From NCBI RefSeq assembly GCF_003148775.1, contig NZ_QGGW01000009.1, positions 97,972-161,971 of the forward strand: a stretch of DNA of 64,000 nucleotides. Direction: 5' to 3'. Below are positions 1-64,000 of this stretch, piece by piece (within the stretch, counting starts at the first letter, position 1; every line of letters starts with the position of its first letter). Origin of the DNA: Roseicyclus mahoneyensis. GTDB lineage: Bacteria > Pseudomonadota > Alphaproteobacteria > Rhodobacterales > Rhodobacteraceae. The notes below the pieces were generated by a model, which saw only the letters and a program-made list of their open reading frames with translations, searched no databases and was not told the origin of the DNA. The translations under genes were made by a program, and so were the position numbers.

Positions 1-855
1 CTGCGCGACCTCGGTGGTGAAATTGGCGCGGTCGCGCTGCGTCTTGAGCAGCGTCGCAAGGCTCGCCTGCAAGATCACCGGATCATCGGTCAGGTCATTG
101 ACGCCAAGCCCCGCAAGCGCGGCGGCGAAATCCAGCATCTCGGCGATGCCGGGCTTTTTCTCGAGTTCTTCCTTCCGCACCGATTGCACGAAGCCCACGA
201 TCTGCGCAGCCAGATGGGCTTCGATCTGGGGGCAGCGGCTGGCGATGATGGCGATTTCCGTCGCGCGGTCTGGATAGTCGACATAGGCGTAAAGGCAGCG
301 ACGGCGCAAAGCGTCCGACAGGTCGCGTGTGCCGTTCGCGGTCAGGATCACGATGGGCCGGGCGGTCGCGGTGATGGTGCCCAATTCGGGAATGGTGATC
401 TGGAAATCCGACAGAACTTCCAACAGATAGGCCTCGAATTCCTCATCCGCGCGGTCGATCTCGTCGATCAGCAGGACGGGCGGCATCTCCTGCGTGATCG
501 CTTCGAGAAGTGGGCGCTTCAGCAGGTAATCCTCGGAAAAGATCCGTTCCTCGACGGCCTTGCCGGTCTCGCCCGCCTCGGCGCTGGCGCGGATCGCCAG
601 CAACTGCCGCTGGTAGTTCCATTCGTAGATGGCGTGGCTGGCGTCCAACCCCTCGTAGCATTGCAGCCGGATCAAACGCGCCTCGCGGGCTGCGGCCAGC
701 GCGCGCGCCACCTCGGTCTTGCCGACGCCCGCCGCCCCTTCGAGCAGCAGGGGTCGGCCCAAGGCCACGGCCAAGGCAAGCGCCATCGCCAGATCGGGCG
801 CGGCGACATAGCCCTGCCGGGCGAGGTCATCGGTGAGGGTTTGCCAATCTGCCAT
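1..855 (-). CDS. coxD: MoxR-type AAA+ ATPase, CoxD-like (3' end outside window)
   Basis: AAA+ ATPase of the MoxR group. Known CoxD proteins act as chaperones in maturing the Mo/Cu active site of aerobic CO dehydrogenase. Reading leftward from the ATG at 855, the first residues are MADWQTLTDD. A Walker A motif (GAAGVGKTE) lies near residue 41 and a Walker B (LLIDEIDRADEE) near residue 130. The 285 codons visible are close to the usual ~295 of CoxD, so only a short C-terminal piece is missing. It follows coxL by 41 bases on the same strand, which matches the canonical coxM-S-L-D order. The assignment to CoxD rather than another MoxR protein rests mainly on this position. Confidence 0.88.
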   Translation of the reverse strand, partial: MADWQTLTDDLARQGYVAAPDLAMALALAVALGRPLLLEGAAGVGKTEVARALAAAREARLIRLQCYEGLDASHAIYEWNYQRQLLAIRASAEAGETGKAVEERIFSEDYLLKRPLLEAITQEMPPVLLIDEIDRADEEFEAYLLEVLSDFQITIPELGTITATARPIVILTANGTRDLSDALRRRCLYAYVDYPDRATEIAIIASRCPQIEAHLAAQIVGFVQSVRKEELEKKPGIAEMLDFAAALAGLGVNDLTDDPVILQASLATLLKTQRDRANFTTEVAQ

Positions 856-896
856 AAGTCAGTGGCGGGGACGCGATACGCCCCCGCCCTCCTGTT

Positions 897-3320
897 TCAG
901 CCGTGCAGGCCAAGACCGTTGGCGATCTTCCAGATCCGCCAATGGTCGTGCGGCATATGGCTCTGGCGCAAGCCAAAGGCCCGGAACGCGTCATGCACCG
1001 CATTCGAGAAGGCCGGCACACCGCCCACGTTCGGGCTTTCGCCCACGCCCTTGGCCCCGATCGGGTGATGCGGGCTGGGGGTCGTCGTGTGGTCGGTCGT
1101 GTAATGCGGCGTTTCCCACGCGGTCGGCACGAAGAAATCCATCAGCGTGCCGGTCTTGCAGTTGCCCATCTCGTCATAGGCAATCTCTTGCCCCATCGCG
1201 ATCGCCAGTGCCTCGGTCAGACCGCCATGCACCTGCCCCTCGATGATCATCGGGTTGATGCGGGTGCCGCAATCGTCCAGCGCGTAGAACTGCCGGATCT
1301 CGTGCACACCGGTATCCACGTCGATTTCCATCACGCAGATATAGGCCCCGAACGGGTAGGTCATGTTCGGCGGGTCGTAATAGCTGACCGCCTCAAGCCC
1401 CGGTTCCAGACCCGGAATGGCCTGATTGTAGGAGGCGAAGGCGATTTCCTTCATCGTCTTGAAGCGCTCGGGCGCGCCCTTGACCACGAAACGGTCCACG
1501 TCCCATTCCAGATCGTTGTCGTGGACCTCGAGCAGATAGGCCGCGATCATCTGCGCCTTGGCGCGGATCTTGCGGCCCGCCATCGCCGTTGCGGCACCGG
1601 CCACGGGGGTGGAGCGGGAGCCGTAAGTGCCGAGGCCATAGGGGGCAGTATCGGTATCGCCTTCCTCGACGGTGATGCTGTCGGCAGGCAGGCCGATTTC
1701 CGACGCAAGGATTTGGGCAAAGGTCGTCGCATGCCCCTGCCCTTGCGAAATCGTGCCCAGCCGCGCGATGGCCGATCCGGTGGGGTGGATGCGGATCTCG
1801 CAGCTGTCGAACATGCCAAGCCCAAGAATGTCGCAGTTCTTGACCGGCCCCGCCCCCACGATTTCCGTGAAATGCGTCAGGCCTATGCCCAGCAGTTTCC
1901 GCGTCTCGCCCCGCTTGAAGGCTTCGACCCGCTCGGCCTGTTCCTTTCGCAGCCCCTCGTAATCGACCGCCGCCAGCGCCTTGTCCCACGCGGTGTGATA
2001 GTCGCCACTGTCGTATTCCCAGCCCAAGGCCGAGTGATACGGGAACTGATCCGCCTTGATGAAGTTGATACGCCGCAGTTCTGCCGCGTCCATCCCCAGC
2101 TCGATGGCAAGGATTTCAACCATCCGCTCGATGAAATAGGCCGCTTCCGTCACGCGGAAGGAACACCGGTAAGCCACGCCACCAGGTGCCTTGTTGGTGT
2201 AGACGCCATCGACGGCCAGATAGGCTACGGGGATGTCATAGGACCCGGTGCAGATGTTGAAGAAGCCCGCCGGGAATTTGGTCGGGTCGGCGCAGGCGTC
2301 GAACCCGCCATGGTCGGCGGTGACATGGCACCAGAGGCCGGTGATCTTGCCTTCCTTGGTGGCCGCGATCTTGCCCTTCATCCAGTAGTCGCGGGCGAAG
2401 GCCGTGGTCATCAGGTTGTCCATCCGGTCCTCGACCCATTTCACCGGCTTGCCGGTGACGATGGAGGCGACGACCGAACAGACATAGCCCGGATAGGCGC
2501 CGACCTTGTTGCCAAAACCGCCGCCGATATCGGGCGAGATCACGCGGATGTTGTGTTCCTCGATGCCGGAAATCAGCGACACAACGGTGCGGATCGCATG
2601 GGGCGCCTGGAACGTTCCATAAAGCGTCAGCTTACCGTTCACCTTGTCCATGCTGGCCACGCAGCCGCAGGGTTCCAGCGGGCAAGGATGGGTGCGGTGG
2701 TAGTAGACCATTTCCTCGGCCACCACATCGGCCCCCGCCAGAACAGCCTCGGTTGCGTCCTTGTCGCCCTGTTCCCAGGTGAAGATGTGGTTGTGGTGTT
2801 TGCGGGGGCCATGCGCGCCCACCATCTTGCCTTCGAGGTCTTCGCGCAGCACCGGCGCATCGGGTAGCAGCGCCTTGAACGGGTCCACGACGACGGGCAG
2901 CTCAGAATATTCGACTTCGACGGCCTCGATCCCGTCGGCGGCGGCGTAGCGGTCGGTCGCCACGACGAAGGCCACCTCCTGCCCCTGATAGAGCACCTTG
3001 CCATCGGCCAGCACCATCTGCTTGTCGCCCGCGAGCGTCGGCATCCAGTGCAGGCCAAGCGGCGCCAGATCGGCGGCCGTCAGCACGGCCAGAACGCCCG
3101 GAACCTTCAGCGCTGCCTCGGTGTTGATCGACACGACGCGGGCATGGGCGTAGGGGCTGCGGACGAAGTCGCCAAAGAGCATGCCGGGCATCTTGATGTC
3201 GTCAACGTAGTTGCCCTTGCCTTGTGTAAAGCGCGCATCCTCGACGCGCTTACGCTGGGAACCCACGCCCTTGAGCTTCTCGACGCGGTCCTCGCGGCTG
3301 ATCGGGGTCTGATCGGTCAT
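897..3320 (-). CDS. coxL: Form I aerobic carbon monoxide dehydrogenase, large (molybdenum) subunit
   Basis: Catalytic subunit that oxidises CO to CO2 at a Mo-Cu centre in a CoxLMS heterohexamer. It has 807 residues, against about 809 in Oligotropha. The active-site loop reads AYRCSFR with the copper-binding Cys at residue 386. This is the diagnostic form I signature; form II enzymes have AYRGAGR. The catalytic Glu lies in [10 protein letters not shown] at residue 761. The start at 3320 overlaps the coxS stop as ATGA, which is preferred over the longer open frame running upstream through coxS. It allows the organism to use trace CO as a supplementary energy source. Confidence 0.97.
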
Positions 3321-3808
3321 TCCGCGGCCTCCTGGCTGGCATTCATCACCGCGGCGGCGGCGAGAATGGATTTCACGATGTTCTGGTAGCCCGTGCAGCG
3401 GCAGAGGTTGCCGGCGATGCCGAAGCGGACCTCTTCCTCGGTCGGGTTCGGGATTTCCTGCAGCAACCGGTGCGCGCGGGTGATCATGCCCGGCGTGCAA
3501 TAGCCGCACTGAAGCCCGTGATGTTCCTTGAACATCTCTTGCAGGATATGAAGCTTGCCGGGTTCGCCCAAGCCTTCGACGGTGGTGATCTCCTTGCCCG
3601 CGACCTGCGCAGTGAAGACGGTGCAGGCCTTGATCGACCGCCCGTCGATATCGACGGTGCACGCACCGCAATGGCTGGTTTCACAGCCCACATGCGGGCC
3701 GGTGATGTTGAGCTGCTCGCGCAGGGTGTGGATCAACAATTCGCGCGGTTCGGCCAGAATGTCCTTGGCCTCGCCGTTCACGGTGATCTGGTAATGCTGC
3801 TTGCCCAT
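3317..3808 (-). CDS. coxS: Aerobic CO dehydrogenase small (iron-sulfur) subunit
   Basis: Electron-transfer subunit with two [2Fe-2S] clusters. The N-terminal plant-ferredoxin-type motif [15 protein letters not shown] and the C-terminal CGYCTPGM...CRCTGYQNI motif are both intact. It is 163 residues, the normal length. The ATG at 3808 has a strong GAGGAGG Shine-Dalgarno. It sits 14 bases after coxM and overlaps coxL by 4, so the subunits are probably translated in coupled fashion. It carries electrons from the Mo site of CoxL to the FAD of CoxM. Confidence 0.96.
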
Positions 3809-3822
3809 GGCTGGCGTCCTCC

Positions 3823-4677
3823 TCAGGCGCGGCTGACGGCGCGCAGGATGGCGCGGCGGATGATGATGCCGGCCACGTGCATCTTGAACGCAACGGGGCC
3901 ACGGTTGTCCTCGGTCGGGTCGATGGCGGCAGTCGCTGCGGCCACGGCCGCGTCGATGGCGGCGGTATCGCAAGCCGTTCCCACTAGCGCCGCGCCTGCC
4001 TCCTCCGACCAAATCGGGGTATCGGCAAGGTTGGTCATGGCGATCGAGGCGGCGGTGCAAGTGCCGCCTTCCATCGTCACCAGCGCGCCGCAGGCTGCGG
4101 TGGCATAGTCACCGATCTTGCGCTTCTGCTTCTCATAGGCGTAGCCGCCCGTGTTCACGTCGAAGGAGATCGCGGTCAGGATCTCATCATCGGCGCGCGC
4201 GGTCATGTAAGCGGCCTCGTAATAGTCGCGCGCGGCGACCTCGCGGCTGCCGTCCGGTCCCACCAGATGCAGCGTCGCATCAAGGCATTGCATCAACCCC
4301 GGCATGTCGTTGCCTGGATCGCCATTGGCGACATTGCCGCCGACGGTGCCCATGTAGCGCACCTGCGGGTCGGCGATCTGGAGCGCCGCTTCGCGCAAGA
4401 TCGGCGCGGCCTGCGCCAGCCCGTCATGCACAATAAGATCGTGCTGCGTGGTCATCGCGCCGATGGTGACGCGGCCGCCCTCGATGCGGATGCCCGACAG
4501 GTCCGCAATGTCCTGAAGATCGACCAGATGCGAAACCGCCGCCATGCGGAGTTTCATCATCGGAATGAGGCTGTGGCCGCCGGCCAGAACGCGCGCCTCG
4601 TCGCCATGCTCCGACAGGAGCGCGATCGCGGACGCCACGTCTGCCGGTCGATGGTACTCGAACCGTGCAGGTATCAT
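3823..4677 (-). CDS. coxM: Aerobic CO dehydrogenase medium (FAD) subunit
   Basis: FAD-binding subunit that passes electrons from CoxS towards the quinone pool. Both flavin motifs of the family are present: AGGHSLIP near residue 32 and [15 protein letters not shown] near residue 110. The chosen ATG at 4677 ([11 protein letters not shown]) has an ideal GGGAGG Shine-Dalgarno. The open frame continues 34 codons upstream without homology. At 284 residues it is standard length. It is first in the coxMSLD run, with 133 bases separating it from coxC upstream. Confidence 0.95.
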
Positions 4678-4810
4678 GTCTTCCTCCCTTGTGCGCGCTA
4701 TTGACGCACTCGCCCCATCTGTATGCGGCGGTGTGCGCAGGGCGAGGCGGAAATGAACGACGCGAGACGGACGCTTCACGAACTGCGAAATGGCTGCACG
4801 AGTTGCGAGG

Positions 4811-5935
4811 TCACAGTCCCAGCAGGTCCCGCACCTCGCTCAGGCGCGAGCGGCTGACCGGAACCTTGCCAAGAGACGGGACACCTTCGAAATAGATCAC
4901 GCCGCTGTCCTTGAGACGTTCAAAGCTGGTCACATGGGCGGGATTGACCAGATAACTGCGGTGAACCCTGACGAAATCAGTACCGTCCAGCCGCTTTTCC
5001 GCCTCGGATATCGACCAGGGGCAAAACACCCGCTCGGCCCCACGATAGAGAATCGTGTAATGCCCCTCGGCCCGGAATGCGGCGATGGAGGCAGGCTCAG
5101 CGAACAGGGTCCGCCCGTCGCGTTCATAGGGCACAGGCTGAAGGCGGCGGGCAGGCTCAGGTGGTTCGGGCGCGATGGGGGTCGGCGCGGGCACCATTCC
5201 AACATCGACGACCGCCTCTCCTTCCGCCGCTTCGGGAAAGAAAGTGGCACCTGCCAGCAAGAAGGCACCGCAGATCACAAAGGCCGCAAGCGTCACCACG
5301 ATGGCCAGCGTTTCGTTGCCGAGGATCAGGTCGAACTCTGGCAGCGGCGCCTCGAGGAAACTGGTGTTCCAGATGGCGATATAATGCAACGCGACCACCG
5401 CAAGCGCGAAACACAGCGTACCCAGAAGGACATTGCGACGCGTCCGATCCCAATAGGCGATCCAGACCGCCAAGGTGGCCAGCACCAGCGAAATGGTGAC
5501 CGAGATGACAATACCGCCAAGCGTGTATTCAGCAACACAGGCCTGCATCCCCGCCATGCCGGTGTAATGCATGCCGAGGATACCCGTGCCCACGACCAGA
5601 CCCGCAACGGTGATGCGCACGGGCGTGCGTTTGCGAAAATGCAGAATGATCAGGCCCAGCCCCACCACAAGGATACCAAGCAGCGCCGAGATCAACGTCA
5701 CCAGCGGATCGTAGAAGAACAGGATCGGCAGTTGCAGGCCCAGCATGGCGACGAAATGCATCGACCAGATGCCGCCGCCCAGAACGAGCGCGGAGAGCGC
5801 GACCCGCAGCTTGCGTTCGCCCGCAGGCACGCGGGACAGGCCACGCGCCATGGACAGACCCGTAAAGCCCGCCATCAGCGCAATCGCGAAGGACGCGAGC
5901 ACCAGCCATGCATTGTGTGAAAAGTCCAATGGCAC
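4811..5935 (-). CDS. coxC: MHYT membrane sensor with LytTR DNA-binding domain, CoxC-like regulator
   Basis: Membrane-bound one-component regulator of the CoxC/CoxH type. The N-terminal half has about seven hydrophobic segments and MHYT-type motifs (SMHFVAM, GMHYTGM, ALHYIAI). These are thought to bind copper and sense diatomic gases such as CO or O2. The C-terminal ~100 residues form a LytTR DNA-binding domain (EGHYTILYRG ... FVRVHRSYLVNP). I chose GTG at 5935 because it has a GGGGAGGGG ribosome site just upstream and starts right before the first membrane segment; the open frame extends 33 codons further. It precedes coxM in the same orientation, as in known cox clusters, and probably controls CO-dependent expression. 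Confidence 0.88.
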   Translation of the reverse strand: MPLDFSHNAWLVLASFAIALMAGFTGLSMARGLSRVPAGERKLRVALSALVLGGGIWSMHFVAMLGLQLPILFFYDPLVTLISALLGILVVGLGLIILHFRKRTPVRITVAGLVVGTGILGMHYTGMAGMQACVAEYTLGGIVISVTISLVLATLAVWIAYWDRTRRNVLLGTLCFALAVVALHYIAIWNTSFLEAPLPEFDLILGNETLAIVVTLAAFVICGAFLLAGATFFPEAAEGEAVVDVGMVPAPTPIAPEPPEPARRLQPVPYERDGRTLFAEPASIAAFRAEGHYTILYRGAERVFCPWSISEAEKRLDGTDFVRVHRSYLVNPAHVTSFERLKDSGVIYFEGVPSLGKVPVSRSRLSEVRDLLGL

Positions 5936-6099
5936 GACCTCGCCCCTCCCCTGGCTTGCCCGTGTCTGCCAGTGGCGCGATGCGCGATGCGCCCCCAGCC
6001 CGCCAACTGTGTCCGAGCGTCGGGCTACGCGCAAGAAGGCGATTGGGCAAAGGACCGGCTCTAGGGGCGGACAACGATCTTGCAGGGAGAAACGTGGTC

Positions 6100-6750
6100 C
6101 TAGGTTCCGCAGGCGTCACGCAACTGGCGCACGGCGGCCTGCGTACCGTCGATGATGGGGATCGGGCAGCGATCCTGCAGTCGATGGGCCAATCCGGCAA
6201 GGGGTCCGCCGCCCAGAACCACGCTTTGCGCCCCATCGACGGCGCAAGCCCGGCACAGGTCCAGGATCGCCAGACCAAGAGTATCGGCCACGTCAGCGGG
6301 ATCATGCCGCAACGGGCCGGGGGGGCTCACGATCCCGACAAGTTGATCGAGCACGCCATGCTCATGCGACTTGTGATGCAAGGGCGCAGCGACCTCGGGG
6401 GCGAAGGTGACGATGGCAAAGGGGCCACCCCGGCGCCGAACCTCGGCAAAGGCGGCCTCGGCGATGCCGATAACCGGCAGATGCGCATGCGCCGCCCGGA
6501 CCTCGGGCGCGCCAGTGTCCCCGAAGGAGGCAAGCACGATCCCGTCGAAATCACCCTCCTGCTGCGCAATGGCCGCCAGCACCCCGGCCACAGCCGCCCG
6601 CCCGTCTTCCTCGGTCACGATCAAGGATGGCCCGAAGGCCGCAGGAACGGTGGTAAAGCGGTCCCCCGGGTGCGCCACGGCCTGCGCGGCGGCATTGATG
6701 CGCGCCGTCACACCGGGCGACGTGTTGGGGTTCACGATCAACAGCCGCAT
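6100..6750 (-). CDS. Aspartate/glutamate/hydantoin racemase family protein
   Basis: 216-residue member of the Asp/Glu/hydantoin racemase superfamily. It starts with the family's MRLLIVNPNTS strand. The two catalytic cysteines of hydantoin racemase appear to be replaced: the first site reads LASFGD and the second VVLGGGPLAG. Cysteine-less relatives with this pattern are common, so racemisation by the two-thiol mechanism is doubtful and the true reaction is unknown. The ATG overlaps the dctM stop by one base, so it belongs to the TRAP operon. It probably acts on the imported carboxylate or amide. Confidence 0.8.
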   Translation of the reverse strand: MRLLIVNPNTSPGVTARINAAAQAVAHPGDRFTTVPAAFGPSLIVTEEDGRAAVAGVLAAIAQQEGDFDGIVLASFGDTGAPEVRAAHAHLPVIGIAEAAFAEVRRRGGPFAIVTFAPEVAAPLHHKSHEHGVLDQLVGIVSPPGPLRHDPADVADTLGLAILDLCRACAVDGAQSVVLGGGPLAGLAHRLQDRCPIPIIDGTQAAVRQLRDACGT

Positions 6751-8036
6751 CACAAGATGACCGATGGTAGCCACAAGACGATGGCGGGGAAGAGATTGAC
6801 GAGGATCAACGCCACCAGCATCGCGCCGATGAAGGCCATGAGTGATGGAATGATCTTGGCGATGGAGATCTTGGCGATGGCGCATGTGATCAGCACGACC
6901 GAGGCCACCGGTGGCGTCTGCTGCCCGATGCCGAGGTTGATGGTCAGGATCAGGCCAAAATGCACCCGGTCGATGCCCAGTTGATCGGCCAGCGGCAGGA
7001 AGATCGGGACCAGCATCAAGATCGCGGGCGTCCCGTGGATGATCGTGCCCGCCAACAGGAAGAACACGTTGATCGCCAGCAGCACGACCCAGTAGTTGTC
7101 CGACAGGCCCAAGATCGCCTGCGCGATGGTCTGGGGGATCTGCTGGTTGGTCATGTACCAGCCCAGAAGCGTCGAGGTGGCCACGATGAACATCAGCATT
7201 GCGCTGCGCTTGCCCGCGATGCGGAAGGTATCGAGAAGATTGCCCAGCCGGATCGTGCGGTAAAGGAAGGCCGCCAGAACGATGGACCAGAAGGCCGCGA
7301 TGGCGCCCGCCTCGGTCGCGGTGAAAATGCCGCCCAGAATGCCCACAAGAATCAAGATCGGCAGAGTCAGGGGAATGGCGGCATCCTTGCCGGTTTCCAG
7401 CACGCGCTTGAGGCGGAACTCGCCCTCGGTCGGATAGCCTTTGCGGACGGAGATGATGTAGGCCGTCGCCATCAAGAGCCCGCAGACAAGGATGCCGGGC
7501 AAGATACCGGCGGCGAACAGCTCGGCGATCGAGGCGTTGGCCACATAGGCATAGAGGATCAGGTTCAGCGACGGCGGCACGATGATCGCCATCGTGGCCG
7601 AGGTCGATGTTACGGCGGCGGCAAAGGCGGCCGGGTAGCCGCGTTTCTTCATCTGCGGGATCATCACCGAGCCGATGGCGGCAGCATCCGAGGTGGCGGT
7701 GCCCGAAATCTCGGAAAAGAACAGCGATGTCAAGATGTTGACATGCGCCAACCCGCCCCGGATATGCCCGACCAGACTGGAGGCGAAGGCGATCAGCTTT
7801 TCCGCGATGCGCCCCTGATTCATCACTTCGCCCGCGATCATGAACAACAGCGCCGCGACAAGCAGGTAGTTGTTGGCGCCGCCAAACGGGATCAGGCCGA
7901 TGATTTGCGGCACGACGGCGGGATCGATGATGATGAGCGTGGCCGCCGTGACGCCCAGCACGAAGGCGATGGGCAGGCCCGCGATCAGCAAGACGACAAG
8001 AAGGATCAGGATGATCCAGCCGGGATCGAGAAACAT
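6750..8036 (-). CDS. dctM: TRAP transporter large permease (DctM)
   Basis: 428-residue, multi-helix inner-membrane subunit of a tripartite ATP-independent periplasmic transporter. Typical DctM signatures are present, including IVPPSLNLILYAYVAN and FSEISGTATSDAAAIG. It forms the Na+- or H+-driven channel together with DctQ. The start codon overlaps the dctQ stop (TGATG). The substrate cannot be read from the permease; the racemase-like gene behind it suggests a carboxylic acid, amino-acid derivative or hydantoin-like compound. Confidence 0.93.
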   Translation of the reverse strand: MFLDPGWIILILLVVLLIAGLPIAFVLGVTAATLIIIDPAVVPQIIGLIPFGGANNYLLVAALLFMIAGEVMNQGRIAEKLIAFASSLVGHIRGGLAHVNILTSLFFSEISGTATSDAAAIGSVMIPQMKKRGYPAAFAAAVTSTSATMAIIVPPSLNLILYAYVANASIAELFAAGILPGILVCGLLMATAYIISVRKGYPTEGEFRLKRVLETGKDAAIPLTLPILILVGILGGIFTATEAGAIAAFWSIVLAAFLYRTIRLGNLLDTFRIAGKRSAMLMFIVATSTLLGWYMTNQQIPQTIAQAILGLSDNYWVVLLAINVFFLLAGTIIHGTPAILMLVPIFLPLADQLGIDRVHFGLILTINLGIGQQTPPVASVVLITCAIAKISIAKIIPSLMAFIGAMLVALILVNLFPAIVLWLPSVIL

Positions 8037-8557
8037 CACGCGTCGCTTTCGGGCAAGAGGTCGTCAGGATGAACCTGCCCGGTCAGCAGACCGGCCAGAC
8101 GGGTGACACTGATGAGCGCGATCAAGGCTCCGCCGACGGGCATCGTGTAGCGAAACAGCGCCATCGGCAGGTCGACCGAGATCATCATGCGGCTGCCGAA
8201 ACTGGCCGCCGCGATACCGCCATACCAGGCAAGCAGCACACCGAACCCGGCGATCAGGATCAGGTTGCCCGCCATCACCGCGCGCTTGACGCCCGGCGGC
8301 AGGATGCGAACCACCGCATCGAACCCCAGATGTTCCGAGGTGCGGGTCAGGTAAGCGGCGCCGATGAAGGTCAGCGCGGCGAGGATATGGGCAGGCAACT
8401 CTTCCGACCAGGAGACGGAATTGTTGAACACGAAGCGGCTGACCACCGCGATGTTGAGCAGCACGAAGAGCAACCCGGCCAAGCCGATCACCGCCGCGTC
8501 CAACGCGCGCGTCAGCCAGAGATCGAGGCGGGCGATAAGGGTGGTAAGGCTGGCCAT
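8036..8557 (-). CDS. dctQ: TRAP transporter small permease (DctQ)
   Basis: 173-residue membrane protein with four predicted helices and the family motif around RFVFNNSVSWSEELPAHI. The ATG at 8557 has a GGAG ribosome site 9 bases upstream. An in-frame ATG seven codons earlier is closer to dctP but has a poorer site. It lies between dctP (20-base gap) and dctM (overlap), the usual PQM order. Confidence 0.92.
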   Translation of the reverse strand: MASLTTLIARLDLWLTRALDAAVIGLAGLLFVLLNIAVVSRFVFNNSVSWSEELPAHILAALTFIGAAYLTRTSEHLGFDAVVRILPPGVKRAVMAGNLILIAGFGVLLAWYGGIAAASFGSRMMISVDLPMALFRYTMPVGGALIALISVTRLAGLLTGQVHPDDLLPESDA

Positions 8558-8577
8558 GGCCGGGTGCTCCTGTCGCA

Positions 8578-9558
8578 TCACTCGATGCCAAGCGCCGCGC
8601 GGGTCGCTGCGATCATGTCGGCACCGATCACGTCAACGAAGGTCGGGCTTTCGTAAAGCGGTGCTGCAGCAGCCTGAAACGCGGCGAAATCGACCTCATT
8701 GATGGCGATACGGTCACCCAGCTCGGCGATCACGCGGGCATCGGTTTCCGTGCCCCAGTCAAAGGTCCAGGGCGCAAGCTCGGCCGCGACGGTCATGACG
8801 GTTTCCCGCAGGGCAGGGTCGAGCCCGTTCAAGTAGGGTTCACCGAAAACCAGAAAGGTCGGCAGGTAGACATGGTTGGACAGCGACATGTAATCCTGCA
8901 CCTCGTAGAGGCGCGCGCTTTCCACGATCTCGGCCGGATTTTCCTGCCCGTCGATCACACCCTGATCAAGCGCGGAATAGACCTCGCCAAAGGACAGCGG
9001 TGTGGCGTTCGCGCCCAACGTGTTGAACATCTCGACGCGCTGGCGGCTGGTGGGGGTGCGGATCTTGAGACCCACCAGATCGGCGGGCACCACGATGGGG
9101 CGCACGTCATTGGTGATCTGGCGGAACCCGTTGTCCCACATCGCGGCCAGCATCATGCCGGTGCCATCGAAACCCGCGGCCATCATCTCGCCCGCAGGGC
9201 TGGCCGCAAAGGTCTGGACCGCGGCGCGGTCCTCGAACAGGTAGGGAAGGTCGAAGATCGCAGTGCGCGCATTGATCTGCGCGATGGCCGAGGCCGAGAG
9301 CGAGGCGTGATGCGTACCAAGGCCAAGGCCCTGCAGCACGTCTTCCTCGGAGCCGAGCGTGTTCGACATGAAGATCTGCACGTCGATGGCGCCTTCGGTG
9401 GCTGCCTCGAGGCGGGATTCGTATTCGAGCAAGAAGACATGCGCGAACGACCCATCCGGCAGTGAGGAATTGATCTGAAGGACGGTTTGCGCCGAAGCGA
9501 CGCCCGGCAGGGCGAGGCTCGCGGCCGCGATGAAAAGCGAATTTCTCAGGAGCGTCAT
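8578..9558 (-). CDS. dctP: TRAP transporter periplasmic solute-binding protein (DctP)
   Basis: 326-residue extracytoplasmic receptor with a signal peptide ending in ASAQ near residue 23. The DctP core is evident from DLVGLKIRTPTSR, with the carboxylate-binding Arg in the conserved position, followed by SFGEVYSALDQGVIDGQENP. It captures a carboxylate-containing solute for the DctQM channel. The ATG at 9558 has an AAGGA ribosome site; the upstream in-frame extension is low-complexity and lacks a signal sequence. Two AT-rich palindromes lie just upstream and may control it. Confidence 0.93.
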   Translation of the reverse strand: MTLLRNSLFIAAASLALPGVASAQTVLQINSSLPDGSFAHVFLLEYESRLEAATEGAIDVQIFMSNTLGSEEDVLQGLGLGTHHASLSASAIAQINARTAIFDLPYLFEDRAAVQTFAASPAGEMMAAGFDGTGMMLAAMWDNGFRQITNDVRPIVVPADLVGLKIRTPTSRQRVEMFNTLGANATPLSFGEVYSALDQGVIDGQENPAEIVESARLYEVQDYMSLSNHVYLPTFLVFGEPYLNGLDPALRETVMTVAAELAPWTFDWGTETDARVIAELGDRIAINEVDFAAFQAAAAPLYESPTFVDVIGADMIAATRAALGIE

Positions 9559-9608
9559 GTCTCGATCCTTTCGAGGGGAGGCGGGGAAAAACAATGCCCA
9601 CCCATGCA

Positions 9609-9648
9609 AAAATATTTTCCGTTGCCCGCCATGATAAAAATGCATTTT
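9609..9648. promoter_or_regulatory. Pair of A/T palindromes upstream of dctP, candidate RpiR operators
   Basis: Two perfect palindromes, AAAATATTTT (9609-9618) and AAAATGCATTTT (9637-9648), stand out in otherwise GC-rich sequence. Their centres are about 29 bases apart, 50-90 bases before the dctP start. A related GAAA-N6-TTTC element sits directly upstream of the rpiR gene (10590-10603). RpiR-family proteins bind such dyads, so these are inferred operator sites; no binding is demonstrated. Confidence 0.4.
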
Positions 9649-9737
9649 CATGGCCAGCCGGCGCCAAGGATTCTCCGACGCTCAAGAAACGGGCAACAAT
9701 CGGGGGGGTCTGACCAAGCAATCCGCTCTGGACCGGG

Positions 9738-10583
9738 TCAGATCTCGTCAAGCGAATCATGGATGGCTTCGATGGCGCTCAGCCTTTCGCGTCCAGCCGG
9801 ACCCGATCTTTCGATCGCGGCGGCCGCCAGCAGACCGCAGATCGCCATGACGCCGACATGATCGAACAGGGCCCCCGCGCCGGTGGTGCTGCACGGCAGG
9901 GTCCACCTGACTGGCCCCGCACCAAGCTCGGTCAGGTCGCCGATCAGGGCCACATCCGCGCCGCAGCCCGTCACATGCCGCAGCACCTGATCGAGCTGGC
10001 GTGGCGGCCTGCGCAGGGCGAACACGATCACGCAATCGCCCGGACCGATCCCGGCAAGGCTTTCAGCCAGTGTCTCCCCGTCGCGCGGCAGGGTCGCCAC
10101 GTCGGACCGGACCTGCATCACCTGCCATGCAAGGTAGCGGGCAAAGCCCTGACCGGCCCGAAAGCCGACCACCCACAACCGGCGCGCCGCGACCATGGCC
10201 GTCACGAGGCCCGCGATCTCGGCCTCGTCCAGCGCCGCAAGGCTTTGCTCAAGGTTGCCGTGGCACTGTGCGAGGTGACGGGCCACCAGCCCTTGCGAGG
10301 GGGTTCCATCCCCCCCGACCCGGAACAGCGCAGTTCCCGCCACCTGTTCGGCCCGCACGGCTTGCCGCGCCTCTTCAAAGGACGCGTAGCCGATCTTGCG
10401 GACAAAACGGGTCACCGTGGCGTTGGACACGCCAGCAAGCTTGGCGATTTCCGTGGCGGTATATCCTGCCAACTGGCCGGGGAAATGCACGATGGCATCG
10501 GCAAGGCGCTTTTCGCTGGGATGAAATTCCGGCGTCGCCTTGCGGATGCGGGTCAGAAACGAGGTCTTTGGCGCTGGCGACAT
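9738..10583 (-). CDS. MurR/RpiR family transcriptional regulator
   Basis: 281-residue regulator with an N-terminal HTH_6 domain (YTATEIAKLAGVSNATVTRF, residues ~41-60) and a C-terminal SIS sugar/ligand-binding domain (WVVGFRAGQGFARYL ... GDCVIVFALRRPPRQ). It is encoded 179 bases upstream of dctPQM on the same strand and most likely controls that operon. SIS domains usually sense phosphosugars, but many TRAP-linked RpiR proteins respond to other metabolites, so the inducer is unknown. Confidence 0.9.
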   Translation of the reverse strand: MSPAPKTSFLTRIRKATPEFHPSEKRLADAIVHFPGQLAGYTATEIAKLAGVSNATVTRFVRKIGYASFEEARQAVRAEQVAGTALFRVGGDGTPSQGLVARHLAQCHGNLEQSLAALDEAEIAGLVTAMVAARRLWVVGFRAGQGFARYLAWQVMQVRSDVATLPRDGETLAESLAGIGPGDCVIVFALRRPPRQLDQVLRHVTGCGADVALIGDLTELGAGPVRWTLPCSTTGAGALFDHVGVMAICGLLAAAAIERSGPAGRERLSAIEAIHDSLDEI

Positions 10584-10830
10584 GGCGATGAAAATATCCT
10601 TTCGCGGCGCGAACCCGCAAGCTCTTATGCGCGTCGCGATCGGGCAGAATCGTCCCGCCGGGCCCTCCGATCATGGTCGGGCTGCCCGCTGCAGGCAGCG
10701 CTCTGTCCCCGCAGCGCTCAATTTCCAAGCACCCGATCGCGTGCAAGCCCACAAAGCCGACGATTTCCAACATCGGCCCGGCCGACATCCAAACGCTTTT
10801 GACCCATCCCCAAGCGCCATGCAGCCTGTT
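10584..10830. other. Intergenic stretch between rpiR and the guanidine riboswitch
   Basis: This part of the divergent intergenic region (rpiR leftward, guanidine operon rightward) must hold both promoters. I see the GAAA-N6-TTTC dyad at 10590-10603 beside the rpiR start but no convincing -35/-10 pair. No plausible gene occurs; the open frames here are short and unsupported. Confidence 0.5.
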
Positions 10831-10950
10831 GGTGCGCAGAGCATTTAGGGTTCCGCCCGGGTTCGGGGTCTGGTCCGAGAAATGCGGCCGCGTCGGCAAA
10901 TTCCGGCACGGTACACGGCGGGCCAAAATCCCGGGAGAGCACTGCGCATC
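10831..10950 (+). promoter_or_regulatory. Guanidine-I (ykkC) riboswitch aptamer
   Basis: The conserved blocks of the guanidine-I aptamer are all present in order: TAGGGTTCCG (10846-10855), CTGGTCCGAGA (10870-10880) and ACGGCGGGCCAAAA then TCCCGGGAGA (10915-10938). The outer P1 helix is perfect over seven pairs, TGCGCAG (10833-10839) with CTGCGCA (10942-10948), and extends to nine with a wobble. Guanidinium binding to this class turns on guanidine export or degradation genes. It lies 74 bases before the first gene of the ABC-importer/ureohydrolase operon. No U-tract follows, and small hairpins reach the Shine-Dalgarno, so control may be translational (inference). Confidence 0.95.
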
Positions 10951-11004
10951 TTGTTCGGCCGCTCCCCTCGAACGTCGCTGTCTTCGGTCGGACGTCTGCC
11001 ATCA

Positions 11005-11017
11005 TCCTGTCGGAGGA
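11005..11017 (+). promoter_or_regulatory. Possible Shine-Dalgarno-sequestering hairpin of the guanidine operon
   Basis: The Shine-Dalgarno GGAGGA at 11012-11017 can pair with TCCT at 11005-11008 (four pairs, five-base loop). It serves an unusual TTG start codon. This is a candidate expression platform for the upstream riboswitch; the stem is short and the assignment is tentative. Confidence 0.35.
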
Positions 11018-11024
11018 CCCGAAG

Positions 11025-12089
11025 TTGACGAAAACAACCCTCGCCGCGACCACCGCCCTTGCCCTGACCCTGTCCACAGGCCTTGCCACTGCGCAGGAGC
11101 GCACGGAGTTTTCCGTCGCATGGTCGATCTATGTCGGCTGGATGCCCTGGGGCTATCTGGACGAAAGCGGCATCATGGATGCTTGGGCGGAACGCTACGG
11201 CATCACCGTCGATATCGTGCAGATCAACGATTATGTGGAATCGATCAACCTTTACACAGCGGGCGAATTCGACGGGGTGTCGGCCACCAACATGGACACG
11301 CTGTCGATCCCGGCAGGATCGGGCGTGGACACCACGGCACTCATCGTCGGCGATTTCTCCAACGGCAACGACGCGGTGATCCTCAAGGGCGAGGGGACAC
11401 TGGAAAGCCTTGCGGGCATGCCCGTCAACCTCGTGGAACTGTCGGTATCTCACTACCTGCTCGCCCGTGCGCTCGACAGCGTGGGACTTGAGGAACGCGA
11501 CCTTGCGGGTGTCATCAACACCTCCGACGCCGACATGATCGCGGCCTTCGCCACCGATGACGTGCAGGCGGTCGTCACCTGGAACCCGCTGGTCTCCACC
11601 ATCGCCGAGGACCCTGCCGCCAATATCCTTTTCACCTCCGCCGACATCCCCGGCGAGATCATCGACATGATGGTGGTCAACACGGAAACGCTCGCCGCCA
11701 ACCCCGATTTCGGGCGCGCCTTGGTGGGGGCGTGGTATGAGTTGATGACGATCATGTCGTCGGACACGCCCGAAGGCGTCGCGGCGCGCACCGCCATGGC
11801 CGAGGCCTCGGGCACGGACCTTGCGGGCTATGACGCGCAACTGGCCTCCACCCAGATGTTCTGGAACCCCGCCGATGCGGTCGCCTTCGTGCAAAGTCCG
11901 GCGCTGCCGGAGACCATGGTGAGCGTGGCCGAGTTCCTGTTCGAGCGTGGCATTCTTGGCGAAGGGGCACCGAGCGCCGATTTCGTCGGTGTCGAATACC
12001 CCGGCGATGTGGTCACGGGTGATCCCGCCAATATCCGCCTGCGCTTCGATCCCAGCTTCATGCAGATGGCGGCCGACGGGGCGCTGTAA
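11025..12089 (+). CDS. ABC transporter periplasmic binding protein, NMT1/TauA type (probable guanidine)
   Basis: 354-residue secreted binding protein. A signal peptide ends at TGLATAQ (~residue 24), followed by a mature start VAWSIYVGWMPWGYLDESG. It belongs to the nitrate/sulfonate/taurine-like fold used by riboswitch-associated guanidine and urea-carboxylase-linked importers. The start is TTG at 11025, chosen because GGAGG lies about 9 bases upstream and because it gives an immediate signal peptide. It is the first gene after the guanidine-I riboswitch, 24 bases before the permease. Guanidinium as ligand is inferred from the riboswitch and the hydrolase, not from the binding pocket. Confidence 0.87.
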   Translation: MTKTTLAATTALALTLSTGLATAQERTEFSVAWSIYVGWMPWGYLDESGIMDAWAERYGITVDIVQINDYVESINLYTAGEFDGVSATNMDTLSIPAGSGVDTTALIVGDFSNGNDAVILKGEGTLESLAGMPVNLVELSVSHYLLARALDSVGLEERDLAGVINTSDADMIAAFATDDVQAVVTWNPLVSTIAEDPAANILFTSADIPGEIIDMMVVNTETLAANPDFGRALVGAWYELMTIMSSDTPEGVAARTAMAEASGTDLAGYDAQLASTQMFWNPADAVAFVQSPALPETMVSVAEFLFERGILGEGAPSADFVGVEYPGDVVTGDPANIRLRFDPSFMQMAADGAL

Positions 12090-12113
12090 CGGCAAGCGGA
12101 CGGGGTCCGGGTC

Positions 12114-12926
12114 ATGCGGCTGATCAACCGATATCCCGGCCCCGTGGGCCGCGTGGCACTGGCCGCCCTGCCCTTCGTGCTGGTGGGACTTGTCTATGCG
12201 CAAGCCTCGGCCGCGCGGCTGGCCGAGAACCCGCAGGACCGCATCCTGCCCTCCTTCGCCACCTTGGGCGGAACCGCGTGGCGGCTCTTGACCGAGGAAG
12301 ACCGGCGGTCGGGCGAGATCCTGTTCTGGGGCGATACCCTGTCCAGCCTGTCGCTTCTGGCGGCGGGCGTTGGCATCGCCGCGCTTTTGGGGCTGGTGCT
12401 GGGGGTAGCCATAGGGCTGATCCCGCTGATCCGGTCCAGCCTGCAGGGTTTCGTCGCCGTCGTCTCGATGATCCCGCCGCTGGCGGTGCTGCCGATCCTC
12501 TTTATCACGCTGGGCGTGGGCGATACCGCCAAAATTGCGCTGATCGCCATCGGCATAACGCCGTTCCTGATCCGCGACCTCACGGCGCGCACGCTGGAAT
12601 TGCCGCAAGAACAAGTGGTAAAGGCGCAGACGCTGGGCGCTTCGACGCTGGGCATAGCCCTCTCGGTCGCGCTGCCGCAGATCCTGCCGCGCCTGATCTC
12701 GGCGATACGCCTGTCGCTTGGCCCCGCATGGCTGTTCCTGATCGCCGCCGAAGCGGTCGCTTCAGACAGCGGGCTTGGCTACCGCGTGTTCCTTGTCCGC
12801 CGCTTTCTGGCGATGGACGTGATCCTGACCTATGTGGCGTGGATCACGCTGCTGGCCTTCCTGATTGACTGGGGGCTGGCGCGCCTGTCGCGCTGGCTGT
12901 TCCCGTGGGCGGAGGCGCGGGGATGA
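12114..12926 (+). CDS. ABC transporter permease, TauC/SsuC type (probable guanidine)
   Basis: 270-residue inner-membrane permease with about six helices and a BPD_transp_1 domain. The EAA-like coupling loop is recognisable around QEQVVKAQTLGASTLG. It is the homodimeric channel for the binding protein encoded upstream. Its stop overlaps the ATPase start as ATGA. Relatives sit in guanidine-riboswitch operons of proteobacteria and cyanobacteria. Confidence 0.9.
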   Translation: MRLINRYPGPVGRVALAALPFVLVGLVYAQASAARLAENPQDRILPSFATLGGTAWRLLTEEDRRSGEILFWGDTLSSLSLLAAGVGIAALLGLVLGVAIGLIPLIRSSLQGFVAVVSMIPPLAVLPILFITLGVGDTAKIALIAIGITPFLIRDLTARTLELPQEQVVKAQTLGASTLGIALSVALPQILPRLISAIRLSLGPAWLFLIAAEAVASDSGLGYRVFLVRRFLAMDVILTYVAWITLLAFLIDWGLARLSRWLFPWAEARG

Positions 12927-13705
12927 CGCTGGTTCAGGTCGACGGCATCTTTCAAAGCTACGGCCCGCGCCCAATCTTGGAGCGGGTGTCGCTGTCGGTG
13001 GGTGAAGGCGAATTCATCTCGATCGTGGGCGCGTCCGGCTGCGGGAAATCCACCTTCCTGCGGCTGCTCTTGGATCAGGAACGCCCCACGCGCGGCCAGA
13101 TCACGGTCGACGGCCAGCCGTTGAAGGGAGAGCCAGACCGCACGCGCGGCATCGTGTTCCAGCGTTATTCAGTGTTCCCCCACCTGACCGTCCGCGACAA
13201 TATCGTGGCCGCCGAAGGCTTGTCGCGCCCGCTGGGCCGCTTGTTCGGCCCCGCCCGCCGCGCCGCGCGCGCCCGCGCCGATGCCACGCTCGACCGGATC
13301 GGGCTGGCGCATGTGGCCCACCAATATCCCGCCGCGCTGTCAGGCGGCATGCAACAGCGCCTTGCCATCGCACAGGCGCTGGCGGCCAAGCCCCGTATCT
13401 TGCTGCTCGATGAACCCTTCGGCGCGCTCGACCCCGGCACGCGCGAGCAGATGCACGCTTTTCTGACCGATCTGCGCCAGGAAACCCCCATGACCGTCTT
13501 CATGGTCACCCACGACCTGCGCGAGGCGTTCAAGCTGGGCGACCGGGTCATCGTCTTCGACAAGACCCGCTGGGACCCCCATGACCCCGCCGCCTATGGC
13601 GCGACGATCACCTATGATTTTGACGCCCGCAACGGCGGCATCCCCTATCAACTGAAAGAGGACCAAGATGGATCATCTCACCCCGCGGCGCAGCCGGCCG
13701 CATAG
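12923..13705 (+). CDS. ABC transporter ATP-binding protein (probable guanidine)
   Basis: 260-residue ATPase with Walker A GASGCGKST (~residue 33), signature LSGGMQQR, Walker B ILLLDEPFGALD and the H-loop MVTHD. It has a longer C-terminal tail (TRWDPHDPAAYGATITYDFD) than nitrate/taurine ATPases. ATG at 12923 overlaps the permease stop. Its 3' end overlaps the ureohydrolase start by 38 bases, which ties the hydrolase to the importer. Confidence 0.92.
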   Translation: MTLVQVDGIFQSYGPRPILERVSLSVGEGEFISIVGASGCGKSTFLRLLLDQERPTRGQITVDGQPLKGEPDRTRGIVFQRYSVFPHLTVRDNIVAAEGLSRPLGRLFGPARRAARARADATLDRIGLAHVAHQYPAALSGGMQQRLAIAQALAAKPRILLLDEPFGALDPGTREQMHAFLTDLRQETPMTVFMVTHDLREAFKLGDRVIVFDKTRWDPHDPAAYGATITYDFDARNGGIPYQLKEDQDGSSHPAAQPAA

Positions 13706-14912
13706 CCCGCGCCTTGCGCCGCGCGACGACCGGCGCGCGCATCACCCCGACCTGACGAAGCTGCGCGGCTGGCGCGCGATGCAGGCTGAGGCCGACATTC
13801 CCGGTGACCGCTGGGACGAAGAACGCCGCTGGGCGCTGCGCATGGGGCTGACCGGCGCCGACAGCATCGAGGACAAGTCGATCCCCACCTTCGCGCGCGG
13901 CGAGCTGCCCCATTACGCGGGCATCAACACCTTCCTCAAGGCGCCCTACGCCGAGGATGTGACCGAGGTGAAGCATTACGACGCCACCGTCCTTGGCATC
14001 CCCTTTGACGGCGGCACCACCTACCGCCCTGGAACGCGCTTTGGCCCGCAAGGCTTGCGCAAGATCAGCGCGCTTTACACGCCCTACAACTATGAGCTGG
14101 CCGTCGACCTGCGCGAACAGATGACGCTCTGCGATGCGGGCGATGTGTTCACCATCCCCGCGAACCTCGAAAAGAGCTTCGACCAGATCAGCCGTGCAGT
14201 CAGCCACGTGTTCAGCTCCGGCAGCTTCCCGATCATGATCGGGGGCGATCATTCGATCGGGTTCCCTTGCGTGCGCGGCATCGCGGAATGCACCTCCAAG
14301 AAAATCGGGATCGTGCATTTCGACCGCCACGCCGACATTCAGGAAAAAGACCTCGACGAGCGGATGCACACGACGCCGTGGTTCCACTCTACCCTCCTGC
14401 CCAATGTGCCGGCCAAGAACCTCGTGCAGGTGGGCATCGGCGGCTGGCAGGTCCCGCGCGAGGCGGTGAAGGTCGCGCGCGAGCGGGAAACCAACATCAT
14501 CACCATGTCCGACATGGAGAAGATGGGCATCGACAAGACCGCCGAGATGGCGCTGGAAATGGCATGGGATGGCGTCGACATGGTCTACATGTCCTTTGAC
14601 ATCGACAGCATCGATTGCGGCTTTGTCCCCGGCACCGGCTGGCCCGAACCCGGCGGCTTCCTGCCGCGCGAGGCGTTGGCGCTGGCGTCCAAAGTGGCCG
14701 CCGAAGGGCTCTGCGGCATGGAACTGGTCGAGGTCAGCCCGCCCTATGACACCTCCGACATCACGGCGCTGATGGGCACGCGGGTGATCGTGGATGTGCT
14801 GGGCTCGATGGTGGCGGCAGGCAAGATGGGCGCGCACAAGCGCCATATCGACAAGCCCGTGACCATCCCGCATGGCGAGTTCACCGGGCGGAGGTGGTCC
14901 AATGCCCCATGA
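13668..14912 (+). CDS. gdmH: Ureohydrolase family protein, probable Ni-dependent guanidine hydrolase (GdmH-like)
   Basis: 414-residue arginase/agmatinase-fold enzyme. Binuclear-metal ligands are in place: His195 in GGDHS, Asp219/His221/Asp223 in DRHAD, Asp311 and Asp313 in SFDIDSID. An N-terminal extension of about 110 residues containing YAGINTFLKAPY precedes the catalytic core. Agmatinases are usually ~300-320 residues, while the cyanobacterial guanidine hydrolase GdmH is ~390 with such an extension. GdmH splits guanidine to urea and ammonia and needs nickel. The riboswitch and importer upstream strongly favour this role over agmatinase. The ATG has GAGG 7 bases upstream. No urease or urea carboxylase is in the window. 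Confidence 0.85.
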   Translation: MDHLTPRRSRPHSPRLAPRDDRRAHHPDLTKLRGWRAMQAEADIPGDRWDEERRWALRMGLTGADSIEDKSIPTFARGELPHYAGINTFLKAPYAEDVTEVKHYDATVLGIPFDGGTTYRPGTRFGPQGLRKISALYTPYNYELAVDLREQMTLCDAGDVFTIPANLEKSFDQISRAVSHVFSSGSFPIMIGGDHSIGFPCVRGIAECTSKKIGIVHFDRHADIQEKDLDERMHTTPWFHSTLLPNVPAKNLVQVGIGGWQVPREAVKVARERETNIITMSDMEKMGIDKTAEMALEMAWDGVDMVYMSFDIDSIDCGFVPGTGWPEPGGFLPREALALASKVAAEGLCGMELVEVSPPYDTSDITALMGTRVIVDVLGSMVAAGKMGAHKRHIDKPVTIPHGEFTGRRWSNAP

Positions 14913-15345
14913 TCACCACCACCACGGGCACGGGCACCACCATCACCCGCATGATCACAACCATGCACACGGTCCCGCCGATCACCTCCATTCGCACCTG
15001 ACGCCCGAGGATAGCGCCGCCGATCTGCAGATCCTGACCGCGCAATTCATCGACGGTTTCGTGACCGCCGCCGACAAGGCCGCCTATCTGCAGCTCGCGG
15101 GCGTTCCGCTGGAACGGCCGGGCAAGGCCGGGGCCAGCACGCTGAAACTGGTGGATGTGGAGTTGAAAACCGAATGGCAGGTCGGCACTGCTTCGCCGTC
15201 CTTTGGCACGCGGGAACTCAGCTACCTGCCCTTTCCGGGGTCGATGATCCGGGAACGCACCAACATGGCATTGGTCTACGTCTCGATGGACGAAAAGGAC
15301 AGGCTCGACATCCGCGATTTTCTGGCGACGCGCGACCTGCCCTGA
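14902..15345 (+). CDS. His-rich small protein, candidate nickel-handling partner of the guanidine hydrolase
   Basis: 147-residue protein whose first 32 residues contain 17 histidines, a composition seen in nickel-storing proteins such as HypB and UreE tails. A compact ~110-residue domain of unknown type follows (ELKTEWQVGTASPSFG ... YVSMDEKDRLDIRDFLATRD). ATG at 14902 has GGAGG 8 bases upstream and overlaps the hydrolase stop by 11 bases, indicating coupled translation. Cyanobacterial guanidine hydrolase requires the HypA/HypB-like GdmA/GdmB for nickel loading. No such genes are nearby, so this protein may fill that role (inference). I do not recognise the C-terminal domain. Confidence 0.8.
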   Translation: MPHDHHHHGHGHHHHPHDHNHAHGPADHLHSHLTPEDSAADLQILTAQFIDGFVTAADKAAYLQLAGVPLERPGKAGASTLKLVDVELKTEWQVGTASPSFGTRELSYLPFPGSMIRERTNMALVYVSMDEKDRLDIRDFLATRDLP

Positions 15346-15364
15346 TGACCCGGTCGGTTTGCCC

Positions 15365-16174
15365 CTAGCGCTGCGGCTGGGGCAGACCCTCGGGATACTG
15401 GCGCGTCACGATGGCCAGCAGATCGTCCCAGACACCGGGTGCCGCCCCCAGCGTCAGGCCAAGCGTGGCATCGGCCGGATAGGCGAATGTGACCCCGCCA
15501 GCCTCGCGGATCATCAACAGGCCCGCCAGACTGTCCCACGGGTTCATCGCCGGCTCCACATAGGCGGCAAGCCTGCCCGCCGCGACATTGGCCAGCATGT
15601 TGGCACCCGATCCGTTGCGGTAGAACATTCCGCCCGCCTGCATCAACCCTTGGATGATGCCCACGATCGGTTCGGGTTCGGACCGGTTCGAGGCACCTAC
15701 TGCCACAAGGCCCTGCGTGATCGCCCGCGTCGGATCAAGCGTCAGGCGTTTGCCGTCAAGGGTAACCCCCCGCCCCGCGCGCGCCGCGAAATGTTCGCCC
15801 GCCATCGGCACGTCGATCACGCCCAGATGGGTTTCCGTCCCTTCGATCAGCGCGATCACCACGCACCAATGCGGCAGGCCCATGAGGAAGGGCACGGTGC
15901 CGTCGATGGGGTCGATGACCCATGTCAGGCCGGACCGCCCGGCCATGGCGCCACCTTCCTCGCCCAGAATTGCGTCATCGGGAAAGGCCGCTGCGATCTC
16001 GGCCCGGATCATGTCCTCGACCGCGCGATCTGCGATCGACACGAGATCGAGCGCGCCGGTCTTGGTCTCGATCTCAAGACTGTCGCGGCGGCGATAATAG
16101 TCGAGCGCAATATGCCCGGCCCTTTGCGCAAGGTCAGAGGCAAGGGCCGCACGAGCGGCGATAGGGTCGGTCAT
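15365..16174 (-). CDS. Inositol monophosphatase family phosphatase
   Basis: 269-residue Mg2+-dependent phosphatase with the three family motifs: GEEGG near residue 73, WVIDPIDGT near 85 and NPWDSLAG near 212. The segment after DGT reads VPF rather than the usual TNF, so it may belong to a subgroup distinct from true inositol monophosphatase; histidinol phosphatase and other sugar-phosphate phosphatases share the fold. It is the last gene of the ABC operon to its right (12-base gap), suggesting that it dephosphorylates the imported compound. Confidence 0.87.
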   Translation of the reverse strand: MTDPIAARAALASDLAQRAGHIALDYYRRRDSLEIETKTGALDLVSIADRAVEDMIRAEIAAAFPDDAILGEEGGAMAGRSGLTWVIDPIDGTVPFLMGLPHWCVVIALIEGTETHLGVIDVPMAGEHFAARAGRGVTLDGKRLTLDPTRAITQGLVAVGASNRSEPEPIVGIIQGLMQAGGMFYRNGSGANMLANVAAGRLAAYVEPAMNPWDSLAGLLMIREAGGVTFAYPADATLGLTLGAAPGVWDDLLAIVTRQYPEGLPQPQR

Positions 16175-16186
16175 GGAAAGGGTCTT

Positions 16187-17200
16187 TCAGCGGACAAGGA
16201 CAAGGTCTGCGGGATCGATCTGCAGGTCGACGCTATCGCCTGCGGTCAGGCGCGGCTCGGAAATCGGGCGCGAGACGAGGAACTCAAGGTTTTCGTCCTG
16301 CACGACATATTCCATCCGGCTGCCCAGATAGCTGGCAGACCGGATCGTGGCGATGCCACCCTTTGCCAGCCGGATGCGTTCTGGCCGGATCGTGGCGGTG
16401 ACGATGCCATCCGCGGCCCTGACCGGCAGGGCCAGATGGGCGGCATGGAAGGTTCCAGAGGAAACCTTTCCCTCGATCAGGTTCGCATCGCCGATGAAAT
16501 CGGCAACAAAGGACGATGCAGGCTGTTCATAAAGCTCCGCCGGCGTGCCGATCTGGGCGATCTGGCCCATCTTCATCACCACGATGCGGTCGGAGACAGC
16601 CAGCGCTTCCTCCTGATCATGGGTGACATAGACGGCGGTCAGGCCGAAGCGCTGCTGCAACTCGCGGATCTCCGCCCGGACCTTGCGGCGCAGTTTGGCA
16701 TCGACGTTGGAGAGCGGCTCGTCGAACAGAAGAACATCGGGCTGCTGCACGATGGCACGCGCGACCGCGACCCGCTGCTGCTGGCCGCCCGACAATTCCG
16801 AGGGCAAGCGCGCCTCGTAGCCCGCCAGCCCCACCTGATCGAGGATGGCGCGCGCGCGGTCGCGCGCCTCGGCCTTGGGAACGCCACGGATCGTGGGGCC
16901 GTAGGACACGTTGTCGAGCACACTCATATGCGGAAACAGCGCGTAGGATTGGAACACCATGCCGACGTTGCGTTCCGACGCAGGGTCGCGGCTGACGTCG
17001 CGGCCTGCGATCTTGACCTGCCCCTCGGTCGGCAGCTCCAACCCCGCGATCAGGCGCAGCGACGTAGTCTTGCCGCAGCCCGAGGGACCAAGAAAGGTCA
17101 CAAGCTCCCCCTTGGCGATAGAAAAGCTCATCTTGTCGACCGCCACGGCACTGCCGTAGCGCTTGAGCACATTCACGAATTCGATCGCCGTTTCCGTCAT
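16187..17200 (-). CDS. ABC transporter ATP-binding protein, FbpC/PotA/PhnT type
   Basis: 337-residue ATPase with Walker A GPSGCGKTT, signature LSGGQQQR, Walker B VLLFDEPLSNVD, H-loop YVTHD and a C-terminal TOBE-type regulatory domain (ATIRPERIRL onward). This architecture is shared by iron, polyamine, sugar and 2-aminoethylphosphonate importers. It lies 10 bases after the permease gene. The neighbouring phosphatase and phn genes favour an organophosphorus substrate over iron, but the sequence alone does not decide. Confidence 0.9.
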   Translation of the reverse strand: MTETAIEFVNVLKRYGSAVAVDKMSFSIAKGELVTFLGPSGCGKTTSLRLIAGLELPTEGQVKIAGRDVSRDPASERNVGMVFQSYALFPHMSVLDNVSYGPTIRGVPKAEARDRARAILDQVGLAGYEARLPSELSGGQQQRVAVARAIVQQPDVLLFDEPLSNVDAKLRRKVRAEIRELQQRFGLTAVYVTHDQEEALAVSDRIVVMKMGQIAQIGTPAELYEQPASSFVADFIGDANLIEGKVSSGTFHAAHLALPVRAADGIVTATIRPERIRLAKGGIATIRSASYLGSRMEYVVQDENLEFLVSRPISEPRLTAGDSVDLQIDPADLVLVR

Positions 17201-17210
17201 GCCCTGTCCC

Positions 17211-19397
17211 TTATTCCGCGGGGTCCGCCGCCGGGCGGCCCTGCAATTCCTGTCTGCGCCCCAGCCTGCGCGTGCCCACCGCCAACTGGATCAGCGCGAC
17301 GCAGCCGATCATCACGATCATCAGCACCGCCGAATAGGCGATGGCGAGCGCGTATTCCCCCGCCTCGACCCTGCCCATGATATAGGCCGTCGCCATGTTG
17401 TGCCGCGCCGAGACAAGGAAGATCACGGCAGAGACCGCCGTCATCGCCGTGACGAAGGAATAGACCAGCGCCGTGAAAACCGCAGGCCGGATCAGGGGCA
17501 GGACCACGCGGCGCAGCGTCGTGGCCCCGCCCGCGCCCATGGTCTGCGACGCCTCCTCCATCGACTTGTCGATCTGGGCCAGCGCCGCCAGTCCCGCCCG
17601 CATGCCCACCGGCATGTTGCGAAAGACAAAACAGATGATGAGGATGGCCGCCGTCCCGGTGATGTCGACCGGCGGCACGTTGAAAGCCGCGACATAGGAC
17701 ACACCCACCACGGTGCCGGGAACCGCAAAGGACAACATCGTGCCGAATTCAAAGGCACGGCGACCGGCAAAATCCTGCCGCGCGACCAGCCATGCGGTCA
17801 GGATGCCCACCAGCGTCGTCAAGGGCGCAGCCAGCCCTGCGACCCAGAGCGTGGTAATCATCGAATCCCAAGCCGAGCCATAAAGCTGAAGGCCGTTCTC
17901 GGCGATCTCGAAACGGAAGGCGGTGACCAGATGGCTCAGCGTCGGCGTCAGGTCCCAGCGCCCGATATCGGTGACGAAGCCGCCTGCCGCGATGATGATG
18001 TAGACCGCCAGCGTGAACAGGACCCAAGGCAGCACCACCGCAAACACCGCGATCTTGAGGATTGGCGGCAGCGGTGCGGTCAGGCCAGCGTCGGATTTGC
18101 CGGTGACCGTGACGTAGCTTTTCTTGCCCATCCAGCGCATCTGCAGCCAGAACGCGATCAGCGTCAGCGCCAGCAGGATCATCGCAAGTGTCGCAGCGTT
18201 GCCCAGATCGTAGCGCGCGCCGACCACGGCGAAGAAGATCTTGACCGACAGCACCTCGTAGCCACCACCCAGCACGATCGGGTTGCCAAAATCCGCAAGG
18301 CTTTCGATGAAGGCCAGCAGAAAGGCCGCCGCTAGACCAGGACGCAACAGTGGCCATGTGATCTTGCGGAAGGTGGTCATCGACCGCGCGCCAAGAGTGC
18401 GCGAAGCTTCCTCAAGCGTGGGATTGATCGCCTCGAGCGTGGACAGCAGCACAAGAAAGGTCACCGGCGCAAAGGCCAGAACCTGCGCGATCAAGATGCC
18501 GGGAAGGCCGTAGATCCAGCGGGTTGGCCGCACGTCCATCAGGTCGGCGACGAAGCTGGTGACCAGCCCGGTACGCCCGAAGAGCAAGATGATGGCGACG
18601 CCCACGACGAAGGGCGGGGTGATGATCGGCAGGATGGAAATGGCGCGAAGCGCCCGCTTCATCCGGAAATCGGTGCGGTTGACCAAAAGTGCCAGCGCAA
18701 GGCCCAGCGCGGTCGCAAACGAGGCCGACAGCACGCCCAGAACCACGGTGTTCACGACCACGCCACAGCGCCCCGCGCCTGCGAAACAGGCCACACCCCA
18801 AAGATCAGGCGCCGAGATCCGCGCCCAGAAGGTGCCCAGCGCCAGCGCGCCCGTCGGATCAACAAAAGCAGCAATGCCAAGGCGCAGGATGGGGAAAAAG
18901 ACAAACAGCGTCAGCAACGCGACGATGGCCGTGATGCAGAAAGCCGGGAAGCGCTCACCCCGGCAGAAGCCGCGCGCGGCGAAAAGGTCGGACAACAGGC
19001 CCGTCAGCGCGATCCCGGCCAGAAACCCGCCCCAGCCTAGACCAGTCTGCCCGTCGGCCGCGCGTGGGAAGGCGGACCCGACCCAATCGGCGGAGGGGCC
19101 GCGCAAGCCAACGGCAAAACCTTGCCAGATCAGCAGCGCAAACGCCCCCAGCGTCAGGCCCAGCGCAAGATTGGACCTTTGCCAGCCGCGCGTCAGCGCG
19201 GCGATGGACAGGGCCGATGTCACCGCGATCATCGGCCAGAGCCAGCCGCGTCCAGCCAGCGCCTCGGTCAGGGCCGAAGCGGCAGGGCCGGCAAAAAGGT
19301 TGTTACCCTTGTACCAAGGCACAAGACCCAGCGCTGCGGCCAAAAGACCGAGCCAGGCAAGCCCGGCTCGGTCCGATGTCAGGGAAAAGCGACCCAC
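17211..19397 (-). CDS. ABC transporter permease with two fused BPD domains (FbpB/ThiP-like)
   Basis: About 728 residues containing two consecutive permease domains, each with an EAA loop (LEEASRTLGA and MEEASQTMGAGG), so one polypeptide supplies both halves of the channel. An extra hydrophobic N-terminal region of ~150 residues precedes the first domain. The start is uncertain: GTG at 19397 directly follows the binding-protein stop but lacks a good Shine-Dalgarno, and the frame stays open into the preceding gene. It fits with the ATPase and binding protein on either side. Confidence 0.88.
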   Translation of the reverse strand: MGRFSLTSDRAGLAWLGLLAAALGLVPWYKGNNLFAGPAASALTEALAGRGWLWPMIAVTSALSIAALTRGWQRSNLALGLTLGAFALLIWQGFAVGLRGPSADWVGSAFPRAADGQTGLGWGGFLAGIALTGLLSDLFAARGFCRGERFPAFCITAIVALLTLFVFFPILRLGIAAFVDPTGALALGTFWARISAPDLWGVACFAGAGRCGVVVNTVVLGVLSASFATALGLALALLVNRTDFRMKRALRAISILPIITPPFVVGVAIILLFGRTGLVTSFVADLMDVRPTRWIYGLPGILIAQVLAFAPVTFLVLLSTLEAINPTLEEASRTLGARSMTTFRKITWPLLRPGLAAAFLLAFIESLADFGNPIVLGGGYEVLSVKIFFAVVGARYDLGNAATLAMILLALTLIAFWLQMRWMGKKSYVTVTGKSDAGLTAPLPPILKIAVFAVVLPWVLFTLAVYIIIAAGGFVTDIGRWDLTPTLSHLVTAFRFEIAENGLQLYGSAWDSMITTLWVAGLAAPLTTLVGILTAWLVARQDFAGRRAFEFGTMLSFAVPGTVVGVSYVAAFNVPPVDITGTAAILIICFVFRNMPVGMRAGLAALAQIDKSMEEASQTMGAGGATTLRRVVLPLIRPAVFTALVYSFVTAMTAVSAVIFLVSARHNMATAYIMGRVEAGEYALAIAYSAVLMIVMIGCVALIQLAVGTRRLGRRQELQGRPAADPAE

Positions 19398-19413
19398 GGG
19401 GATGCGCTGCCGG

Positions 19414-20433
19414 TTACTGCGGCAGCGACCCGATCTCGGCATCCCAGCGCTGCAGCAGGCGGGTGCGTTCCTCGCTCGACCCGTAGAGGGCAAAGTCGTA
19501 GTCGATCAGGTTAACATCCTCCAGCCGCGGGGCGGCATCGGGCGTGACCGAATTGACGTTCGACGGGATCTGGAAGCTGTTCGCCGTTGCGCCCAGTTCC
19601 TGCGCCGCAGGCGTCAGCGCCCAGTCGTAGAAAGCGCGCGCGGCATCCGGGTTCGGACCGCCCGCAATGATCGACATGGACCCCACCTCGTAGCCCGTGC
19701 CCTCGCAGGGGGCGACGGTCACGATGGGCGCGCCGGTCACGGTCTGGGCTACGGCGTCATGCATGAACACGATGCCGATGGCCGTTTCGCCGGTCGCCGC
19801 CGCCCGGATCGGGGCGGAGCCCGACTGGGTATACTGGCTGATGTTGCCATGAAGCTGGGTCAGATATTCGAAAGCCTCTTCCTCACCCATCAGCTGCACC
19901 AGCGTGGCCAGCATGGTGTAGGAGGTGCCCGAGGAGTTCGGGTTCGCTACCTGCACGTCATCCTCGAACCGCGCGTCCAGCAGGTCGGCCCAGCAGGCGG
20001 GCGGGTTCTCGGTCACGAGATCGGTGTTGTAGCCAAAGCCAAGGCCACCGGCGTAGATGCCGACGGTGCGGTAGCCCGAGGTTTCCGCCTGCTGCAGCGC
20101 CCAAGGCTGCAGTTCGGCCAGCATGTCCGAGCGGTATTCCTCGGTCAGCCCCTCTTGCGCAGCCTGCAGATGGGGGTCGCCGGTGCCGCCCCACCACACG
20201 TCGCCGCGCGGCTGGCCGCTTTCGGCAGCGATCTGGGCATAGGTCTCGCCCGAGGACCGGCGGGTCATCAGGACGTTGATCCCGGTTTCGCGCTGGAACG
20301 CCTCGGACATGGCACGGCACCATTCCTCCTGCACCGAGCAGTAGAGCACAAGCTCGTTGCCCTGCGCGCTGGCCGGAACGGCCGGTGCCAGCATGATGGC
20401 CGCCGCTGCCAGCAAAACGGATCTTTTGGTCAT
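19414..20433 (-). CDS. ABC transporter substrate-binding protein, Fe3+/2-aminoethylphosphonate type
   Basis: 339-residue periplasmic protein with a signal peptide ending PASAQ (~residue 24) and the family segments SSGETYAQIAAESG, GDVWWGGTGDPH and NPNSSGTSYT. The fold is shared by FbpA iron and PhnS-like phosphonate receptors. I do not see the adjacent Tyr-Tyr pair that coordinates iron in FbpA, which weakens an iron role. First gene of a four-gene operon ending in a phosphatase; no Pho box was found in its upstream 130 bases. Confidence 0.88.
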   Translation of the reverse strand: MTKRSVLLAAAAIMLAPAVPASAQGNELVLYCSVQEEWCRAMSEAFQRETGINVLMTRRSSGETYAQIAAESGQPRGDVWWGGTGDPHLQAAQEGLTEEYRSDMLAELQPWALQQAETSGYRTVGIYAGGLGFGYNTDLVTENPPACWADLLDARFEDDVQVANPNSSGTSYTMLATLVQLMGEEEAFEYLTQLHGNISQYTQSGSAPIRAAATGETAIGIVFMHDAVAQTVTGAPIVTVAPCEGTGYEVGSMSIIAGGPNPDAARAFYDWALTPAAQELGATANSFQIPSNVNSVTPDAAPRLEDVNLIDYDFALYGSSEERTRLLQRWDAEIGSLPQ

Positions 20434-20565
20434 CTTTGTCTCTCTCCCTTTGGGTGTGTGGCGGTGCGTTGACCGTCCGGTGCAGGTTCGCCCGCATCCC
20501 GGCAGACGTTTGCCGATCCTTGGGCGGTCGTAAAGATATTTACGCAGCGAAGGGCCCTTGCTGCC

Positions 20566-21378
20566 TCAGATGATGGCATGGCGTACCCTCGCCGAGACCC
20601 ATTCGCTCAGCACGACAGTGGCAAGGATCAGCAACAAGATCACTGAGACCTGGCTCCAGGCCAGCGTGTTGAGCGAGGCCTCCAGCTTGAGCCCGATGCC
20701 CCCCGCGCCCACAAGCCCCAAGATCGCGCTTTCGCGGATGTTGATGTCCCATCGAAACACGGTGATGCCCCAGAAGGCCGGCATGATCTGCGGTACGATC
20801 CCGTAAGACAGCACCTGCGCGCCGCTGGCCCCGGTGGCCTCGATCGCCTCGATCTGACTGGCGTCCGTCTCCTCGATCGCCTCGTAGAGCAGCTTGCCGA
20901 TGAACCCGATGGAGCGCAGCGCGATGGCCACGATCCCCGCCAGCAGGCCCGGCCCGATGATCGCAACCAGCAAAAGCGCCCAGATCAGCGAGTTGATCGA
21001 CCGCGAGGCGACGATGATGAAAAGCGCGACGGGCCGCAGGAAAAGGGCTGATGGCGTCGTGTTGCGCGCAGCAAGAAAGGCCACCGGCACCGCCATGATG
21101 ACCCCGCCCAGCGTGCCCAGCGTCGCCATGTTGAGCGTGTCCCACAGCGGCACCCACAACTCGTTCAGGTAGGACCAGCGCGGCGGCACCATGCGTCCGC
21201 CGATATCGGCGGCTTGCCGGGGCGCATCGTAGACGAAGGCCCAAATGGTGCGCTCTGTCATGATCTGCCAGCACCAGACGAACAGCGCCACCAGAGCCAG
21301 CCAGCCGCCCCAGAGCAACAGGCGCCCGCGCGTCGTGCGGTAGGACCAGACCTGGCTGTAATGCGTGATCTCGGTCAT
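20566..21378 (-). CDS. phnE: Phosphonate ABC transporter permease PhnE (second copy)
   Basis: 270-residue permease with about six helices and the PhnE-typical stretch NIRESAILGLVGAGGIGLKLE. Its start overlaps the stop of the first phnE (ATGA), and the two are only moderately similar, as expected for a heterodimeric channel (PhnE1/PhnE2). It is the last gene of the phnDCEE unit. Phosphonate, phosphite or phosphate esters are possible substrates. Confidence 0.92.
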   Translation of the reverse strand: MTEITHYSQVWSYRTTRGRLLLWGGWLALVALFVWCWQIMTERTIWAFVYDAPRQAADIGGRMVPPRWSYLNELWVPLWDTLNMATLGTLGGVIMAVPVAFLAARNTTPSALFLRPVALFIIVASRSINSLIWALLLVAIIGPGLLAGIVAIALRSIGFIGKLLYEAIEETDASQIEAIEATGASGAQVLSYGIVPQIMPAFWGITVFRWDINIRESAILGLVGAGGIGLKLEASLNTLAWSQVSVILLLILATVVLSEWVSARVRHAII

Positions 21379-22181
21379 TGCAGGAACTTCCGCAGGTAGC
21401 TGGAACTGTATTCGGCGACCATCACGATGGCGATGATGATGAGCAGGATCGCCCCCGCACTGTCATATTCGTAGCGGTCGATGGCGGTATTGAGCGTCGC
21501 CCCGATCCCGCCCGCGCCGACGATACCGATCACGGCGCTTTCGCGGAAATTGATGTCGAGCCGATAGAGCGACAGGCCGATCAGGCGCGGCATCACTTGC
21601 GGCTGCACGGCGTAATTCAGCAATTGCCCCCAAGATGCGCCGGTGGCGCGCACCGCCTCGGCCTGCGCCTCGTCGATTTCCTCGATGTCGTCGGCCAGCA
21701 GTTTGGCGATGAAGCCGATGGTGGCGAAGGACAGCGTCAGGAAACCGGCGAATGTGCCGAAGCCGAACATCGCCACGAAGAAGATCGCAATGATGACTTC
21801 TTGCAATGCCCGGCTGACGGCGATGATCCCGCGGCAGATGTAGTAGATCCAGCGCGGTGCGATATTGCGCGCGGCCCCGATGCCGATCGGGATGGAGATG
21901 GCCACGCCCACCACCGTCGAGGTCAGCGTCATGGTCAGGCTTTCGATCAGCCCGCGACTGATGTCACGCCAGCGCGTATCGAAATCAGGCTGCAGGAAGC
22001 CCAAGACGAAGCGCTGCCCGCGCTCCAGCCCGGTATAGACACGCGCCCAGTTCACCTCGACCGATCCGATGGCGAGGATCAGGTAGACCACGATGCCGAT
22101 CTGGAACGCGATGCGCCAGCGCCGATCCCTGATGATCTGCGGTGGGCGGCGCCAGGTCGTGGGATAGTCGGGCGCGCTCAT
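21375..22181 (-). CDS. phnE: Phosphonate ABC transporter permease PhnE (first copy)
   Basis: 268-residue permease of the PhnE family, with [21 protein letters not shown] as its conserved segment and about six hydrophobic helices. It follows phnC with a 4-base overlap. Pairs with the next permease to form the channel for the PhnD-bound ligand. Confidence 0.92.
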
Positions 22182-22999
22182 CTGGCCAGCGCCGCCATGC
22201 GGTCACGGGCGTCGGCTTCGGCGCGGGTCTGTTCCTCGTCGCCACGGCGCATCTCGTTCCAGTCTTCCGCGCCGTAGATCGCGGTCAGCGCCTCATGCGT
22301 CAGCTGTTCGGGCGTGCCGTCGAAGACCACGCGGCCCGCCCGCAACCCCACGATGCGCTGCATGAATTGCTGCGCCAAAGGCACGTCATGGATGTTGACG
22401 ATGGCGGGGAGGCCGCGCTCGGCGCAGATTTCGGTCAGCAGGCGCATGATCTGGCGGCTGGTCTTGGGGTCGAGGCTGGCGGTCGGTTCATCGACCAGCA
22501 GCAGTTCGGGGTCCTGCGCAAGCGCGCGCGCGATGCCGACCCGCTGGCGCTGCCCGCCCGACAGCGCGTCGGCGCGCTTGTCGGCCTGTTCCATCAGCCC
22601 CACCCGGTCCAGAAGCTGATAGGCGCGCTGGATGTCGGCGGGGGGGTATTTACGCAGGAAACTGCGCCAGAAGGGCACGTAGCCCAGCCGGCCGGACAGG
22701 ACGTTTTCCATCACGGTCAGCCGTTCGACCAGCGCATATTCCTGAAAGATCATCCCGATGCGGCGGCGCTGGCGGCGCAGGTCGGCCTTGCCCAGCCCCA
22801 CGAGATCCACGTCTCCCAGAAGCACCTTGCCCCCGCTTGGCTCCACCAGCCGGTTGATGCAACGGATCAGCGTCGACTTGCCCGCGCCCGACGGCCCGAT
22901 CAAGCCCATGATCTGCCCCTTGGGAACTGTCAGCGACACGTCGCGCAGCGCAGCGTCGCCGGTCTTGTAGGTCTTTGTCAGGCCTTCGAGAAAAAGCAT
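22178..22999 (-). CDS. phnC: Phosphonate ABC transporter ATP-binding protein
   Basis: 273-residue ATPase with Walker [10 protein letters not shown], signature LSGGQRQR, Walker [13 protein letters not shown] and NIHDVPLA as the H-loop. NIHD instead of VTHD is characteristic of PhnC. I chose ATG at 22999 ([14 protein letters not shown]) with a GAGGG upstream; a GTG ten codons earlier is also open. It is separated from phnD by a strong hairpin and linked to phnE by overlap. Confidence 0.93.
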
Positions 23000-23026
23000 C
23001 CGGGGGCACCCTCTCGTGCAAAAACC

Positions 23027-23051
23027 CACGGGCGGCGCGGGGCCGCCCGTG
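23027..23051 (-). terminator. Intercistronic hairpin with T-run between phnD and phnC
   Basis: A perfect 10-pair stem (23027-23036 with 23042-23051, five-base loop) is followed, in the direction of transcription, by GTTTTTGC. It resembles an intrinsic terminator placed after the binding-protein gene and probably reduces transcription of phnC-phnE relative to phnD. Confidence 0.7.
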
Positions 23052-23074
23052 ACGTCATCGTGAAAGATAAGGGC

Positions 23075-24025
23075 TCAATTGCACTCGTAGACGACGCCGG
23101 TCAGCTCGTCGATCGTGCGGATCACGGCCCAGTCTTCCTGGAAGGTGATGGGGATGAACTGCGCCTCGCCGGAGTTGGCAAATTCCGCCTCGAGCGCGCT
23201 GCCTTCCCACTCGAAGCTGAAGAAAGCTTCGCGGATCTGTTCTTGCAGTTCCGGGGTCAGGTTGTGCGCCGTGCCGTAGCCCGTGGTCGGGAAGGTCTGC
23301 GAGGTGTAGATCGTCACGACCTGATCGGACGTGATCACCTCGCGCTCGATCATGCGGGCCATGACGGAATTGGCGATGGCAGCCGCAGGGTAGTCGCGGT
23401 TGGCCACACCGAGGATGGAGGCGTCATGCGCGCCCGAGAACACCGGTTCGAAATCCGTGCCCGCGACCATGCCGAATTCGCCCTCGAGCAGGGCGGAGGG
23501 TGCCTTGAAGCCCGAGTTCGAGGTCTCGGAGGTGAAAGCCAGCTGGCTGCCACGCAGGTCTTCCACGGCAGCGATGCCGCTGTCGGGGAAGGTGATGATT
23601 TCCATCTCATAGCCGAACGACCCGTCCTCAGCCGCCATCATGGCGAAAGGACGGAAGCCTGCACAGGCCACGGCGAGCGGGTTCGACCCTGTGTTGAAGC
23701 CCGCGATGTGCAGCCGGCCTGCGCGCATGGCCTCGATCTGGGCGGCATTGGACTGGACCGGGAAGAACTGCACCTCGCGGCCGGTCACTTCGGCCATGTG
23801 ATCAAGGAAACCCTGCCAGACCTCGGCGTAGACGGCGGGGTCTTCGACGGGGGTGTAGGCGAAGATCAGCGTGTCGGGATCGGCCAGCTGGGCCGGATCG
23901 GTCGGGATGTCGGCGATCAGGTCGCCATCGGCATCCGTGAAGCGCGTATCGAGCGCGAACTCGGCAAAGGCGGGCCCGGCCAGCAGCAGGGCGGCAACGG
24001 ACGTGAGGGTCGTGAGCGTTTTCAT
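23075..24025 (-). CDS. phnD: Phosphonate/phosphite ABC transporter periplasmic binding protein
   Basis: 316-residue binding protein with a signal peptide ending GPAFAE (~residue 20). The PhnD family core shows in LIFAYTPVEDP, then FPVQSNAAQIEAMRAGRLHIAG with the conserved ligand loop, and FTSETSNSGF. ATG at 24025 has GGGGA upstream and begins the signal peptide; the upstream extension is not signal-like. First gene of phnDCEE, with a four-repeat Pho box 48-87 bases upstream, so it is expected to be induced by phosphate limitation. No C-P lyase or phosphonatase is in the window. Confidence 0.93.
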   Translation of the reverse strand: MKTLTTLTSVAALLLAGPAFAEFALDTRFTDADGDLIADIPTDPAQLADPDTLIFAYTPVEDPAVYAEVWQGFLDHMAEVTGREVQFFPVQSNAAQIEAMRAGRLHIAGFNTGSNPLAVACAGFRPFAMMAAEDGSFGYEMEIITFPDSGIAAVEDLRGSQLAFTSETSNSGFKAPSALLEGEFGMVAGTDFEPVFSGAHDASILGVANRDYPAAAIANSVMARMIEREVITSDQVVTIYTSQTFPTTGYGTAHNLTPELQEQIREAFFSFEWEGSALEAEFANSGEAQFIPITFQEDWAVIRTIDELTGVVYECN

Positions 24026-24072
24026 GATGATCCCCGGAGTTGATATGTTCCGGAGCGCGATATGTTCCGTGC

Positions 24073-24112
24073 GTGACAGGTGCGTGACAGATGGATGAAA
24101 GACCCATGACAG
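24073..24112 (-). promoter_or_regulatory. Tandem Pho box (PhoB site) upstream of phnD
   Basis: Read on the minus strand, four 7-base direct repeats are spaced exactly 11 bases apart: CTGTCAT, CTTTCAT, CTGTCAC and CTGTCAC, each separated by four bases. The PhoB consensus is CTGTCAT repeated with a 4-base spacer. This gives two adjacent Pho boxes in phase, oriented towards phnD, so PhoB activation under phosphate starvation is a strong inference. Confidence 0.88.
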
Positions 24113-24200
24113 TTTGGGCCGCGCACTCATTCGCGGGCCGCGATGACCACGCTGCGGCGGGCGTCATGCCCCTTGAACAGATTTCAGTCGGCCCGACGCC

Positions 24201-25097
24201 TCAGACCAGCCAGTCACGCACCGACGGGCGCGAGACAAGTTCGCGCATCCGCGCCTCGGCATCGGGAACGCGGGACGCAAGCGGCGCGCGGGTCGGGCCG
24301 CAGTCGATCCCGCAGGCGCGCAGCGCGGCCTTCATGCCGGGCAGCACGCCGACGTCGAGCAGGCCGGTGACGAACTCGGCCGACACGTCTTGCAACGCGC
24401 GGGCGCGGTCGAGGTCGCGCGCGCCCACCGCCTCGTGAAGGGCGGCATAAAGCCGGCCGAGGATGTTGTAGGTCGTGCCGATCCCGCCATCAGTGCCCAA
24501 AGCGGCGGCGGACAGGTAGATTTCGTCGAAGCCAAAGAAATAGGTGCTGTCCGGCCGCTTGACGCGCAGCATTGTCAGCTTGAACAGGTCGGTCGAGGTG
24601 AACTTGATCCCCGCCACATTGGGCAGGTCCAAAACATCGATCAGCAGCTCCAGCGGCAAGGGACGGCCGGTGCGGATCGGCACCTCGTAGACGATCAGGG
24701 GCAGGTCGGTCTCGGCGGCAAGACCCTTGTAGTAGCCAAGGATCTCACCGTCGCTGAACGGATAGGAATGGGGCGGCAGGGCCGAAAGCCCGTCGTACCC
24801 CAGAGACTTGGCGTTCCGCGCCAGCTTGCGCGCATCGGCCAGCGCGGGCACGCCCACATGGGCGATCAGCGTCGCGCCCGAGCCCTTGGCATCGCGGGCG
24901 ACCACCGCCTGCTGCTCCAGAAGCGCCTCGGTTTCCATGAGGCCCGATTCCGCGCTGCTGCCGCCGACATAAAGCCCCGTCAGCCCCTGCCGCAGCACAT
25001 AGGCGTTCAAGGCAGACTGCCGTTCAGGACTGAACGCGCCGTCATCGTCGAAGGCGGACATCAGAGCGGCATACATTCCGGACAGGGGTTTCGACAT
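24201..25097 (-). CDS. nanA: N-acetylneuraminate lyase (DapA/NanA family)
   Basis: 298-residue class I aldolase that cleaves sialic acid to N-acetylmannosamine and pyruvate. The Schiff-base Lys lies in GIKFTSTDL, the catalytic Tyr in IVYEVPIRTG, and FFGFDE is typical of NanA rather than DapA. The carboxylate-binding loop reads GGSSAESG where most NanA have GSTGE, a conservative variation. It is transcribed away from nanR and the siaPQM-nanE-nanK genes, with an inverted repeat between them. The context makes sialic acid lyase much more likely than dihydrodipicolinate synthase. Confidence 0.9.
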   Translation of the reverse strand: MSKPLSGMYAALMSAFDDDGAFSPERQSALNAYVLRQGLTGLYVGGSSAESGLMETEALLEQQAVVARDAKGSGATLIAHVGVPALADARKLARNAKSLGYDGLSALPPHSYPFSDGEILGYYKGLAAETDLPLIVYEVPIRTGRPLPLELLIDVLDLPNVAGIKFTSTDLFKLTMLRVKRPDSTYFFGFDEIYLSAAALGTDGGIGTTYNILGRLYAALHEAVGARDLDRARALQDVSAEFVTGLLDVGVLPGMKAALRACGIDCGPTRAPLASRVPDAEARMRELVSRPSVRDWLV

Positions 25098-25113
25098 CGG
25101 CGCGGCCTTTGGG

Positions 25114-25135
25114 TTGGTCAGGGTTGTTTGACCAA
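25114..25135. promoter_or_regulatory. Inverted repeat between nanA and nanR, candidate operator
   Basis: TTGGTCA (25114-25120) and TGACCAA (25129-25135) form a perfect 7-base inverted repeat with an 8-base spacer, located 17-38 bases before the nanA start in an AT-rich divergent region. A GntR protein encoded immediately to the right is the likely binder. Occupancy would block nanA directly and could also affect nanR and the importer genes. Confidence 0.6.
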
Positions 25136-25186
25136 ATTCGTAATATGGCAGTTATTGTTTGTCCATCTGCTTAATCAGGTTTGACA

Positions 25187-25990
25187 ATGGTCGATTCTGG
25201 TAATACCAAAAATTGGAAACCAAAGCTGTGGCCATTGGGGGGCCTTGTCTTGCGGGAAACGGATGTCATCGACGCGCCACGCAGCAGCAGCGACGCCATC
25301 GCCGAGGTGCTGATTGCCGACATCAAGGCGGGCCGTCAGCCCAAGGGAGAGCCGCTGCCGACCGAGCGCGAGTTGAGCGAACGCTTCGACGCCTCGCGCC
25401 CCACCGTGCGCGCTGCCTTGTCGCAGATGCAGATGCGCGGCTATCTTGAGGCGCAGCCCGGCCACCGCCCCCGCGCCAGCAGCCCTTCGCTTGACAGCAT
25501 CCTGCGCGGGGCCGCCGACCATATCCGCGACATCCTTGGCGATGCCGAGGCGGGCGCGCATCTGGAACAGATGCGCCAGTTCATCGAGACTGGCGCGGCC
25601 CGCGCGGCCACCATGCGCGCCGATACCGTGCATCTGGCCAAGCTGAACGAGGCGCTGACCCGCAACGCAGAGGCCATCGGCACCCCTGATTTCGCGCAGA
25701 CCGACATCGCCTTTCACCGCGCGCTGGTGTCGGTCGTGGGCAACCCCATCTTGCTGACTCTGCACGACATGTTTGTCAGCCGCTTGTTTGCCGACCGCCC
25801 GCCGGTCGCCGACCCCATCGCCAATGACCGCATCTCCCACGAGGAACACCGCGCGATCTATACCGCGATCCTCGATGGAGACGTTGCCGCGGCGACCGAC
25901 GTGATGGAGGCGCATCTTGCCCGGTCACTGCGCCGACGACTCAAGGCCGCGGCGCTTGGGTCACAGGCCCCCGCTGCCCCACAGGCGTGA
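25187..25990 (+). CDS. nanR: GntR/FadR-family regulator of the sialic acid cluster
   Basis: 267-residue regulator with an N-terminal winged HTH (LPTERELSERFDASRPTVRAAL, residues ~56-77) and a C-terminal FCD ligand domain (conserved D-x(3)-H in TDIAFHRALV and HEEHRAI for metal/ligand binding). The ATG at 25187 has AGG 7 bases upstream; an adjacent in-frame TTG two codons earlier is possible. The first ~35 residues are not part of the HTH. It lies divergent to nanA and upstream of the importer genes, so it is called NanR by context. Confidence 0.87.
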   Translation: MVDSGNTKNWKPKLWPLGGLVLRETDVIDAPRSSSDAIAEVLIADIKAGRQPKGEPLPTERELSERFDASRPTVRAALSQMQMRGYLEAQPGHRPRASSPSLDSILRGAADHIRDILGDAEAGAHLEQMRQFIETGAARAATMRADTVHLAKLNEALTRNAEAIGTPDFAQTDIAFHRALVSVVGNPILLTLHDMFVSRLFADRPPVADPIANDRISHEEHRAIYTAILDGDVAAATDVMEAHLARSLRRRLKAAALGSQAPAAPQA

Positions 25991-26036
25991 GGCCGGACCG
26001 GGCCGACCCGGACACATCATCAGGAGGAGGACCAAG

Positions 26037-27005
26037 ATGAGACCCTTTACGACAACGATCCTTGCCGGAGGTCTGGCGCTGGCCATGGCCGCCCCGGCGC
26101 TGGCCGAACGCGAAGTGACGCTGGGCATGCAGGACAACGAGGTATCGAACCTCTTTGCCGGTGCGCAGGCGATGGCCGAAACACTGGCCGAGGTGTCGGG
26201 CGGCGAGATGACGCTGACGATCTTCCCGTCGTCACAGTTGGGCGATTTCCGCGCGATGGTTGCACAGGTGCAGGCGGGCGAGTTGGACATGGTCACCGTC
26301 GGCTACCCCGACATGAGCTATGTCATTCCCGAACTGAACCTGATCGGCGCGCCTTATGTGGCCGATGATTTCGCCCATCTGCAGGAAATCGTGGCGGGCG
26401 ACTGGGGGCAGGAGATGTCGGCCCGGTTCGAGGAACAGGGCATCCGCATGCTCGACCTGTGGTATTATGGCACGCGCCAGACCACGTCGAACCGCCCCAT
26501 CGAAAGCATGGCAGACATGGCTGGCCTCAGGATGCGCACCCCCAACGTGCCCTTCCTGATCGCCTATGCCGAAAACACCGGTGCAACCCCCGCGCCTGTC
26601 GCCTTCGCAGAGGTCTATCTGGCGCTCCAGACCAATCAGGTCGATGCGCAGGAAAACCCGCTGCCCACCATCGAGGCGATGCGCTTTTACGAGGTGCAGA
26701 GCCATGTGGCCATCACCAACCACTTCATCGCCTCCATCGCGATGATGATCTCGGACGAATTGTGGGGCAGCCTGTCGGAGGAAGAACAGGGCTGGATCGC
26801 CGCCGCCGTCGCCGCCGGCGGTGAGGAGAACAACAGCCGCACCAATGCCGCCGAAGCCGAACTGCTGTCGACCTTCGAGGGGCGCGGCCTGACCGTCACC
26901 CGGCCCGATCTCGCGCCCTTCCGCGCGGCGATGCAGCCCTATTACGACACGCTCGAGGCCGAATTCGGCGCAGGCGCCATCGCGCGCGTCCGTGGCGACA
27001 ACTGA
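26037..27005 (+). CDS. siaP: Sialic acid TRAP transporter periplasmic binding protein
   Basis: 322-residue DctP-family receptor with a signal peptide ending APALAE (~residue 23). Key segments are the carboxylate-binding GLRMRTPNVPF, then FAEVYLALQTNQVDAQENPLP, as in SiaP proteins. The ATG has an AGGAGGAGG ribosome site. The sialic acid substrate is inferred from the flanking nanA, nanE and nanK. It is followed by a hairpin before siaQ. Confidence 0.9.
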   Translation: MRPFTTTILAGGLALAMAAPALAEREVTLGMQDNEVSNLFAGAQAMAETLAEVSGGEMTLTIFPSSQLGDFRAMVAQVQAGELDMVTVGYPDMSYVIPELNLIGAPYVADDFAHLQEIVAGDWGQEMSARFEEQGIRMLDLWYYGTRQTTSNRPIESMADMAGLRMRTPNVPFLIAYAENTGATPAPVAFAEVYLALQTNQVDAQENPLPTIEAMRFYEVQSHVAITNHFIASIAMMISDELWGSLSEEEQGWIAAAVAAGGEENNSRTNAAEAELLSTFEGRGLTVTRPDLAPFRAAMQPYYDTLEAEFGAGAIARVRGDN

Positions 27006-27017
27006 GCCCACACCCCG

Positions 27018-27045
27018 CGCGCGCCCGGCATGGTCCGGGCGCGCG
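27018..27045 (+). terminator. Intercistronic hairpin between siaP and siaQ
   Basis: An 11-pair GC stem (27018-27028 with 27035-27045, loop CATGGT) followed by TTTCCC. Placed just after the binding-protein stop, it probably protects the siaP message and/or partly terminates, giving more receptor than channel. Confidence 0.65.
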
Positions 27046-27071
27046 TTTCCCAAGACCCAAGGACGGACCCC

Positions 27072-27551
27072 ATGAGACCGAGCCGCAAGTACAGTCTCGA
27101 AGGGACCATCGCCGCGATCCTGTTCCTGATCCTGATCGCCATCGTCGCTGTGCAGATCCTCGGGCGCACGCCCGTGATGCGCGGCCCGGTCTGGACCGAA
27201 GAGGCCGCGCGCTGGGTCTGGGTCTGGATGGCCTTCATCGGCATCGCCGAAGTCGAACGCCAGAACCGCCACCTGCGCATGGGGTTCATAGGGGCGATGC
27301 TGCCGCGCCGTATCCGCACCGTCGTGTTCACAATCGTCGATCTCGCCTATCTCGGCGTCATGGCGCAGCTGTGCTGGATCGGCTGGAAAACGGTCGACCG
27401 CACATTGGCCGCGAGCTCGGTCACCCTGCCCTTTCCGACGGCGGCGCTTTATGCCTCGGCCTTCCTCTGTTCGATCCTCGTGATCCACCGCATCCTGCGC
27501 CGCATCCTTTCGGGGCGCAGCGGTGACATCGAAGGGACCGAGGCCCCATGA
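27072..27551 (+). CDS. siaQ: Sialic acid TRAP transporter small permease
   Basis: 159-residue membrane protein with four hydrophobic helices and the DctQ motif VWTEEAARWVWVWMAFIG. Start at 27072 has AAGGA upstream. It overlaps siaM by 4 bases (ATGA). Encoded separately from the large subunit, unlike the fused SiaQM of Haemophilus. Confidence 0.9.
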   Translation: MRPSRKYSLEGTIAAILFLILIAIVAVQILGRTPVMRGPVWTEEAARWVWVWMAFIGIAEVERQNRHLRMGFIGAMLPRRIRTVVFTIVDLAYLGVMAQLCWIGWKTVDRTLAASSVTLPFPTAALYASAFLCSILVIHRILRRILSGRSGDIEGTEAP

Positions 27552-28822
27552 CCCTCATCATCATCGGCGGCCTGTGGCTGCTTCTGGTTCTGGTCGGCGT
27601 GCCGATCGGGATCGCCATGATCTTCGTCTCGGTCGGCTATTTCTGGTATATGGATCGGGGCATGTTCCTCGCCGTGCAGCGCATGGTCGACGGGCTCGAC
27701 AGCTTTCCGCTGCTGGCCGTGCCACTGTTCATCCTCGCCGCCGCGATCCTGAATTCCGCGGGCATCACGCATCACCTGTTCGGCTTTGCCCGCGCCCTTG
27801 TGGGCCATGTGCGCGGCGGGCTGGGTCATGTGAACGTGCTGGCCTCGCTCTTCTTCTCGGGCATGTCCGGATCGGCGCTGGCCGACGCCGGGGGCCTTGG
27901 CAAGATGGAGATCGAGGCCATGCGCGAGGCAGGCTATGACGATGATTTCTCGGGCGCCATCACCGCCGCCTCCTCGCTGATCGGGCCGCTGGTGCCGCCC
28001 TCGATCACCATGGTGCTCTACGGCGTCATCGCCAATGTCTCGATCGGGCAATTGTTTCTGGGCGGAATTGTGCCGGGTGTGCTGTGCGCCGTGGCGCTGA
28101 TGGTCATGGTGTACATCGTGGCGGGGCGCAGGAACTACCCGCGCGACCCGCGCCAATCCCTGCCACAGATCACGCGCCTGTTCTGGCGGTCGCTGCCCGC
28201 GCTGCTGACGCCGCTGGTCATCATCGGCGGCATCTTCTCGGGCTATTTCTCACCTACGGAAGCCGCGGCGGTGACGGTGCTTTACGCCATCTTGATCGAT
28301 CTCGTGTTCTACCGCGAACTGACATGGCAGAGGCTCTGGGATGCGGTCTACGAGACCTCGGTCACCTCGGCCTCCATCGCCACAATCGTGGCGGGCGTGT
28401 CGCTCTTCAGCTTCATCTTCGCCCGCGAACAGGCCCCGCAGCAGATCGCCGACATGTTCCTTGCCATCGCGGACAGCCCGTTGATGTTCCTGATCGCGGT
28501 CAACCTGATGATCTTTGTGCTGGGCTGCTTCATCGAGGCGTTGGTGATCTTGCTGGTGATCGTGCCGATCCTCGTGCCGGTCGCGACAGGCTTTGGCATC
28601 GACCCGGTGCATTTCGGCATCATCGTGATCTTGAACCTGATGATCTCGATCATGACGCCGCCGATGGGCATGGCGCTGTTCGTGGTCAGCCAGGTGGGCA
28701 ACATCCCCTATCAGAAACTGGCTTGGGCGATCTTGCCGTGGCTGATCCCGCCCATCGTGGTGCTGATCTTGGTCTGCGCCTTTCCGGTGCTGGCGACGGG
28801 CTTGCCGGGGCTGATGCGATGA
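27548..28822 (+). CDS. siaM: Sialic acid TRAP transporter large permease
   Basis: 424-residue DctM-family permease with about twelve hydrophobic segments. Diagnostic stretches include LFFSGMSGSALADAGGLG and IGPLVPPSITMVLYGV. It forms the substrate channel with SiaQ. Coupled to siaQ before it and nanE after it by ATGA overlaps. Confidence 0.93.
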   Translation: MTLIIIGGLWLLLVLVGVPIGIAMIFVSVGYFWYMDRGMFLAVQRMVDGLDSFPLLAVPLFILAAAILNSAGITHHLFGFARALVGHVRGGLGHVNVLASLFFSGMSGSALADAGGLGKMEIEAMREAGYDDDFSGAITAASSLIGPLVPPSITMVLYGVIANVSIGQLFLGGIVPGVLCAVALMVMVYIVAGRRNYPRDPRQSLPQITRLFWRSLPALLTPLVIIGGIFSGYFSPTEAAAVTVLYAILIDLVFYRELTWQRLWDAVYETSVTSASIATIVAGVSLFSFIFAREQAPQQIADMFLAIADSPLMFLIAVNLMIFVLGCFIEALVILLVIVPILVPVATGFGIDPVHFGIIVILNLMISIMTPPMGMALFVVSQVGNIPYQKLAWAILPWLIPPIVVLILVCAFPVLATGLPGLMR

Positions 28823-29499
28823 CGGGCGTCCTGACGAGACTGAAAGGCGGGCTTGTCGTGTCCTGCCAGCCGGTGCCGGGCGGCCCGATGGACCGGCCCG
28901 AGATCGTCGCGGCGATGGCCGCCGCCGCCTTGGCCGGGGGCGCCTCCGGGGTGCGGATCGAAGGGATGGCGAACCTGCGCGCCACGCGCGCCGCCACAAG
29001 CGCGCCGATCATCGCCCTGATCAAGCACGACCTGACGGGCAGCCCGGTCCGCATCACACCCTTTGCGCACGATGTCCGCGATCTGGCTGATGCAGGCGCC
29101 GATCTGGTCGCGGTGGATGCGACCGACCGCGCCCGTCCCGAAGCACTGGCTGATCTTGCTGCTGCTGTCCGCGCGGCGGGTGTCCTCGGCATGGCCGATT
29201 GTGCGAGCGAGGCCGACGGGCTGCGTGCGCGCGACTTGGGCTTTGCTATCCTGGGGACAACACTTTCGGGCTATACCGAGGCTACCGCAACCGCAGGGGA
29301 TGGCCCTGACCTGAACCTTGTCGCCCGGTTTCGCCAACTGGGCGGTTTCGTGATGGCCGAGGGGCGGTTCCACACCCCCGAGGCCGCCGCCGCCGCGATC
29401 CGGGCCGGGGCCGATGCGGTCACGGTCGGCACCGCGCTGACCCGGCTGGAGGTCATGACCGGCTGGTTTTGCGATGCCGTGACCGACCCGCGGGGCTGA
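28819..29499 (+). CDS. nanE: N-acetylmannosamine-6-phosphate 2-epimerase
   Basis: 226-residue TIM-barrel epimerase converting ManNAc-6-P to GlcNAc-6-P. Family segments are GGLVVSCQPVPGGPMD at the N-terminus, with the conserved SCQ, then GVRIEG, LIKHD with the catalytic Lys, VAVDATDR and MAEGRFHTPEAAAAAI. ATG overlaps the siaM stop. The usual next enzymes, NagA and NagB, are not in this window. Confidence 0.93.
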   Translation: MTGVLTRLKGGLVVSCQPVPGGPMDRPEIVAAMAAAALAGGASGVRIEGMANLRATRAATSAPIIALIKHDLTGSPVRITPFAHDVRDLADAGADLVAVDATDRARPEALADLAAAVRAAGVLGMADCASEADGLRARDLGFAILGTTLSGYTEATATAGDGPDLNLVARFRQLGGFVMAEGRFHTPEAAAAAIRAGADAVTVGTALTRLEVMTGWFCDAVTDPRG

Positions 29500-29502
29500 G
29501 CG

Positions 29503-30405
29503 ATGCTGGACCCGGACTATGCCCCTGACGGGTTCGCCGTCGATCTGGGCGGCACCAAGATTGCAGCCGCCCGCATCGTGCAGGGCCAGATCGTCGCGCG
29601 CGCGTCCTGTGCGACCGACGCGCATGCCCCCCCGGAGGCGCAAGTCGCCGTGATGGCAGAGCTTGCCCGGCAGGTCGGATACCAGACCGGCGCGGCTCTG
29701 GGCGTCGCCGTGGCCGGGCGCATCGACGACAGGGGGCATTGGCATGCCGTCAACACCGGCACGCTGAGCGCGATTGTGGAGGTTCCGCTGACCGATCTGA
29801 TCACCCGCGCCTTGGGACCGGCCAACTGCATGAATGACGCCGCCGCCGCCGCGCTGGCCGAGGCGCGGCTGGGTGCGGGTCGAGGGCTGCGCAACTTTGG
29901 CTACCTGACCGTCTCGACAGGGGTTGGCGGGGGCTTCGTCCTCGGCGGACGGCTCCTCGAAAGCCGGTCGGGTCTTGCGGGCCATGTCGGCTTCACCACA
30001 GCGCCGGGTGCCGATGAGCCTTGTGGCAGCGGCAGGCGCGGCACCGTCGAAAGCCTGGCAGGCGGTCGGGCATTGGCCGAGGCCGCCCGGAGGGCGGGAC
30101 AAGTTGCCGACGCCCGCACCATCTGCGACGCCGCGACCCAAGGCGAAGCTTGGGCCCTGCACATCGTCACTGTGTCCGCCCGTGCCATCGCCACACTGAT
30201 TGCCGACCTGACCGCGACCCTCGGGCTTGATGCCGTCGCGATCGGCGGAAGCATCGGCTTGGCGGATGGGTATATCGACTTGGTTCGGGACGCCCTCGAC
30301 GAAGCGCCCGCCGTGTTCCGCGTTCCGATCACGCCCGCCGCACTGGGCACAGACGCGCCGCTGTTCGGGGCTCTGCTGCGGACAACAGACAGGCAGGGCG
30401 CATGA
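29503..30405 (+). CDS. nanK: N-acetylmannosamine kinase, ROK family
   Basis: 300-residue ROK kinase with the phosphate-binding DLGGTKIAAARI at residues ~13-24 and VSTGVGGGFVLGGRLL in the middle. It phosphorylates ManNAc before NanE acts. The ROK zinc motif (consensus CxCGxxGCxE) is degenerate: PCGSGRRGTVES keeps only the first Cys, with Ser and Thr at the other two, although the preceding GHVGF histidine is kept. It lies three bases after nanE and ends six bases from the convergent lysR gene. Confidence 0.9.
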   Translation: MLDPDYAPDGFAVDLGGTKIAAARIVQGQIVARASCATDAHAPPEAQVAVMAELARQVGYQTGAALGVAVAGRIDDRGHWHAVNTGTLSAIVEVPLTDLITRALGPANCMNDAAAAALAEARLGAGRGLRNFGYLTVSTGVGGGFVLGGRLLESRSGLAGHVGFTTAPGADEPCGSGRRGTVESLAGGRALAEAARRAGQVADARTICDAATQGEAWALHIVTVSARAIATLIADLTATLGLDAVAIGGSIGLADGYIDLVRDALDEAPAVFRVPITPAALGTDAPLFGALLRTTDRQGA

Positions 30406-30411
30406 AGGCCC

Positions 30412-31335
30412 TCAAGCGGCAGACCCGCTGGTCAGGACAGCCGAAGGGGTCGTCCGGACCGCAAGCTGCACATGCCGCATGAAGGCCCGCACCGGTTTCG
30501 ACAACGGCCGCACTGTCGAAACCGCAAAGGACGCGCGATAGACGAATTCCGGCACAAAGGGACGGATCACCAGATCGGGATCGTGCTGGCGCAGCAGCGG
30601 GAAGGGGCAGATCACCGCGACGCCCACGCCCGCGCGCGCCAGCGTGATCGCGCTGACACCGGTCGCCACCTCGGCCACGGTCTTGGGCCGGACGCCCGCG
30701 CGGGCAAAGACCTGATCGAGACGCGTGCGCACCATGTGGCGCCGCATCAGCGCGATGTGGTCCTGCCCATGCAGGGTTTCAGGGGTGATGACCTCATGGC
30801 GGGCCAGCGGATGGTCGCGCGCCATGACGCAGACGGCCAGCGTCTGGTGAAACGGGATCAGTTCCATCGCCGAATGGGTCAGCTCGGCCAGCGTGAAGCC
30901 AAGGTCGATCGTGTCATCCACCAGCCGGCTGACCAGCCCGTTGGAGGTGCAGGTCTCGAGCGAGATCATCTGTCCCGGGTTCTGCTTCATGAAACTGGCC
31001 ATCAGATTGGCGAGAAAGCGGTGGCCCAGCGTCGGCGGCGCGGCCAGCCGCAACGGCTGGCTGGCCGGGTCGGCGGGATCGGTTCCGTCCAGATAGGCCA
31101 GCGCGTCGAATAGTCGGTCGAGCTTGCCGTTGAGGCGAATGGCCTCGGCGGTCGGGCGCAGACGCCCACCGCGCCGTTCGAACAAGGTGACGCCGACGTT
31201 GGCCTCAAGCTGTGCCAACATGCGGCTGACGGCGGGTTGCGAGATAGCCAGACGATGCGCCGCTGCCGTCACCGAACCCGAGGTGATGACGGCGCGCAGA
31301 ACCTCGTATTCGCGGATGGACGCGCGTGGCCGCAT
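30412..31335 (-). CDS. LysR-family transcriptional regulator
   Basis: 307-residue LysR protein with an N-terminal HTH (VTAAAHRLAISQPAVSRMLAQ cut short here: SQPAVSRMLAQLE is the recognition helix) and a LysR substrate domain. I chose ATG at 31335 because GGGAGG lies 8 bases upstream; an ATG nine codons earlier is also in frame. It is divergent from the dpp-like operon, 182 bases apart, and so probably regulates it. A direct repeat GGTCATG (31357-31363 and 31370-31376) in between is a possible site. Confidence 0.9.
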   Translation of the reverse strand: MRPRASIREYEVLRAVITSGSVTAAAHRLAISQPAVSRMLAQLEANVGVTLFERRGGRLRPTAEAIRLNGKLDRLFDALAYLDGTDPADPASQPLRLAAPPTLGHRFLANLMASFMKQNPGQMISLETCTSNGLVSRLVDDTIDLGFTLAELTHSAMELIPFHQTLAVCVMARDHPLARHEVITPETLHGQDHIALMRRHMVRTRLDQVFARAGVRPKTVAEVATGVSAITLARAGVGVAVICPFPLLRQHDPDLVIRPFVPEFVYRASFAVSTVRPLSKPVRAFMRHVQLAVRTTPSAVLTSGSAA

Positions 31336-31517
31336 CGAAACAACCTCCCTTTCAGTGGTCATGTCATTTGGTCATGGGTCCATAACATTTGTGCATGCTG
31401 TTTCCAATTCCCGCGTGGCGCCCATCGGATACGGTGCCGATCGTCATAGGACAAAACGATACCGGACGCCGTGTCCTGCGCGACAAAGCCGGTGCGCCAA
31501 CAGAGGAGTTACCAAAA

Positions 31518-33140
31518 ATGTCCAGCCCCGTCTTCCGCGGCCTTGCCGTCGCGGCCCTTGCCGCCGCGATCCCGGCGCTGCCGCTCGCCGCGCAGGAGCT
31601 GCGGATCGGTTTTGCATCCGAACCATCCTCGGCCGATCCGCATTTCCACAATGTCGGCCCCAACAACCAAATGCGCCGTAATCTCTTCGAATCGCTCGTC
31701 GGCACGGACGAGGCGCAGCAACTTCTGCCGCTTCTGGCGACAAGCTGGGAACCGATCAGCGACACCGCCTGGCAGTTCAACCTGCGTCAGGACGTGACCT
31801 TTTCGGACGGATCGCCCTTTGATGCCCATGACGTGGTCTACACCGTCTGCCGCATCCCCGGCGTGCCGGATTCGCCCTCGCTCTTCACCACCTATACCGG
31901 CGGCATCGTCGACATGGAGGTGCCCGATCCCCATACCCTGATCGTGCACAGCGCCGAACCCTATCCGCTGATGCCGACCGAGTTTTCGACCTTCGGGATC
32001 ATCTCTGCGCGCGCCAATGGCGTCGACGGCGCGGCAATCGAGTTCAGCCCCGACGGCTGCGGCGACCTGAACTATCCCGGGACGCAGGCCTTCAACGACG
32101 GCTCAGCCGCGATCGGCACGGGCCCCTTCCTGATGGAAAGCTTCCGCCGCGGCGAAGGCATCACGCTGGTGCGCAACCCCGATTACTGGGGCGAGCCCGC
32201 GGCCTGGGAAAGGGTGACCATGCTGCCGCTGACCTCGGCCGGGCCGCGTGTGGCCGCGCTCATCGCGGGCGACGTGGACCTGATCGAGAACCCGCCGCTG
32301 CAGGATCTGGAACGCCTGCGGTCCGATGACAGCCTGCGCGTGGTGCAGGGCATTTCCAACCGGGTGATCTACATCCATCTCGACCACGAACAGGTGCCTT
32401 CGCCGATGATCACCGGCACCGATGGCGTGAACCCGCTGCAAGACATCCGGGTGCGTGAGGCCCTCAGCATCGCCGTCAACCGCGACGCCATCGTGGAGCG
32501 TATCATGGGCGGCGTGGCCGTGTCGGCGGGCGAATTGCTGCCCCCGGGCATGTTTGGCGCGCATGAAGAGGGCGACCTGCCGCCGCAGGCCTTCGATGCG
32601 GAACGGGCGCAGGCTCTGTTGGCCGAAGCGGGCTATCCGAACGGGTTCGGTATCACGCTGGGCACCCCCAACGACCGCTACATCAACGACGCGCAGGTCT
32701 CTCAGGCTGTGGCGCAGATGTGGTCGCGGATCGGCGTGACGACCGAAATCGACGCCTCCACCGCCTCAACGTTCTTCTCGCGGCGGAACGCGCAGGAATT
32801 TTCGGCCTATCTTGCGGGCTGGGGTGCGGGCACGGGCGAGATGTCCTCGCCGCTCCGCGCGCTGCTGGCGACGCGCAACCCCGACACAGGCATGGGCGGC
32901 ACCAATGCCGGGCGCTATGCCAACCCCGAGATGGACGCCATCTTGATGGAGGCGCTGCGCACCGTGGATGACGCCGCGCGCGAGCAACTGCTGCGTGACG
33001 CGTCGCGGATGGCGATGGAAGATTTCGCCATCATCCCTCTGCACTACGAGGTCAGCCCCTGGGCGATGGTCGCCACCGTGGACTACACCCCGCGCGCCGA
33101 CCAGTACACCTTGCCCTATGACGTGCGCCCGGCACAGTAA
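31518..33140 (+). CDS. dppA: ABC transporter dipeptide/oligopeptide-type binding protein
   Basis: 540-residue SBP_bac_5 family receptor with a signal peptide ending PLAAQ (~residue 24). Typical segments are NNQMRRNLFESLV, FNLRQDVTFSDGSPFDAHDVVYT and the late IRVREALSIAVNRDAIV. Start at 31518 has GAGG about 11 bases upstream. The operon ends with two deacylases, so the ligand may be an N-acylated amino acid or small peptide rather than plain dipeptides. Generic Dpp naming is used. Confidence 0.9.
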   Translation: MSSPVFRGLAVAALAAAIPALPLAAQELRIGFASEPSSADPHFHNVGPNNQMRRNLFESLVGTDEAQQLLPLLATSWEPISDTAWQFNLRQDVTFSDGSPFDAHDVVYTVCRIPGVPDSPSLFTTYTGGIVDMEVPDPHTLIVHSAEPYPLMPTEFSTFGIISARANGVDGAAIEFSPDGCGDLNYPGTQAFNDGSAAIGTGPFLMESFRRGEGITLVRNPDYWGEPAAWERVTMLPLTSAGPRVAALIAGDVDLIENPPLQDLERLRSDDSLRVVQGISNRVIYIHLDHEQVPSPMITGTDGVNPLQDIRVREALSIAVNRDAIVERIMGGVAVSAGELLPPGMFGAHEEGDLPPQAFDAERAQALLAEAGYPNGFGITLGTPNDRYINDAQVSQAVAQMWSRIGVTTEIDASTASTFFSRRNAQEFSAYLAGWGAGTGEMSSPLRALLATRNPDTGMGGTNAGRYANPEMDAILMEALRTVDDAAREQLLRDASRMAMEDFAIIPLHYEVSPWAMVATVDYTPRADQYTLPYDVRPAQ

Positions 33141-33154
33141 GCGCTGAAAACCCT

Positions 33155-33186
33155 GTGCCCCGCGGGCCCCATCGCCCGCGGGGCAC
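33155..33186 (+). terminator. 13-pair hairpin between dppA and dppB
   Basis: A perfect inverted repeat, GTGCCCCGCGGGC (33155-33167) against GCCCGCGGGGCAC (33174-33186), with a CCCATC loop. It lies 14 bases after the binding-protein stop. Only a weak T-rich run follows, so stabilisation of the upstream message or partial termination is likely. Confidence 0.7.
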
Positions 33187-33233
33187 ACCCTTTCGCCCTT
33201 CGCCTCACCCTTCGACACCGGGATGCACTGACG

Positions 33234-34211
33234 ATGCTGGTTTTCCTGCTGCGACGCCTTGCGCAATCCGTCTTCGTGCTGATCGCGATGATGATCGTCG
33301 TGTTTTTCGGCGTCTACATGGTTGGCAACCCGGTCGACATCCTGATTTCGCCCGATGCCACGCCGCGCGAGATCGAAGAGACGATGGCGCGTTTCGGCTT
33401 TGACCAGCCGGTGCATATCCAGTTCCTGAGCTTTGTCGGCAACGCGCTGCAAGGCGATCTGGGCCGCAGCTTCGTGCATGGCGAAAGCGCCGTCTCGCTG
33501 ATCCTGTCCTACATGCCCGCGACGCTGGAACTGGCGCTTTTGGGCCTGATCTTTTCGGTCCTGATCGGCGTGCCGCTGGGCGTCTATGCCGGCTACAAGG
33601 CCGACCGCTGGCAAGGCCGCGCGATCATGACCGGGTCGATCTTCGGCTTTTCGCTGCCCAACTTCTGGGTCGGCATGCTGTTCATCCTGATCTTTGCTGT
33701 AGAACTGCGCTGGTTGCCCTCCACGGGCCGTGGCGACACCGTCGAGGTGCTGGGCCTGCGCCTGTCGATCTTCACCGCCGATGGCTTGAGCCACATGATC
33801 CTGCCTGCCCTCACGCTTGCGCTCTACAAGGCGTCGCTGGTGACACGGCTGGCGCGCGCGGGCACGCAAGAGGCCTTGATGCAAGATTACGTCAAATTCG
33901 CCCGCGCCAAGGGCCTGTCGGAAACACGCATCCTTGTCGTGCATGTGCTGAAAAACATCATGATCCCGATCATCACCGTTCTGGGGCTGGAGCTTGGGTC
34001 GATGATCGCCTTCGCGGTTGTCACTGAAACCGTCTTCGCCTGGCCGGGCATGGGCAAGCTTTTGATCGACAGTATCCTGACGCTCGACCGGCCGGTGATC
34101 GTCGCCTACCTGATGCTGACGGTCATCATCTTCATCGTCATCAACCTGATCGTCGACGTGATCTACACGCTGCTCGATCCCCGTGTCCGGGTGAAGGGGG
34201 AAGCGGCATGA
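33234..34211 (+). CDS. dppB: ABC transporter permease, DppB type
   Basis: 325-residue permease with the DppB N-terminal helix (LLRRLAQSVFVLIAMM) and the EAA loop YVKFARAKGLSETRIL. About six helices. Overlaps dppC by 4 bases. Forms a heterodimer with DppC. Confidence 0.93.
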   Translation: MLVFLLRRLAQSVFVLIAMMIVVFFGVYMVGNPVDILISPDATPREIEETMARFGFDQPVHIQFLSFVGNALQGDLGRSFVHGESAVSLILSYMPATLELALLGLIFSVLIGVPLGVYAGYKADRWQGRAIMTGSIFGFSLPNFWVGMLFILIFAVELRWLPSTGRGDTVEVLGLRLSIFTADGLSHMILPALTLALYKASLVTRLARAGTQEALMQDYVKFARAKGLSETRILVVHVLKNIMIPIITVLGLELGSMIAFAVVTETVFAWPGMGKLLIDSILTLDRPVIVAYLMLTVIIFIVINLIVDVIYTLLDPRVRVKGEAA

Positions 34212-35263
34212 GCGTGACCGATCAACCCGTTGCAACCGCCATCGCCGTCGATCCCGGCAAACGCTGGCGCATCGCGCGGACCGTGGCGGGCGTGGCCGTT
34301 CTGGGCGCTCTGGCGCTGCTGTTCAGCGGGTTCGGCGTGGCCTCTTTCGCGGTGCGGGTCGTGCTGCTGGTCGGGCTGGTCGTTCTGGCCGCAGGCCTGT
34401 TGCAAGGCCGGATGCACAAGTTCTTTTCCAGCCCTTCCGCCTATGTCGCCACGGCCTGCCTGCTGCTGCTTGTGATTTTGGCGATTTTTGCCACCGAGAT
34501 TTCGCCGCAGAACCCCTATGACCTGCGCCAACTCGACATCATGGATGGCCGCCAACCGCCGGGATCGACCAATTTCAGCGGCACGATGACCTATCACCTC
34601 GGCACCGACGAACAGGGGCGCGATATCTGGTCGGGCATCTTGTATGGGCTGCGCGTCTCGCTGTCGGTGTCCATCGTCGCCACGCTGATCGCCATGGCCA
34701 TCGGGGTCGTCGTCGGAATTTACGCCGCATGGGCCGGCGGGCGGATCGAGGCGGTTCTGATGCGGATCGTCGATTTCCAGCTGTCCTTCCCCTCGATCCT
34801 TGTGGCGCTGATGCTGATGGCGGCCTTTGGGCGCGGCCTCGACAAGATCGTGATCGCGCTCGTCATCGTGCAATGGGCCTATTACGCCCGCACCGTGCGC
34901 GGCACCGCCCTGTCGGAGACGCGCAAGGAATACATCGATGCCGCGCGCGGTCTGGGCCTGCCCGATTGGCGGATCGTCTTCGGGCATTTGTTGCCCAACT
35001 GCATCCCGCCCTTGATCGTGATTTCCACTGTGCAGGTGGCCAACACCATTGTGCTGGAAAGCTCGCTGTCGTTTCTGGGCGTCGGCGTGCCGATCACCCA
35101 GCCCTCGCTCGGTCTGCTGATCGCCAATGGCTATGACTACATGCTGTCGGGCCAATACTGGATGAGCATGTATCCCGGCGTGGCCCTGCTGGCCATCGTC
35201 GCCTCGATCAACATGGTCGGCGACCGGCTGCGCGACACCCTGAACCCGAGGTTGACCCGATGA
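34208..35263 (+). CDS. dppC: ABC transporter permease, DppC type
   Basis: 351-residue permease with the DppC hallmark HLGTDEQGRDIWSGILYGLR and the EAA loop YIDAARGLGLPDWRI. Three extra hydrophobic segments precede the family core, making it about 50 residues longer than E. coli DppC. Coupled to dppB and dppD by ATGA overlaps. Confidence 0.93.
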   Translation: MSVTDQPVATAIAVDPGKRWRIARTVAGVAVLGALALLFSGFGVASFAVRVVLLVGLVVLAAGLLQGRMHKFFSSPSAYVATACLLLLVILAIFATEISPQNPYDLRQLDIMDGRQPPGSTNFSGTMTYHLGTDEQGRDIWSGILYGLRVSLSVSIVATLIAMAIGVVVGIYAAWAGGRIEAVLMRIVDFQLSFPSILVALMLMAAFGRGLDKIVIALVIVQWAYYARTVRGTALSETRKEYIDAARGLGLPDWRIVFGHLLPNCIPPLIVISTVQVANTIVLESSLSFLGVGVPITQPSLGLLIANGYDYMLSGQYWMSMYPGVALLAIVASINMVGDRLRDTLNPRLTR

Positions 35264-36240
35264 GCGTTCTGGATGTGCGCGATTTGCAAACGCATTTCTT
35301 CACCGATGCGGGCGTGGTCAAGGCGGTGGATGGCGTCAGCTTCTCGCTCGACGCGGGCGAAGTTCTGGGGCTGGTCGGCGAAAGCGGCTCGGGGAAATCC
35401 GTCACCGGGTTCTCCATCCTGCGCTTGGTCGATCCACCGGGGCGCGTGGTCGGCGGGCAGATCAACTTCAAGGGTCAGGATCTTGCGACGCTTTCGGCCC
35501 GCGAGATGCGGAGCTTGCGCGGCAACCGCATCGCGATGATCTTTCAGGACCCGATGATGACGCTGAACCCGGTGCTGCGGATCGAGACGCAGATGGTCGA
35601 GGCCGTCCGCGCCCATGACCGCGTCAGCCATGCCGCCGCGCGCGACCGCGCCATCAGGGCATTGTCCAAGGTCGGCATCCCCTCGCCCGCCGAACGGCTG
35701 GCCGCCTATCCGCACCAGTTTTCCGGCGGCATGCGCCAGCGCGTCGCCATCGCCATCGCATTGCTCAATGGCCCCGATCTGATCGTCGCCGATGAGCCGA
35801 CAACCGCGCTGGACGTCACGATTCAGAGCCAGATCCTGGCCGAGGTTCAGGAACTGGCGCGCGAGACCGGCACGGCGCTGATCTGGATTACCCATGATCT
35901 GGCCGTGGTGGCAGGATTGGCCGACAAAATCTCCGTCATGTATGCAGGGCGGATCGTGGAAACCGGCCCGACCGATGCGGTGCTGACCGCGCCGGGGCAC
36001 CCCTATACGGAGGGGCTCTTGGGCTCGATCCCCGGCCATGGGCGGCGGGGCGAGCGGTTGACGCAGATCCCCGGCATGGCGCCCAACATGGCGCGCCTGC
36101 CGCAAGGCTGCGCCTTTGCGCCGCGCTGCCCGCGCGTGAGCGATATCTGCCGCAAAGACGCGCCCGTGATCACCGACATCGGGCCGGGGCGCGGCTTGCG
36201 CTGTCACCATCCCACCTTGGCGGCGGAGGGTGTGGCATGA
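35260..36240 (+). CDS. dppD: ABC transporter ATP-binding protein, DppD type
   Basis: 326-residue ATPase with Walker [10 protein letters not shown], signature FSGGMRQR, Walker [14 protein letters not shown]-loop WITHD, and the oligopeptide-transporter C-terminal Cys-rich domain ([14 protein letters not shown]). The Cys-rich tail can hold an Fe-S cluster in related ATPases. Coupled to both neighbours. Confidence 0.93.
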
Positions 36241-37235
36241 CCGCGATGCTTGAGCTTGATGGCGTTTCCCGCCGGTTCGAAAAGAAGCTCGACGGGGTCG
36301 AACGCTTCGCCCGCCGTCTGGGTGCCGATCTGAAAGAGACCTGCGTCAACGCCGTCGACAGCGCCAGTTTCAGCATCGCGCGTGGCGAAGTGGTGGGACT
36401 GGTGGGCGAGTCGGGCTGCGGCAAGTCCACGCTGGGGCGCATGGTGGCGGGGCTTTTGCCGGTGTCGGATGGAACGATCCGGTTCGAAGGCACCGACGTG
36501 ACCGATGCCAAAAGCGCACAGGCCCGCGACAAGCGGCTGCGCATCCAGATGATCTTTCAAGACCCGATGTCGTCGCTGAACCCGCGCATGAAGGTGGCCG
36601 ATATCGTGGGCGAGGCTGCGGTCTATCACGGCCTGACCACGCGGGCCGGGGTGACGGGCTATGTCGATGCGCTGCTGGCCAAGGTCGGGCTCGATCCGGC
36701 CTTTGCGCATCGCTACCCGCACCAGATGTCGGGCGGCCAGCGTCAGCGCATCGGCATCGCCCGAGCGCTGGCGGTGCAGCCCGAATTCCTGATCTGCGAC
36801 GAAAGCATCGCGGCGCTCGACGTGTCGATCCAGGCGCAGGTCATCAACCTGTTCCAGGACCTGCGGCGCGAGCTGGATCTGACCTATCTGTTCATCAGCC
36901 ATGATCTGGGTGTGGTCGAACATATCGCCGACCGCGTGGTGGTGATGTATCTGGGCCGCGTCGTCGAGATTGCCCCGACCGAAGCGCTGTTCGATGCCCC
37001 CCGCCATCCCTACACCCAAGCGCTTCTCGATCAGGTGCCGCGTCTGGGCGCGGGGCGTCAGACCTTCCGCACGGTGAAGGGGGAAATCCCCTCGCCGCTC
37101 AACCCGCCGCCGGGCTGCCATTTTCACCCGCGCTGCCCGATGGCCGGCCCCCGCTGCTCGCGCGAAGTGCCGCGCACCATATCCCAAGGCGGCCATACCA
37201 CCGCCTGCCACCTGCATGACGGGGGAACCGCATGA
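36237..37235 (+). CDS. dppF: ABC transporter ATP-binding protein, DppF type
   Basis: 332-residue ATPase with Walker A GESGCGKST, signature MSGGQRQR, Walker B LICDESIAALD, where Ser replaces the usual Pro after the catalytic Glu, and a C-terminal CHFHPRCPMAGPRC domain. The N-terminus holds an insertion (EKKLDGVERFARRLGADLKE) seen in DppF-like proteins. Stop overlaps the next gene as ATGA. Confidence 0.92.
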   Translation: MTAMLELDGVSRRFEKKLDGVERFARRLGADLKETCVNAVDSASFSIARGEVVGLVGESGCGKSTLGRMVAGLLPVSDGTIRFEGTDVTDAKSAQARDKRLRIQMIFQDPMSSLNPRMKVADIVGEAAVYHGLTTRAGVTGYVDALLAKVGLDPAFAHRYPHQMSGGQRQRIGIARALAVQPEFLICDESIAALDVSIQAQVINLFQDLRRELDLTYLFISHDLGVVEHIADRVVVMYLGRVVEIAPTEALFDAPRHPYTQALLDQVPRLGAGRQTFRTVKGEIPSPLNPPPGCHFHPRCPMAGPRCSREVPRTISQGGHTTACHLHDGGTA

Positions 37236-38110
37236 GAGAAACCATTGCCGGCGTCCTGAGCGTTGCGGGCGCGGACAGCCAGCGCCTGCCGCTGATCTTT
37301 GACAGCCCGCATTCCGGCACCGATTACCCCGAGGATTTCGGCCACATCGCCGACCCCTCGATCTTGCGCAATGCCGAGGATACGCATGTGGCCGACCTTT
37401 GGGCCGGGGCGGTGAATGCGGGGGCGCTGCTGCTCGAGGCGCATTTCCCCCGTTCCTACATCGACGCCAACCGCGCCCCCGACGACATGGACCCCGACCA
37501 GATCGACGGCGCCTATCCCGGCACGCTCAACCCAACGGTCAAAAGCCAGCTTGGCATCGGCCTGTGCTGGACCCGCGTGCCCCCCGAGGGAGGCCCGATG
37601 TATGACCGCCGCCTGACCGCCGATCAGGTTGCCGCCCGCATTGCGCGCTACCACCGCCCCTATCAATCGCGGCTACGCCAGCTTCTCGATGAGGCCCATG
37701 GCCGTTGGGGCGGGGTCTGGCACGTCAACTGCCATTCCATGCAGGAAGTGGCCTCTGCCATGTCGACGCAGGATCGCGGCACGCCACGGCCAGATTTCGT
37801 GCTGGGTGACCGGGATGGTGCCGCCTGCGAGGCGGGTTTTACCGAAACCGTGCGGGCCTTTCTGACCGCGCGGGGCTATTCGGTCGCCGTCAACGACCCT
37901 TACAAGGGGATGGAATTGATCCGCGCCAATGGCGACCCGGCCAACGCCCGCCACTCGATGCAGATCGAGGTCAACCGCAAGCTCTACATGGATGAGACGA
38001 CGCGGGTGCCCAATGCCGGCTACGCGGACCTCAAGGCCTGTTTCACGGCACTCGCCGCGCATCTGGCAGATCACGTCGAAGCCCGGCTCGAAAGGACACC
38101 CGCACAATGA
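37232..38110 (+). CDS. N-formylglutamate amidohydrolase family protein
   Basis: 292-residue zinc-dependent amidohydrolase of the N-formylglutamate deformylase (HutG-like) family. Family segments are LIFDSPHSGTDYP near residue 20, with a metal-binding His, and HVNCHSM near residue 165, plus the late QIEVNRKLYMDE. No histidine-degradation genes surround it. Translationally coupled to dppF and to the next deacylase, it more likely removes an acyl group from an imported N-acyl amino acid. Substrate unproven. Confidence 0.88.
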   Translation: MRETIAGVLSVAGADSQRLPLIFDSPHSGTDYPEDFGHIADPSILRNAEDTHVADLWAGAVNAGALLLEAHFPRSYIDANRAPDDMDPDQIDGAYPGTLNPTVKSQLGIGLCWTRVPPEGGPMYDRRLTADQVAARIARYHRPYQSRLRQLLDEAHGRWGGVWHVNCHSMQEVASAMSTQDRGTPRPDFVLGDRDGAACEAGFTETVRAFLTARGYSVAVNDPYKGMELIRANGDPANARHSMQIEVNRKLYMDETTRVPNAGYADLKACFTALAAHLADHVEARLERTPAQ

Positions 38111-39099
38111 CCCAATCGCGCAAAGGATCGGCCACCGGGCTGCCCAACCCGTTTCCGGTGGAACTGACGCCGCCCGACATCAGCGCCTATGCCAAGGGCA
38201 CGGACGGCATCCCCTATATCTGGACCTTCGACAGCGGCCTGCCCGGCCCACATGTGGCGATCACCGCCATCGTGCATGGCAATGAGCCCTGTGGCGCGCT
38301 GACGCTGGATTGGCTGATGCGCCACGAGGCGCGCCCCGTTCAGGGCAAGCTCTCGCTCGCCTTCATGAATGTCGCCGCGCACGAAGCCTTTGACCCGGCC
38401 GTGCCTGACGCCTCGCGCTGGATCGACGAGGATCTCAACCGCCTCTGGTCGCCCGCCATGCTGGACGATGCCGACAAGCCCTTGACCGAGGAATTGCGCC
38501 GTGCGCGTGAGGTGCGGCCATGGCTCGACACGGTCGACATGCTGCTCGATATCCATTCGATGCAGAACCGCAACGCCCCCCTGACCATCGCGGGGCTTTT
38601 GCCAAAGGGCCGCGATCTGGCGCGCGGCGTGGGCTACCCCGATCTGGTCATCAATGACCACGGCCATGCCGAAGGGATGCGGATGCGCGATTATGGCGGG
38701 TTCTCGGACCCGGCATCGTCGCGCAACGCCATGCTGGTCGAATGCGGCCAGCATTGGGAGGCGGCGGCCGAGGCCGTGGCGATGGAAACCGCCATCCGCT
38801 TCTTGCGGTCGACAGGCGCCGTGGCCCCCGATTACGCCGCCGACTGGATGGCCGACCGCCCCGCGCCCGATCCGATACAGTTCTTTCAGGTCTCGCGCGC
38901 TGTCACCATCGAAACCGACGAGTTCCGCTTTGCCGAGAACTGGACCGGTCTGGAACGTCTGCCAGAGGGCACGTTGATCGGCCATGACGGCGCAACCGAG
39001 ATCCGTGCGCCGCATCCGGTGACGGTTCTCATCATGCCCTCGCGGCGCTTGTGGCGCGGCAAGACGGCGGTGCGTCTGGCTGAACCCGTTACAGCCTGA
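38107..39099 (+). CDS. Succinylglutamate desuccinylase/aspartoacylase family protein
   Basis: 330-residue zinc carboxypeptidase-fold deacylase. The metal ligands are visible in IVHGNEPCGA (His, Glu), near residue 57, and LLDIHSMQ (His), near 155; the catalytic Glu is in MLVECGQHW, near 212. Enzymes of this family cleave N-acyl groups from aspartate, glutamate or related amino acids. Start overlaps the preceding amidohydrolase stop by 4 bases. It closes the importer operon and supports the N-acyl amino-acid scavenging interpretation. Confidence 0.87.
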   Translation: MTQSRKGSATGLPNPFPVELTPPDISAYAKGTDGIPYIWTFDSGLPGPHVAITAIVHGNEPCGALTLDWLMRHEARPVQGKLSLAFMNVAAHEAFDPAVPDASRWIDEDLNRLWSPAMLDDADKPLTEELRRAREVRPWLDTVDMLLDIHSMQNRNAPLTIAGLLPKGRDLARGVGYPDLVINDHGHAEGMRMRDYGGFSDPASSRNAMLVECGQHWEAAAEAVAMETAIRFLRSTGAVAPDYAADWMADRPAPDPIQFFQVSRAVTIETDEFRFAENWTGLERLPEGTLIGHDGATEIRAPHPVTVLIMPSRRLWRGKTAVRLAEPVTA

Positions 39100-39168
39100 C
39101 GCCACGCGACGATGCGATCGCTGGGCTGAGGCAGAGCGAAGCACCGAAGCAAAAGGCCGCGCCGGGCG

Positions 39169-40650
39169 TCAGGTCTGGGTCAGGGTCTGCACCATGGCGC
39201 GCGCGCCACGTGCGCACAGCCCCTCGGTCGCTACGGTCAGCGCCTGTGACAGGCGCGGGTCACGGGCGAGGGCGGGGGCAAAGACCTTGTCGATGGCGAG
39301 AAAGGCGGCCACGCGACCACCGGCGCTGTCTGACCCGGCCCACGCAGCGGCGAGGCGCGGGGCCAGCGGATCGCGGACATCGATCGTGCCCCCCGCCTCG
39401 TCGGTGCCGCCCGTGTAGCGGAACCAGGCCGCAACGACGAGCGCGAGACCGGCGATCGGCCGGTTGGCGGCAAGCTGGTCAGCCACGGCGCCGAGCAGGC
39501 GCTGCGGCAGTTTCTGGCTGCCGTCCATGGCGATCTGCCATGTCCTGTGGCGAATGGCGGGGTTGGCGTAGCGTTCCAGCAGGGCGTCACAATAGGCAGG
39601 CAGATCCTCGCCCTCGGGTTGGGGCACGGTGGGAAGGATCTCATGGTGCCACAGGTGTCGGCAAAGCGCCGCGAAGGGTGGGTCGGCGACGCTGGCGGCG
39701 ATGGTCTCGTGCCCGGCCAGATAGCCCAGATAGGCCAGCGCGGAATGGGTCCCGTTCAGGCAGCGCAGCTTCATCGTCTCGAAAGGGGCCACGTCGCGGA
39801 CCAATTGCGCGCCCGCCAGATCCCACGCGGGGCGCGCGCCGCCAACGAAATCATCCTCGATCACCCATTGGCGAAAGGGTTCATGCACCACGCAGGCCGG
39901 GTCGTGATATCCTGTCGCGGCGGCCAGAGCCGCGACATCGGCGGGCGTGGTCGCAGGGGTGATGCGGTCCACCATGGTGGCGGGGAAGCGGCCGTTTATG
40001 GCGATCCAGTCGGCAAGCGTCGCGTCACGGGCGCGCGCCATCTCGAGCACGACGGCGCGCACAAGCTGACCGTTGTGAGGAAGGTTGTCGCAGGACATGA
40101 CCGTGAAGGGGGCAAGGCCTGCGGAGCGACGGCGGGCCAGCGCCTCGACCAAAAAGCCCGGTGCCGTGATCGGGTTTCCCGGCGTGGCCAGATCGGCGAG
40201 AATGCCCGGATGATCGAGCCGTAGCCGCCCGGTGGCGGGTTCATGGCAATAGCCCTTCTCGGTCACGGTCAGCGAGACGATGCGCACCTCTGGCGCAGAC
40301 ATGGCATCCAGCACAGCCTGCGGGTTCTCGGGCGCGACCAGCACTTGCGCGACCGCGCCGATCACCCGATGAGACGGTCCATCGGGCGCCAGCGTAACCG
40401 AAGTATAGGCACAGCCTTGCGGCGCCAGTTGGTCGCGCACCGAGGCGCTGTTGAGCGAGACGGCGCAGATGCCCCAGTCGCCGCCTGCCGCCGCTACCGC
40501 GTCCTCGGTATAGGTGGCGTTGAAGGCGCGGAAAAACGCGCCGGGTCCAAGGTGGACCATGCCGACACGGGGCGCGGGTGTCTGGCGCGTCAGGCGCGGT
40601 TCAACGGGCAAGCAAGCCTCCATCGGCTTTGGCAACGGTAGATGCGACAT
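39169..40650 (-). CDS. uxuB: Mannitol dehydrogenase family oxidoreductase, probable fructuronate reductase
   Basis: 493-residue long-chain polyol dehydrogenase. The N-terminal NAD-binding segment reads VGMVHLGPGAFFRAFNATYTED in outline, and the catalytic region contains VIEDDF and MKLRCLNGTHSALAYLG, with the family Lys and His. Fructuronate reductase converts D-fructuronate to D-mannonate. Mannitol dehydrogenase is possible from sequence alone, but uxaC and kdgK next door favour UxuB. UxuA (mannonate dehydratase) is not in the window. ATG at 40650 lacks a clear ribosome site; ATG at 40623 is an alternative. Confidence 0.85.
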   Translation of the reverse strand: MSHLPLPKPMEACLPVEPRLTRQTPAPRVGMVHLGPGAFFRAFNATYTEDAVAAAGGDWGICAVSLNSASVRDQLAPQGCAYTSVTLAPDGPSHRVIGAVAQVLVAPENPQAVLDAMSAPEVRIVSLTVTEKGYCHEPATGRLRLDHPGILADLATPGNPITAPGFLVEALARRRSAGLAPFTVMSCDNLPHNGQLVRAVVLEMARARDATLADWIAINGRFPATMVDRITPATTPADVAALAAATGYHDPACVVHEPFRQWVIEDDFVGGARPAWDLAGAQLVRDVAPFETMKLRCLNGTHSALAYLGYLAGHETIAASVADPPFAALCRHLWHHEILPTVPQPEGEDLPAYCDALLERYANPAIRHRTWQIAMDGSQKLPQRLLGAVADQLAANRPIAGLALVVAAWFRYTGGTDEAGGTIDVRDPLAPRLAAAWAGSDSAGGRVAAFLAIDKVFAPALARDPRLSQALTVATEGLCARGARAMVQTLTQT

Positions 40651-40823
40651 GGCGCCGGCGAGCGAAGCGGGTCTTTAAAATCTTGTATATGATCTGCGGC
40701 ACACTGGCGAATTCGATGAGGACGCCGGATCGCATCAGCCGGAAGCTCGGACCCTGCATGTCCCCGGTAGCGGCCAGCCCGGTTTTGAATGCAGATACGG
40801 TCATTGCTCCCCTCGATTTCGGT

Positions 40824-42230
40824 TCACAGGCGATAGGCCTCTTTTGCCAGCCGATGGGTGAGGTCATGCGCGACCTCGAACGCCTCGGCCTCCCTCAAAC
40901 GGCCCGTGCCGACGAGAGTGGCCAGATAGGCACAATCGGACCGTCGCGCCACGTCATGGCGGGCGGGGATCGAACAGAAGGCACGGGTGTCGTCGTTGAA
41001 ACCGGCGGTGTTGTAAAAGCCGCAGGTTTCCGTCGTCAGCTCACGGTAGCGCCGGATGCCCTCGTAGCTGTCGAAGAACCACCATGGGGGGCCGAGCCGC
41101 AGGGCGGGATAAGCCCCCGCCAGCGGCGCAAGCTCGCGGCCATAGGTGGTTTCGTCCAGTGTGAACAGGATGACGGTCAACTCGCGTTCCATGCCGACGG
41201 CATCAAGCAGCGGCTTGAGGTTGCCCACGAAATCCGTGCGGCGGGGGATATCGAAGCCCATGTCGCGGCCATGGGCCTCAAGGACCGTGCGGGAATGGTT
41301 GCGCCATGACCCGGGGTGGATCTGCAGCGTCATCCCATCCTCGAGGCTCATCCTGGCCATCTCGGTCAACATCTGCCCGCGGAACGCTTCGGCCTCCTCC
41401 GCCGTGCAGGTGCCGCGCAGCGCTTTGTCGAAGAGCGCCGCGGCATCGGCCTGTTCGAGATTCTCCGTGCGCGCAGTCGGGTGGCCGTGATCGGTCGCCG
41501 TTGCCCCATGCGCACGGAAGAACGCCCGCCGCGCCCGGTGCGCGTTCAGGTATCCGGGCCATGTGTGGGCATTCTCGCCGGTCGTCTCGCCCAGCCGGGC
41601 GATGTTGTCCGCAAAGCCTTCGAACTCCGGGTCAACCACGGCATCGGGCCGGTAGGTGGTGATGACCCGGCCGTGCCAGCCGCTTTCGGCAATCATCTTG
41701 TGCCACCGCAGATCGTCGAGCGCGCCTTCAGTCGTGGCCAGTGCCTCGATCCCGAACCGTTCGAACAGCGCACGGGGGCGAAACTCGGGCCGGGCAAGGC
41801 AATCTTCTATACGATCGTAAACCACATCGGCATTGGCGGGCGTCAGCGGGTCGGTCAAGCCAAAGACATGCTCAAAGGAATGGTCCAGCCACATCGCCGA
41901 TGGCGTACCGCGGAACAGGTGGATGCCGGCGGCAAACCTGCGCCAGATCGCGCGCGGGTCGGCCTCGACCGGGCCACCGTCGCTGCGCGAAACCCCCAGC
42001 TCGGGCAAGGTCGCGCCTTGGCTCACGAGCATGCGAAACACGTAATGATCGGGCACGACGAACAGTTCGGCCGGATTGGGAAACCGGGCGTTCTCGGCGA
42101 ACCAGCGCGGATCACAATGGCCGTGCGGGCTGAGAATAGGCAGGTCGGCAACGCTGAGGTAAAGCGCGCGGGCGAGGTCACGCAGGCGCGGCTCGGGGGG
42201 AAACAGTCGGTCGGGATCGGTCAGCGCCAT
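40824..42230 (-). CDS. uxaC: Glucuronate (uronate) isomerase
   Basis: 468-residue amidohydrolase-fold isomerase that turns D-glucuronate into D-fructuronate (or galacturonate into tagaturonate). Family segments are LPILSPHGHCDPRWFAEN, GTPSAMWLDHSFEHVFG and LRLGPPWWFFDSYEG. It has standard length, and ATG at 42230 has AAGG upstream. It lies 173 bases before uxuB on the same strand and divergent from kdgK. Confidence 0.95.
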   Translation of the reverse strand: MALTDPDRLFPPEPRLRDLARALYLSVADLPILSPHGHCDPRWFAENARFPNPAELFVVPDHYVFRMLVSQGATLPELGVSRSDGGPVEADPRAIWRRFAAGIHLFRGTPSAMWLDHSFEHVFGLTDPLTPANADVVYDRIEDCLARPEFRPRALFERFGIEALATTEGALDDLRWHKMIAESGWHGRVITTYRPDAVVDPEFEGFADNIARLGETTGENAHTWPGYLNAHRARRAFFRAHGATATDHGHPTARTENLEQADAAALFDKALRGTCTAEEAEAFRGQMLTEMARMSLEDGMTLQIHPGSWRNHSRTVLEAHGRDMGFDIPRRTDFVGNLKPLLDAVGMERELTVILFTLDETTYGRELAPLAGAYPALRLGPPWWFFDSYEGIRRYRELTTETCGFYNTAGFNDDTRAFCSIPARHDVARRSDCAYLATLVGTGRLREAEAFEVAHDLTHRLAKEAYRL

Positions 42231-42571
42231 CGGCCTTGGTCCACTGAAATCGGGGCTCGATGTATCGGTATTCTGTTATGTTAGTTGTTGAAAGCGGGGA
42301 TTTCCGCTAGAGCCGAGGCCATCATGTGCGGCAAGGAATGGACTCAAGACGAGGCTCATGCCGCTTGTGCAGGCCCCGTCCCCATGGGGCCTGCGCGGTG
42401 CCTGTTGCTGTCTTTCAACCACGGCGCAGACCATGTGGGCATTCTCCGCGCGCCGGACGCAGTCGCGGCGCCTCTCGCCCTAGGGTATCTCGATCGTCAC
42501 CTGAGCAAGCTGCGTGCAAACCTGCCCCGGATCCACGCCGCCCGCCCCGACCATTTGGAAGAGAATTTGCG
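42231..42571. other. Divergent intergenic region uxaC/kdgK
   Basis: 341 bases between the divergent uxaC and kdgK starts. An AT-richer patch at 42260-42290 is the likely promoter zone. Contains a stable hairpin (42370-42393) and a small open frame that runs into the kdgK start, both listed separately. No recognisable operator was found. Confidence 0.5.
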
Positions 42572-42575
42572 ATGA
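42324..42575 (+). CDS. Small open frame coupled to kdgK, function unknown
   Basis: An 83-codon frame from ATG 42324 with GAGG just upstream ends in an ATGA overlap with kdgK, which is the arrangement of a coupled upstream gene. The product begins MCGKEWTQDE and resembles nothing I know. The region also folds into a strong hairpin, so the sequence may be a structured leader rather than coding. Low confidence. Confidence 0.25.
   Translation: MCGKEWTQDEAHAACAGPVPMGPARCLLLSFNHGADHVGILRAPDAVAAPLALGYLDRHLSKLRANLPRIHAARPDHLEENLR
42370..42393 (+). terminator. Leader hairpin upstream of kdgK
   Basis: CAGGCCCC (42370-42377) pairs perfectly with GGGGCCTG (42386-42393) across an eight-base loop, and weaker pairs extend the stem outward. 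No T-run follows, so it may act in attenuation, in message stability or be incidental. Confidence 0.4.
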
Positions 42576-43462
42576 CGCGCCTGCTTTGCATCGGTGAGTG
42601 CATGCTCGAACTGGCCCCCGCTGAGGCACCCGAGACCTTTCGGGCGGGCTTTGCGGGCGACACGTTCAACACCGCGTGGTACGCCCGCCGTCTTGCGCCG
42701 GCGGGGCTGGAGGTCGCCTACATGACCGCCGTCGGGCAGGACACGGTGTCCGAGCGGCTGGAGGTCTTTACCCGCGCCGCAGGGATCGTGCCGGACTTTA
42801 TCCGGCGGCCCGATCGCACATTGGGTCTGTACATGATCGAATTGACGGAAGGTGAACGCAGCTTTGCCTACTGGCGCGGCCAGTCGGCTGCGCGCACGCT
42901 GGCCGATGATCTGGACGACCTGCCGGGGATCGGGCCGGGCGACATGGTCTACCTGTCGGGCATCACCTTGGCGATCTTGCCCGAGGCGGGGCGCGCACGC
43001 CTGCTGGCGGCGTTGGACCGGGCGCGGGCTGAGGGTGTGCGTGTCGCCTTCGACCCGAACCTGCGCCCACGGCTCTGGCCCTCGGCGGATGTGATGCGCG
43101 CGGTGGTGATGGAGGGCGCGCGCCGGGCCGATATCGCCCTGCCCTCCTTCGATGACGAGGCCACATGGTTCGGCGACAGCGATATCGCGGCCACCGCCGA
43201 CCGTTATGCGACGGCCGGGGCGCGCATGATCGCGGTCAAGGACGGACCGAGGCCCGTCCTGCTGCGGACGCCGGATGGTGCGGCTTGGGTTGCCCCCCGG
43301 CCCGTGGACCAGATCGTCGATAGCACGGCGGCTGGCGATGCCTTCAACGCCGGTTTCCTGATCGGACTGGAGGCGGGACTGCCCCCGACCGAAGCCGTGC
43401 AGCAGGGCTGTGACATTGCCGCCAAGGTCGTTGCCCGACGCGGGGCGCTTGCCGACATCTGA
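42572..43462 (+). CDS. kdgK: 2-keto-3-deoxygluconate kinase, PfkB family
   Basis: 296-residue sugar kinase. The start MTRLLCIGECMLEL, the substrate loop GFAGDTFNTAWYARRL and the anion-hole motif DSTAAGDAFNAGFL (Asp base at residue ~251) fit KdgK. It phosphorylates KDG, the common product of uronate catabolism, for KDPG aldolase. Position beside uxaC and uxuB supports the call. It ends 7 bases from the convergent glgC-like gene. Confidence 0.92.
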   Translation: MTRLLCIGECMLELAPAEAPETFRAGFAGDTFNTAWYARRLAPAGLEVAYMTAVGQDTVSERLEVFTRAAGIVPDFIRRPDRTLGLYMIELTEGERSFAYWRGQSAARTLADDLDDLPGIGPGDMVYLSGITLAILPEAGRARLLAALDRARAEGVRVAFDPNLRPRLWPSADVMRAVVMEGARRADIALPSFDDEATWFGDSDIAATADRYATAGARMIAVKDGPRPVLLRTPDGAAWVAPRPVDQIVDSTAAGDAFNAGFLIGLEAGLPPTEAVQQGCDIAAKVVARRGALADI

Positions 43463-43469
43463 GCCGCCG

Positions 43470-44396
43470 CTATCGCGCGGGCGACATCAATCGTTCATCC
43501 GGCTTACCGGCAACAACTGGAAAAACCGGAAGATCGAACGGCCGGGTTTCCGCAGAGAAATCAGCACGTGTGTGTTCGAGTGCGCTCAGTGTCCCGACGT
43601 CCCTCCAGTAGGGGGCCGGACCAGTAGCCGGTTCCATGAAACAATACACGCTGACCTCGCCCCGGGTGACCGCGGCGGGAAGAACATCATGTCCGAAATC
43701 GAGCGGCCGATTTGGGTCGTCCGGACGGTCGCACCCGAGCACATTACGTAGCCACAGCCAGTCGAAAACGTATATCCCCATGCTGATGAGGGCGCGATCT
43801 GGATCCCCGTACATCGCTGGCGGCTCTGCCGGTTTTTCCAGAAATCTACGGGCATGGCATGGCCCTTCCGTCTCGAAGACGCCAAAACCGCTCGCATCGG
43901 AGCGCGGCACTGGCAAGGCGGCGACAGTGACCGGCAATCCGACCGCGCGATGTGCCGCGATCATCTTGCGGTAGTCCATGTCATAGACGTGATCGCCCGC
44001 AAGAACCAGCAGCTCGCGGGTGCCGGCCGCCTCAAGCTCGGGCGCGTTGCAGGCCACCGCATGGGCCGTGCCACGGTAACCATCGGGCGCGGCCAGCCGG
44101 TTTCCGTCCCGGTAGACAAGACCTTGAGAGAACCCGGCCCGCCAGTTGCATTCGAGATGGGCAACAAGGGTTGCGGGATGCCATTGCGTGCAAACGAGCA
44201 TCGACGAGATGTTCGACCGATAGGCATTGTGCATCGCAAAGTCGACGATCAGCCGCCCCTCGGCGAAAGGGACCGCCGGTTTTGCTTCGGTTCGGGTCAG
44301 CGGACCGAGCCGCGTACCCTTGCCGCCGGCCAGAAGCACAGCGACCAGCCCGTCCGGGCCGGCCGCTATTGTGTCGTTGGGTTCAGGTTTGGACAC
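43470..44396 (-). CDS. Truncated GlgC-like sugar-1-phosphate nucleotidyltransferase
   Basis: 308-residue nucleotidyltransferase closely matching the catalytic domain of glucose-1-phosphate adenylyltransferase: LLAGGKGTRLGPLT with KPAVPF, VLAGDHVYDMDYRKM, FLEKPAEPPAMYGDP, SMGIYVFDW and APYWRDVGTL. GlgC is usually ~420 residues; the C-terminal left-handed beta-helix that mediates allostery is missing, and the sequence ends in its own stop codon. The start is GTG. It may be an unregulated enzyme or use another nucleotide sugar. It is the last gene of the eight-gene minus-strand block. Confidence 0.82.
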   Translation of the reverse strand: MSKPEPNDTIAAGPDGLVAVLLAGGKGTRLGPLTRTEAKPAVPFAEGRLIVDFAMHNAYRSNISSMLVCTQWHPATLVAHLECNWRAGFSQGLVYRDGNRLAAPDGYRGTAHAVACNAPELEAAGTRELLVLAGDHVYDMDYRKMIAAHRAVGLPVTVAALPVPRSDASGFGVFETEGPCHARRFLEKPAEPPAMYGDPDRALISMGIYVFDWLWLRNVLGCDRPDDPNRPLDFGHDVLPAAVTRGEVSVYCFMEPATGPAPYWRDVGTLSALEHTRADFSAETRPFDLPVFPVVAGKPDERLMSPAR

Positions 44397-44408
44397 GGAC
44401 AGACCAGC

Positions 44409-44975
44409 CTATTGCCGCGCGTCGATCATCTTGATCAAGGTCGAAGCCAGAAGATGGGCATGTCCCCCGGTCCGCGCGGTGACGAGATCGCCATCGACGA
44501 CCACATCCTCGTCAACAAACTCGGCACCGTAGGCAATCGCGTCCCCGTGCAGGTTCGGATGGCAGGTGAGGCGGCGACCGCGCACCACCTCGACCACCGG
44601 TGCCGCAAGCCAGAGCCCATGGCAGATGATGCCCTTGAGTAGGTTGGGCTTGGCAAAAGCGCGCTTGAGCAGATCGGAGGCGGGCGGGATACGGGTAAGG
44701 TCGTCGGTATAGCGCAAGCGGTCCGATACAATGCCCGAGGGGACAATCAGGGCCGCGTAGTCATCCAGCGCCTTGTCGTCCAGCGCCTCGAGGTCGCCGC
44801 GGCACTCGAATGGGGCATGATACTCATGCCCCTTGAAGGTAATGGCTTCGTTGCCCCAGAGGCGCGTCACGAATTGTGCATCGTAGCCGGCCTCGAGAAA
44901 GCGATAGTGATAGTACCAGATCTCGTGTTCGTAGAAGTCGCTTTCGATGAGGATGGCGATCTTGGGCGCAGGCAT
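44409..44975 (-). CDS. DJ-1/PfpI family protein (short)
   Basis: 188-residue class I glutamine-amidotransferase-like protein. The nucleophile elbow is GIICHGLWLAAP with Cys118-His119, and the acidic partner is in LIESDFYEHE. Members include glyoxalase III-type deglycases, isocyanide hydratases and proteases. ATG at 44975 has GGAG 9 bases upstream. It lies 12 bases before the glgC-like gene and is the second DJ-1/PfpI protein in this block, with low similarity to the first. Confidence 0.85.
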   Translation of the reverse strand: MPAPKIAILIESDFYEHEIWYYHYRFLEAGYDAQFVTRLWGNEAITFKGHEYHAPFECRGDLEALDDKALDDYAALIVPSGIVSDRLRYTDDLTRIPPASDLLKRAFAKPNLLKGIICHGLWLAAPVVEVVRGRRLTCHPNLHGDAIAYGAEFVDEDVVVDGDLVTARTGGHAHLLASTLIKMIDARQ

Positions 44976-45049
44976 GGGGACGAACTCCGAAATGGGGCGC
45001 AGGAAGGGAAAGCCTGGCGACGCGGAACCGCCAGGCGTCTTGTGCGAAA

Positions 45050-47218
45050 TCAGAGAAGCGTGATCTCTTCGTCGAATTCCGCCGCCTTGATGGCGGCAGT
45101 GACGACCGGGTTTGCAGCCGTGATCGAGATCGCGAAGTCACTGCCCGCTTTTTGCTTGCGGAAGATCAGGTAGCGCAGACCTTCCGAGCAGATGCTTTCG
45201 AGCTTGGACGCGTCAATCGCGAGACCGGTCGCCCCTTGGCCCATGGCATCATTGACGGCCTCGTCCAGGTACTTGAGGTCGAGCGGCGTCAAATTTCCGA
45301 TCAGCGCGATATTCCCGATGGCGTCGGTCACCCCGAGCAGATCAGCGTCGAAGCGGATAGAATTGGGCGCCAGCCGGACGCGGACACGGATGTCGTCGTG
45401 GCCTGCCGGCAGGTTGACCGTCAGACCCTGCGCGTCAAAGTCCTCGTAGGGATTGCCGTCGATCCAGACCTCGTCGATGCGGACGGAGCCCACAGGCAAG
45501 ATATCGGGCTGAACCCTCAGCACGCCATCCTTGAAGCCGCCGGACTTTGGCCGGAAGTGGAAATCCATCGGTTCCATGTGGACCAGCAGGTTGGTGTAGA
45601 CCGAGGCGAGGTAGCACAACTCGAACGAGTGGTAGCCCGCCATGGAGTGACTGCCCTTGCCGCGTTCGGTGCCAAGCGAGTAGGGCTGGCCGTTTGCGAG
45701 AACGTTGAAGTAGATCCCGCCTTCCTCGACATCGAGGAAGAACGCGTTGTAGAAGGCCGACCCTTCGCGCGCATACTGCAGGTACTCGTCCTTGCCGAGG
45801 ACACCGTGAAGGATGAGGTAAGCCAAAATACCTTGTTCTTGCTGCCACCAGGCCTTGCGGTCATGCCAGGCAAAACGGTGGAAGGTCTGGCCGGGTTCCA
45901 GAACACGATCGACCACATCATACCACCCGCCGCGCTGCCGGTCGGTGCCATGATCGGGGATCAGGCCTGCGATCTTCTCGGCGAGTTCGACATAGGTGTC
46001 TTTCGGGCGCAGGCTGTTCATGCGCATCAGGTTCCACGCGATCTTGAGGTTGTGACCAACCACTGCGCGGTTCTGCTGCCAGCCCCAGGTCTGGTCCTTG
46101 GACCAATCGTCGTAGAACTTCTCCTGCACGAAGGCGCTTTCCGCGTAGTCGGGGAAGCGGGTCGCGATCGTGTCGAAGGTGTATTCGAGGAAATCGGCGT
46201 GCGCTTCCTCGCCGGTGGCGAGCCACAGGTTGATCAGGTAGGCCGGCGCGTGGTCGCCCACCGAATTCCAGTTCTTCCGGGCGCGGTTATGTCCCAGCGT
46301 TTCAGCGTGAGCGTCCAGCGTGATCGGGTCGATGTGGCTGTAGTAGCCCCCCGCCGCGCTGTGGTCCTTGTAGAACCGGTTGAACAGGTTGATCGTGCGG
46401 CGCGCGTCCTCGTGGATCGCGGGGTCGCCGGTGATGCGATACGTCTGCACCGGGCCGGCGAGAGCATAGATCTGCTCGTAGCACGGAAGGGCATCGTAGT
46501 CGTCGCCAAATTCCGAGGCGAGGATCTTCTGCTCGGTGCCGTCATGCTTGATGTCGACGGCGTGGTACCAGTACACGATGTCCTCGCCCGCATCGGCGAA
46601 GCGAAGGTGATCGCGCAGATACTCGGTACCCTTCTGAGCGGCCTCGAGATACACGTCCTTGCCGGTCAGCATGTAGGCCGAGGCAAAGCCGTAGACGAGG
46701 CGCGAGATGGTGTCGGTTTCTTGCCGACCGCTCTGCTGGTGGGCACCAGAGGACGACAGGTTGGTGCGGTAGTTGCGGTAGTCGATCGGCCCGTCACCGA
46801 ATTCCGCGTTGATGTAGAACTTGCCCAGCTGGTCGATCTGCTTGACCCACCAATCCGGCTTTTCGAAATCGTAAGACGTCTCGGAACGCCCGGCAAAGAC
46901 GATGTGCTTGGCGTCGAACAAGACTTTTGCATCCGGACCGTCGGGATAAAAGACGCCATAGGCGAACACGAACCGTCCAGGCGACAGCATGTCTCTCATG
47001 TGGTCGGTGGCATTCTTGAAACCTTCGCCGAGGTTGCGGATCACCTCGGCATAGGTGTTGCCGGTCAGGCCGATCTCGTAATCCCTTCCATCGCTGGTCT
47101 TCAGCGTGAAACGATCCGTTTTGGCATCGTACTGGACTACGTATCCGGCAATGAGATCGGAGAACGTGAAGTCGATGTTGTTCATGTTGGCACTCTCTGT
47201 TCGCGGTTTATCGGTCAT
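45050..47218 (-). CDS. N-acylglucosamine 2-epimerase-fold protein with C-terminal STAS domain
   Basis: About 722 residues in three parts. An N-terminal ~110-residue region is of unknown type. A long (alpha/alpha)6 barrel of the AGE epimerase family follows (NLSSSGAHQQSGRQETDT ... LGHNRARKNWNSVGDHAPAY ... WWQQEQGILAY ... SMAGYHSFELCYLAS). A STAS domain lies from ~634 to the end (ALIGNLTPLD ... LAIDASKLESICSEGL), with Ser678 where anti-sigma-factor antagonists are phosphorylated. ATG at 47218 overlaps the glgX stop; ATG at 47185 is an alternative. Catalysis on a sugar under phospho-switch control is inference. Confidence 0.83.
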   Translation of the reverse strand: MTDKPRTESANMNNIDFTFSDLIAGYVVQYDAKTDRFTLKTSDGRDYEIGLTGNTYAEVIRNLGEGFKNATDHMRDMLSPGRFVFAYGVFYPDGPDAKVLFDAKHIVFAGRSETSYDFEKPDWWVKQIDQLGKFYINAEFGDGPIDYRNYRTNLSSSGAHQQSGRQETDTISRLVYGFASAYMLTGKDVYLEAAQKGTEYLRDHLRFADAGEDIVYWYHAVDIKHDGTEQKILASEFGDDYDALPCYEQIYALAGPVQTYRITGDPAIHEDARRTINLFNRFYKDHSAAGGYYSHIDPITLDAHAETLGHNRARKNWNSVGDHAPAYLINLWLATGEEAHADFLEYTFDTIATRFPDYAESAFVQEKFYDDWSKDQTWGWQQNRAVVGHNLKIAWNLMRMNSLRPKDTYVELAEKIAGLIPDHGTDRQRGGWYDVVDRVLEPGQTFHRFAWHDRKAWWQQEQGILAYLILHGVLGKDEYLQYAREGSAFYNAFFLDVEEGGIYFNVLANGQPYSLGTERGKGSHSMAGYHSFELCYLASVYTNLLVHMEPMDFHFRPKSGGFKDGVLRVQPDILPVGSVRIDEVWIDGNPYEDFDAQGLTVNLPAGHDDIRVRVRLAPNSIRFDADLLGVTDAIGNIALIGNLTPLDLKYLDEAVNDAMGQGATGLAIDASKLESICSEGLRYLIFRKQKAGSDFAISITAANPVVTAAIKAAEFDEEITLL

Positions 47219-49350
47219 TTCGAGATCAAGACGATGATCGATCGTCCCTCTGCGGTAATTCTCTCGTCCGCGACCAAGGTTTCGGACCCTGGTTTCAGGA
47301 TGTCGTCGGGCGAAGTCTGGAAGGTGTCGATGGCGCGGTACCAGTTCCGACCAGTCTGGTGGGGCACCGCGAAGGACAGAGCGTCCCAATACATGTTCGC
47401 GATCACATGGATGTCCGCGCCGCCGTCAAAGGCAGCAACCGTCCACGAAAGGGCTCGTGATTGCGGATCATCCCAGCCCGGCTTGCCCAATTCGGTGCCG
47501 TGCCATGCGATGTCCACCAGTCCGCGTTCGTTCAGCGCCCCGGTGAAGAACCTTCCGCGATGCACGGCGGGATGAGCCTTGCGGAAGGCGATAAGTTCGC
47601 TCCAGAAGCGCAACTGACCTGCGTGGCGATCCGGCAGCGACCAATCGAACCAGCCGATCTCGTTGTCCTGGCACCAGGCATTGTTGTTGCCGCCCTGACT
47701 GCGCCGCACCTCGTCGCCCATCACGAACATCGGGACACCTTGCGACAACATCAGGAGCGTCGCAAAGTTCTTTACCTGACGATCGCGGAGCGCTTCGACA
47801 GCCGGGTCATCGGTCGGACCCTCGACGCCGCAGTTCCAAGACATGTTGTCGTCGACGCCGTCCCGGTTGCCTTCCCCGTTCGCATCGTTGTGCTTGCCGT
47901 TGTAGCTGACGAGGTCGTTGAGGGTGAAACCGTCGTGGGCCGTAATGAAGTTCACGCTGTTTACGGGCAGGTGTCCGCTGGACTGATAAAGCTGAGCACT
48001 TCCCGAAAGGCAGTCGGCCACGTCACCGACAAGCCCAGCGTGACCGCGCACGAAACGGCGGATGTTGTCACGGTAGACGCCATTCCATTCAGCCCACCGG
48101 AAGCCCGGGAAATGGCCCACCTGATAGAGTCCGGCGGCATCCCAAGCTTCGGCGATCACCTTCGTGGTGGCGAGCGCCTCGTCGAGCTCAACCTGCCAGA
48201 GCGCCGGCGGAAACTCCATCGGGGCGCCGTTCGGACCGCGCGACAGCACTGAACCTTCGTCGAAGCGGAACCCGTCGACATGCATGTGCTCGACCCAGAA
48301 CCGAAGGCAATCGAGGATCATCTTCGAGCCGATCGGGTGGTTGCAGTTGAAGGTGTTTCCGCAACCCGTGTAGTCGAAATAGAAATCCCGGTTCTCGGGG
48401 ACGAGGTAGTAGTAGTTCAGGTTATCGAGGCCACGGAAGCTGAAGGTCGGGCCTTCGTGGTTGCCTTCGTCCGTGTGGTTGAACACGACGTCGAGGATGA
48501 CCTCTATCCCGGCCTTGTGCAGAGCCTTGACCATTTCGCGGAATTCGTCGAGATGCGCGGCCTCGCCGGGAGCTTCGCAATATCCGGCATGGGGCGCGAA
48601 GTAGGCCATGGTCGAATAGCCCCAGTAATTGGCGAGTTTCCGGCTGTCGAATTCCCAGGACTGCTTGTCATCGAACTGGAAGACGGGAAGCAATTCGACA
48701 GCGGTGACCCCGAGTGACTGCAGATAGGGGATCTTTTCGATCACCCCCCTGAAGCTGCCCGGTGCCGCAACCTTCGCCCCGTCGGAACGGGTGAAGCCGC
48801 CCACGTGCATCTCGTAGATGACCGTGTCCTGCATCGGCCGGTTCAGCGGACGATCGCCTTCCCAGTCATAATCAAGCGGGTCGATGACCACCGAACGCAT
48901 CGAGCAATGCATGTTGTCGCCGGGCCGGCAGGCGGCCGCGCGATCCCACAGCTTCATGGAATTGCCGAAGGCATAGGGGTCGATCAGGATCTTCTCGGGA
49001 TCGAAGCGCAACCCTTGGGCGCGCGCATCCGGCCCGGCCACGCGATAGGCGTAGTGCAGCCCCGGCGTCGCGCCCTCGACGAAGACGTGCCAGAAGTGAA
49101 ACGACTTGTTCGCCTCCGAGGTCATCGGGACGACCTGCATCGGATCAAGTGCATCTTCCGACGCGAAAAGAAGCAGTTCCATCGACAGGGCGTGCTCGGA
49201 GAAAATCGAGAAGTTCACACCGTCGGGAAACACGGTCGATCCCAAAGGATGGGGAATGCCCGCACGAACGCTGAACCCGGAAGGTTTGGCGGAAGTCTTT
49301 GTCCGGGGAGCTCGGGCGGGTGCGCGCTTGGCGTTGATTTCGACGGTCAT
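47215..49350 (-). CDS. glgX: Glycogen debranching enzyme / isoamylase, GH13
   Basis: 711-residue GH13_11 enzyme with an N-terminal CBM48 (GIPHPLGSTVFPDGVNFSIFSEHA). The catalytic triad is the Asp nucleophile in DGFRFDEGSV, the acid Glu in VIAEAWDAAGLYQVG and Asp in ITAHDGFTL. It hydrolyses alpha-1,6 branches of glycogen or related glucans. The usual GlgX has GFRFDLA; the EGS here is a mild variation. ATG at 49350 overlaps the preceding stop. With the GlgC-like gene it points to glucan metabolism, although no glgA or glgB is present. Confidence 0.92.
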   Translation of the reverse strand: MTVEINAKRAPARAPRTKTSAKPSGFSVRAGIPHPLGSTVFPDGVNFSIFSEHALSMELLLFASEDALDPMQVVPMTSEANKSFHFWHVFVEGATPGLHYAYRVAGPDARAQGLRFDPEKILIDPYAFGNSMKLWDRAAACRPGDNMHCSMRSVVIDPLDYDWEGDRPLNRPMQDTVIYEMHVGGFTRSDGAKVAAPGSFRGVIEKIPYLQSLGVTAVELLPVFQFDDKQSWEFDSRKLANYWGYSTMAYFAPHAGYCEAPGEAAHLDEFREMVKALHKAGIEVILDVVFNHTDEGNHEGPTFSFRGLDNLNYYYLVPENRDFYFDYTGCGNTFNCNHPIGSKMILDCLRFWVEHMHVDGFRFDEGSVLSRGPNGAPMEFPPALWQVELDEALATTKVIAEAWDAAGLYQVGHFPGFRWAEWNGVYRDNIRRFVRGHAGLVGDVADCLSGSAQLYQSSGHLPVNSVNFITAHDGFTLNDLVSYNGKHNDANGEGNRDGVDDNMSWNCGVEGPTDDPAVEALRDRQVKNFATLLMLSQGVPMFVMGDEVRRSQGGNNNAWCQDNEIGWFDWSLPDRHAGQLRFWSELIAFRKAHPAVHRGRFFTGALNERGLVDIAWHGTELGKPGWDDPQSRALSWTVAAFDGGADIHVIANMYWDALSFAVPHQTGRNWYRAIDTFQTSPDDILKPGSETLVADERITAEGRSIIVLISK

Positions 49351-51056
49351 TGGCCGCATTTCACTCCGATCAATTCAGGATGGACGTTGCTTTCAAGCAA
49401 AACGTCGAGAACGAAGGGCCCGTCATGCGCGAGCGCTCTCTCGATGGCGGGCACGATGTCGGCAGCCGTTTCGATGCGGGCGCTTTCGACGCCAAAGCCC
49501 CTCGCGAGATGCGCGAAATCCAGCACGGGTTTCGACAGATCAAAGCTCAGCGGGAACGGGCGGTCCGTGATCCCGCGCTCGGCCCAGAACTGGCTGATAT
49601 TTGCCTGCAAGAGCCTGTAGGATCGGTTGTTGCAGACCACGAACTTGATCGGAAGATCGTGCCGCGCCGCGCTCCAGAGCGCTTGCAACACATACATGCC
49701 GCCACCATCGCCCGAGACGGAGACAACGGTACGCCCCGGCGCCGCCGATTGCAGACCAAGCCCGCCGGCGATCGCCGTGCCCAAAGAGCCGCCGCGCGTC
49801 TGAAAGAACTGCCCGGGAACCGAGGGTTCCAAAAAGGAGGTCAACGCCGGAGAGTTCGTCAGGGCTTCGTCGAAGACGATGGCATCGGACGGAAGGCGGG
49901 CAACAAGTTCCTTTGCAAATGTCCCGAAATGCAGCGACCCCGGCGTGTCGCCCACGCCTTGGGTGGTGCTGGCGCGGACCGCGTCAAACTCGGCCGTGCG
50001 GCGCGTGGCCCCGACCTCCATCCGTTGTGCGGAAATGCGCGCACGTTCCGGGGTAACACGCTTTGCCAGAACGTCGTGCAACGCCGCCAGCACAAGCGCG
50101 GGATCGCCCAGCAGACCAAGATCGACCCCATGGTTTTTCGCGATCGAGCCGGTATCGAGGTCGATATGGATCGTGCGGGCGTCGGGCGCGTAGATCGGAC
50201 CCAGCTCAGGGAATACCTCGGGCAGCATGTAGGTGCCGACGACAAGGTTGACGTCTCCCGACTGGGTGATGGGGAGGCTGTGGCTGCCGAACATGTGGCC
50301 GGTCTGACCCCGCCAGAGGGGGTGACGATAGGAGAAGTTCAGATCCCCGCCATCGACGCCCCAGACATCCGCGCCCAGCAATTCGGCCAGCTTTGTAAGA
50401 GCGGCCTGCGCGCCGGACCATGCGATACCATCGCCGATGTAGAAGGTCGGGCGCTCGGCCTCCAGAAGCATGTCGGCCGCACGCTCGATCTGCACATCGC
50501 GCGGCATGACGCGGCAGTCAGGGACCGACGTCGGCTCGACCATCTCGGTCGAGATCGCGTCCAGCACATCTTGCGGGAGGCAGACATAAACCGGGCCCAT
50601 AGGCGGGGTCTGCGCCACCTTGATCGCCCGCCGAAGCACGCGCAGCAGCGAAGCGGGATCGCTGACCATCGTGGACCATTTCGTGACGGGTCGTGCGATG
50701 GCCACCAGATCGGCGGCCATCTGAGCATCCATCGCCTGATACTTGATGCCGGAATCCCCGCCGAGCACCAGAATGGGGCTGTTGCCCCGCATTGCCTGAT
50801 ACAGGGCACCCACGGCATTGCCGAGGCCGGGGCTGGAATGGATCTGCGCGACCGCAAGCCCCTGGGTCGCCCGGGCATAGGCATCAGCCGCATAGATCGC
50901 GATGCTTTCCTGAAGCGTCAGGACGTAGTGCAGTCCGCCCCGGTCGCCAAGCGCGTCCAGCAAGCCCTGTTCGACGGTCCCCGGATTGCCGAAGATCTTC
51001 GTTACACCATCGGCCAGAAGCTGGTCGAGGACTGCATAGTGTCCGGTCTGCTGCAT
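49347..51056 (-). CDS. Thiamine-diphosphate-dependent decarboxylase, benzoylformate decarboxylase-like
   Basis: 569-residue ThDP enzyme. Glu50 in LTLQESIAIYAADAYARA activates the cofactor, a central domain follows, and the ThDP/Mg2+ motif is VSGDGGGMYVLQALWSAARH...VVCNNRSY. The sequence resembles benzoylformate decarboxylase and other 2-keto-acid decarboxylases more than acetolactate synthase. ATG at 51056 has GGAAAG 7 bases upstream; an ATG five codons earlier has none. The product would be an aldehyde. Coupled to glgX downstream by ATGA. Confidence 0.85.
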   Translation of the reverse strand: MQQTGHYAVLDQLLADGVTKIFGNPGTVEQGLLDALGDRGGLHYVLTLQESIAIYAADAYARATQGLAVAQIHSSPGLGNAVGALYQAMRGNSPILVLGGDSGIKYQAMDAQMAADLVAIARPVTKWSTMVSDPASLLRVLRRAIKVAQTPPMGPVYVCLPQDVLDAISTEMVEPTSVPDCRVMPRDVQIERAADMLLEAERPTFYIGDGIAWSGAQAALTKLAELLGADVWGVDGGDLNFSYRHPLWRGQTGHMFGSHSLPITQSGDVNLVVGTYMLPEVFPELGPIYAPDARTIHIDLDTGSIAKNHGVDLGLLGDPALVLAALHDVLAKRVTPERARISAQRMEVGATRRTAEFDAVRASTTQGVGDTPGSLHFGTFAKELVARLPSDAIVFDEALTNSPALTSFLEPSVPGQFFQTRGGSLGTAIAGGLGLQSAAPGRTVVSVSGDGGGMYVLQALWSAARHDLPIKFVVCNNRSYRLLQANISQFWAERGITDRPFPLSFDLSKPVLDFAHLARGFGVESARIETAADIVPAIERALAHDGPFVLDVLLESNVHPELIGVKCGQ

Positions 51057-51104
51057 ACGATTTCTTTCCATGAAGGAGACTTGCTGGAAGAAGGTCGGCG
51101 ACTG

Positions 51105-51935
51105 TTACCAGCCGGACCGGGTCACGCCCTTGGTCAGCACATCCACGAAGCGATCGCCAAATTCGTGCGAACACTGCAGCGACCGCGCGGTGATGAACGG
51201 ATAATCGACGATGACCGAGGTGCGCTTGCCGAAGTTCCCGTGATATTGGCCGGTCGGGCCCACGGCGTCGGACAAGATGTGCTCGAGACAGTAGGGCGGC
51301 GGACCCATGTTGAAATCGGTTCCCATGAACCCGGTTCCGTCGTGGTAATCGTACTCGATGCAATGGCCGGTCACGTGCTTGCCAGCGATGATCGATCGCC
51401 GCTCGTTGAAGTCGCGGGCGAAGACGAGCGTTGCGACGCCGTAGCAGATGGCGCCGATCGCGCGTCCGCCGGCATGGAACCCAAGCACGAGGTCATGCAC
51501 ACGCTGGTTGTTCACCATGTCCACGATGGGGCCGGACCCACCGACCAGAAGCACGGCGTCATAGGTTTCCAGCGCCTTTTCCTGCGCGGCCTTGCGCGCC
51601 TCATAGTAGGCTTCAAGTTCGCGCAGGAAATTCGGATGCGAATAGTAGGGCCGCTCGGGGAACATGGACGACAGGTTCAGGGTCGCCTCAAGCGCGTCCG
51701 TAGCCTCGAACGCATCGACAAGGGCTTTGTCCTCGGCCGTAGTCACGCATGTGCCAAGCGGAGGATCGACATAGGTCGTGTCACGGCTGGGCGGCAGGCA
51801 CGGCGCGCGCGTTCCCTTGGGCGTGACGAAATCGACGGAATAGCCCGCAGCCTCGAGCTTGCGCAGCGGTCCCACGAGTTCGACGCCCCAGTAGCCAAAC
51901 TCGGACATCACGGCCAGAATGCGCTTTGTAGTCAT
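51105..51935 (-). CDS. DJ-1/PfpI family protein (long, Hsp31-like)
   Basis: 276-residue class I glutaminase-like protein with the nucleophile Cys164 in GAICYGVATL and the acidic Glu19 in WGVEL. The length and the inserted segment ASSMFPERPYYSHPN-like region (residues ~88-105) fit the Hsp31/YajL-type group acting on reactive carbonyls or as chaperones. ATG has GGAG upstream. It lies between the ThDP decarboxylase, which would release an aldehyde, and the alpha/beta hydrolase. Confidence 0.85.
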   Translation of the reverse strand: MTTKRILAVMSEFGYWGVELVGPLRKLEAAGYSVDFVTPKGTRAPCLPPSRDTTYVDPPLGTCVTTAEDKALVDAFEATDALEATLNLSSMFPERPYYSHPNFLRELEAYYEARKAAQEKALETYDAVLLVGGSGPIVDMVNNQRVHDLVLGFHAGGRAIGAICYGVATLVFARDFNERRSIIAGKHVTGHCIEYDYHDGTGFMGTDFNMGPPPYCLEHILSDAVGPTGQYHGNFGKRTSVIVDYPFITARSLQCSHEFGDRFVDVLTKGVTRSGW

Positions 51936-51994
51936 TTTTTCTCCTATCCCGCAGATGCGGTCATTAAGTCGGTGGCGATCAATCTGACGGGCGG

Positions 51995-52888
51995 TCAGCC
52001 TTTGATCGGATGGCGCTTCAGGAATTCGACGACCGCCTCACCGACGGCTTTGGGGTTCATGCTTTGCAGTCCGTGCGTCGCGCCCGGAATGCCTGCACGC
52101 TCCACGTTCGGAAGCCAGCGCATCAAGAAGTCCTGCGTTTCTCGGAAGCCGGGCATCGCCGCCTCGCTTTGCAGGCCCATGCAGGCAAGCACCGGAACGG
52201 TGGTCTTGTTCGGCGCATAGTCATCGGCCTTGCTGGGCACGAACCCCCAGCCTGCGATCGCCGGAAAGTCGATCTCGAAGGTGGTCTGCATCGCAGCAGC
52301 GGCGCGATCCCACACATCGAGGGGGCCGGTCATCTGAACAGCAGACAGGAAATCGGGGCCGCAGACGGCTTCCATGTATTTGAGCCCGGCGCCCAGCTTG
52401 TCACCCGCCCGGTACAGCTCCATCGCGTCCATGTAGGCGCGCGTGTTCGCCTCGATTGCGGCTGCACCTTCGCGCGGAAGATAGGCCTCGAGCAGAACTG
52501 CCGACGCGAAGCGGTCAGGGTATTTCAGGATCGCGTCGAACCCGATGACGCCGCCGAAGGAGAAAGCGACCAGATGCGCCTTCGCAATCCCAAGATGGTC
52601 CAGAAGGGACACGGCATGCCGTGCGCCATCGGCAATGCTGACGGCACCACCAGAGCAGGTGGAGCCGTTGTAGCCGGCCCGATAGTAGCTGATCACGCGG
52701 TGTCTGGCGTAGAATTCCGGGTAATGGCCCAGCGGCGCCGCAAGGCTGTCGGCGAGGCTGGTACCGTGGATCAAGAGAACGGGCTCACCTGCACCGCGAT
52801 CGAAATATCGCAAGTCCGCATCGCCAAGTGATGCGGTCTTGTCGGGCTCAATGGTGTAATCCTTGTATGGGCCAAGCGCGTGTTGCAT
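51995..52888 (-). CDS. Alpha/beta hydrolase
   Basis: 297-residue alpha/beta hydrolase with the oxyanion segment LLIHGTS, nucleophile Ser110 in VAFSFGG, where the usual first Gly of GxSxG is Ala, and the catalytic His in GATHGLQ. An inserted cap domain spans residues ~140-220. The start directly abuts the stop of the preceding gene (TGAATG). Substrate unknown; ester, lactone or C-C bond hydrolysis are all possible. Confidence 0.88.
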   Translation of the reverse strand: MQHALGPYKDYTIEPDKTASLGDADLRYFDRGAGEPVLLIHGTSLADSLAAPLGHYPEFYARHRVISYYRAGYNGSTCSGGAVSIADGARHAVSLLDHLGIAKAHLVAFSFGGVIGFDAILKYPDRFASAVLLEAYLPREGAAAIEANTRAYMDAMELYRAGDKLGAGLKYMEAVCGPDFLSAVQMTGPLDVWDRAAAAMQTTFEIDFPAIAGWGFVPSKADDYAPNKTTVPVLACMGLQSEAAMPGFRETQDFLMRWLPNVERAGIPGATHGLQSMNPKAVGEAVVEFLKRHPIKG

Positions 52889-53911
52889 TCAGACGTCCTC
52901 TGCAAGGATTTCAGCAATCACGCGGTCGATGCCCTCGCGGTCGGCATCGGACAGCGAGAACGTGCCCAGATGCCCACTGTTGCTTTCGATGTGACGGAAG
53001 ATCGCGTTGGGCATGGCGGCGCAGTCTGCCTCGCCCTCTTCGGGCGGGAACATCGCGTCGCCGGTCAAGGCCGCCACCATTGCCCGCGCCCGGATGCCTG
53101 CCAGTGTTACAGCGAGATCGCCGCCCCCCGACGGATCCGCCAATTGCGCCTTGCGCGCCTGAAGCACCAAGTCGTTGGCGTCATGTGGCAGCCAGAAAGC
53201 TTCCCAGAACCGGGCAACGAAATCATCTACCGACGAGAACCCGAGGTTGCGCCAAAGCTCCAGCCGATAGAAGACCTTAGGCGGCAATGTCAGCGCCGCA
53301 AGGTGACCCACGCGCCGCTTGCCGACCTGCAAGGCCCCCGGGTCGGTGTAGTTTCCCCCGGCCCAGTGCGGGTCCGACGTGAGCGGCTCCTCTATCACCG
53401 ACCGTAGCCAGAGGCGGGTCCATGCCGAGGGGCGCGGGGCACCGGCGATCGACGCCATGCGCCGCACCATGGCCGGAAAGCGCGTTGCCCATTCATAGGT
53501 CTGAAGGGCACCAACCGACCAACCCAGGACGAGCTGAAGTTCCGTGATCCCGAACATCTCGCGCAGCATGCGCTCCTGAATGATCACGTCATCAGAAATC
53601 CGTGCCTGCGGGAAGCATGAGCCATTGTATGGCGCGTCCGTGTTTGACGGCGATGACGACGGCGGAATACCAAACTGACCCGGAAGAATTATGAAATACT
53701 TCTCAGGATCAAGCGGCCGCCCCTCCCCAATCCAAATCTCCAGAGCTTCGGGAGCCCCCCCGAGAAACCCCGGGAACAAGATGGCGTTTGACTTGTCAGC
53801 GTTCAGCTTGCCGTGTGTCCGCACTGCCAATTTGCAATTTGGCAATGTTGCACCACTGGAAAGCTGCATTGAATCGATTGAGAAAATTGCGTCTTGCATC
53901 AGCGTAGCCAT
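52889..53911 (-). CDS. MetX-like alpha/beta hydrolase fold acyltransferase
   Basis: About 340 residues of the homoserine O-acetyltransferase (MetX) family, with nucleophile Ser132 in LGWSVGALQTYEW, Asp in LTGDAMFPPEE and His in SNSGHLGTF. FPGFLGG replaces the usual HALTG oxyanion segment, so acyl transfer to homoserine is unlikely and another acyltransferase or hydrolase activity is expected. ATG at 53911 is used; an ATG nine codons earlier is possible. It is the first gene of the minus-strand block, with a promoter-like region behind it. Confidence 0.85.
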   Translation of the reverse strand: MATLMQDAIFSIDSMQLSSGATLPNCKLAVRTHGKLNADKSNAILFPGFLGGAPEALEIWIGEGRPLDPEKYFIILPGQFGIPPSSSPSNTDAPYNGSCFPQARISDDVIIQERMLREMFGITELQLVLGWSVGALQTYEWATRFPAMVRRMASIAGAPRPSAWTRLWLRSVIEEPLTSDPHWAGGNYTDPGALQVGKRRVGHLAALTLPPKVFYRLELWRNLGFSSVDDFVARFWEAFWLPHDANDLVLQARKAQLADPSGGGDLAVTLAGIRARAMVAALTGDAMFPPEEGEADCAAMPNAIFRHIESNSGHLGTFSLSDADREGIDRVIAEILAEDV

Positions 53912-53976
53912 CCCACCCACATGTTTAAGTATGCACATTGTATTAACGAACTGTCCGCGGATTAACCCGAAATCGT

Positions 53977-53995
53977 TAAATAAATCAGTTATTTA
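53977..53995. promoter_or_regulatory. Inverted repeat overlapping the -10, candidate operator
   Basis: TAAATAA (53977-53983) and TTATTTA (53989-53995) are perfect inverted repeats with a 5-base spacer. Its position over the -10 element suggests a repressor site controlling the minus block. No dedicated DNA-binding regulator is encoded nearby. Confidence 0.45.
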
Positions 53996-54008
53996 CTAAT
54001 TATGTCAA
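53980..54008 (-). promoter_or_regulatory. Candidate sigma-70 promoter of the minus-strand block
   Basis: On the minus strand, TTGACA (54008-54003) is followed after 17 bases by ATTTAT (53985-53980), about 70 bases before the first start. The -35 is perfect, the -10 moderate. An inverted repeat covers the -10. Confidence 0.5.
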
Positions 54009-54253
54009 TGTGTTACGCGATGCTTGCCCGGATCAATCGCTGGATTTACAGTTCCGTTGTGTGCTACCAGATCCGCAACCTCATTGGAAATACTATTTAG
54101 ATTGCCAAATCGCGCTAAAGTTTAACTATTACATCTAAAAAAGCTTTGACAATCATCGCACGATTTACAAGAGTTGACGAAAGTCGTGGGATCCCGCCGG
54201 GAGTCGGCATGATCTTTTTCGAAATTTCCGAAAATAAGGCAATACGCAAAATC

Positions 54254-54958
54254 ATGATCCATCAGCACATTTTCGCTGCGCCCAAACCCGGCATGACGGA
54301 GAGCGATTTCCAGGACTACTGGATCAATCTTCATGCACCGCGCTATGCGATGAAGATACCTCAGATAGCGAAATACAGGCTGAACCTCCGTCTGTCATGC
54401 AGCGTCGATCCCGCTCCCATCTGGTCTGGATGCGCCGAGATCTGGCTGCGCAATGATGCGGAACAGATTGCGTCGATGCAGACGCCTGAGTTTTTGCAGG
54501 GTGCCAGGCTGGATGAGCCGAATTGGGCCGCCTTCTGGATGACCGCGGTTCTGGATTGCGAGACCGAAACCTTGCTTGACGGCACAGTGCCGGACGGCGC
54601 CGTCAAGCTGATCGTCATGTCCAAGCGCGATCTGGCGCACGACGTGACCGATTACAGGATTCTGCGCAGGGCGGATCTCAAGGAACATGCTGAGAGCGTC
54701 CCCGGCCTGCTGCGCGTCGACATGGCCTCTGCGCGGGACGGGCTCTACGCGGTTGGCGAAGCCCGCTTTGACGAGGTTGCGCATTTTTGGTTCGCATCGG
54801 TCGAAGCAGCAGAGCGCGCTTTCGCGGCGCCCGAGCGTGACGTGATGCTGCCAAGCACTGCCGCGAGGGGTCTCAACCCGGCTCAGGTCTTCCCGATGCT
54901 CGTGCAGCCACACTGGCTCATCGGACCGGAAGAAAGACCGTTGGCGGGGGCGGCCTGA
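54254..54958 (+). CDS. EthD-type dimeric alpha+beta barrel protein
   Basis: About 234 residues. The N-terminal half fits the EthD family (IHQHIFAAPKPGMTESDFQDYWINLHAPRY in outline, with the conserved FxxYW...HAP); the C-terminal half looks like a second, diverged copy. EthD-like proteins assist or catalyse steps in ether, aromatic and polyketide metabolism. The start is uncertain: 54254 begins at the domain, while ATG 54209 has a better ribosome site (GGGAG). First gene of the plus-strand block. Confidence 0.75.
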   Translation: MIHQHIFAAPKPGMTESDFQDYWINLHAPRYAMKIPQIAKYRLNLRLSCSVDPAPIWSGCAEIWLRNDAEQIASMQTPEFLQGARLDEPNWAAFWMTAVLDCETETLLDGTVPDGAVKLIVMSKRDLAHDVTDYRILRRADLKEHAESVPGLLRVDMASARDGLYAVGEARFDEVAHFWFASVEAAERAFAAPERDVMLPSTAARGLNPAQVFPMLVQPHWLIGPEERPLAGAA

Positions 54959-55049
54959 CTCCGTCGCCGCTGGACTAAGTGCAAAAGCGAAAACGTCGCG
55001 CATGTCCTCAACCCAGTGAATGGCAGCGCCGGCCATAGGAGAGCAGTAC

Positions 55050-56588
55050 GTGGACAACGTGGATTTCATCATCGTTGGAGCGGGCGCGGCAGGCTGCGTT
55101 CTGGCCAACAGACTGGTCAGTCTTGGCGGTGCGAGGGTCGCGCTGATCGAGGCGGGTGGGCGCGACGATGCGCCGACGATCCACGCCACCGACATAGGCT
55201 CGATGACATCGATGTGGGGGCCGTGCGATCAGAACTGGGCGTTCCAGACTGTTCCCCAAGCCGGCATGGGCGGACGCCGTGTGGACATCGCGCAAGGGCG
55301 CGGACTGGGCGGTGGAACATCCATCAACGCAATGATGTATGTTCGCGGAAATCCGAAGGATTTCGATCGCTGGGCCCAAATGGGCGCGCGCGGTTGGGCG
55401 TATAAGGACGTCTTGCCCTATTTCATGCGTGGGGAAAGCTACGACGGCGGTGATGACGCCTATCGCGGGCGCTCGGGCGGCCTTCGGGTGATCGACATGG
55501 ACAAGAAGTCCGCGGCGGCGGCGGCCTTCATGGCGGCGACACGCGACCTTGGACACTCTCGCGCGGAGGGCGATTTCAATGGCGCTCAGCACGAGGAAAA
55601 TGCCTTCCTCTACCAATCCACTCGGCTGACCACGTCTGAGCGGTGCAGCACCGCCACGGCATTCCTCGATCCGCTGCGCAACGATCCGCGCTTGATCCTT
55701 GTCACCGACGCACAAGTCTCGCGCATTGTGATCGAGGGTGGCCGGGCGGTGGGCGTCGAGTATGTCACGGGCGGGCGCCGCGAGGAGATCCGAGCGTCGC
55801 GCGAGGTCATCTTGACGGCAGGCGCCTTCCTGTCACCACAGTTGCTGATGCTTTCAGGCATCGGGCCTGCCGATCATCTGCGTGCGCACGGCATCAACGT
55901 CGTGTCGGATCTGCCGGGCGTTGGTCAGAACCTGCACGATCATCTGCTTCTGCCCGTCTGCTATCGCGCTTCACTGGTGCTGGACGCGCCACAACTCTTG
56001 TCGGAGGCGGGGATATTTCTTTACACCGGCGTGTCCGACCGATCGACCAGTTCGCCTGATCTTCAGTTCTTCTTCGGACCCATACAGTTTGCCGATCCGC
56101 AATATGTCGACGGCGGGCCCGGCTTCACCTTGGTACCGATCCTTGCCCAGCCCCGCAGTCGTGGCACCGTGCGGCTGGCGTCGGCGGACCCGATGCAAAA
56201 GCCGGTGGTCGACCCGGCTTACCTCACCGATCCCCGCGATGTGGAGGTGTTGTTGCGCGGTCTGCGGATCGCCCGCGATCTGGCAGCGGACAAGGCATTT
56301 GACGGCATGCGCGACAAGGAACTTGCTCCGGGTTCGGACGCCACGAGCGAGGAGTCGCTGGTGGCCTATATCCGGGCTTCGGCGTCGACGGTGTGGCACC
56401 CGGTGGGCACCTGCCGCATGGGCGACCCGACAGACGCGACGACGGTGCTGGACTCAGCTTTGCGCGTGCGCGGCGTCTCGGGCCTGCGCGTGGCAGATGC
56501 ATCGGCCATGCCGATGATCACTTCAGGCAACACCAATGCAGCCGCCATCATGATCGGCGACAAGGCGGCCGTCCACATACTCGCATGA
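55050..56588 (+). CDS. GMC family flavin oxidoreductase (first)
   Basis: 512-residue glucose-methanol-choline family enzyme. The FAD-binding Rossmann motif DFIIVGAGAAGCVLANRL is at the N-terminus, the GGTSINAMMYVRG loop near residue 90, the second signature GAFLSPQLLMLSGIGP near 257 and the catalytic His in WHPVGTCRMG. GTG at 55050 is preferred, with GGAG 9 bases upstream and the Rossmann strand right after. Oxidises an alcohol or hemiacetal; substrate unknown. 29 bases before a second GMC gene. Confidence 0.9.
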   Translation: MDNVDFIIVGAGAAGCVLANRLVSLGGARVALIEAGGRDDAPTIHATDIGSMTSMWGPCDQNWAFQTVPQAGMGGRRVDIAQGRGLGGGTSINAMMYVRGNPKDFDRWAQMGARGWAYKDVLPYFMRGESYDGGDDAYRGRSGGLRVIDMDKKSAAAAAFMAATRDLGHSRAEGDFNGAQHEENAFLYQSTRLTTSERCSTATAFLDPLRNDPRLILVTDAQVSRIVIEGGRAVGVEYVTGGRREEIRASREVILTAGAFLSPQLLMLSGIGPADHLRAHGINVVSDLPGVGQNLHDHLLLPVCYRASLVLDAPQLLSEAGIFLYTGVSDRSTSSPDLQFFFGPIQFADPQYVDGGPGFTLVPILAQPRSRGTVRLASADPMQKPVVDPAYLTDPRDVEVLLRGLRIARDLAADKAFDGMRDKELAPGSDATSEESLVAYIRASASTVWHPVGTCRMGDPTDATTVLDSALRVRGVSGLRVADASAMPMITSGNTNAAAIMIGDKAAVHILA

Positions 56589-56617
56589 TCACCGCGACAA
56601 GTTTTCAAAAGGCTGGA

Positions 56618-58201
56618 ATGACCATGAATACATTTGACTACATTATCGTTGGTGGCGGCACTGCCGGCTGCGTTCTTGCGAACCGGCTGACGGCCGACCC
56701 CTCAGTTTCCGTGCTCGTGATCGAGGCCGGCGGCGACGCGATCACCGACGCCGTCGAAAGCCCATCGCGCTGGAATGAGCTACTTCTGACTGACCTCGAC
56801 TGGGCCTACATGGGCGTGCCTCAGCCTGGCCTGAACGGACGGCAGGTCTATTCCGCCTCGGGTCACGGCATCGGCGGCACATCGAATATCTATCACATGA
56901 TCCACACCCGAGGCCGTCGCGAGGATTACGACAGTTGGGCCGCGCAAGGCGTGGAGGGCTGGTCCTACGATGACGTTCTTCCCTACCTGCAGCGCCTTGA
57001 AAACCAGCATGACGATACCAACCCGACCGGCGGAAAGGGCGGCCCGATCAACGTCACGAATGCGGGCGACCTCGGGAACCCGGTCTCGCGCGGCTTTATC
57101 GAGGCCTGCACCGAGTTGGGCTACCAGGAAGTTGCCGATTTCAACGTCGATAACGAAGGGGCCGGCTGGCACCATGTCGACGTCGTCGATGGCAAAAGGT
57201 CCGGCGTCTATGCCGGATACTTCGAGCCGATCCGGGAACGTCCGAACCTCACGGTCGTCTGCCGTGCCATGGCATCGCGTATCGTGCTGGACGGCAAGCG
57301 TGCGACCGGGGTCGAATATATCAAGGATGGCATTGCCGTGACGGCCTTGGCCGAACGGGAGGTTCTCGTCACGTCAGGGACGATCCAGACCCCCAAGCTC
57401 TTGATGCTCTCGGGGATAGGCCCCGAGGAGCATCTGTCGTCGCTGGGTATCGAGTTAAAGCACGCCCTTCCGGGTGTTGGCCAAAACCTGCAGGATCATC
57501 CGCTCGTGATCGGTCCGATCGGGTACCTGGCGGAACCCGCCGATCCGCCGCGTGGAAATGTCACCGAGGTGGCGCTGTTTTGCAAAAGCGACGAAAGCCA
57601 ACCGGTTCCGGATCTCGAGATCTGTCTGGTGCACCGCGCACCATTTGGTCCGAAGTTTTTCGAAAGCGTGATCCAGCGCGTCCAGACGGGCCAGCCGGTC
57701 GGCAACGCCACCGAGCTTGTGGATCCGCATGTCGTGTTGATGCTGCCGGGTCTGGTGCGTCCGGTTTCGCGGGGCGCGATCACGCTCAAGGACGCGGATC
57801 CCGCATCCTACCCGAATGTGGATTGCAATTACTTCGGAGACGAGACCGATCTGGAGCGCACGGTCGACATGATCGAAATCTCGCGCAGGATCTTCGCCAC
57901 CAAGACTTTTGCCGAGGGCTTTGGCCTCAACGAGCTTTCTCCGGGACCCGAAGTCACGACCCGCGACGCGCTGCGGTCATGGGTCATCGAGAACGTGGGT
58001 TCGTATTACCACTTCGTTGGAACATCGAAGATGGGAGCGGATCCGCTTTCAGTGGTTGATGCCCGGCTCAAGGTGCACGGGATCGAGGGTCTGCGGGTTT
58101 GCGATGCATCCGTGATGCCGACGATCGTATCGGCAAACACGCACACGACCACGGTCATGATCGCAGAGCGTGCGGCAGACTTCATCCTGGGACGCGGCTG
58201 A
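56618..58201 (+). CDS. GMC family flavin oxidoreductase (second)
   Basis: About 527 residues with the N-terminal DYIIVGGGTAGCVLANRL, GTSNIYHMIHTRG loop, the second GMC signature GTIQTPKLLMLSGIGP and the active-site YHFVGTSKMG. This keeps the His but differs from the usual WHPVGTCRMG of its neighbour. The two copies are clearly diverged, so they likely act on different substrates or form a hetero-pair. ATG 56618 has AAGG 5 bases upstream; ATG 56624 is an alternative. Followed by two small Nif11-like genes. Confidence 0.9.
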   Translation: MTMNTFDYIIVGGGTAGCVLANRLTADPSVSVLVIEAGGDAITDAVESPSRWNELLLTDLDWAYMGVPQPGLNGRQVYSASGHGIGGTSNIYHMIHTRGRREDYDSWAAQGVEGWSYDDVLPYLQRLENQHDDTNPTGGKGGPINVTNAGDLGNPVSRGFIEACTELGYQEVADFNVDNEGAGWHHVDVVDGKRSGVYAGYFEPIRERPNLTVVCRAMASRIVLDGKRATGVEYIKDGIAVTALAEREVLVTSGTIQTPKLLMLSGIGPEEHLSSLGIELKHALPGVGQNLQDHPLVIGPIGYLAEPADPPRGNVTEVALFCKSDESQPVPDLEICLVHRAPFGPKFFESVIQRVQTGQPVGNATELVDPHVVLMLPGLVRPVSRGAITLKDADPASYPNVDCNYFGDETDLERTVDMIEISRRIFATKTFAEGFGLNELSPGPEVTTRDALRSWVIENVGSYYHFVGTSKMGADPLSVVDARLKVHGIEGLRVCDASVMPTIVSANTHTTTVMIAERAADFILGRG

Positions 58202-58243
58202 TGGAAATTTGGTCCGGACGACGGGCAGAAGGGGGCACTTGCA

Positions 58244-58576
58244 ATGTCAGAAATTGAACTCGGTCGTTTCTTCGAGGCGTGCGCAGGCTCCGAAACGATG
58301 ATGGCCCGATACGAGGCCATGCCGCTTCCGGACCTGATCTTTGCCGCGCGGTGTTCAGGTTTCGACATCCGCGGCCAGGATTTCGGCAAGCTTGTTGGCG
58401 GCATGGAAGTCTGGCGCATCACTGTTGCCGACGGCGAGGATATCGCCGCGGCCAGTAAGCTTTGGCGCCACATGTGGGGGCGTTCGCACCTTGCTTATGT
58501 GGTGAAGGAACTTTGGGGCGGTATGGATCCCGAGGCACGCACAGCGCTTGTGACAGGGAACGGCAGCAATGGGTAA
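58244..58576 (+). CDS. Nif11-like peptide 1, possible RiPP precursor
   Basis: 110 residues. Residues 1-50 match the Nif11/NHLP leader pattern: a short helix ELGRFFEACAGS, then MARYEAMPLPDLIFAARCSGFDI and a closing DFGKL. A Gly-Gly pair at 52-53 follows, where such leaders are often cut. The remaining ~57 residues hold LWRHMWGRSHLAYVV (73-87), which recurs in the next gene. The ATG has GGGGG about 9 bases upstream. No lanthipeptide synthetase, radical SAM enzyme or peptidase-type exporter is in the window, so precursor function is a hypothesis. Confidence 0.7.
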   Translation: MSEIELGRFFEACAGSETMMARYEAMPLPDLIFAARCSGFDIRGQDFGKLVGGMEVWRITVADGEDIAAASKLWRHMWGRSHLAYVVKELWGGMDPEARTALVTGNGSNG

Positions 58577-58877
58577 TTCCGACGTCCTCCGGTTCCTGAG
58601 CGAACTCGGCCACAACCCTGCCCTTCTGGCAGAGTATGCCACGGCACAAAAAGAAACCGTGCTCGCTCTTGCCGCGCGGCAAGGCTACGGCTTTGACGAA
58701 GCCGAATTCAACGCGACGATTTGGGAAGCCGAAGCCGCCCTCGCGGCGCTGATCGGCGAGCCCTTCGATTTTTCATGCTCCCTGTGGGAAATCATGTGGG
58801 GCAAATCCTACCTCGAGTTTCTTGCCCTGACCGTCGCGCCCTTGGCTCTCGGTGCGAAACTTTCCGAGAAAGCCTAA
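58569..58877 (+). CDS. Nif11-like peptide 2, possible RiPP precursor
   Basis: 102 residues. The N-terminal ~50 residues fit the Nif11 leader pattern even better (VLRFLSELGHNPALLAEY, then LALAARQGYGFDEAEF). The C-terminal part carries LWEIMWGKSYLEFL (72-85), matching the LWxxMWGxSxL motif of peptide 1. No Gly-Gly is seen at the equivalent place (LIGEP instead). It overlaps the first peptide gene by 8 bases, so the two are co-translated and may form a pair. Confidence 0.7.
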   Translation: MGNSDVLRFLSELGHNPALLAEYATAQKETVLALAARQGYGFDEAEFNATIWEAEAALAALIGEPFDFSCSLWEIMWGKSYLEFLALTVAPLALGAKLSEKA

Positions 58878-59008
58878 CCGGTGCGCACAAGCTCCCACAT
58901 CTCAAGGCGGGCGGGCCGTTCCCGTGGGTCGAACAATCCCCCCGCTGCAAGGCGGCACCATCACCATGTCACCCCGCGGATCGCGGGCGGAACCAAGAGG
59001 ATCACGCT

Positions 59009-59647
59009 GTGAAAAGCATTTCCAAGGAACGGGTCGGCGCTCTGTCTGATGGCGTCATCGCCATCGCGGTGACGATCCTTGTGCTTGAGCTGAAGGTCCC
59101 GGAGGATCATTCATTGTCGAGAGACGATGTGGAGCACTGGGTACTGCTATTTCTGGGATGGGTGGTGAGCTTCATCATGATTGCGGTCATGTGGCTCGAG
59201 AACCACCGCCAGCTTGTCCTTGCGTCGGTCTGGACCATGCCACTGATGATCGTGACCTTTGCGCAGCTTGGACTGATCTCGTTGATACCCTTTGGCTCCA
59301 ACCTCATCATGGACCAGCCCGACAGCCTGGCATCTGCCATTACCTTCAACGTCATCATGTTCGCCAACGGGCTTTGCGCCGGGGCCGGGGGTCTGGTGCT
59401 TGCGCGCGACTTGCGCATGCAAGACGAACCGGAGGTTGCTGCCACATTGGTTCGGCGTTCGCTGCTTCAGGTGCTGGTTTATGCATCGATTGCTGTGATC
59501 GGCCTGCTCGGCGCCATATTGCATCACCCGTTCCTCGGCGTGATCCTTTGGTTGTCCATGCCTCTGGTCGCGTGGTTCTGGTTGAGCGGTGCAGAAAAAT
59601 CCGCGTCGTCACGCGCCCATGGTCGCACAGCAAAGGGAAATTCCTGA
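59009..59647 (+). CDS. TMEM175 family potassium channel-like membrane protein
   Basis: 212 residues with six hydrophobic segments. The first helix carries ERVGALSDGVIAIAVTILVLEL, matching the R/FSD pore helix of TMEM175 (DUF1211). Bacterial members form K+ channels as tetramers. The start is GTG at 59009 with AGGA upstream and gives the first helix directly. The stop overlaps the next gene (TGATG). Confidence 0.88.
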   Translation: MKSISKERVGALSDGVIAIAVTILVLELKVPEDHSLSRDDVEHWVLLFLGWVVSFIMIAVMWLENHRQLVLASVWTMPLMIVTFAQLGLISLIPFGSNLIMDQPDSLASAITFNVIMFANGLCAGAGGLVLARDLRMQDEPEVAATLVRRSLLQVLVYASIAVIGLLGAILHHPFLGVILWLSMPLVAWFWLSGAEKSASSRAHGRTAKGNS

Positions 59648-59961
59648 TGAAAACCAAAGCCAAAACATCCGGAGGCAATTCCTTCCGCAACCGCGCCACC
59701 CGACTGCTGCGAAATCCCCGGTTCGAGATGGGGCTCGGGATCGCCGTGTTCGTTATCGGAATGGCTGAGTTGATCGAAGAGACATTCGTCATCCTTTTCC
59801 CGTCACCCGATGTGCATCACGCGCTGCTGCTTTTCGGTGCGGTGACGGCTCTGCGCGGCCTCGTGGACGTGGTCGAAGGGATGGAACAGGTCGCCGAGGG
59901 CGAGCTGCATTCGGCACATTCCAAGAAGGACGGCTTGCCCGAAACCGAAGGCGAGATCTGA
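59647..59961 (+). CDS. Small membrane protein, unknown
   Basis: 104 residues: a basic N-terminus (KTKAKTSGGNSFRNRATRLLRN), two hydrophobic segments (~32-55 and ~58-75) and an acidic, His-containing tail. No family recognised. Coupled to the TMEM175-like gene, so it may be an accessory subunit of the channel. Confidence 0.7.
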   Translation: MKTKAKTSGGNSFRNRATRLLRNPRFEMGLGIAVFVIGMAELIEETFVILFPSPDVHHALLLFGAVTALRGLVDVVEGMEQVAEGELHSAHSKKDGLPETEGEI

Positions 59962-60031
59962 TCTATGGGCGCGGGACCAAGACCGGTCCGCGCAAAGAAG
60001 GATGGCATGAACGCTAATTTCTCTGGGGGTT

Positions 60032-62344
60032 TTGACATTGCCGAAGCTGGAAACATTGGCCGACGCGGACCGGCTGTTTCGCGACTGGTGTGAGACGTGC
60101 TCCGGCAACCTCGATCAGCGCGCCATCATGGTGTTGCGCGACCTTCTCTTGCAAGGCGGCACGTCGGTGTCTGTGTCGGAACTCCGGATGGCCTTCGGTA
60201 ACCCCGTCCGCCCAGAGGAAATCTCGCTCAAGGCGTTCCGAGACCGCGCCGTCGCTCTTTTTGGTGACGCTTCGCTGCGACGGGGTCATGCCTTTCACTA
60301 CCTCGCCGATGGCGCAGACATGGTCGCAACTGATCTGCTGACACGGCGGCTTGCACTTCTTGGCGTCCCCGATGCCGAAACCTTGGTCTCTGAACTGGAT
60401 CGCAATGGCGACACTGTCGTCGATCTCTCCGACATCGAGCATGTTTTTGGCACCGGAGGCGTCGTTCCATCCGGGTACCGTGCAACCAGCGTCGCGCCGC
60501 ATCGCCTTGGGGCGGCCGTGTCGGCAGATGCGTCCGACATGCCCGCCGTGGCGCGCGCTGTGTCGGATAGGCCGCTTGCTTTGGGCAGGGATGCCCGCGC
60601 TGGTTTCCGCCCGATTTCTCCGCTGCAACTGCAGACCGGCTTTTTCAGGCTTCTGCAGGGTGCCGCCTATCGTAGCTTCCGCGACAACTACTCGGCCAAT
60701 TCCGAAACCCATCTTCGCGCGCGCGACCTGCCGTATACGATCCGCGATTTCCGGGTGTTCGCCGAAGCTCTGGTCGAGTTGTACCTCGCACTCGGACTTG
60801 TCCAGGGCGACAAGGCACGCGCCGAATTCCAGCTGCTGGTCGACGACATCAACGCGGCATGTTCCGATCTCGACCATCGGATCACACATTGGCGCGACGT
60901 GACCCTCACCCCTCAGATGGCTGCCGCAGAGCGCGCGATCGCAGCTTTCCGCGCCGAAGAAATCGATGAGCGTCGCCATCTCGCGGAAGCTCTCGAAATG
61001 GCGCTGGTGATGCAACAGCATGGCATTCCCCCCGACGAGATGCGGACGGAACTGCTGACCCAGCATGAACTCAACCGCTTGCGGCATCTGGAACTCGCAA
61101 CGGAGGACGGGCATCACCCCTCGGCCGGAGTGAACGGCGATACGGCAGCCTGGCTTGAAAGCTGGCAGCCCATCATCGTGGATGCCGACGGCCCGCGTCT
61201 TGACGGGTCGATCATGCCCGTCCGCTTCTGGTACGAGAGCTTCATGCCACGATTGCTGCGCTGCGCTTCGGTGCGACGTGACGCCGACGTAGACGCCCTT
61301 GAGGCGGAGGACGCCCTGTCGCTTGCCGCCTGGCACGCCGAAACGGCAGCGCGCGGCGAATTTGACAGGTATGCCACCGATATCCGCGATGGCTTTGCGC
61401 AATGCACTCCAAAGGTTCAGCAGGCCCTGAAACAAGCATGGCAGCTCACCGGTCCGTACCTCACGGGCGTTCAGAAACGGCGCGAGCGCGAGGAGTTCGG
61501 GCGCGAGACAGGTGCGCTCTCCCAGTATGTCGCGTTCATCGACAGCTACCTTGGTCGGGCGGATGTCGAGGCTGCCGACATGCGGCTGAGCTTCCCCTAT
61601 TATATCGGCCCGGCGGTCTGGGCCTTCCTGCATTCCAGCGCGGAGTTGATCGAAGCGATGGCGCCAGCGCAAAAGTCGCAGGCGATCGCAGCTTTCAAGA
61701 CCTTCTTCCGGGCCTTCGCAACAATGTACCCCTGCCCGTATTGCCGATATCACCTGAACCGTTTCGTTGTCCGCAATGGCGAGACCCAATTCTACCCGGT
61801 GGAATTCCTGCTTCTGGGCCAAAAGCCGGACAAGGCGATCTTCGACATTTCGCTCGATGACCGGCTCGACACGATTTCCGCCGATACGCCGGGATCTCTG
61901 CGGCTGTTCGTGTGGAAACTTCACAATGCGGTTTCGTCGTCGATCGCCCGCACCGAAGCATGGTACCATGCGATGTCGAACCCGCTTTACACGAGCCGCC
62001 ACTGGCCAGATCTGTCAGAGGAACTCGCCCATGCCCGGGCACTCGGTCAAACCGAGATCTCGGTAGACCGGGTGGACGCGATCTTCGACGTCACGAAAGC
62101 CGCGGCGCATCTTGCAACTGTGCGCGACGAGATCCTTGAAGCTGTATCGGCAGGCGACAATGCGGCCTTGCCACAGCTCGTCGACCGCGCCGGGCCCCTC
62201 ATCAGCACGTTGGAGGAGGCGATCACCACCTCGCAATACCTTCATCGCAGCTATCTTGTAGATGAGGCATCCGGATATGACGGCGAGCCGTTGAACCCCG
62301 CCAACGAAGATTTTGCGCGCGGCGGCCTGTTCATCGAACGGTGA
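60032..62344 (+). CDS. EF-hand protein with ERV/ALR-like sulfhydryl oxidase domain
   Basis: 770 residues. The N-terminal ~140 form a calmodulin-like region with a canonical EF-hand loop at Asp123-Asp134 (DRNGDTVVDLSD: D, N, D, V, D, D at the ligand positions). A long helical middle follows (~190-530). Residues ~540-625 resemble the ERV/ALR FAD-thiol-oxidase fold: IGPAVWAFLHSSAEL, FFRAFATMYPCPYCRYHLNRF with the Cys568-Cys571 pair, then a WKLHNAV segment like the FAD-binding NxVN motif. No signal peptide. The start is TTG, either 60032 or 60038. The combination is one I do not recognise; function unknown. Confidence 0.75.
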   Translation: MTLPKLETLADADRLFRDWCETCSGNLDQRAIMVLRDLLLQGGTSVSVSELRMAFGNPVRPEEISLKAFRDRAVALFGDASLRRGHAFHYLADGADMVATDLLTRRLALLGVPDAETLVSELDRNGDTVVDLSDIEHVFGTGGVVPSGYRATSVAPHRLGAAVSADASDMPAVARAVSDRPLALGRDARAGFRPISPLQLQTGFFRLLQGAAYRSFRDNYSANSETHLRARDLPYTIRDFRVFAEALVELYLALGLVQGDKARAEFQLLVDDINAACSDLDHRITHWRDVTLTPQMAAAERAIAAFRAEEIDERRHLAEALEMALVMQQHGIPPDEMRTELLTQHELNRLRHLELATEDGHHPSAGVNGDTAAWLESWQPIIVDADGPRLDGSIMPVRFWYESFMPRLLRCASVRRDADVDALEAEDALSLAAWHAETAARGEFDRYATDIRDGFAQCTPKVQQALKQAWQLTGPYLTGVQKRREREEFGRETGALSQYVAFIDSYLGRADVEAADMRLSFPYYIGPAVWAFLHSSAELIEAMAPAQKSQAIAAFKTFFRAFATMYPCPYCRYHLNRFVVRNGETQFYPVEFLLLGQKPDKAIFDISLDDRLDTISADTPGSLRLFVWKLHNAVSSSIARTEAWYHAMSNPLYTSRHWPDLSEELAHARALGQTEISVDRVDAIFDVTKAAAHLATVRDEILEAVSAGDNAALPQLVDRAGPLISTLEEAITTSQYLHRSYLVDEASGYDGEPLNPANEDFARGGLFIER

Positions 62345-62461
62345 ACGGGCCGCCCACGGGAAGCCAAGGGGCAAAGCTGGCGCGCAGACCGGCACAGGCA
62401 CAATCGCGGCGGCAATGTCGGTGTGACGATCTTGCCACCGCGGGAGGGTCTGAAGTCACGG

Positions 62462-63859
62462 TCAGTCGGACGATGTGCCTTGAGAAGATCTTTCCTGCCG
62501 AATGCCTTCCTGAGAAGCTGCCGCACGCAGGACCGCGTTGACCAGTTGCGCCCCTGAAACGGGCTTTTGCAAAACCGCGGCAAAGTCCCGGAGGCTGACC
62601 TCGTCCAAAGTATCCGTGCGGGCTGTCACCAGTACGACTGGTACCGGCGGGTTCAGGGTGGCCGCAAAGCGTGCCAGCGCCGCGCCATCCGTTCCCGGCA
62701 TGTGCAGGTCGGTCACCAGCACTGACCAGTCCGAAGGCGCATCGGCGAGAACTTCCTTGACGAACTCCGGGTCGGTTTCGCAATAGACCTCCGCCCCCCC
62801 GGCCTCGAGCATCGATGCGAGGACCAGCGCGACATCTGGAAGATCATCAACCACGAGCGCCTGCAGCCCCTTCAAAAGCGTCGGGTCGATAGGGACCTTG
62901 AGATCAATACCCTGCGGCAACTTTGCCGCACGCGCGGCTTCGGCAACGGCAGGCTTGCTGGGCCATGCCACGGTCATGGTTGTCCCGGATCCCGGAAGCG
63001 TATCGACCCAAAGGGCCGCCCTGTTATCTTGCAGGATGCGGGCAACGATCGGCAGACCAAGACCGGTTCCCATCGATCCCTTGGTGGTGAAATTGCGTTG
63101 GAATATCCGCTCTCGCACATCTTCGGTGATGCCTGTCCCAGTGTCGGTGATCTTGAACAGCACGAACTCGGAGTTGTTCCGCATCAAGAACCCAGCATCG
63201 GGATGCCGCGCAGGCGCGTCGGTTTCCCGAGGCATGGCCGCAATCTCGACGGTCGCCGGATTATCCTTCGTGCCCGCATCGCAGGCGTTGATGACAAGGT
63301 TCACGATCACTTGCAGAATCTCGGTCGGATTGCACCAAATCGGCAAGACGTCCTCAGGCAGATGAACCCGCACATCGTGACGCTCGGCACGGGGCCGTCC
63401 GATGAGTTCAACGGCTGTCGGGATCAGTTTGCCAAGGTCCTCACCCGAACGTGGGATATCTGGGCGGACAAGCTCGTCCAGCCCCGATATCAGATCGCGC
63501 GACATATCGATGGCACGGCGCATCTGGTTCAGGCTTTCCGCGATTTCGGCATCACTTTCGCCCAAAGGCTCCAGCTTTTCGAGGTTCCACAAGACGAGGC
63601 CGATATGGTTGTTGAGGTCATGCGCGATGCCTCCTGCGACCTGAGCCACGGTCTCGCGCTGGTGGGCGCGCTGCAGATCCTCGCGCAGCTCGGCCTGGAT
63701 GTCTTGGCTGCGAAGCCGCCGCTCCTGGTCCTCGGTCACATCAAAACTGACACCCGAAAGAATGCGGACCGACCCATCGGCATCCCACCCGCTCACGCCG
63801 GCAAAAACCTCCATCCAGCGCCATTGCCCCGGTGTGAGCTGACGCCGAAGCGTGATAGT
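62462..63859 (-). pseudogene. Hybrid histidine kinase truncated at the 5' end by an IS element
   Basis: What remains is the end of a PAS/PAC domain (QWRWMEVFAGVSGWDADG), a HisKA segment with the phospho-acceptor His in GGIAHDLNNH, an HATPase domain (N box VNLVINACDAG, G boxes DTGTGI and GTGLGLPIV) and a C-terminal receiver with phospho-acceptor Asp in LVTDLHMPGTDG. Upstream of ~63859 the sequence becomes IS3-type; the frame runs a few codons into the IS and could start at a TTG there. The sensor part is lost, so signalling is probably broken. It is convergent with the EF-hand/ERV gene. Confidence 0.85.
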
Positions 63860-64000
63860 TGAGCTACTCCCCAACTCTTGGACAGATTCCGAGGGTGATT
63901 TAAGCTACTGCCTGGACCTGCTGATCGGTTTGGGTTGCGTTGAAGTAGACCACGGCGGGCGGCTGTCCGCCATGGGCGGCATGGGGCCGCTGGTGGTTGT
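63860..64000 (-). mobile_element. End of an IS3-family insertion sequence (continues beyond window)
   Basis: The terminus begins TGAGCTACTCCCCAACTC at 63860 and abuts the interrupted kinase. It contains the 3' end of an OrfB transposase. The other end and the target duplication lie outside the window, so the exact boundary is inferred. Confidence 0.8.
63900..64000 (-). CDS. IS3-family transposase OrfB, C-terminal fragment (5' end outside window)
   Basis: The last 33 codons, ending at TAA (63902-63900), read NHQRPHAAHGGQPPAVVY and continue for 14 more residues. The RPH...GGQPPAVVY ending is typical of the integrase-core (rve) transposase of IS3-family elements. Only this tail is in the window. 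Confidence 0.88.
   Translation of the reverse strand, partial: NHQRPHAAHGGQPPAVVYFNATQTDQQVQAVA

Follow-up and report, generated by a model that had tools for sequence, protein, structure and literature searches.

A guanidine-I riboswitch operon in Roseicyclus mahoneyensis with a predicted guanidinase and an orphan histidine-rich protein that may supply its nickel

Genes for the nickel chaperones HypA and HypB are often found in guanidinase operons, according to the available text of PMC8390497. The MefH/DmgH enzymes likewise relied on co-expressed HypA and HypB, and a hupE gene adjoins their genes, as far as described in the text seen of PMC11399263. How a guanidinase is supplied with nickel where HypA and HypB are lacking is presented in print as an open question (PMC11410670, in the sections available). 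Here, we analyzed a stretch of 64,000 nucleotides from Roseicyclus mahoneyensis (contig NZ_QGGW01000009.1, positions 97,972 to 161,971 of the forward strand), hereafter the window, in which five genes follow a guanidine-I aptamer on the same strand, encoding a binding protein, a permease, an ATPase, GdmH and a protein that we call ORF5. The features of the locus, in window coordinates, are the following:

10834–10939, plus strand: Guanidine-I (ykkC) riboswitch aptamer (RF00442, 74.9 bits; covariation at 18 of 27 pairs in 37 sequences)
10940–11024, plus strand: leader from aptamer to start codon (hairpin 10952–10961/10985–10994; Shine-Dalgarno-like GGAGG at 11012)
11025–12089, plus strand: ABC substrate-binding protein, predicted guanidine binder (TIGR03427, 521 bits; TTG start)
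12114–12926, plus strand: ABC permease (PF00528)
12905–13705, plus strand: ABC ATPase (PF00005; the reading frame overlaps those of the permease and gdmH)
13668–14912, plus strand: gdmH, predicted nickel-dependent guanidine hydrolase (longest reading frame; translation may begin at a more internal start codon)
14902–15345, plus strand: ORF5, histidine-rich tail and orphan domain, 147 amino acids, proposed nickel-loading factor (start overlapping the gdmH stop, GGAGG upstream)

The riboswitch, the importer and the guanidinase are of known kind, and ORF5 is the new part of the locus. Taken as a whole, the operon is probably one for guanidine import and hydrolysis by a GdmH-type nickel enzyme, in which ORF5 would load the nickel instead of HypA and HypB.

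The original prediction had read positions 10831–10950 as a guanidine-I riboswitch with a perfect P1 helix, and had proposed a covariance-model search as a check. In that search, the Rfam Guanidine-I model RF00442 matched 10834–10939 of the plus strand over its full length (model positions 1–107), at 74.9 bits (gathering score 63; E = 1.7e-11), so that the call was borne out and its interval proved correct to within 3 and 11 bases. The description of P1 stood for the rest of the helix, but not for the outermost pair of the first Rfam helix, which is non-standard here. This was the only Rfam match above gathering in the 64-kb window, and a permissive Rfam scan of 10600–11300 with E values up to 10 returned no other RNA family; moreover, the 4.03-Mb host genome holds a single Guanidine-I match, the one in the window.

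Covariation was evaluated in an alignment of 37 leaders, comprising the window, 30 of the 80 closest loci and six genomes of the same class. In this set, which was selected by motif match, compensatory changes were found at 18 of 27 consensus pairs, the Guanidine-I helices thus being maintained by compensatory change. Paired cells amounted to 93.9%, compared with 78.1% in column shuffles, none of 500 of which reached as high a value, and sliding the partners by 1–3 columns lowered pairing to 31–57%. Pairs changed on both sides numbered 18, against 14.3 in shuffles (4 of 500 as high). More weight was given to the slid-partner control, because kinship among the rows can by itself beat shuffles. 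The aptamer is therefore a genuine riboswitch, and an ordinary one for its class, in which binding of guanidinium permits expression. Control of the operon by guanidinium may be expected on this ground.

Less can be said of the expression platform. The leader hairpin formed by 10952–10961 with 10985–10994 is common to several near relatives, and an intrinsic terminator, sought in the leader, gave no match. A CTCC or CTCTC motif occurs within the first 45 linker bases in 48 of 68 leaders, against 22.3 expected, and could mask the ribosome site. Pairing between the linker and the aptamer core reached 6 bp in the window, which was not significant, as 37.5% of shuffles matched it; across the 68 leaders, such pairing had p ≤ 0.05 in 14, where about three would be expected (mean 6.06 vs. 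5.26 bp). With low confidence, translational control is likelier than termination for the window leader.

An importer-hydrolase operon had been predicted downstream of the aptamer, and the sequence supports this, with ABC transporter genes at 11025–13705 followed by a guanidinase gene of the GdmH type. A binding protein, a permease and an ATPase lie together beside the guanidinase under the switch, an arrangement that suggests a guanidine importer. The binding protein starts with TTG in the window and with ATG at the same place in the relatives L002, L004 and L007; among solved structures, its sole relative found was a taurine binder (27.6 bits). Also correct was the warning that homology would misname these genes: in the public record of a relative, they are called “putative urea ABC transporter” and “agmatinase family protein”, and automatic naming of the enzyme as an agmatinase, or of the importer as a urea transporter, is likely wrong. 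Elsewhere in the window, ABC transporter genes that by eye resemble the phosphonate type lie near the guanidine operon on the minus strand (16187–24130), and genes that by eye resemble a TRAP transporter, also on the minus strand (6750–10583) and accompanied by a regulator gene of the RpiR family (PF01418) just upstream of the riboswitch, probably form a separate operon.

The window hydrolase is much closer to the solved guanidinases than to other ureohydrolases, scoring 545 bits to Synechocystis GdmH (7esr/7oi1) and 536 bits to the Nitrospira inopinata guanidinase (9fek), against 172 bits for the next-best solved family. For the N. inopinata enzyme, T105, H222, W313 and E344 have been described together with the metal ligands H182, D207, H209, D211, D299 and D301 (PMC11410670, in the text available), and all ten residues have identical equivalents in window GdmH, with one fixed numbering offset. 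In the 414-amino-acid reading frame, these are T118, W325, H234 and E355, and the ligands H195, D219, H221, D223, D311 and D313. Judged by these matches, the window “agmatinase” is a guanidinase of the GdmH type, presumably a nickel-using one. A urease alpha gene is present elsewhere in the host genome, and the reading frames a few kilobases from it were, by eye, taken to be UreE, UreF and UreG; with such urease genes at hand, the urea could be used further.

We then focused on ORF5, a gene on which the original prediction was silent. Its likeliest start is the ATG at 14902, which overlaps the gdmH stop codon and has GGAGG upstream. The protein contains 17 histidines, all within the first 33 residues, and no cysteine. 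Histidine-rich segments occur in many HypB and UreE proteins. The remaining part, about 110 residues long, forms a conserved domain in which F, D, L, G, P, Y and R occupy invariant positions; as none of its invariant positions is a histidine or cysteine, this domain is not an obvious metal site. In the tail, one histidine is invariant over an alignment of 97 sequences, the median number of histidines per tail is 14 among 74 of 78 close relatives and 15.5 in 44 wider loci, and a GHN motif is present in 37 of these 44. Some tails are poor in histidine, with 1 (L099), 3 (L096), 4 (L095) and 6 (L101).

No Pfam or NCBIfam family matched ORF5. Fifteen divergent sequences of the domain gave no Pfam match with E values up to 1, and two NCBIfam matches only, both at chance level. 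The HypA domain (PF01155) was absent from ORF5 and from the same 15 sequences (E up to 1), no Pfam or NCBIfam match to the cobW/HypB GTPase domain was found in ORF5, and no Pfam match to the UreE domain profile. A database search yielded 1413 relatives; among the 120 of these that were listed, none had a Pfam domain, and those with names were called only “hypothetical” or “uncharacterized”. AlphaFold predicts the domain confidently (mean pLDDT 89.1), and none of the solved structures with which it was compared was clearly alike; the domain had no PDB match. None of the titles listed in a literature search names a protein of the ORF5 kind.

To what ORF5 is tied became clear from its genomic neighborhood. 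Out of 417 GdmH matches, we took the best 80 as the closest loci, which are labelled as Rhodobacterales genera or unclassified relatives; in 78 of them, ORF5 comes after gdmH in the same orientation, no more than about 450 bases away, and the contigs of the two misses, L047 and L049, stop 0 and 62 bases past the GdmH match. Counting genomes with E values of 1e-90 or better as GdmH-positive, 11 of 385 class genomes and 7 of 398 phylum genomes qualified, giving 16 distinct genomes with the host included; those from the phylum sample all belong to the class of the window. ORF5 adjoins gdmH in all 16, with identity to window ORF5 going down to 23%, and a profile search agreed. Among alphaproteobacterial plasmids, ORF5 lies beside gdmH in all three records examined, of seven found; a tblastn search of plasmids with the ORF5 domain picked up two records but not the S. 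fredii relative (26.5% identity). Altogether, the 80 closest loci, 16 class and phylum genomes and three plasmid records, minus two duplicates (G609 is the same locus as L004, and G703 as L026), make 97 distinct GdmH-selected loci, and ORF5 follows gdmH in 95 of these, the other two being cut by contig ends.

In the reverse test, the ORF5 profile matched 13 of 385 genomes, namely every one of the 11 GdmH genomes plus two more (Fisher 1.3e-19, with kinship ignored). In one of the two (G377, locus L129), the ORF5 domain is almost whole (profile positions 4–102 of 105) and gdmH is absent; at L129 8260–8909, a fragment of a substrate-binding protein runs at once into the ORF5 domain, as if one internal deletion had removed permease, ATPase and gdmH, or the assembly were wrong there. 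The other (G137, locus L130) has no gdmH and a partial ORF5 (positions 23–102) with one stop and a BLAST piece of 64 residues, lying amid an unrelated neighborhood at 7157–7348. Moreover, among 297 genomes from the order to which G544 belongs, Rhizobiales-like by its Mesorhizobium matches, ORF5 was found in 30, of which 28 loci were newly taken and two came from earlier sets, and gdmH lies upstream on the same strand in every one. The same holds for all 44 loci of the wider set (in which L105 and L106 repeat L004 and L026).

Other parts of the operon are less constant. No Guanidine-I match above gathering was found at L097, L098 or L101, although gdmH and ORF5 are present there; L102 has switch, gdmH and ORF5 and no match to the binding protein or permease; and L030 has gdmH and ORF5 and no importer matches. 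These five loci keep the pair of gdmH and ORF5 and so give no support to the idea that ORF5 depends on switch or importer; it goes with the enzyme instead. At four actinobacterial GdmH records, ORF5 gave no match (L108, L110 and L113) or one with an E value of only 0.36 (L109). In the sampled Alphaproteobacteria, ORF5 represents an orphan family whose genes keep company with that of guanidinase.

As for known nickel proteins, HypA was not found in the host genome, and HypB gave matches below cut-off only, the best at the place read as UreG. HypA is present in 11 of 44 ORF5 genomes (5/16 and 6/28) and HypB, above cut-off, in 9 of 44; in every case, these genes are far from gdmH, being either on a different contig or separated from it by more than 250 kb. 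A HupE/UreJ-like gene occurs within about 200 bases after ORF5 in at least 10 of the 44 wider loci, a lower bound because the query was a piece of 87 residues; the ten cases are spread over four families, with six in a single genus, and membership in the HupE/UreJ family was checked on two loci. No such gene lies within reach of ORF5 at the 80 closest loci or in the window. One protein, P0149 (279 amino acids), continues beyond ORF5 with an incomplete HupE/UreJ domain; we did not retain it as an ORF5-HupE fusion, its HupE part being truncated and HupE forming a separate match behind ORF5 in the ten loci.

UreG-like GTPases (TIGR00073, below cut-off) are encoded no more than 7 kb from gdmH in 6 of 44 genomes (G108, G339, G821, G881, G906 and G976), which lowers the chances of a factor working without an NTPase; it is possible that a urease GTPase is borrowed for GdmH maturation. 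In the same six Alphaproteobacteria, urease and guanidinase genes are neighbors. Rfam matches to 5_ureB_sRNA were also obtained at L097 (1365–1649, minus strand, 104.7 bits) and at L108 (11088–11377, minus strand, 92.3 bits), the latter opposite an annotated urease alpha gene, and these may reflect conserved urease coding sequence, not RNA.

Based on these results, the operon might work as follows. Binding of guanidinium to the aptamer would permit expression, importer and guanidinase would be made, and guanidine would be brought in and hydrolysed to urea and ammonia. Translation of ORF5 would begin where its start codon overlaps the stop codon of gdmH. Ni2+ would be gathered by the histidine-rich tail of ORF5 and handed over to apo-GdmH, to which the conserved domain would bind, and the urea would pass to a urease whose genes lie at another place in the genome. 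On the strength of its composition and gene context, ORF5 is likely a nickel-loading factor replacing HypA and HypB. More tentatively, and with somewhat less than even confidence, we propose that it represents a new, NTPase-free class of nickel-insertion protein for guanidinase, in which a histidine-rich tail and a novel docking domain do the job of HypA and the GTPase HypB of cyanobacterial operons.

Several observations count against a nickel loader, namely that some ORF5 proteins are nearly without the histidine tail (L099, L096 and L095), that the conserved domain offers no obvious metal site, that HupE neighbors are confined to a few families, that three actinobacterial GdmH loci gave no ORF5 match, that incomplete ORF5 copies occur in two genomes without GdmH, and that strict co-location would suit a subunit or a regulator equally well. 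Absence of HypA and HypB is also no proof of a substitute, because the comammox guanidinase is reported to have no known chaperone (PMC11410670). ORF5 could instead belong to the guanidinase itself as a subunit, either structural or regulatory, comparable to MefH-beta of metformin hydrolase, with a tail that is incidental or tunes stability. Its near one-to-one occurrence with gdmH, a well-conserved domain that has no invariant metal-binding residues, and members in which the tail is almost missing would all fit such a subunit. However, recombinant N. inopinata guanidinase was active as a single protein, even if nickel-under-loaded (PMC11410670, as far as available). Moreover, the tail is long and histidine-rich in most members, by the medians given above for 74 and 44 sequences, and HupE/UreJ genes adjoin in 10 of 44 loci, so that we regard a subunit as rather unlikely. 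A role as a nickel store or buffer, shielding the cell during uptake for guanidinase and urease and not inserting the metal, for which Hpn-type proteins offer the comparison, would agree with the same tail and HupE/UreJ neighbors and with the presence of a urease alpha gene in the host. Nevertheless, ORF5 goes with gdmH in our samples, and its histidine-poor members retain domain and position, for which a store would have no need; we consider such a role improbable.

As a further alternative, the genes could in principle serve urea salvage, with a transporter that carries urea. The binding protein does score 521 bits, with a cut-off of 334, to NCBIfam TIGR03427, which bears the name “putative urea ABC transporter substrate-binding protein”, and urea is the expected product of the enzyme. 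That name is the title of a model and no test of substrate, however, and the transporter genes lie directly under a guanidine-I aptamer beside a guanidinase; in addition, the Synechocystis operon is described as including a guanidine-importing ABC transporter (PMC11410670 and PMC12186494, in the parts available). Urea transport is accordingly a very improbable explanation.

With its 1413 relatives, a family that travels with the enzyme offers a direct, single-gene handle on the nickel question. If nickel loading by ORF5 is true, it would show that maturation of a nickel-dependent ureohydrolase can be left to a protein of its own, one without kinship to HypA and HypB, and ORF5 could provide a compact co-expression helper for guanidine-degrading biotechnology.

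Compared with known systems, the window aptamer resembles the Guanidine-I class (ykkC subtype 1, RF00442) in its full-length match, its covarying helices and its place upstream of guanidine genes, and no difference from the class was found in the aptamer itself; the leader behind it has no intrinsic-terminator match. With the Synechocystis guanidinase operon, the locus shares a riboswitch, GdmH and an ABC importer, whereas the cyanobacterial operon carries ghaA and ghaB of the hypA/hypB type (PMC8390497 and PMC12930504, in the text available) and the window has the unrelated, histidine-rich ORF5 after gdmH. The N. inopinata locus likewise combines a Guanidine-I switch with a guanidinase and has no HypA/HypB, but it is described with an APC permease and, in the text available (PMC11410670), with no identified nickel-loading protein, where the window has an ABC importer and ORF5. 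The MefH/DmgH operons also encode a nickel ureohydrolase, as is predicted for ORF5 loci, with maturation genes and hupE nearby (PMC11399263, as far as available); they have hypA/hypB and two enzyme subunits, in contrast to one enzyme gene and ORF5. In comparison with HypA, HypB/cobW and UreE, finally, ORF5 has no Pfam or NCBIfam match above cut-off; like the HypA/HypB and UreE chaperones, however, it is encoded beside a predicted nickel enzyme and carries a histidine-rich segment.
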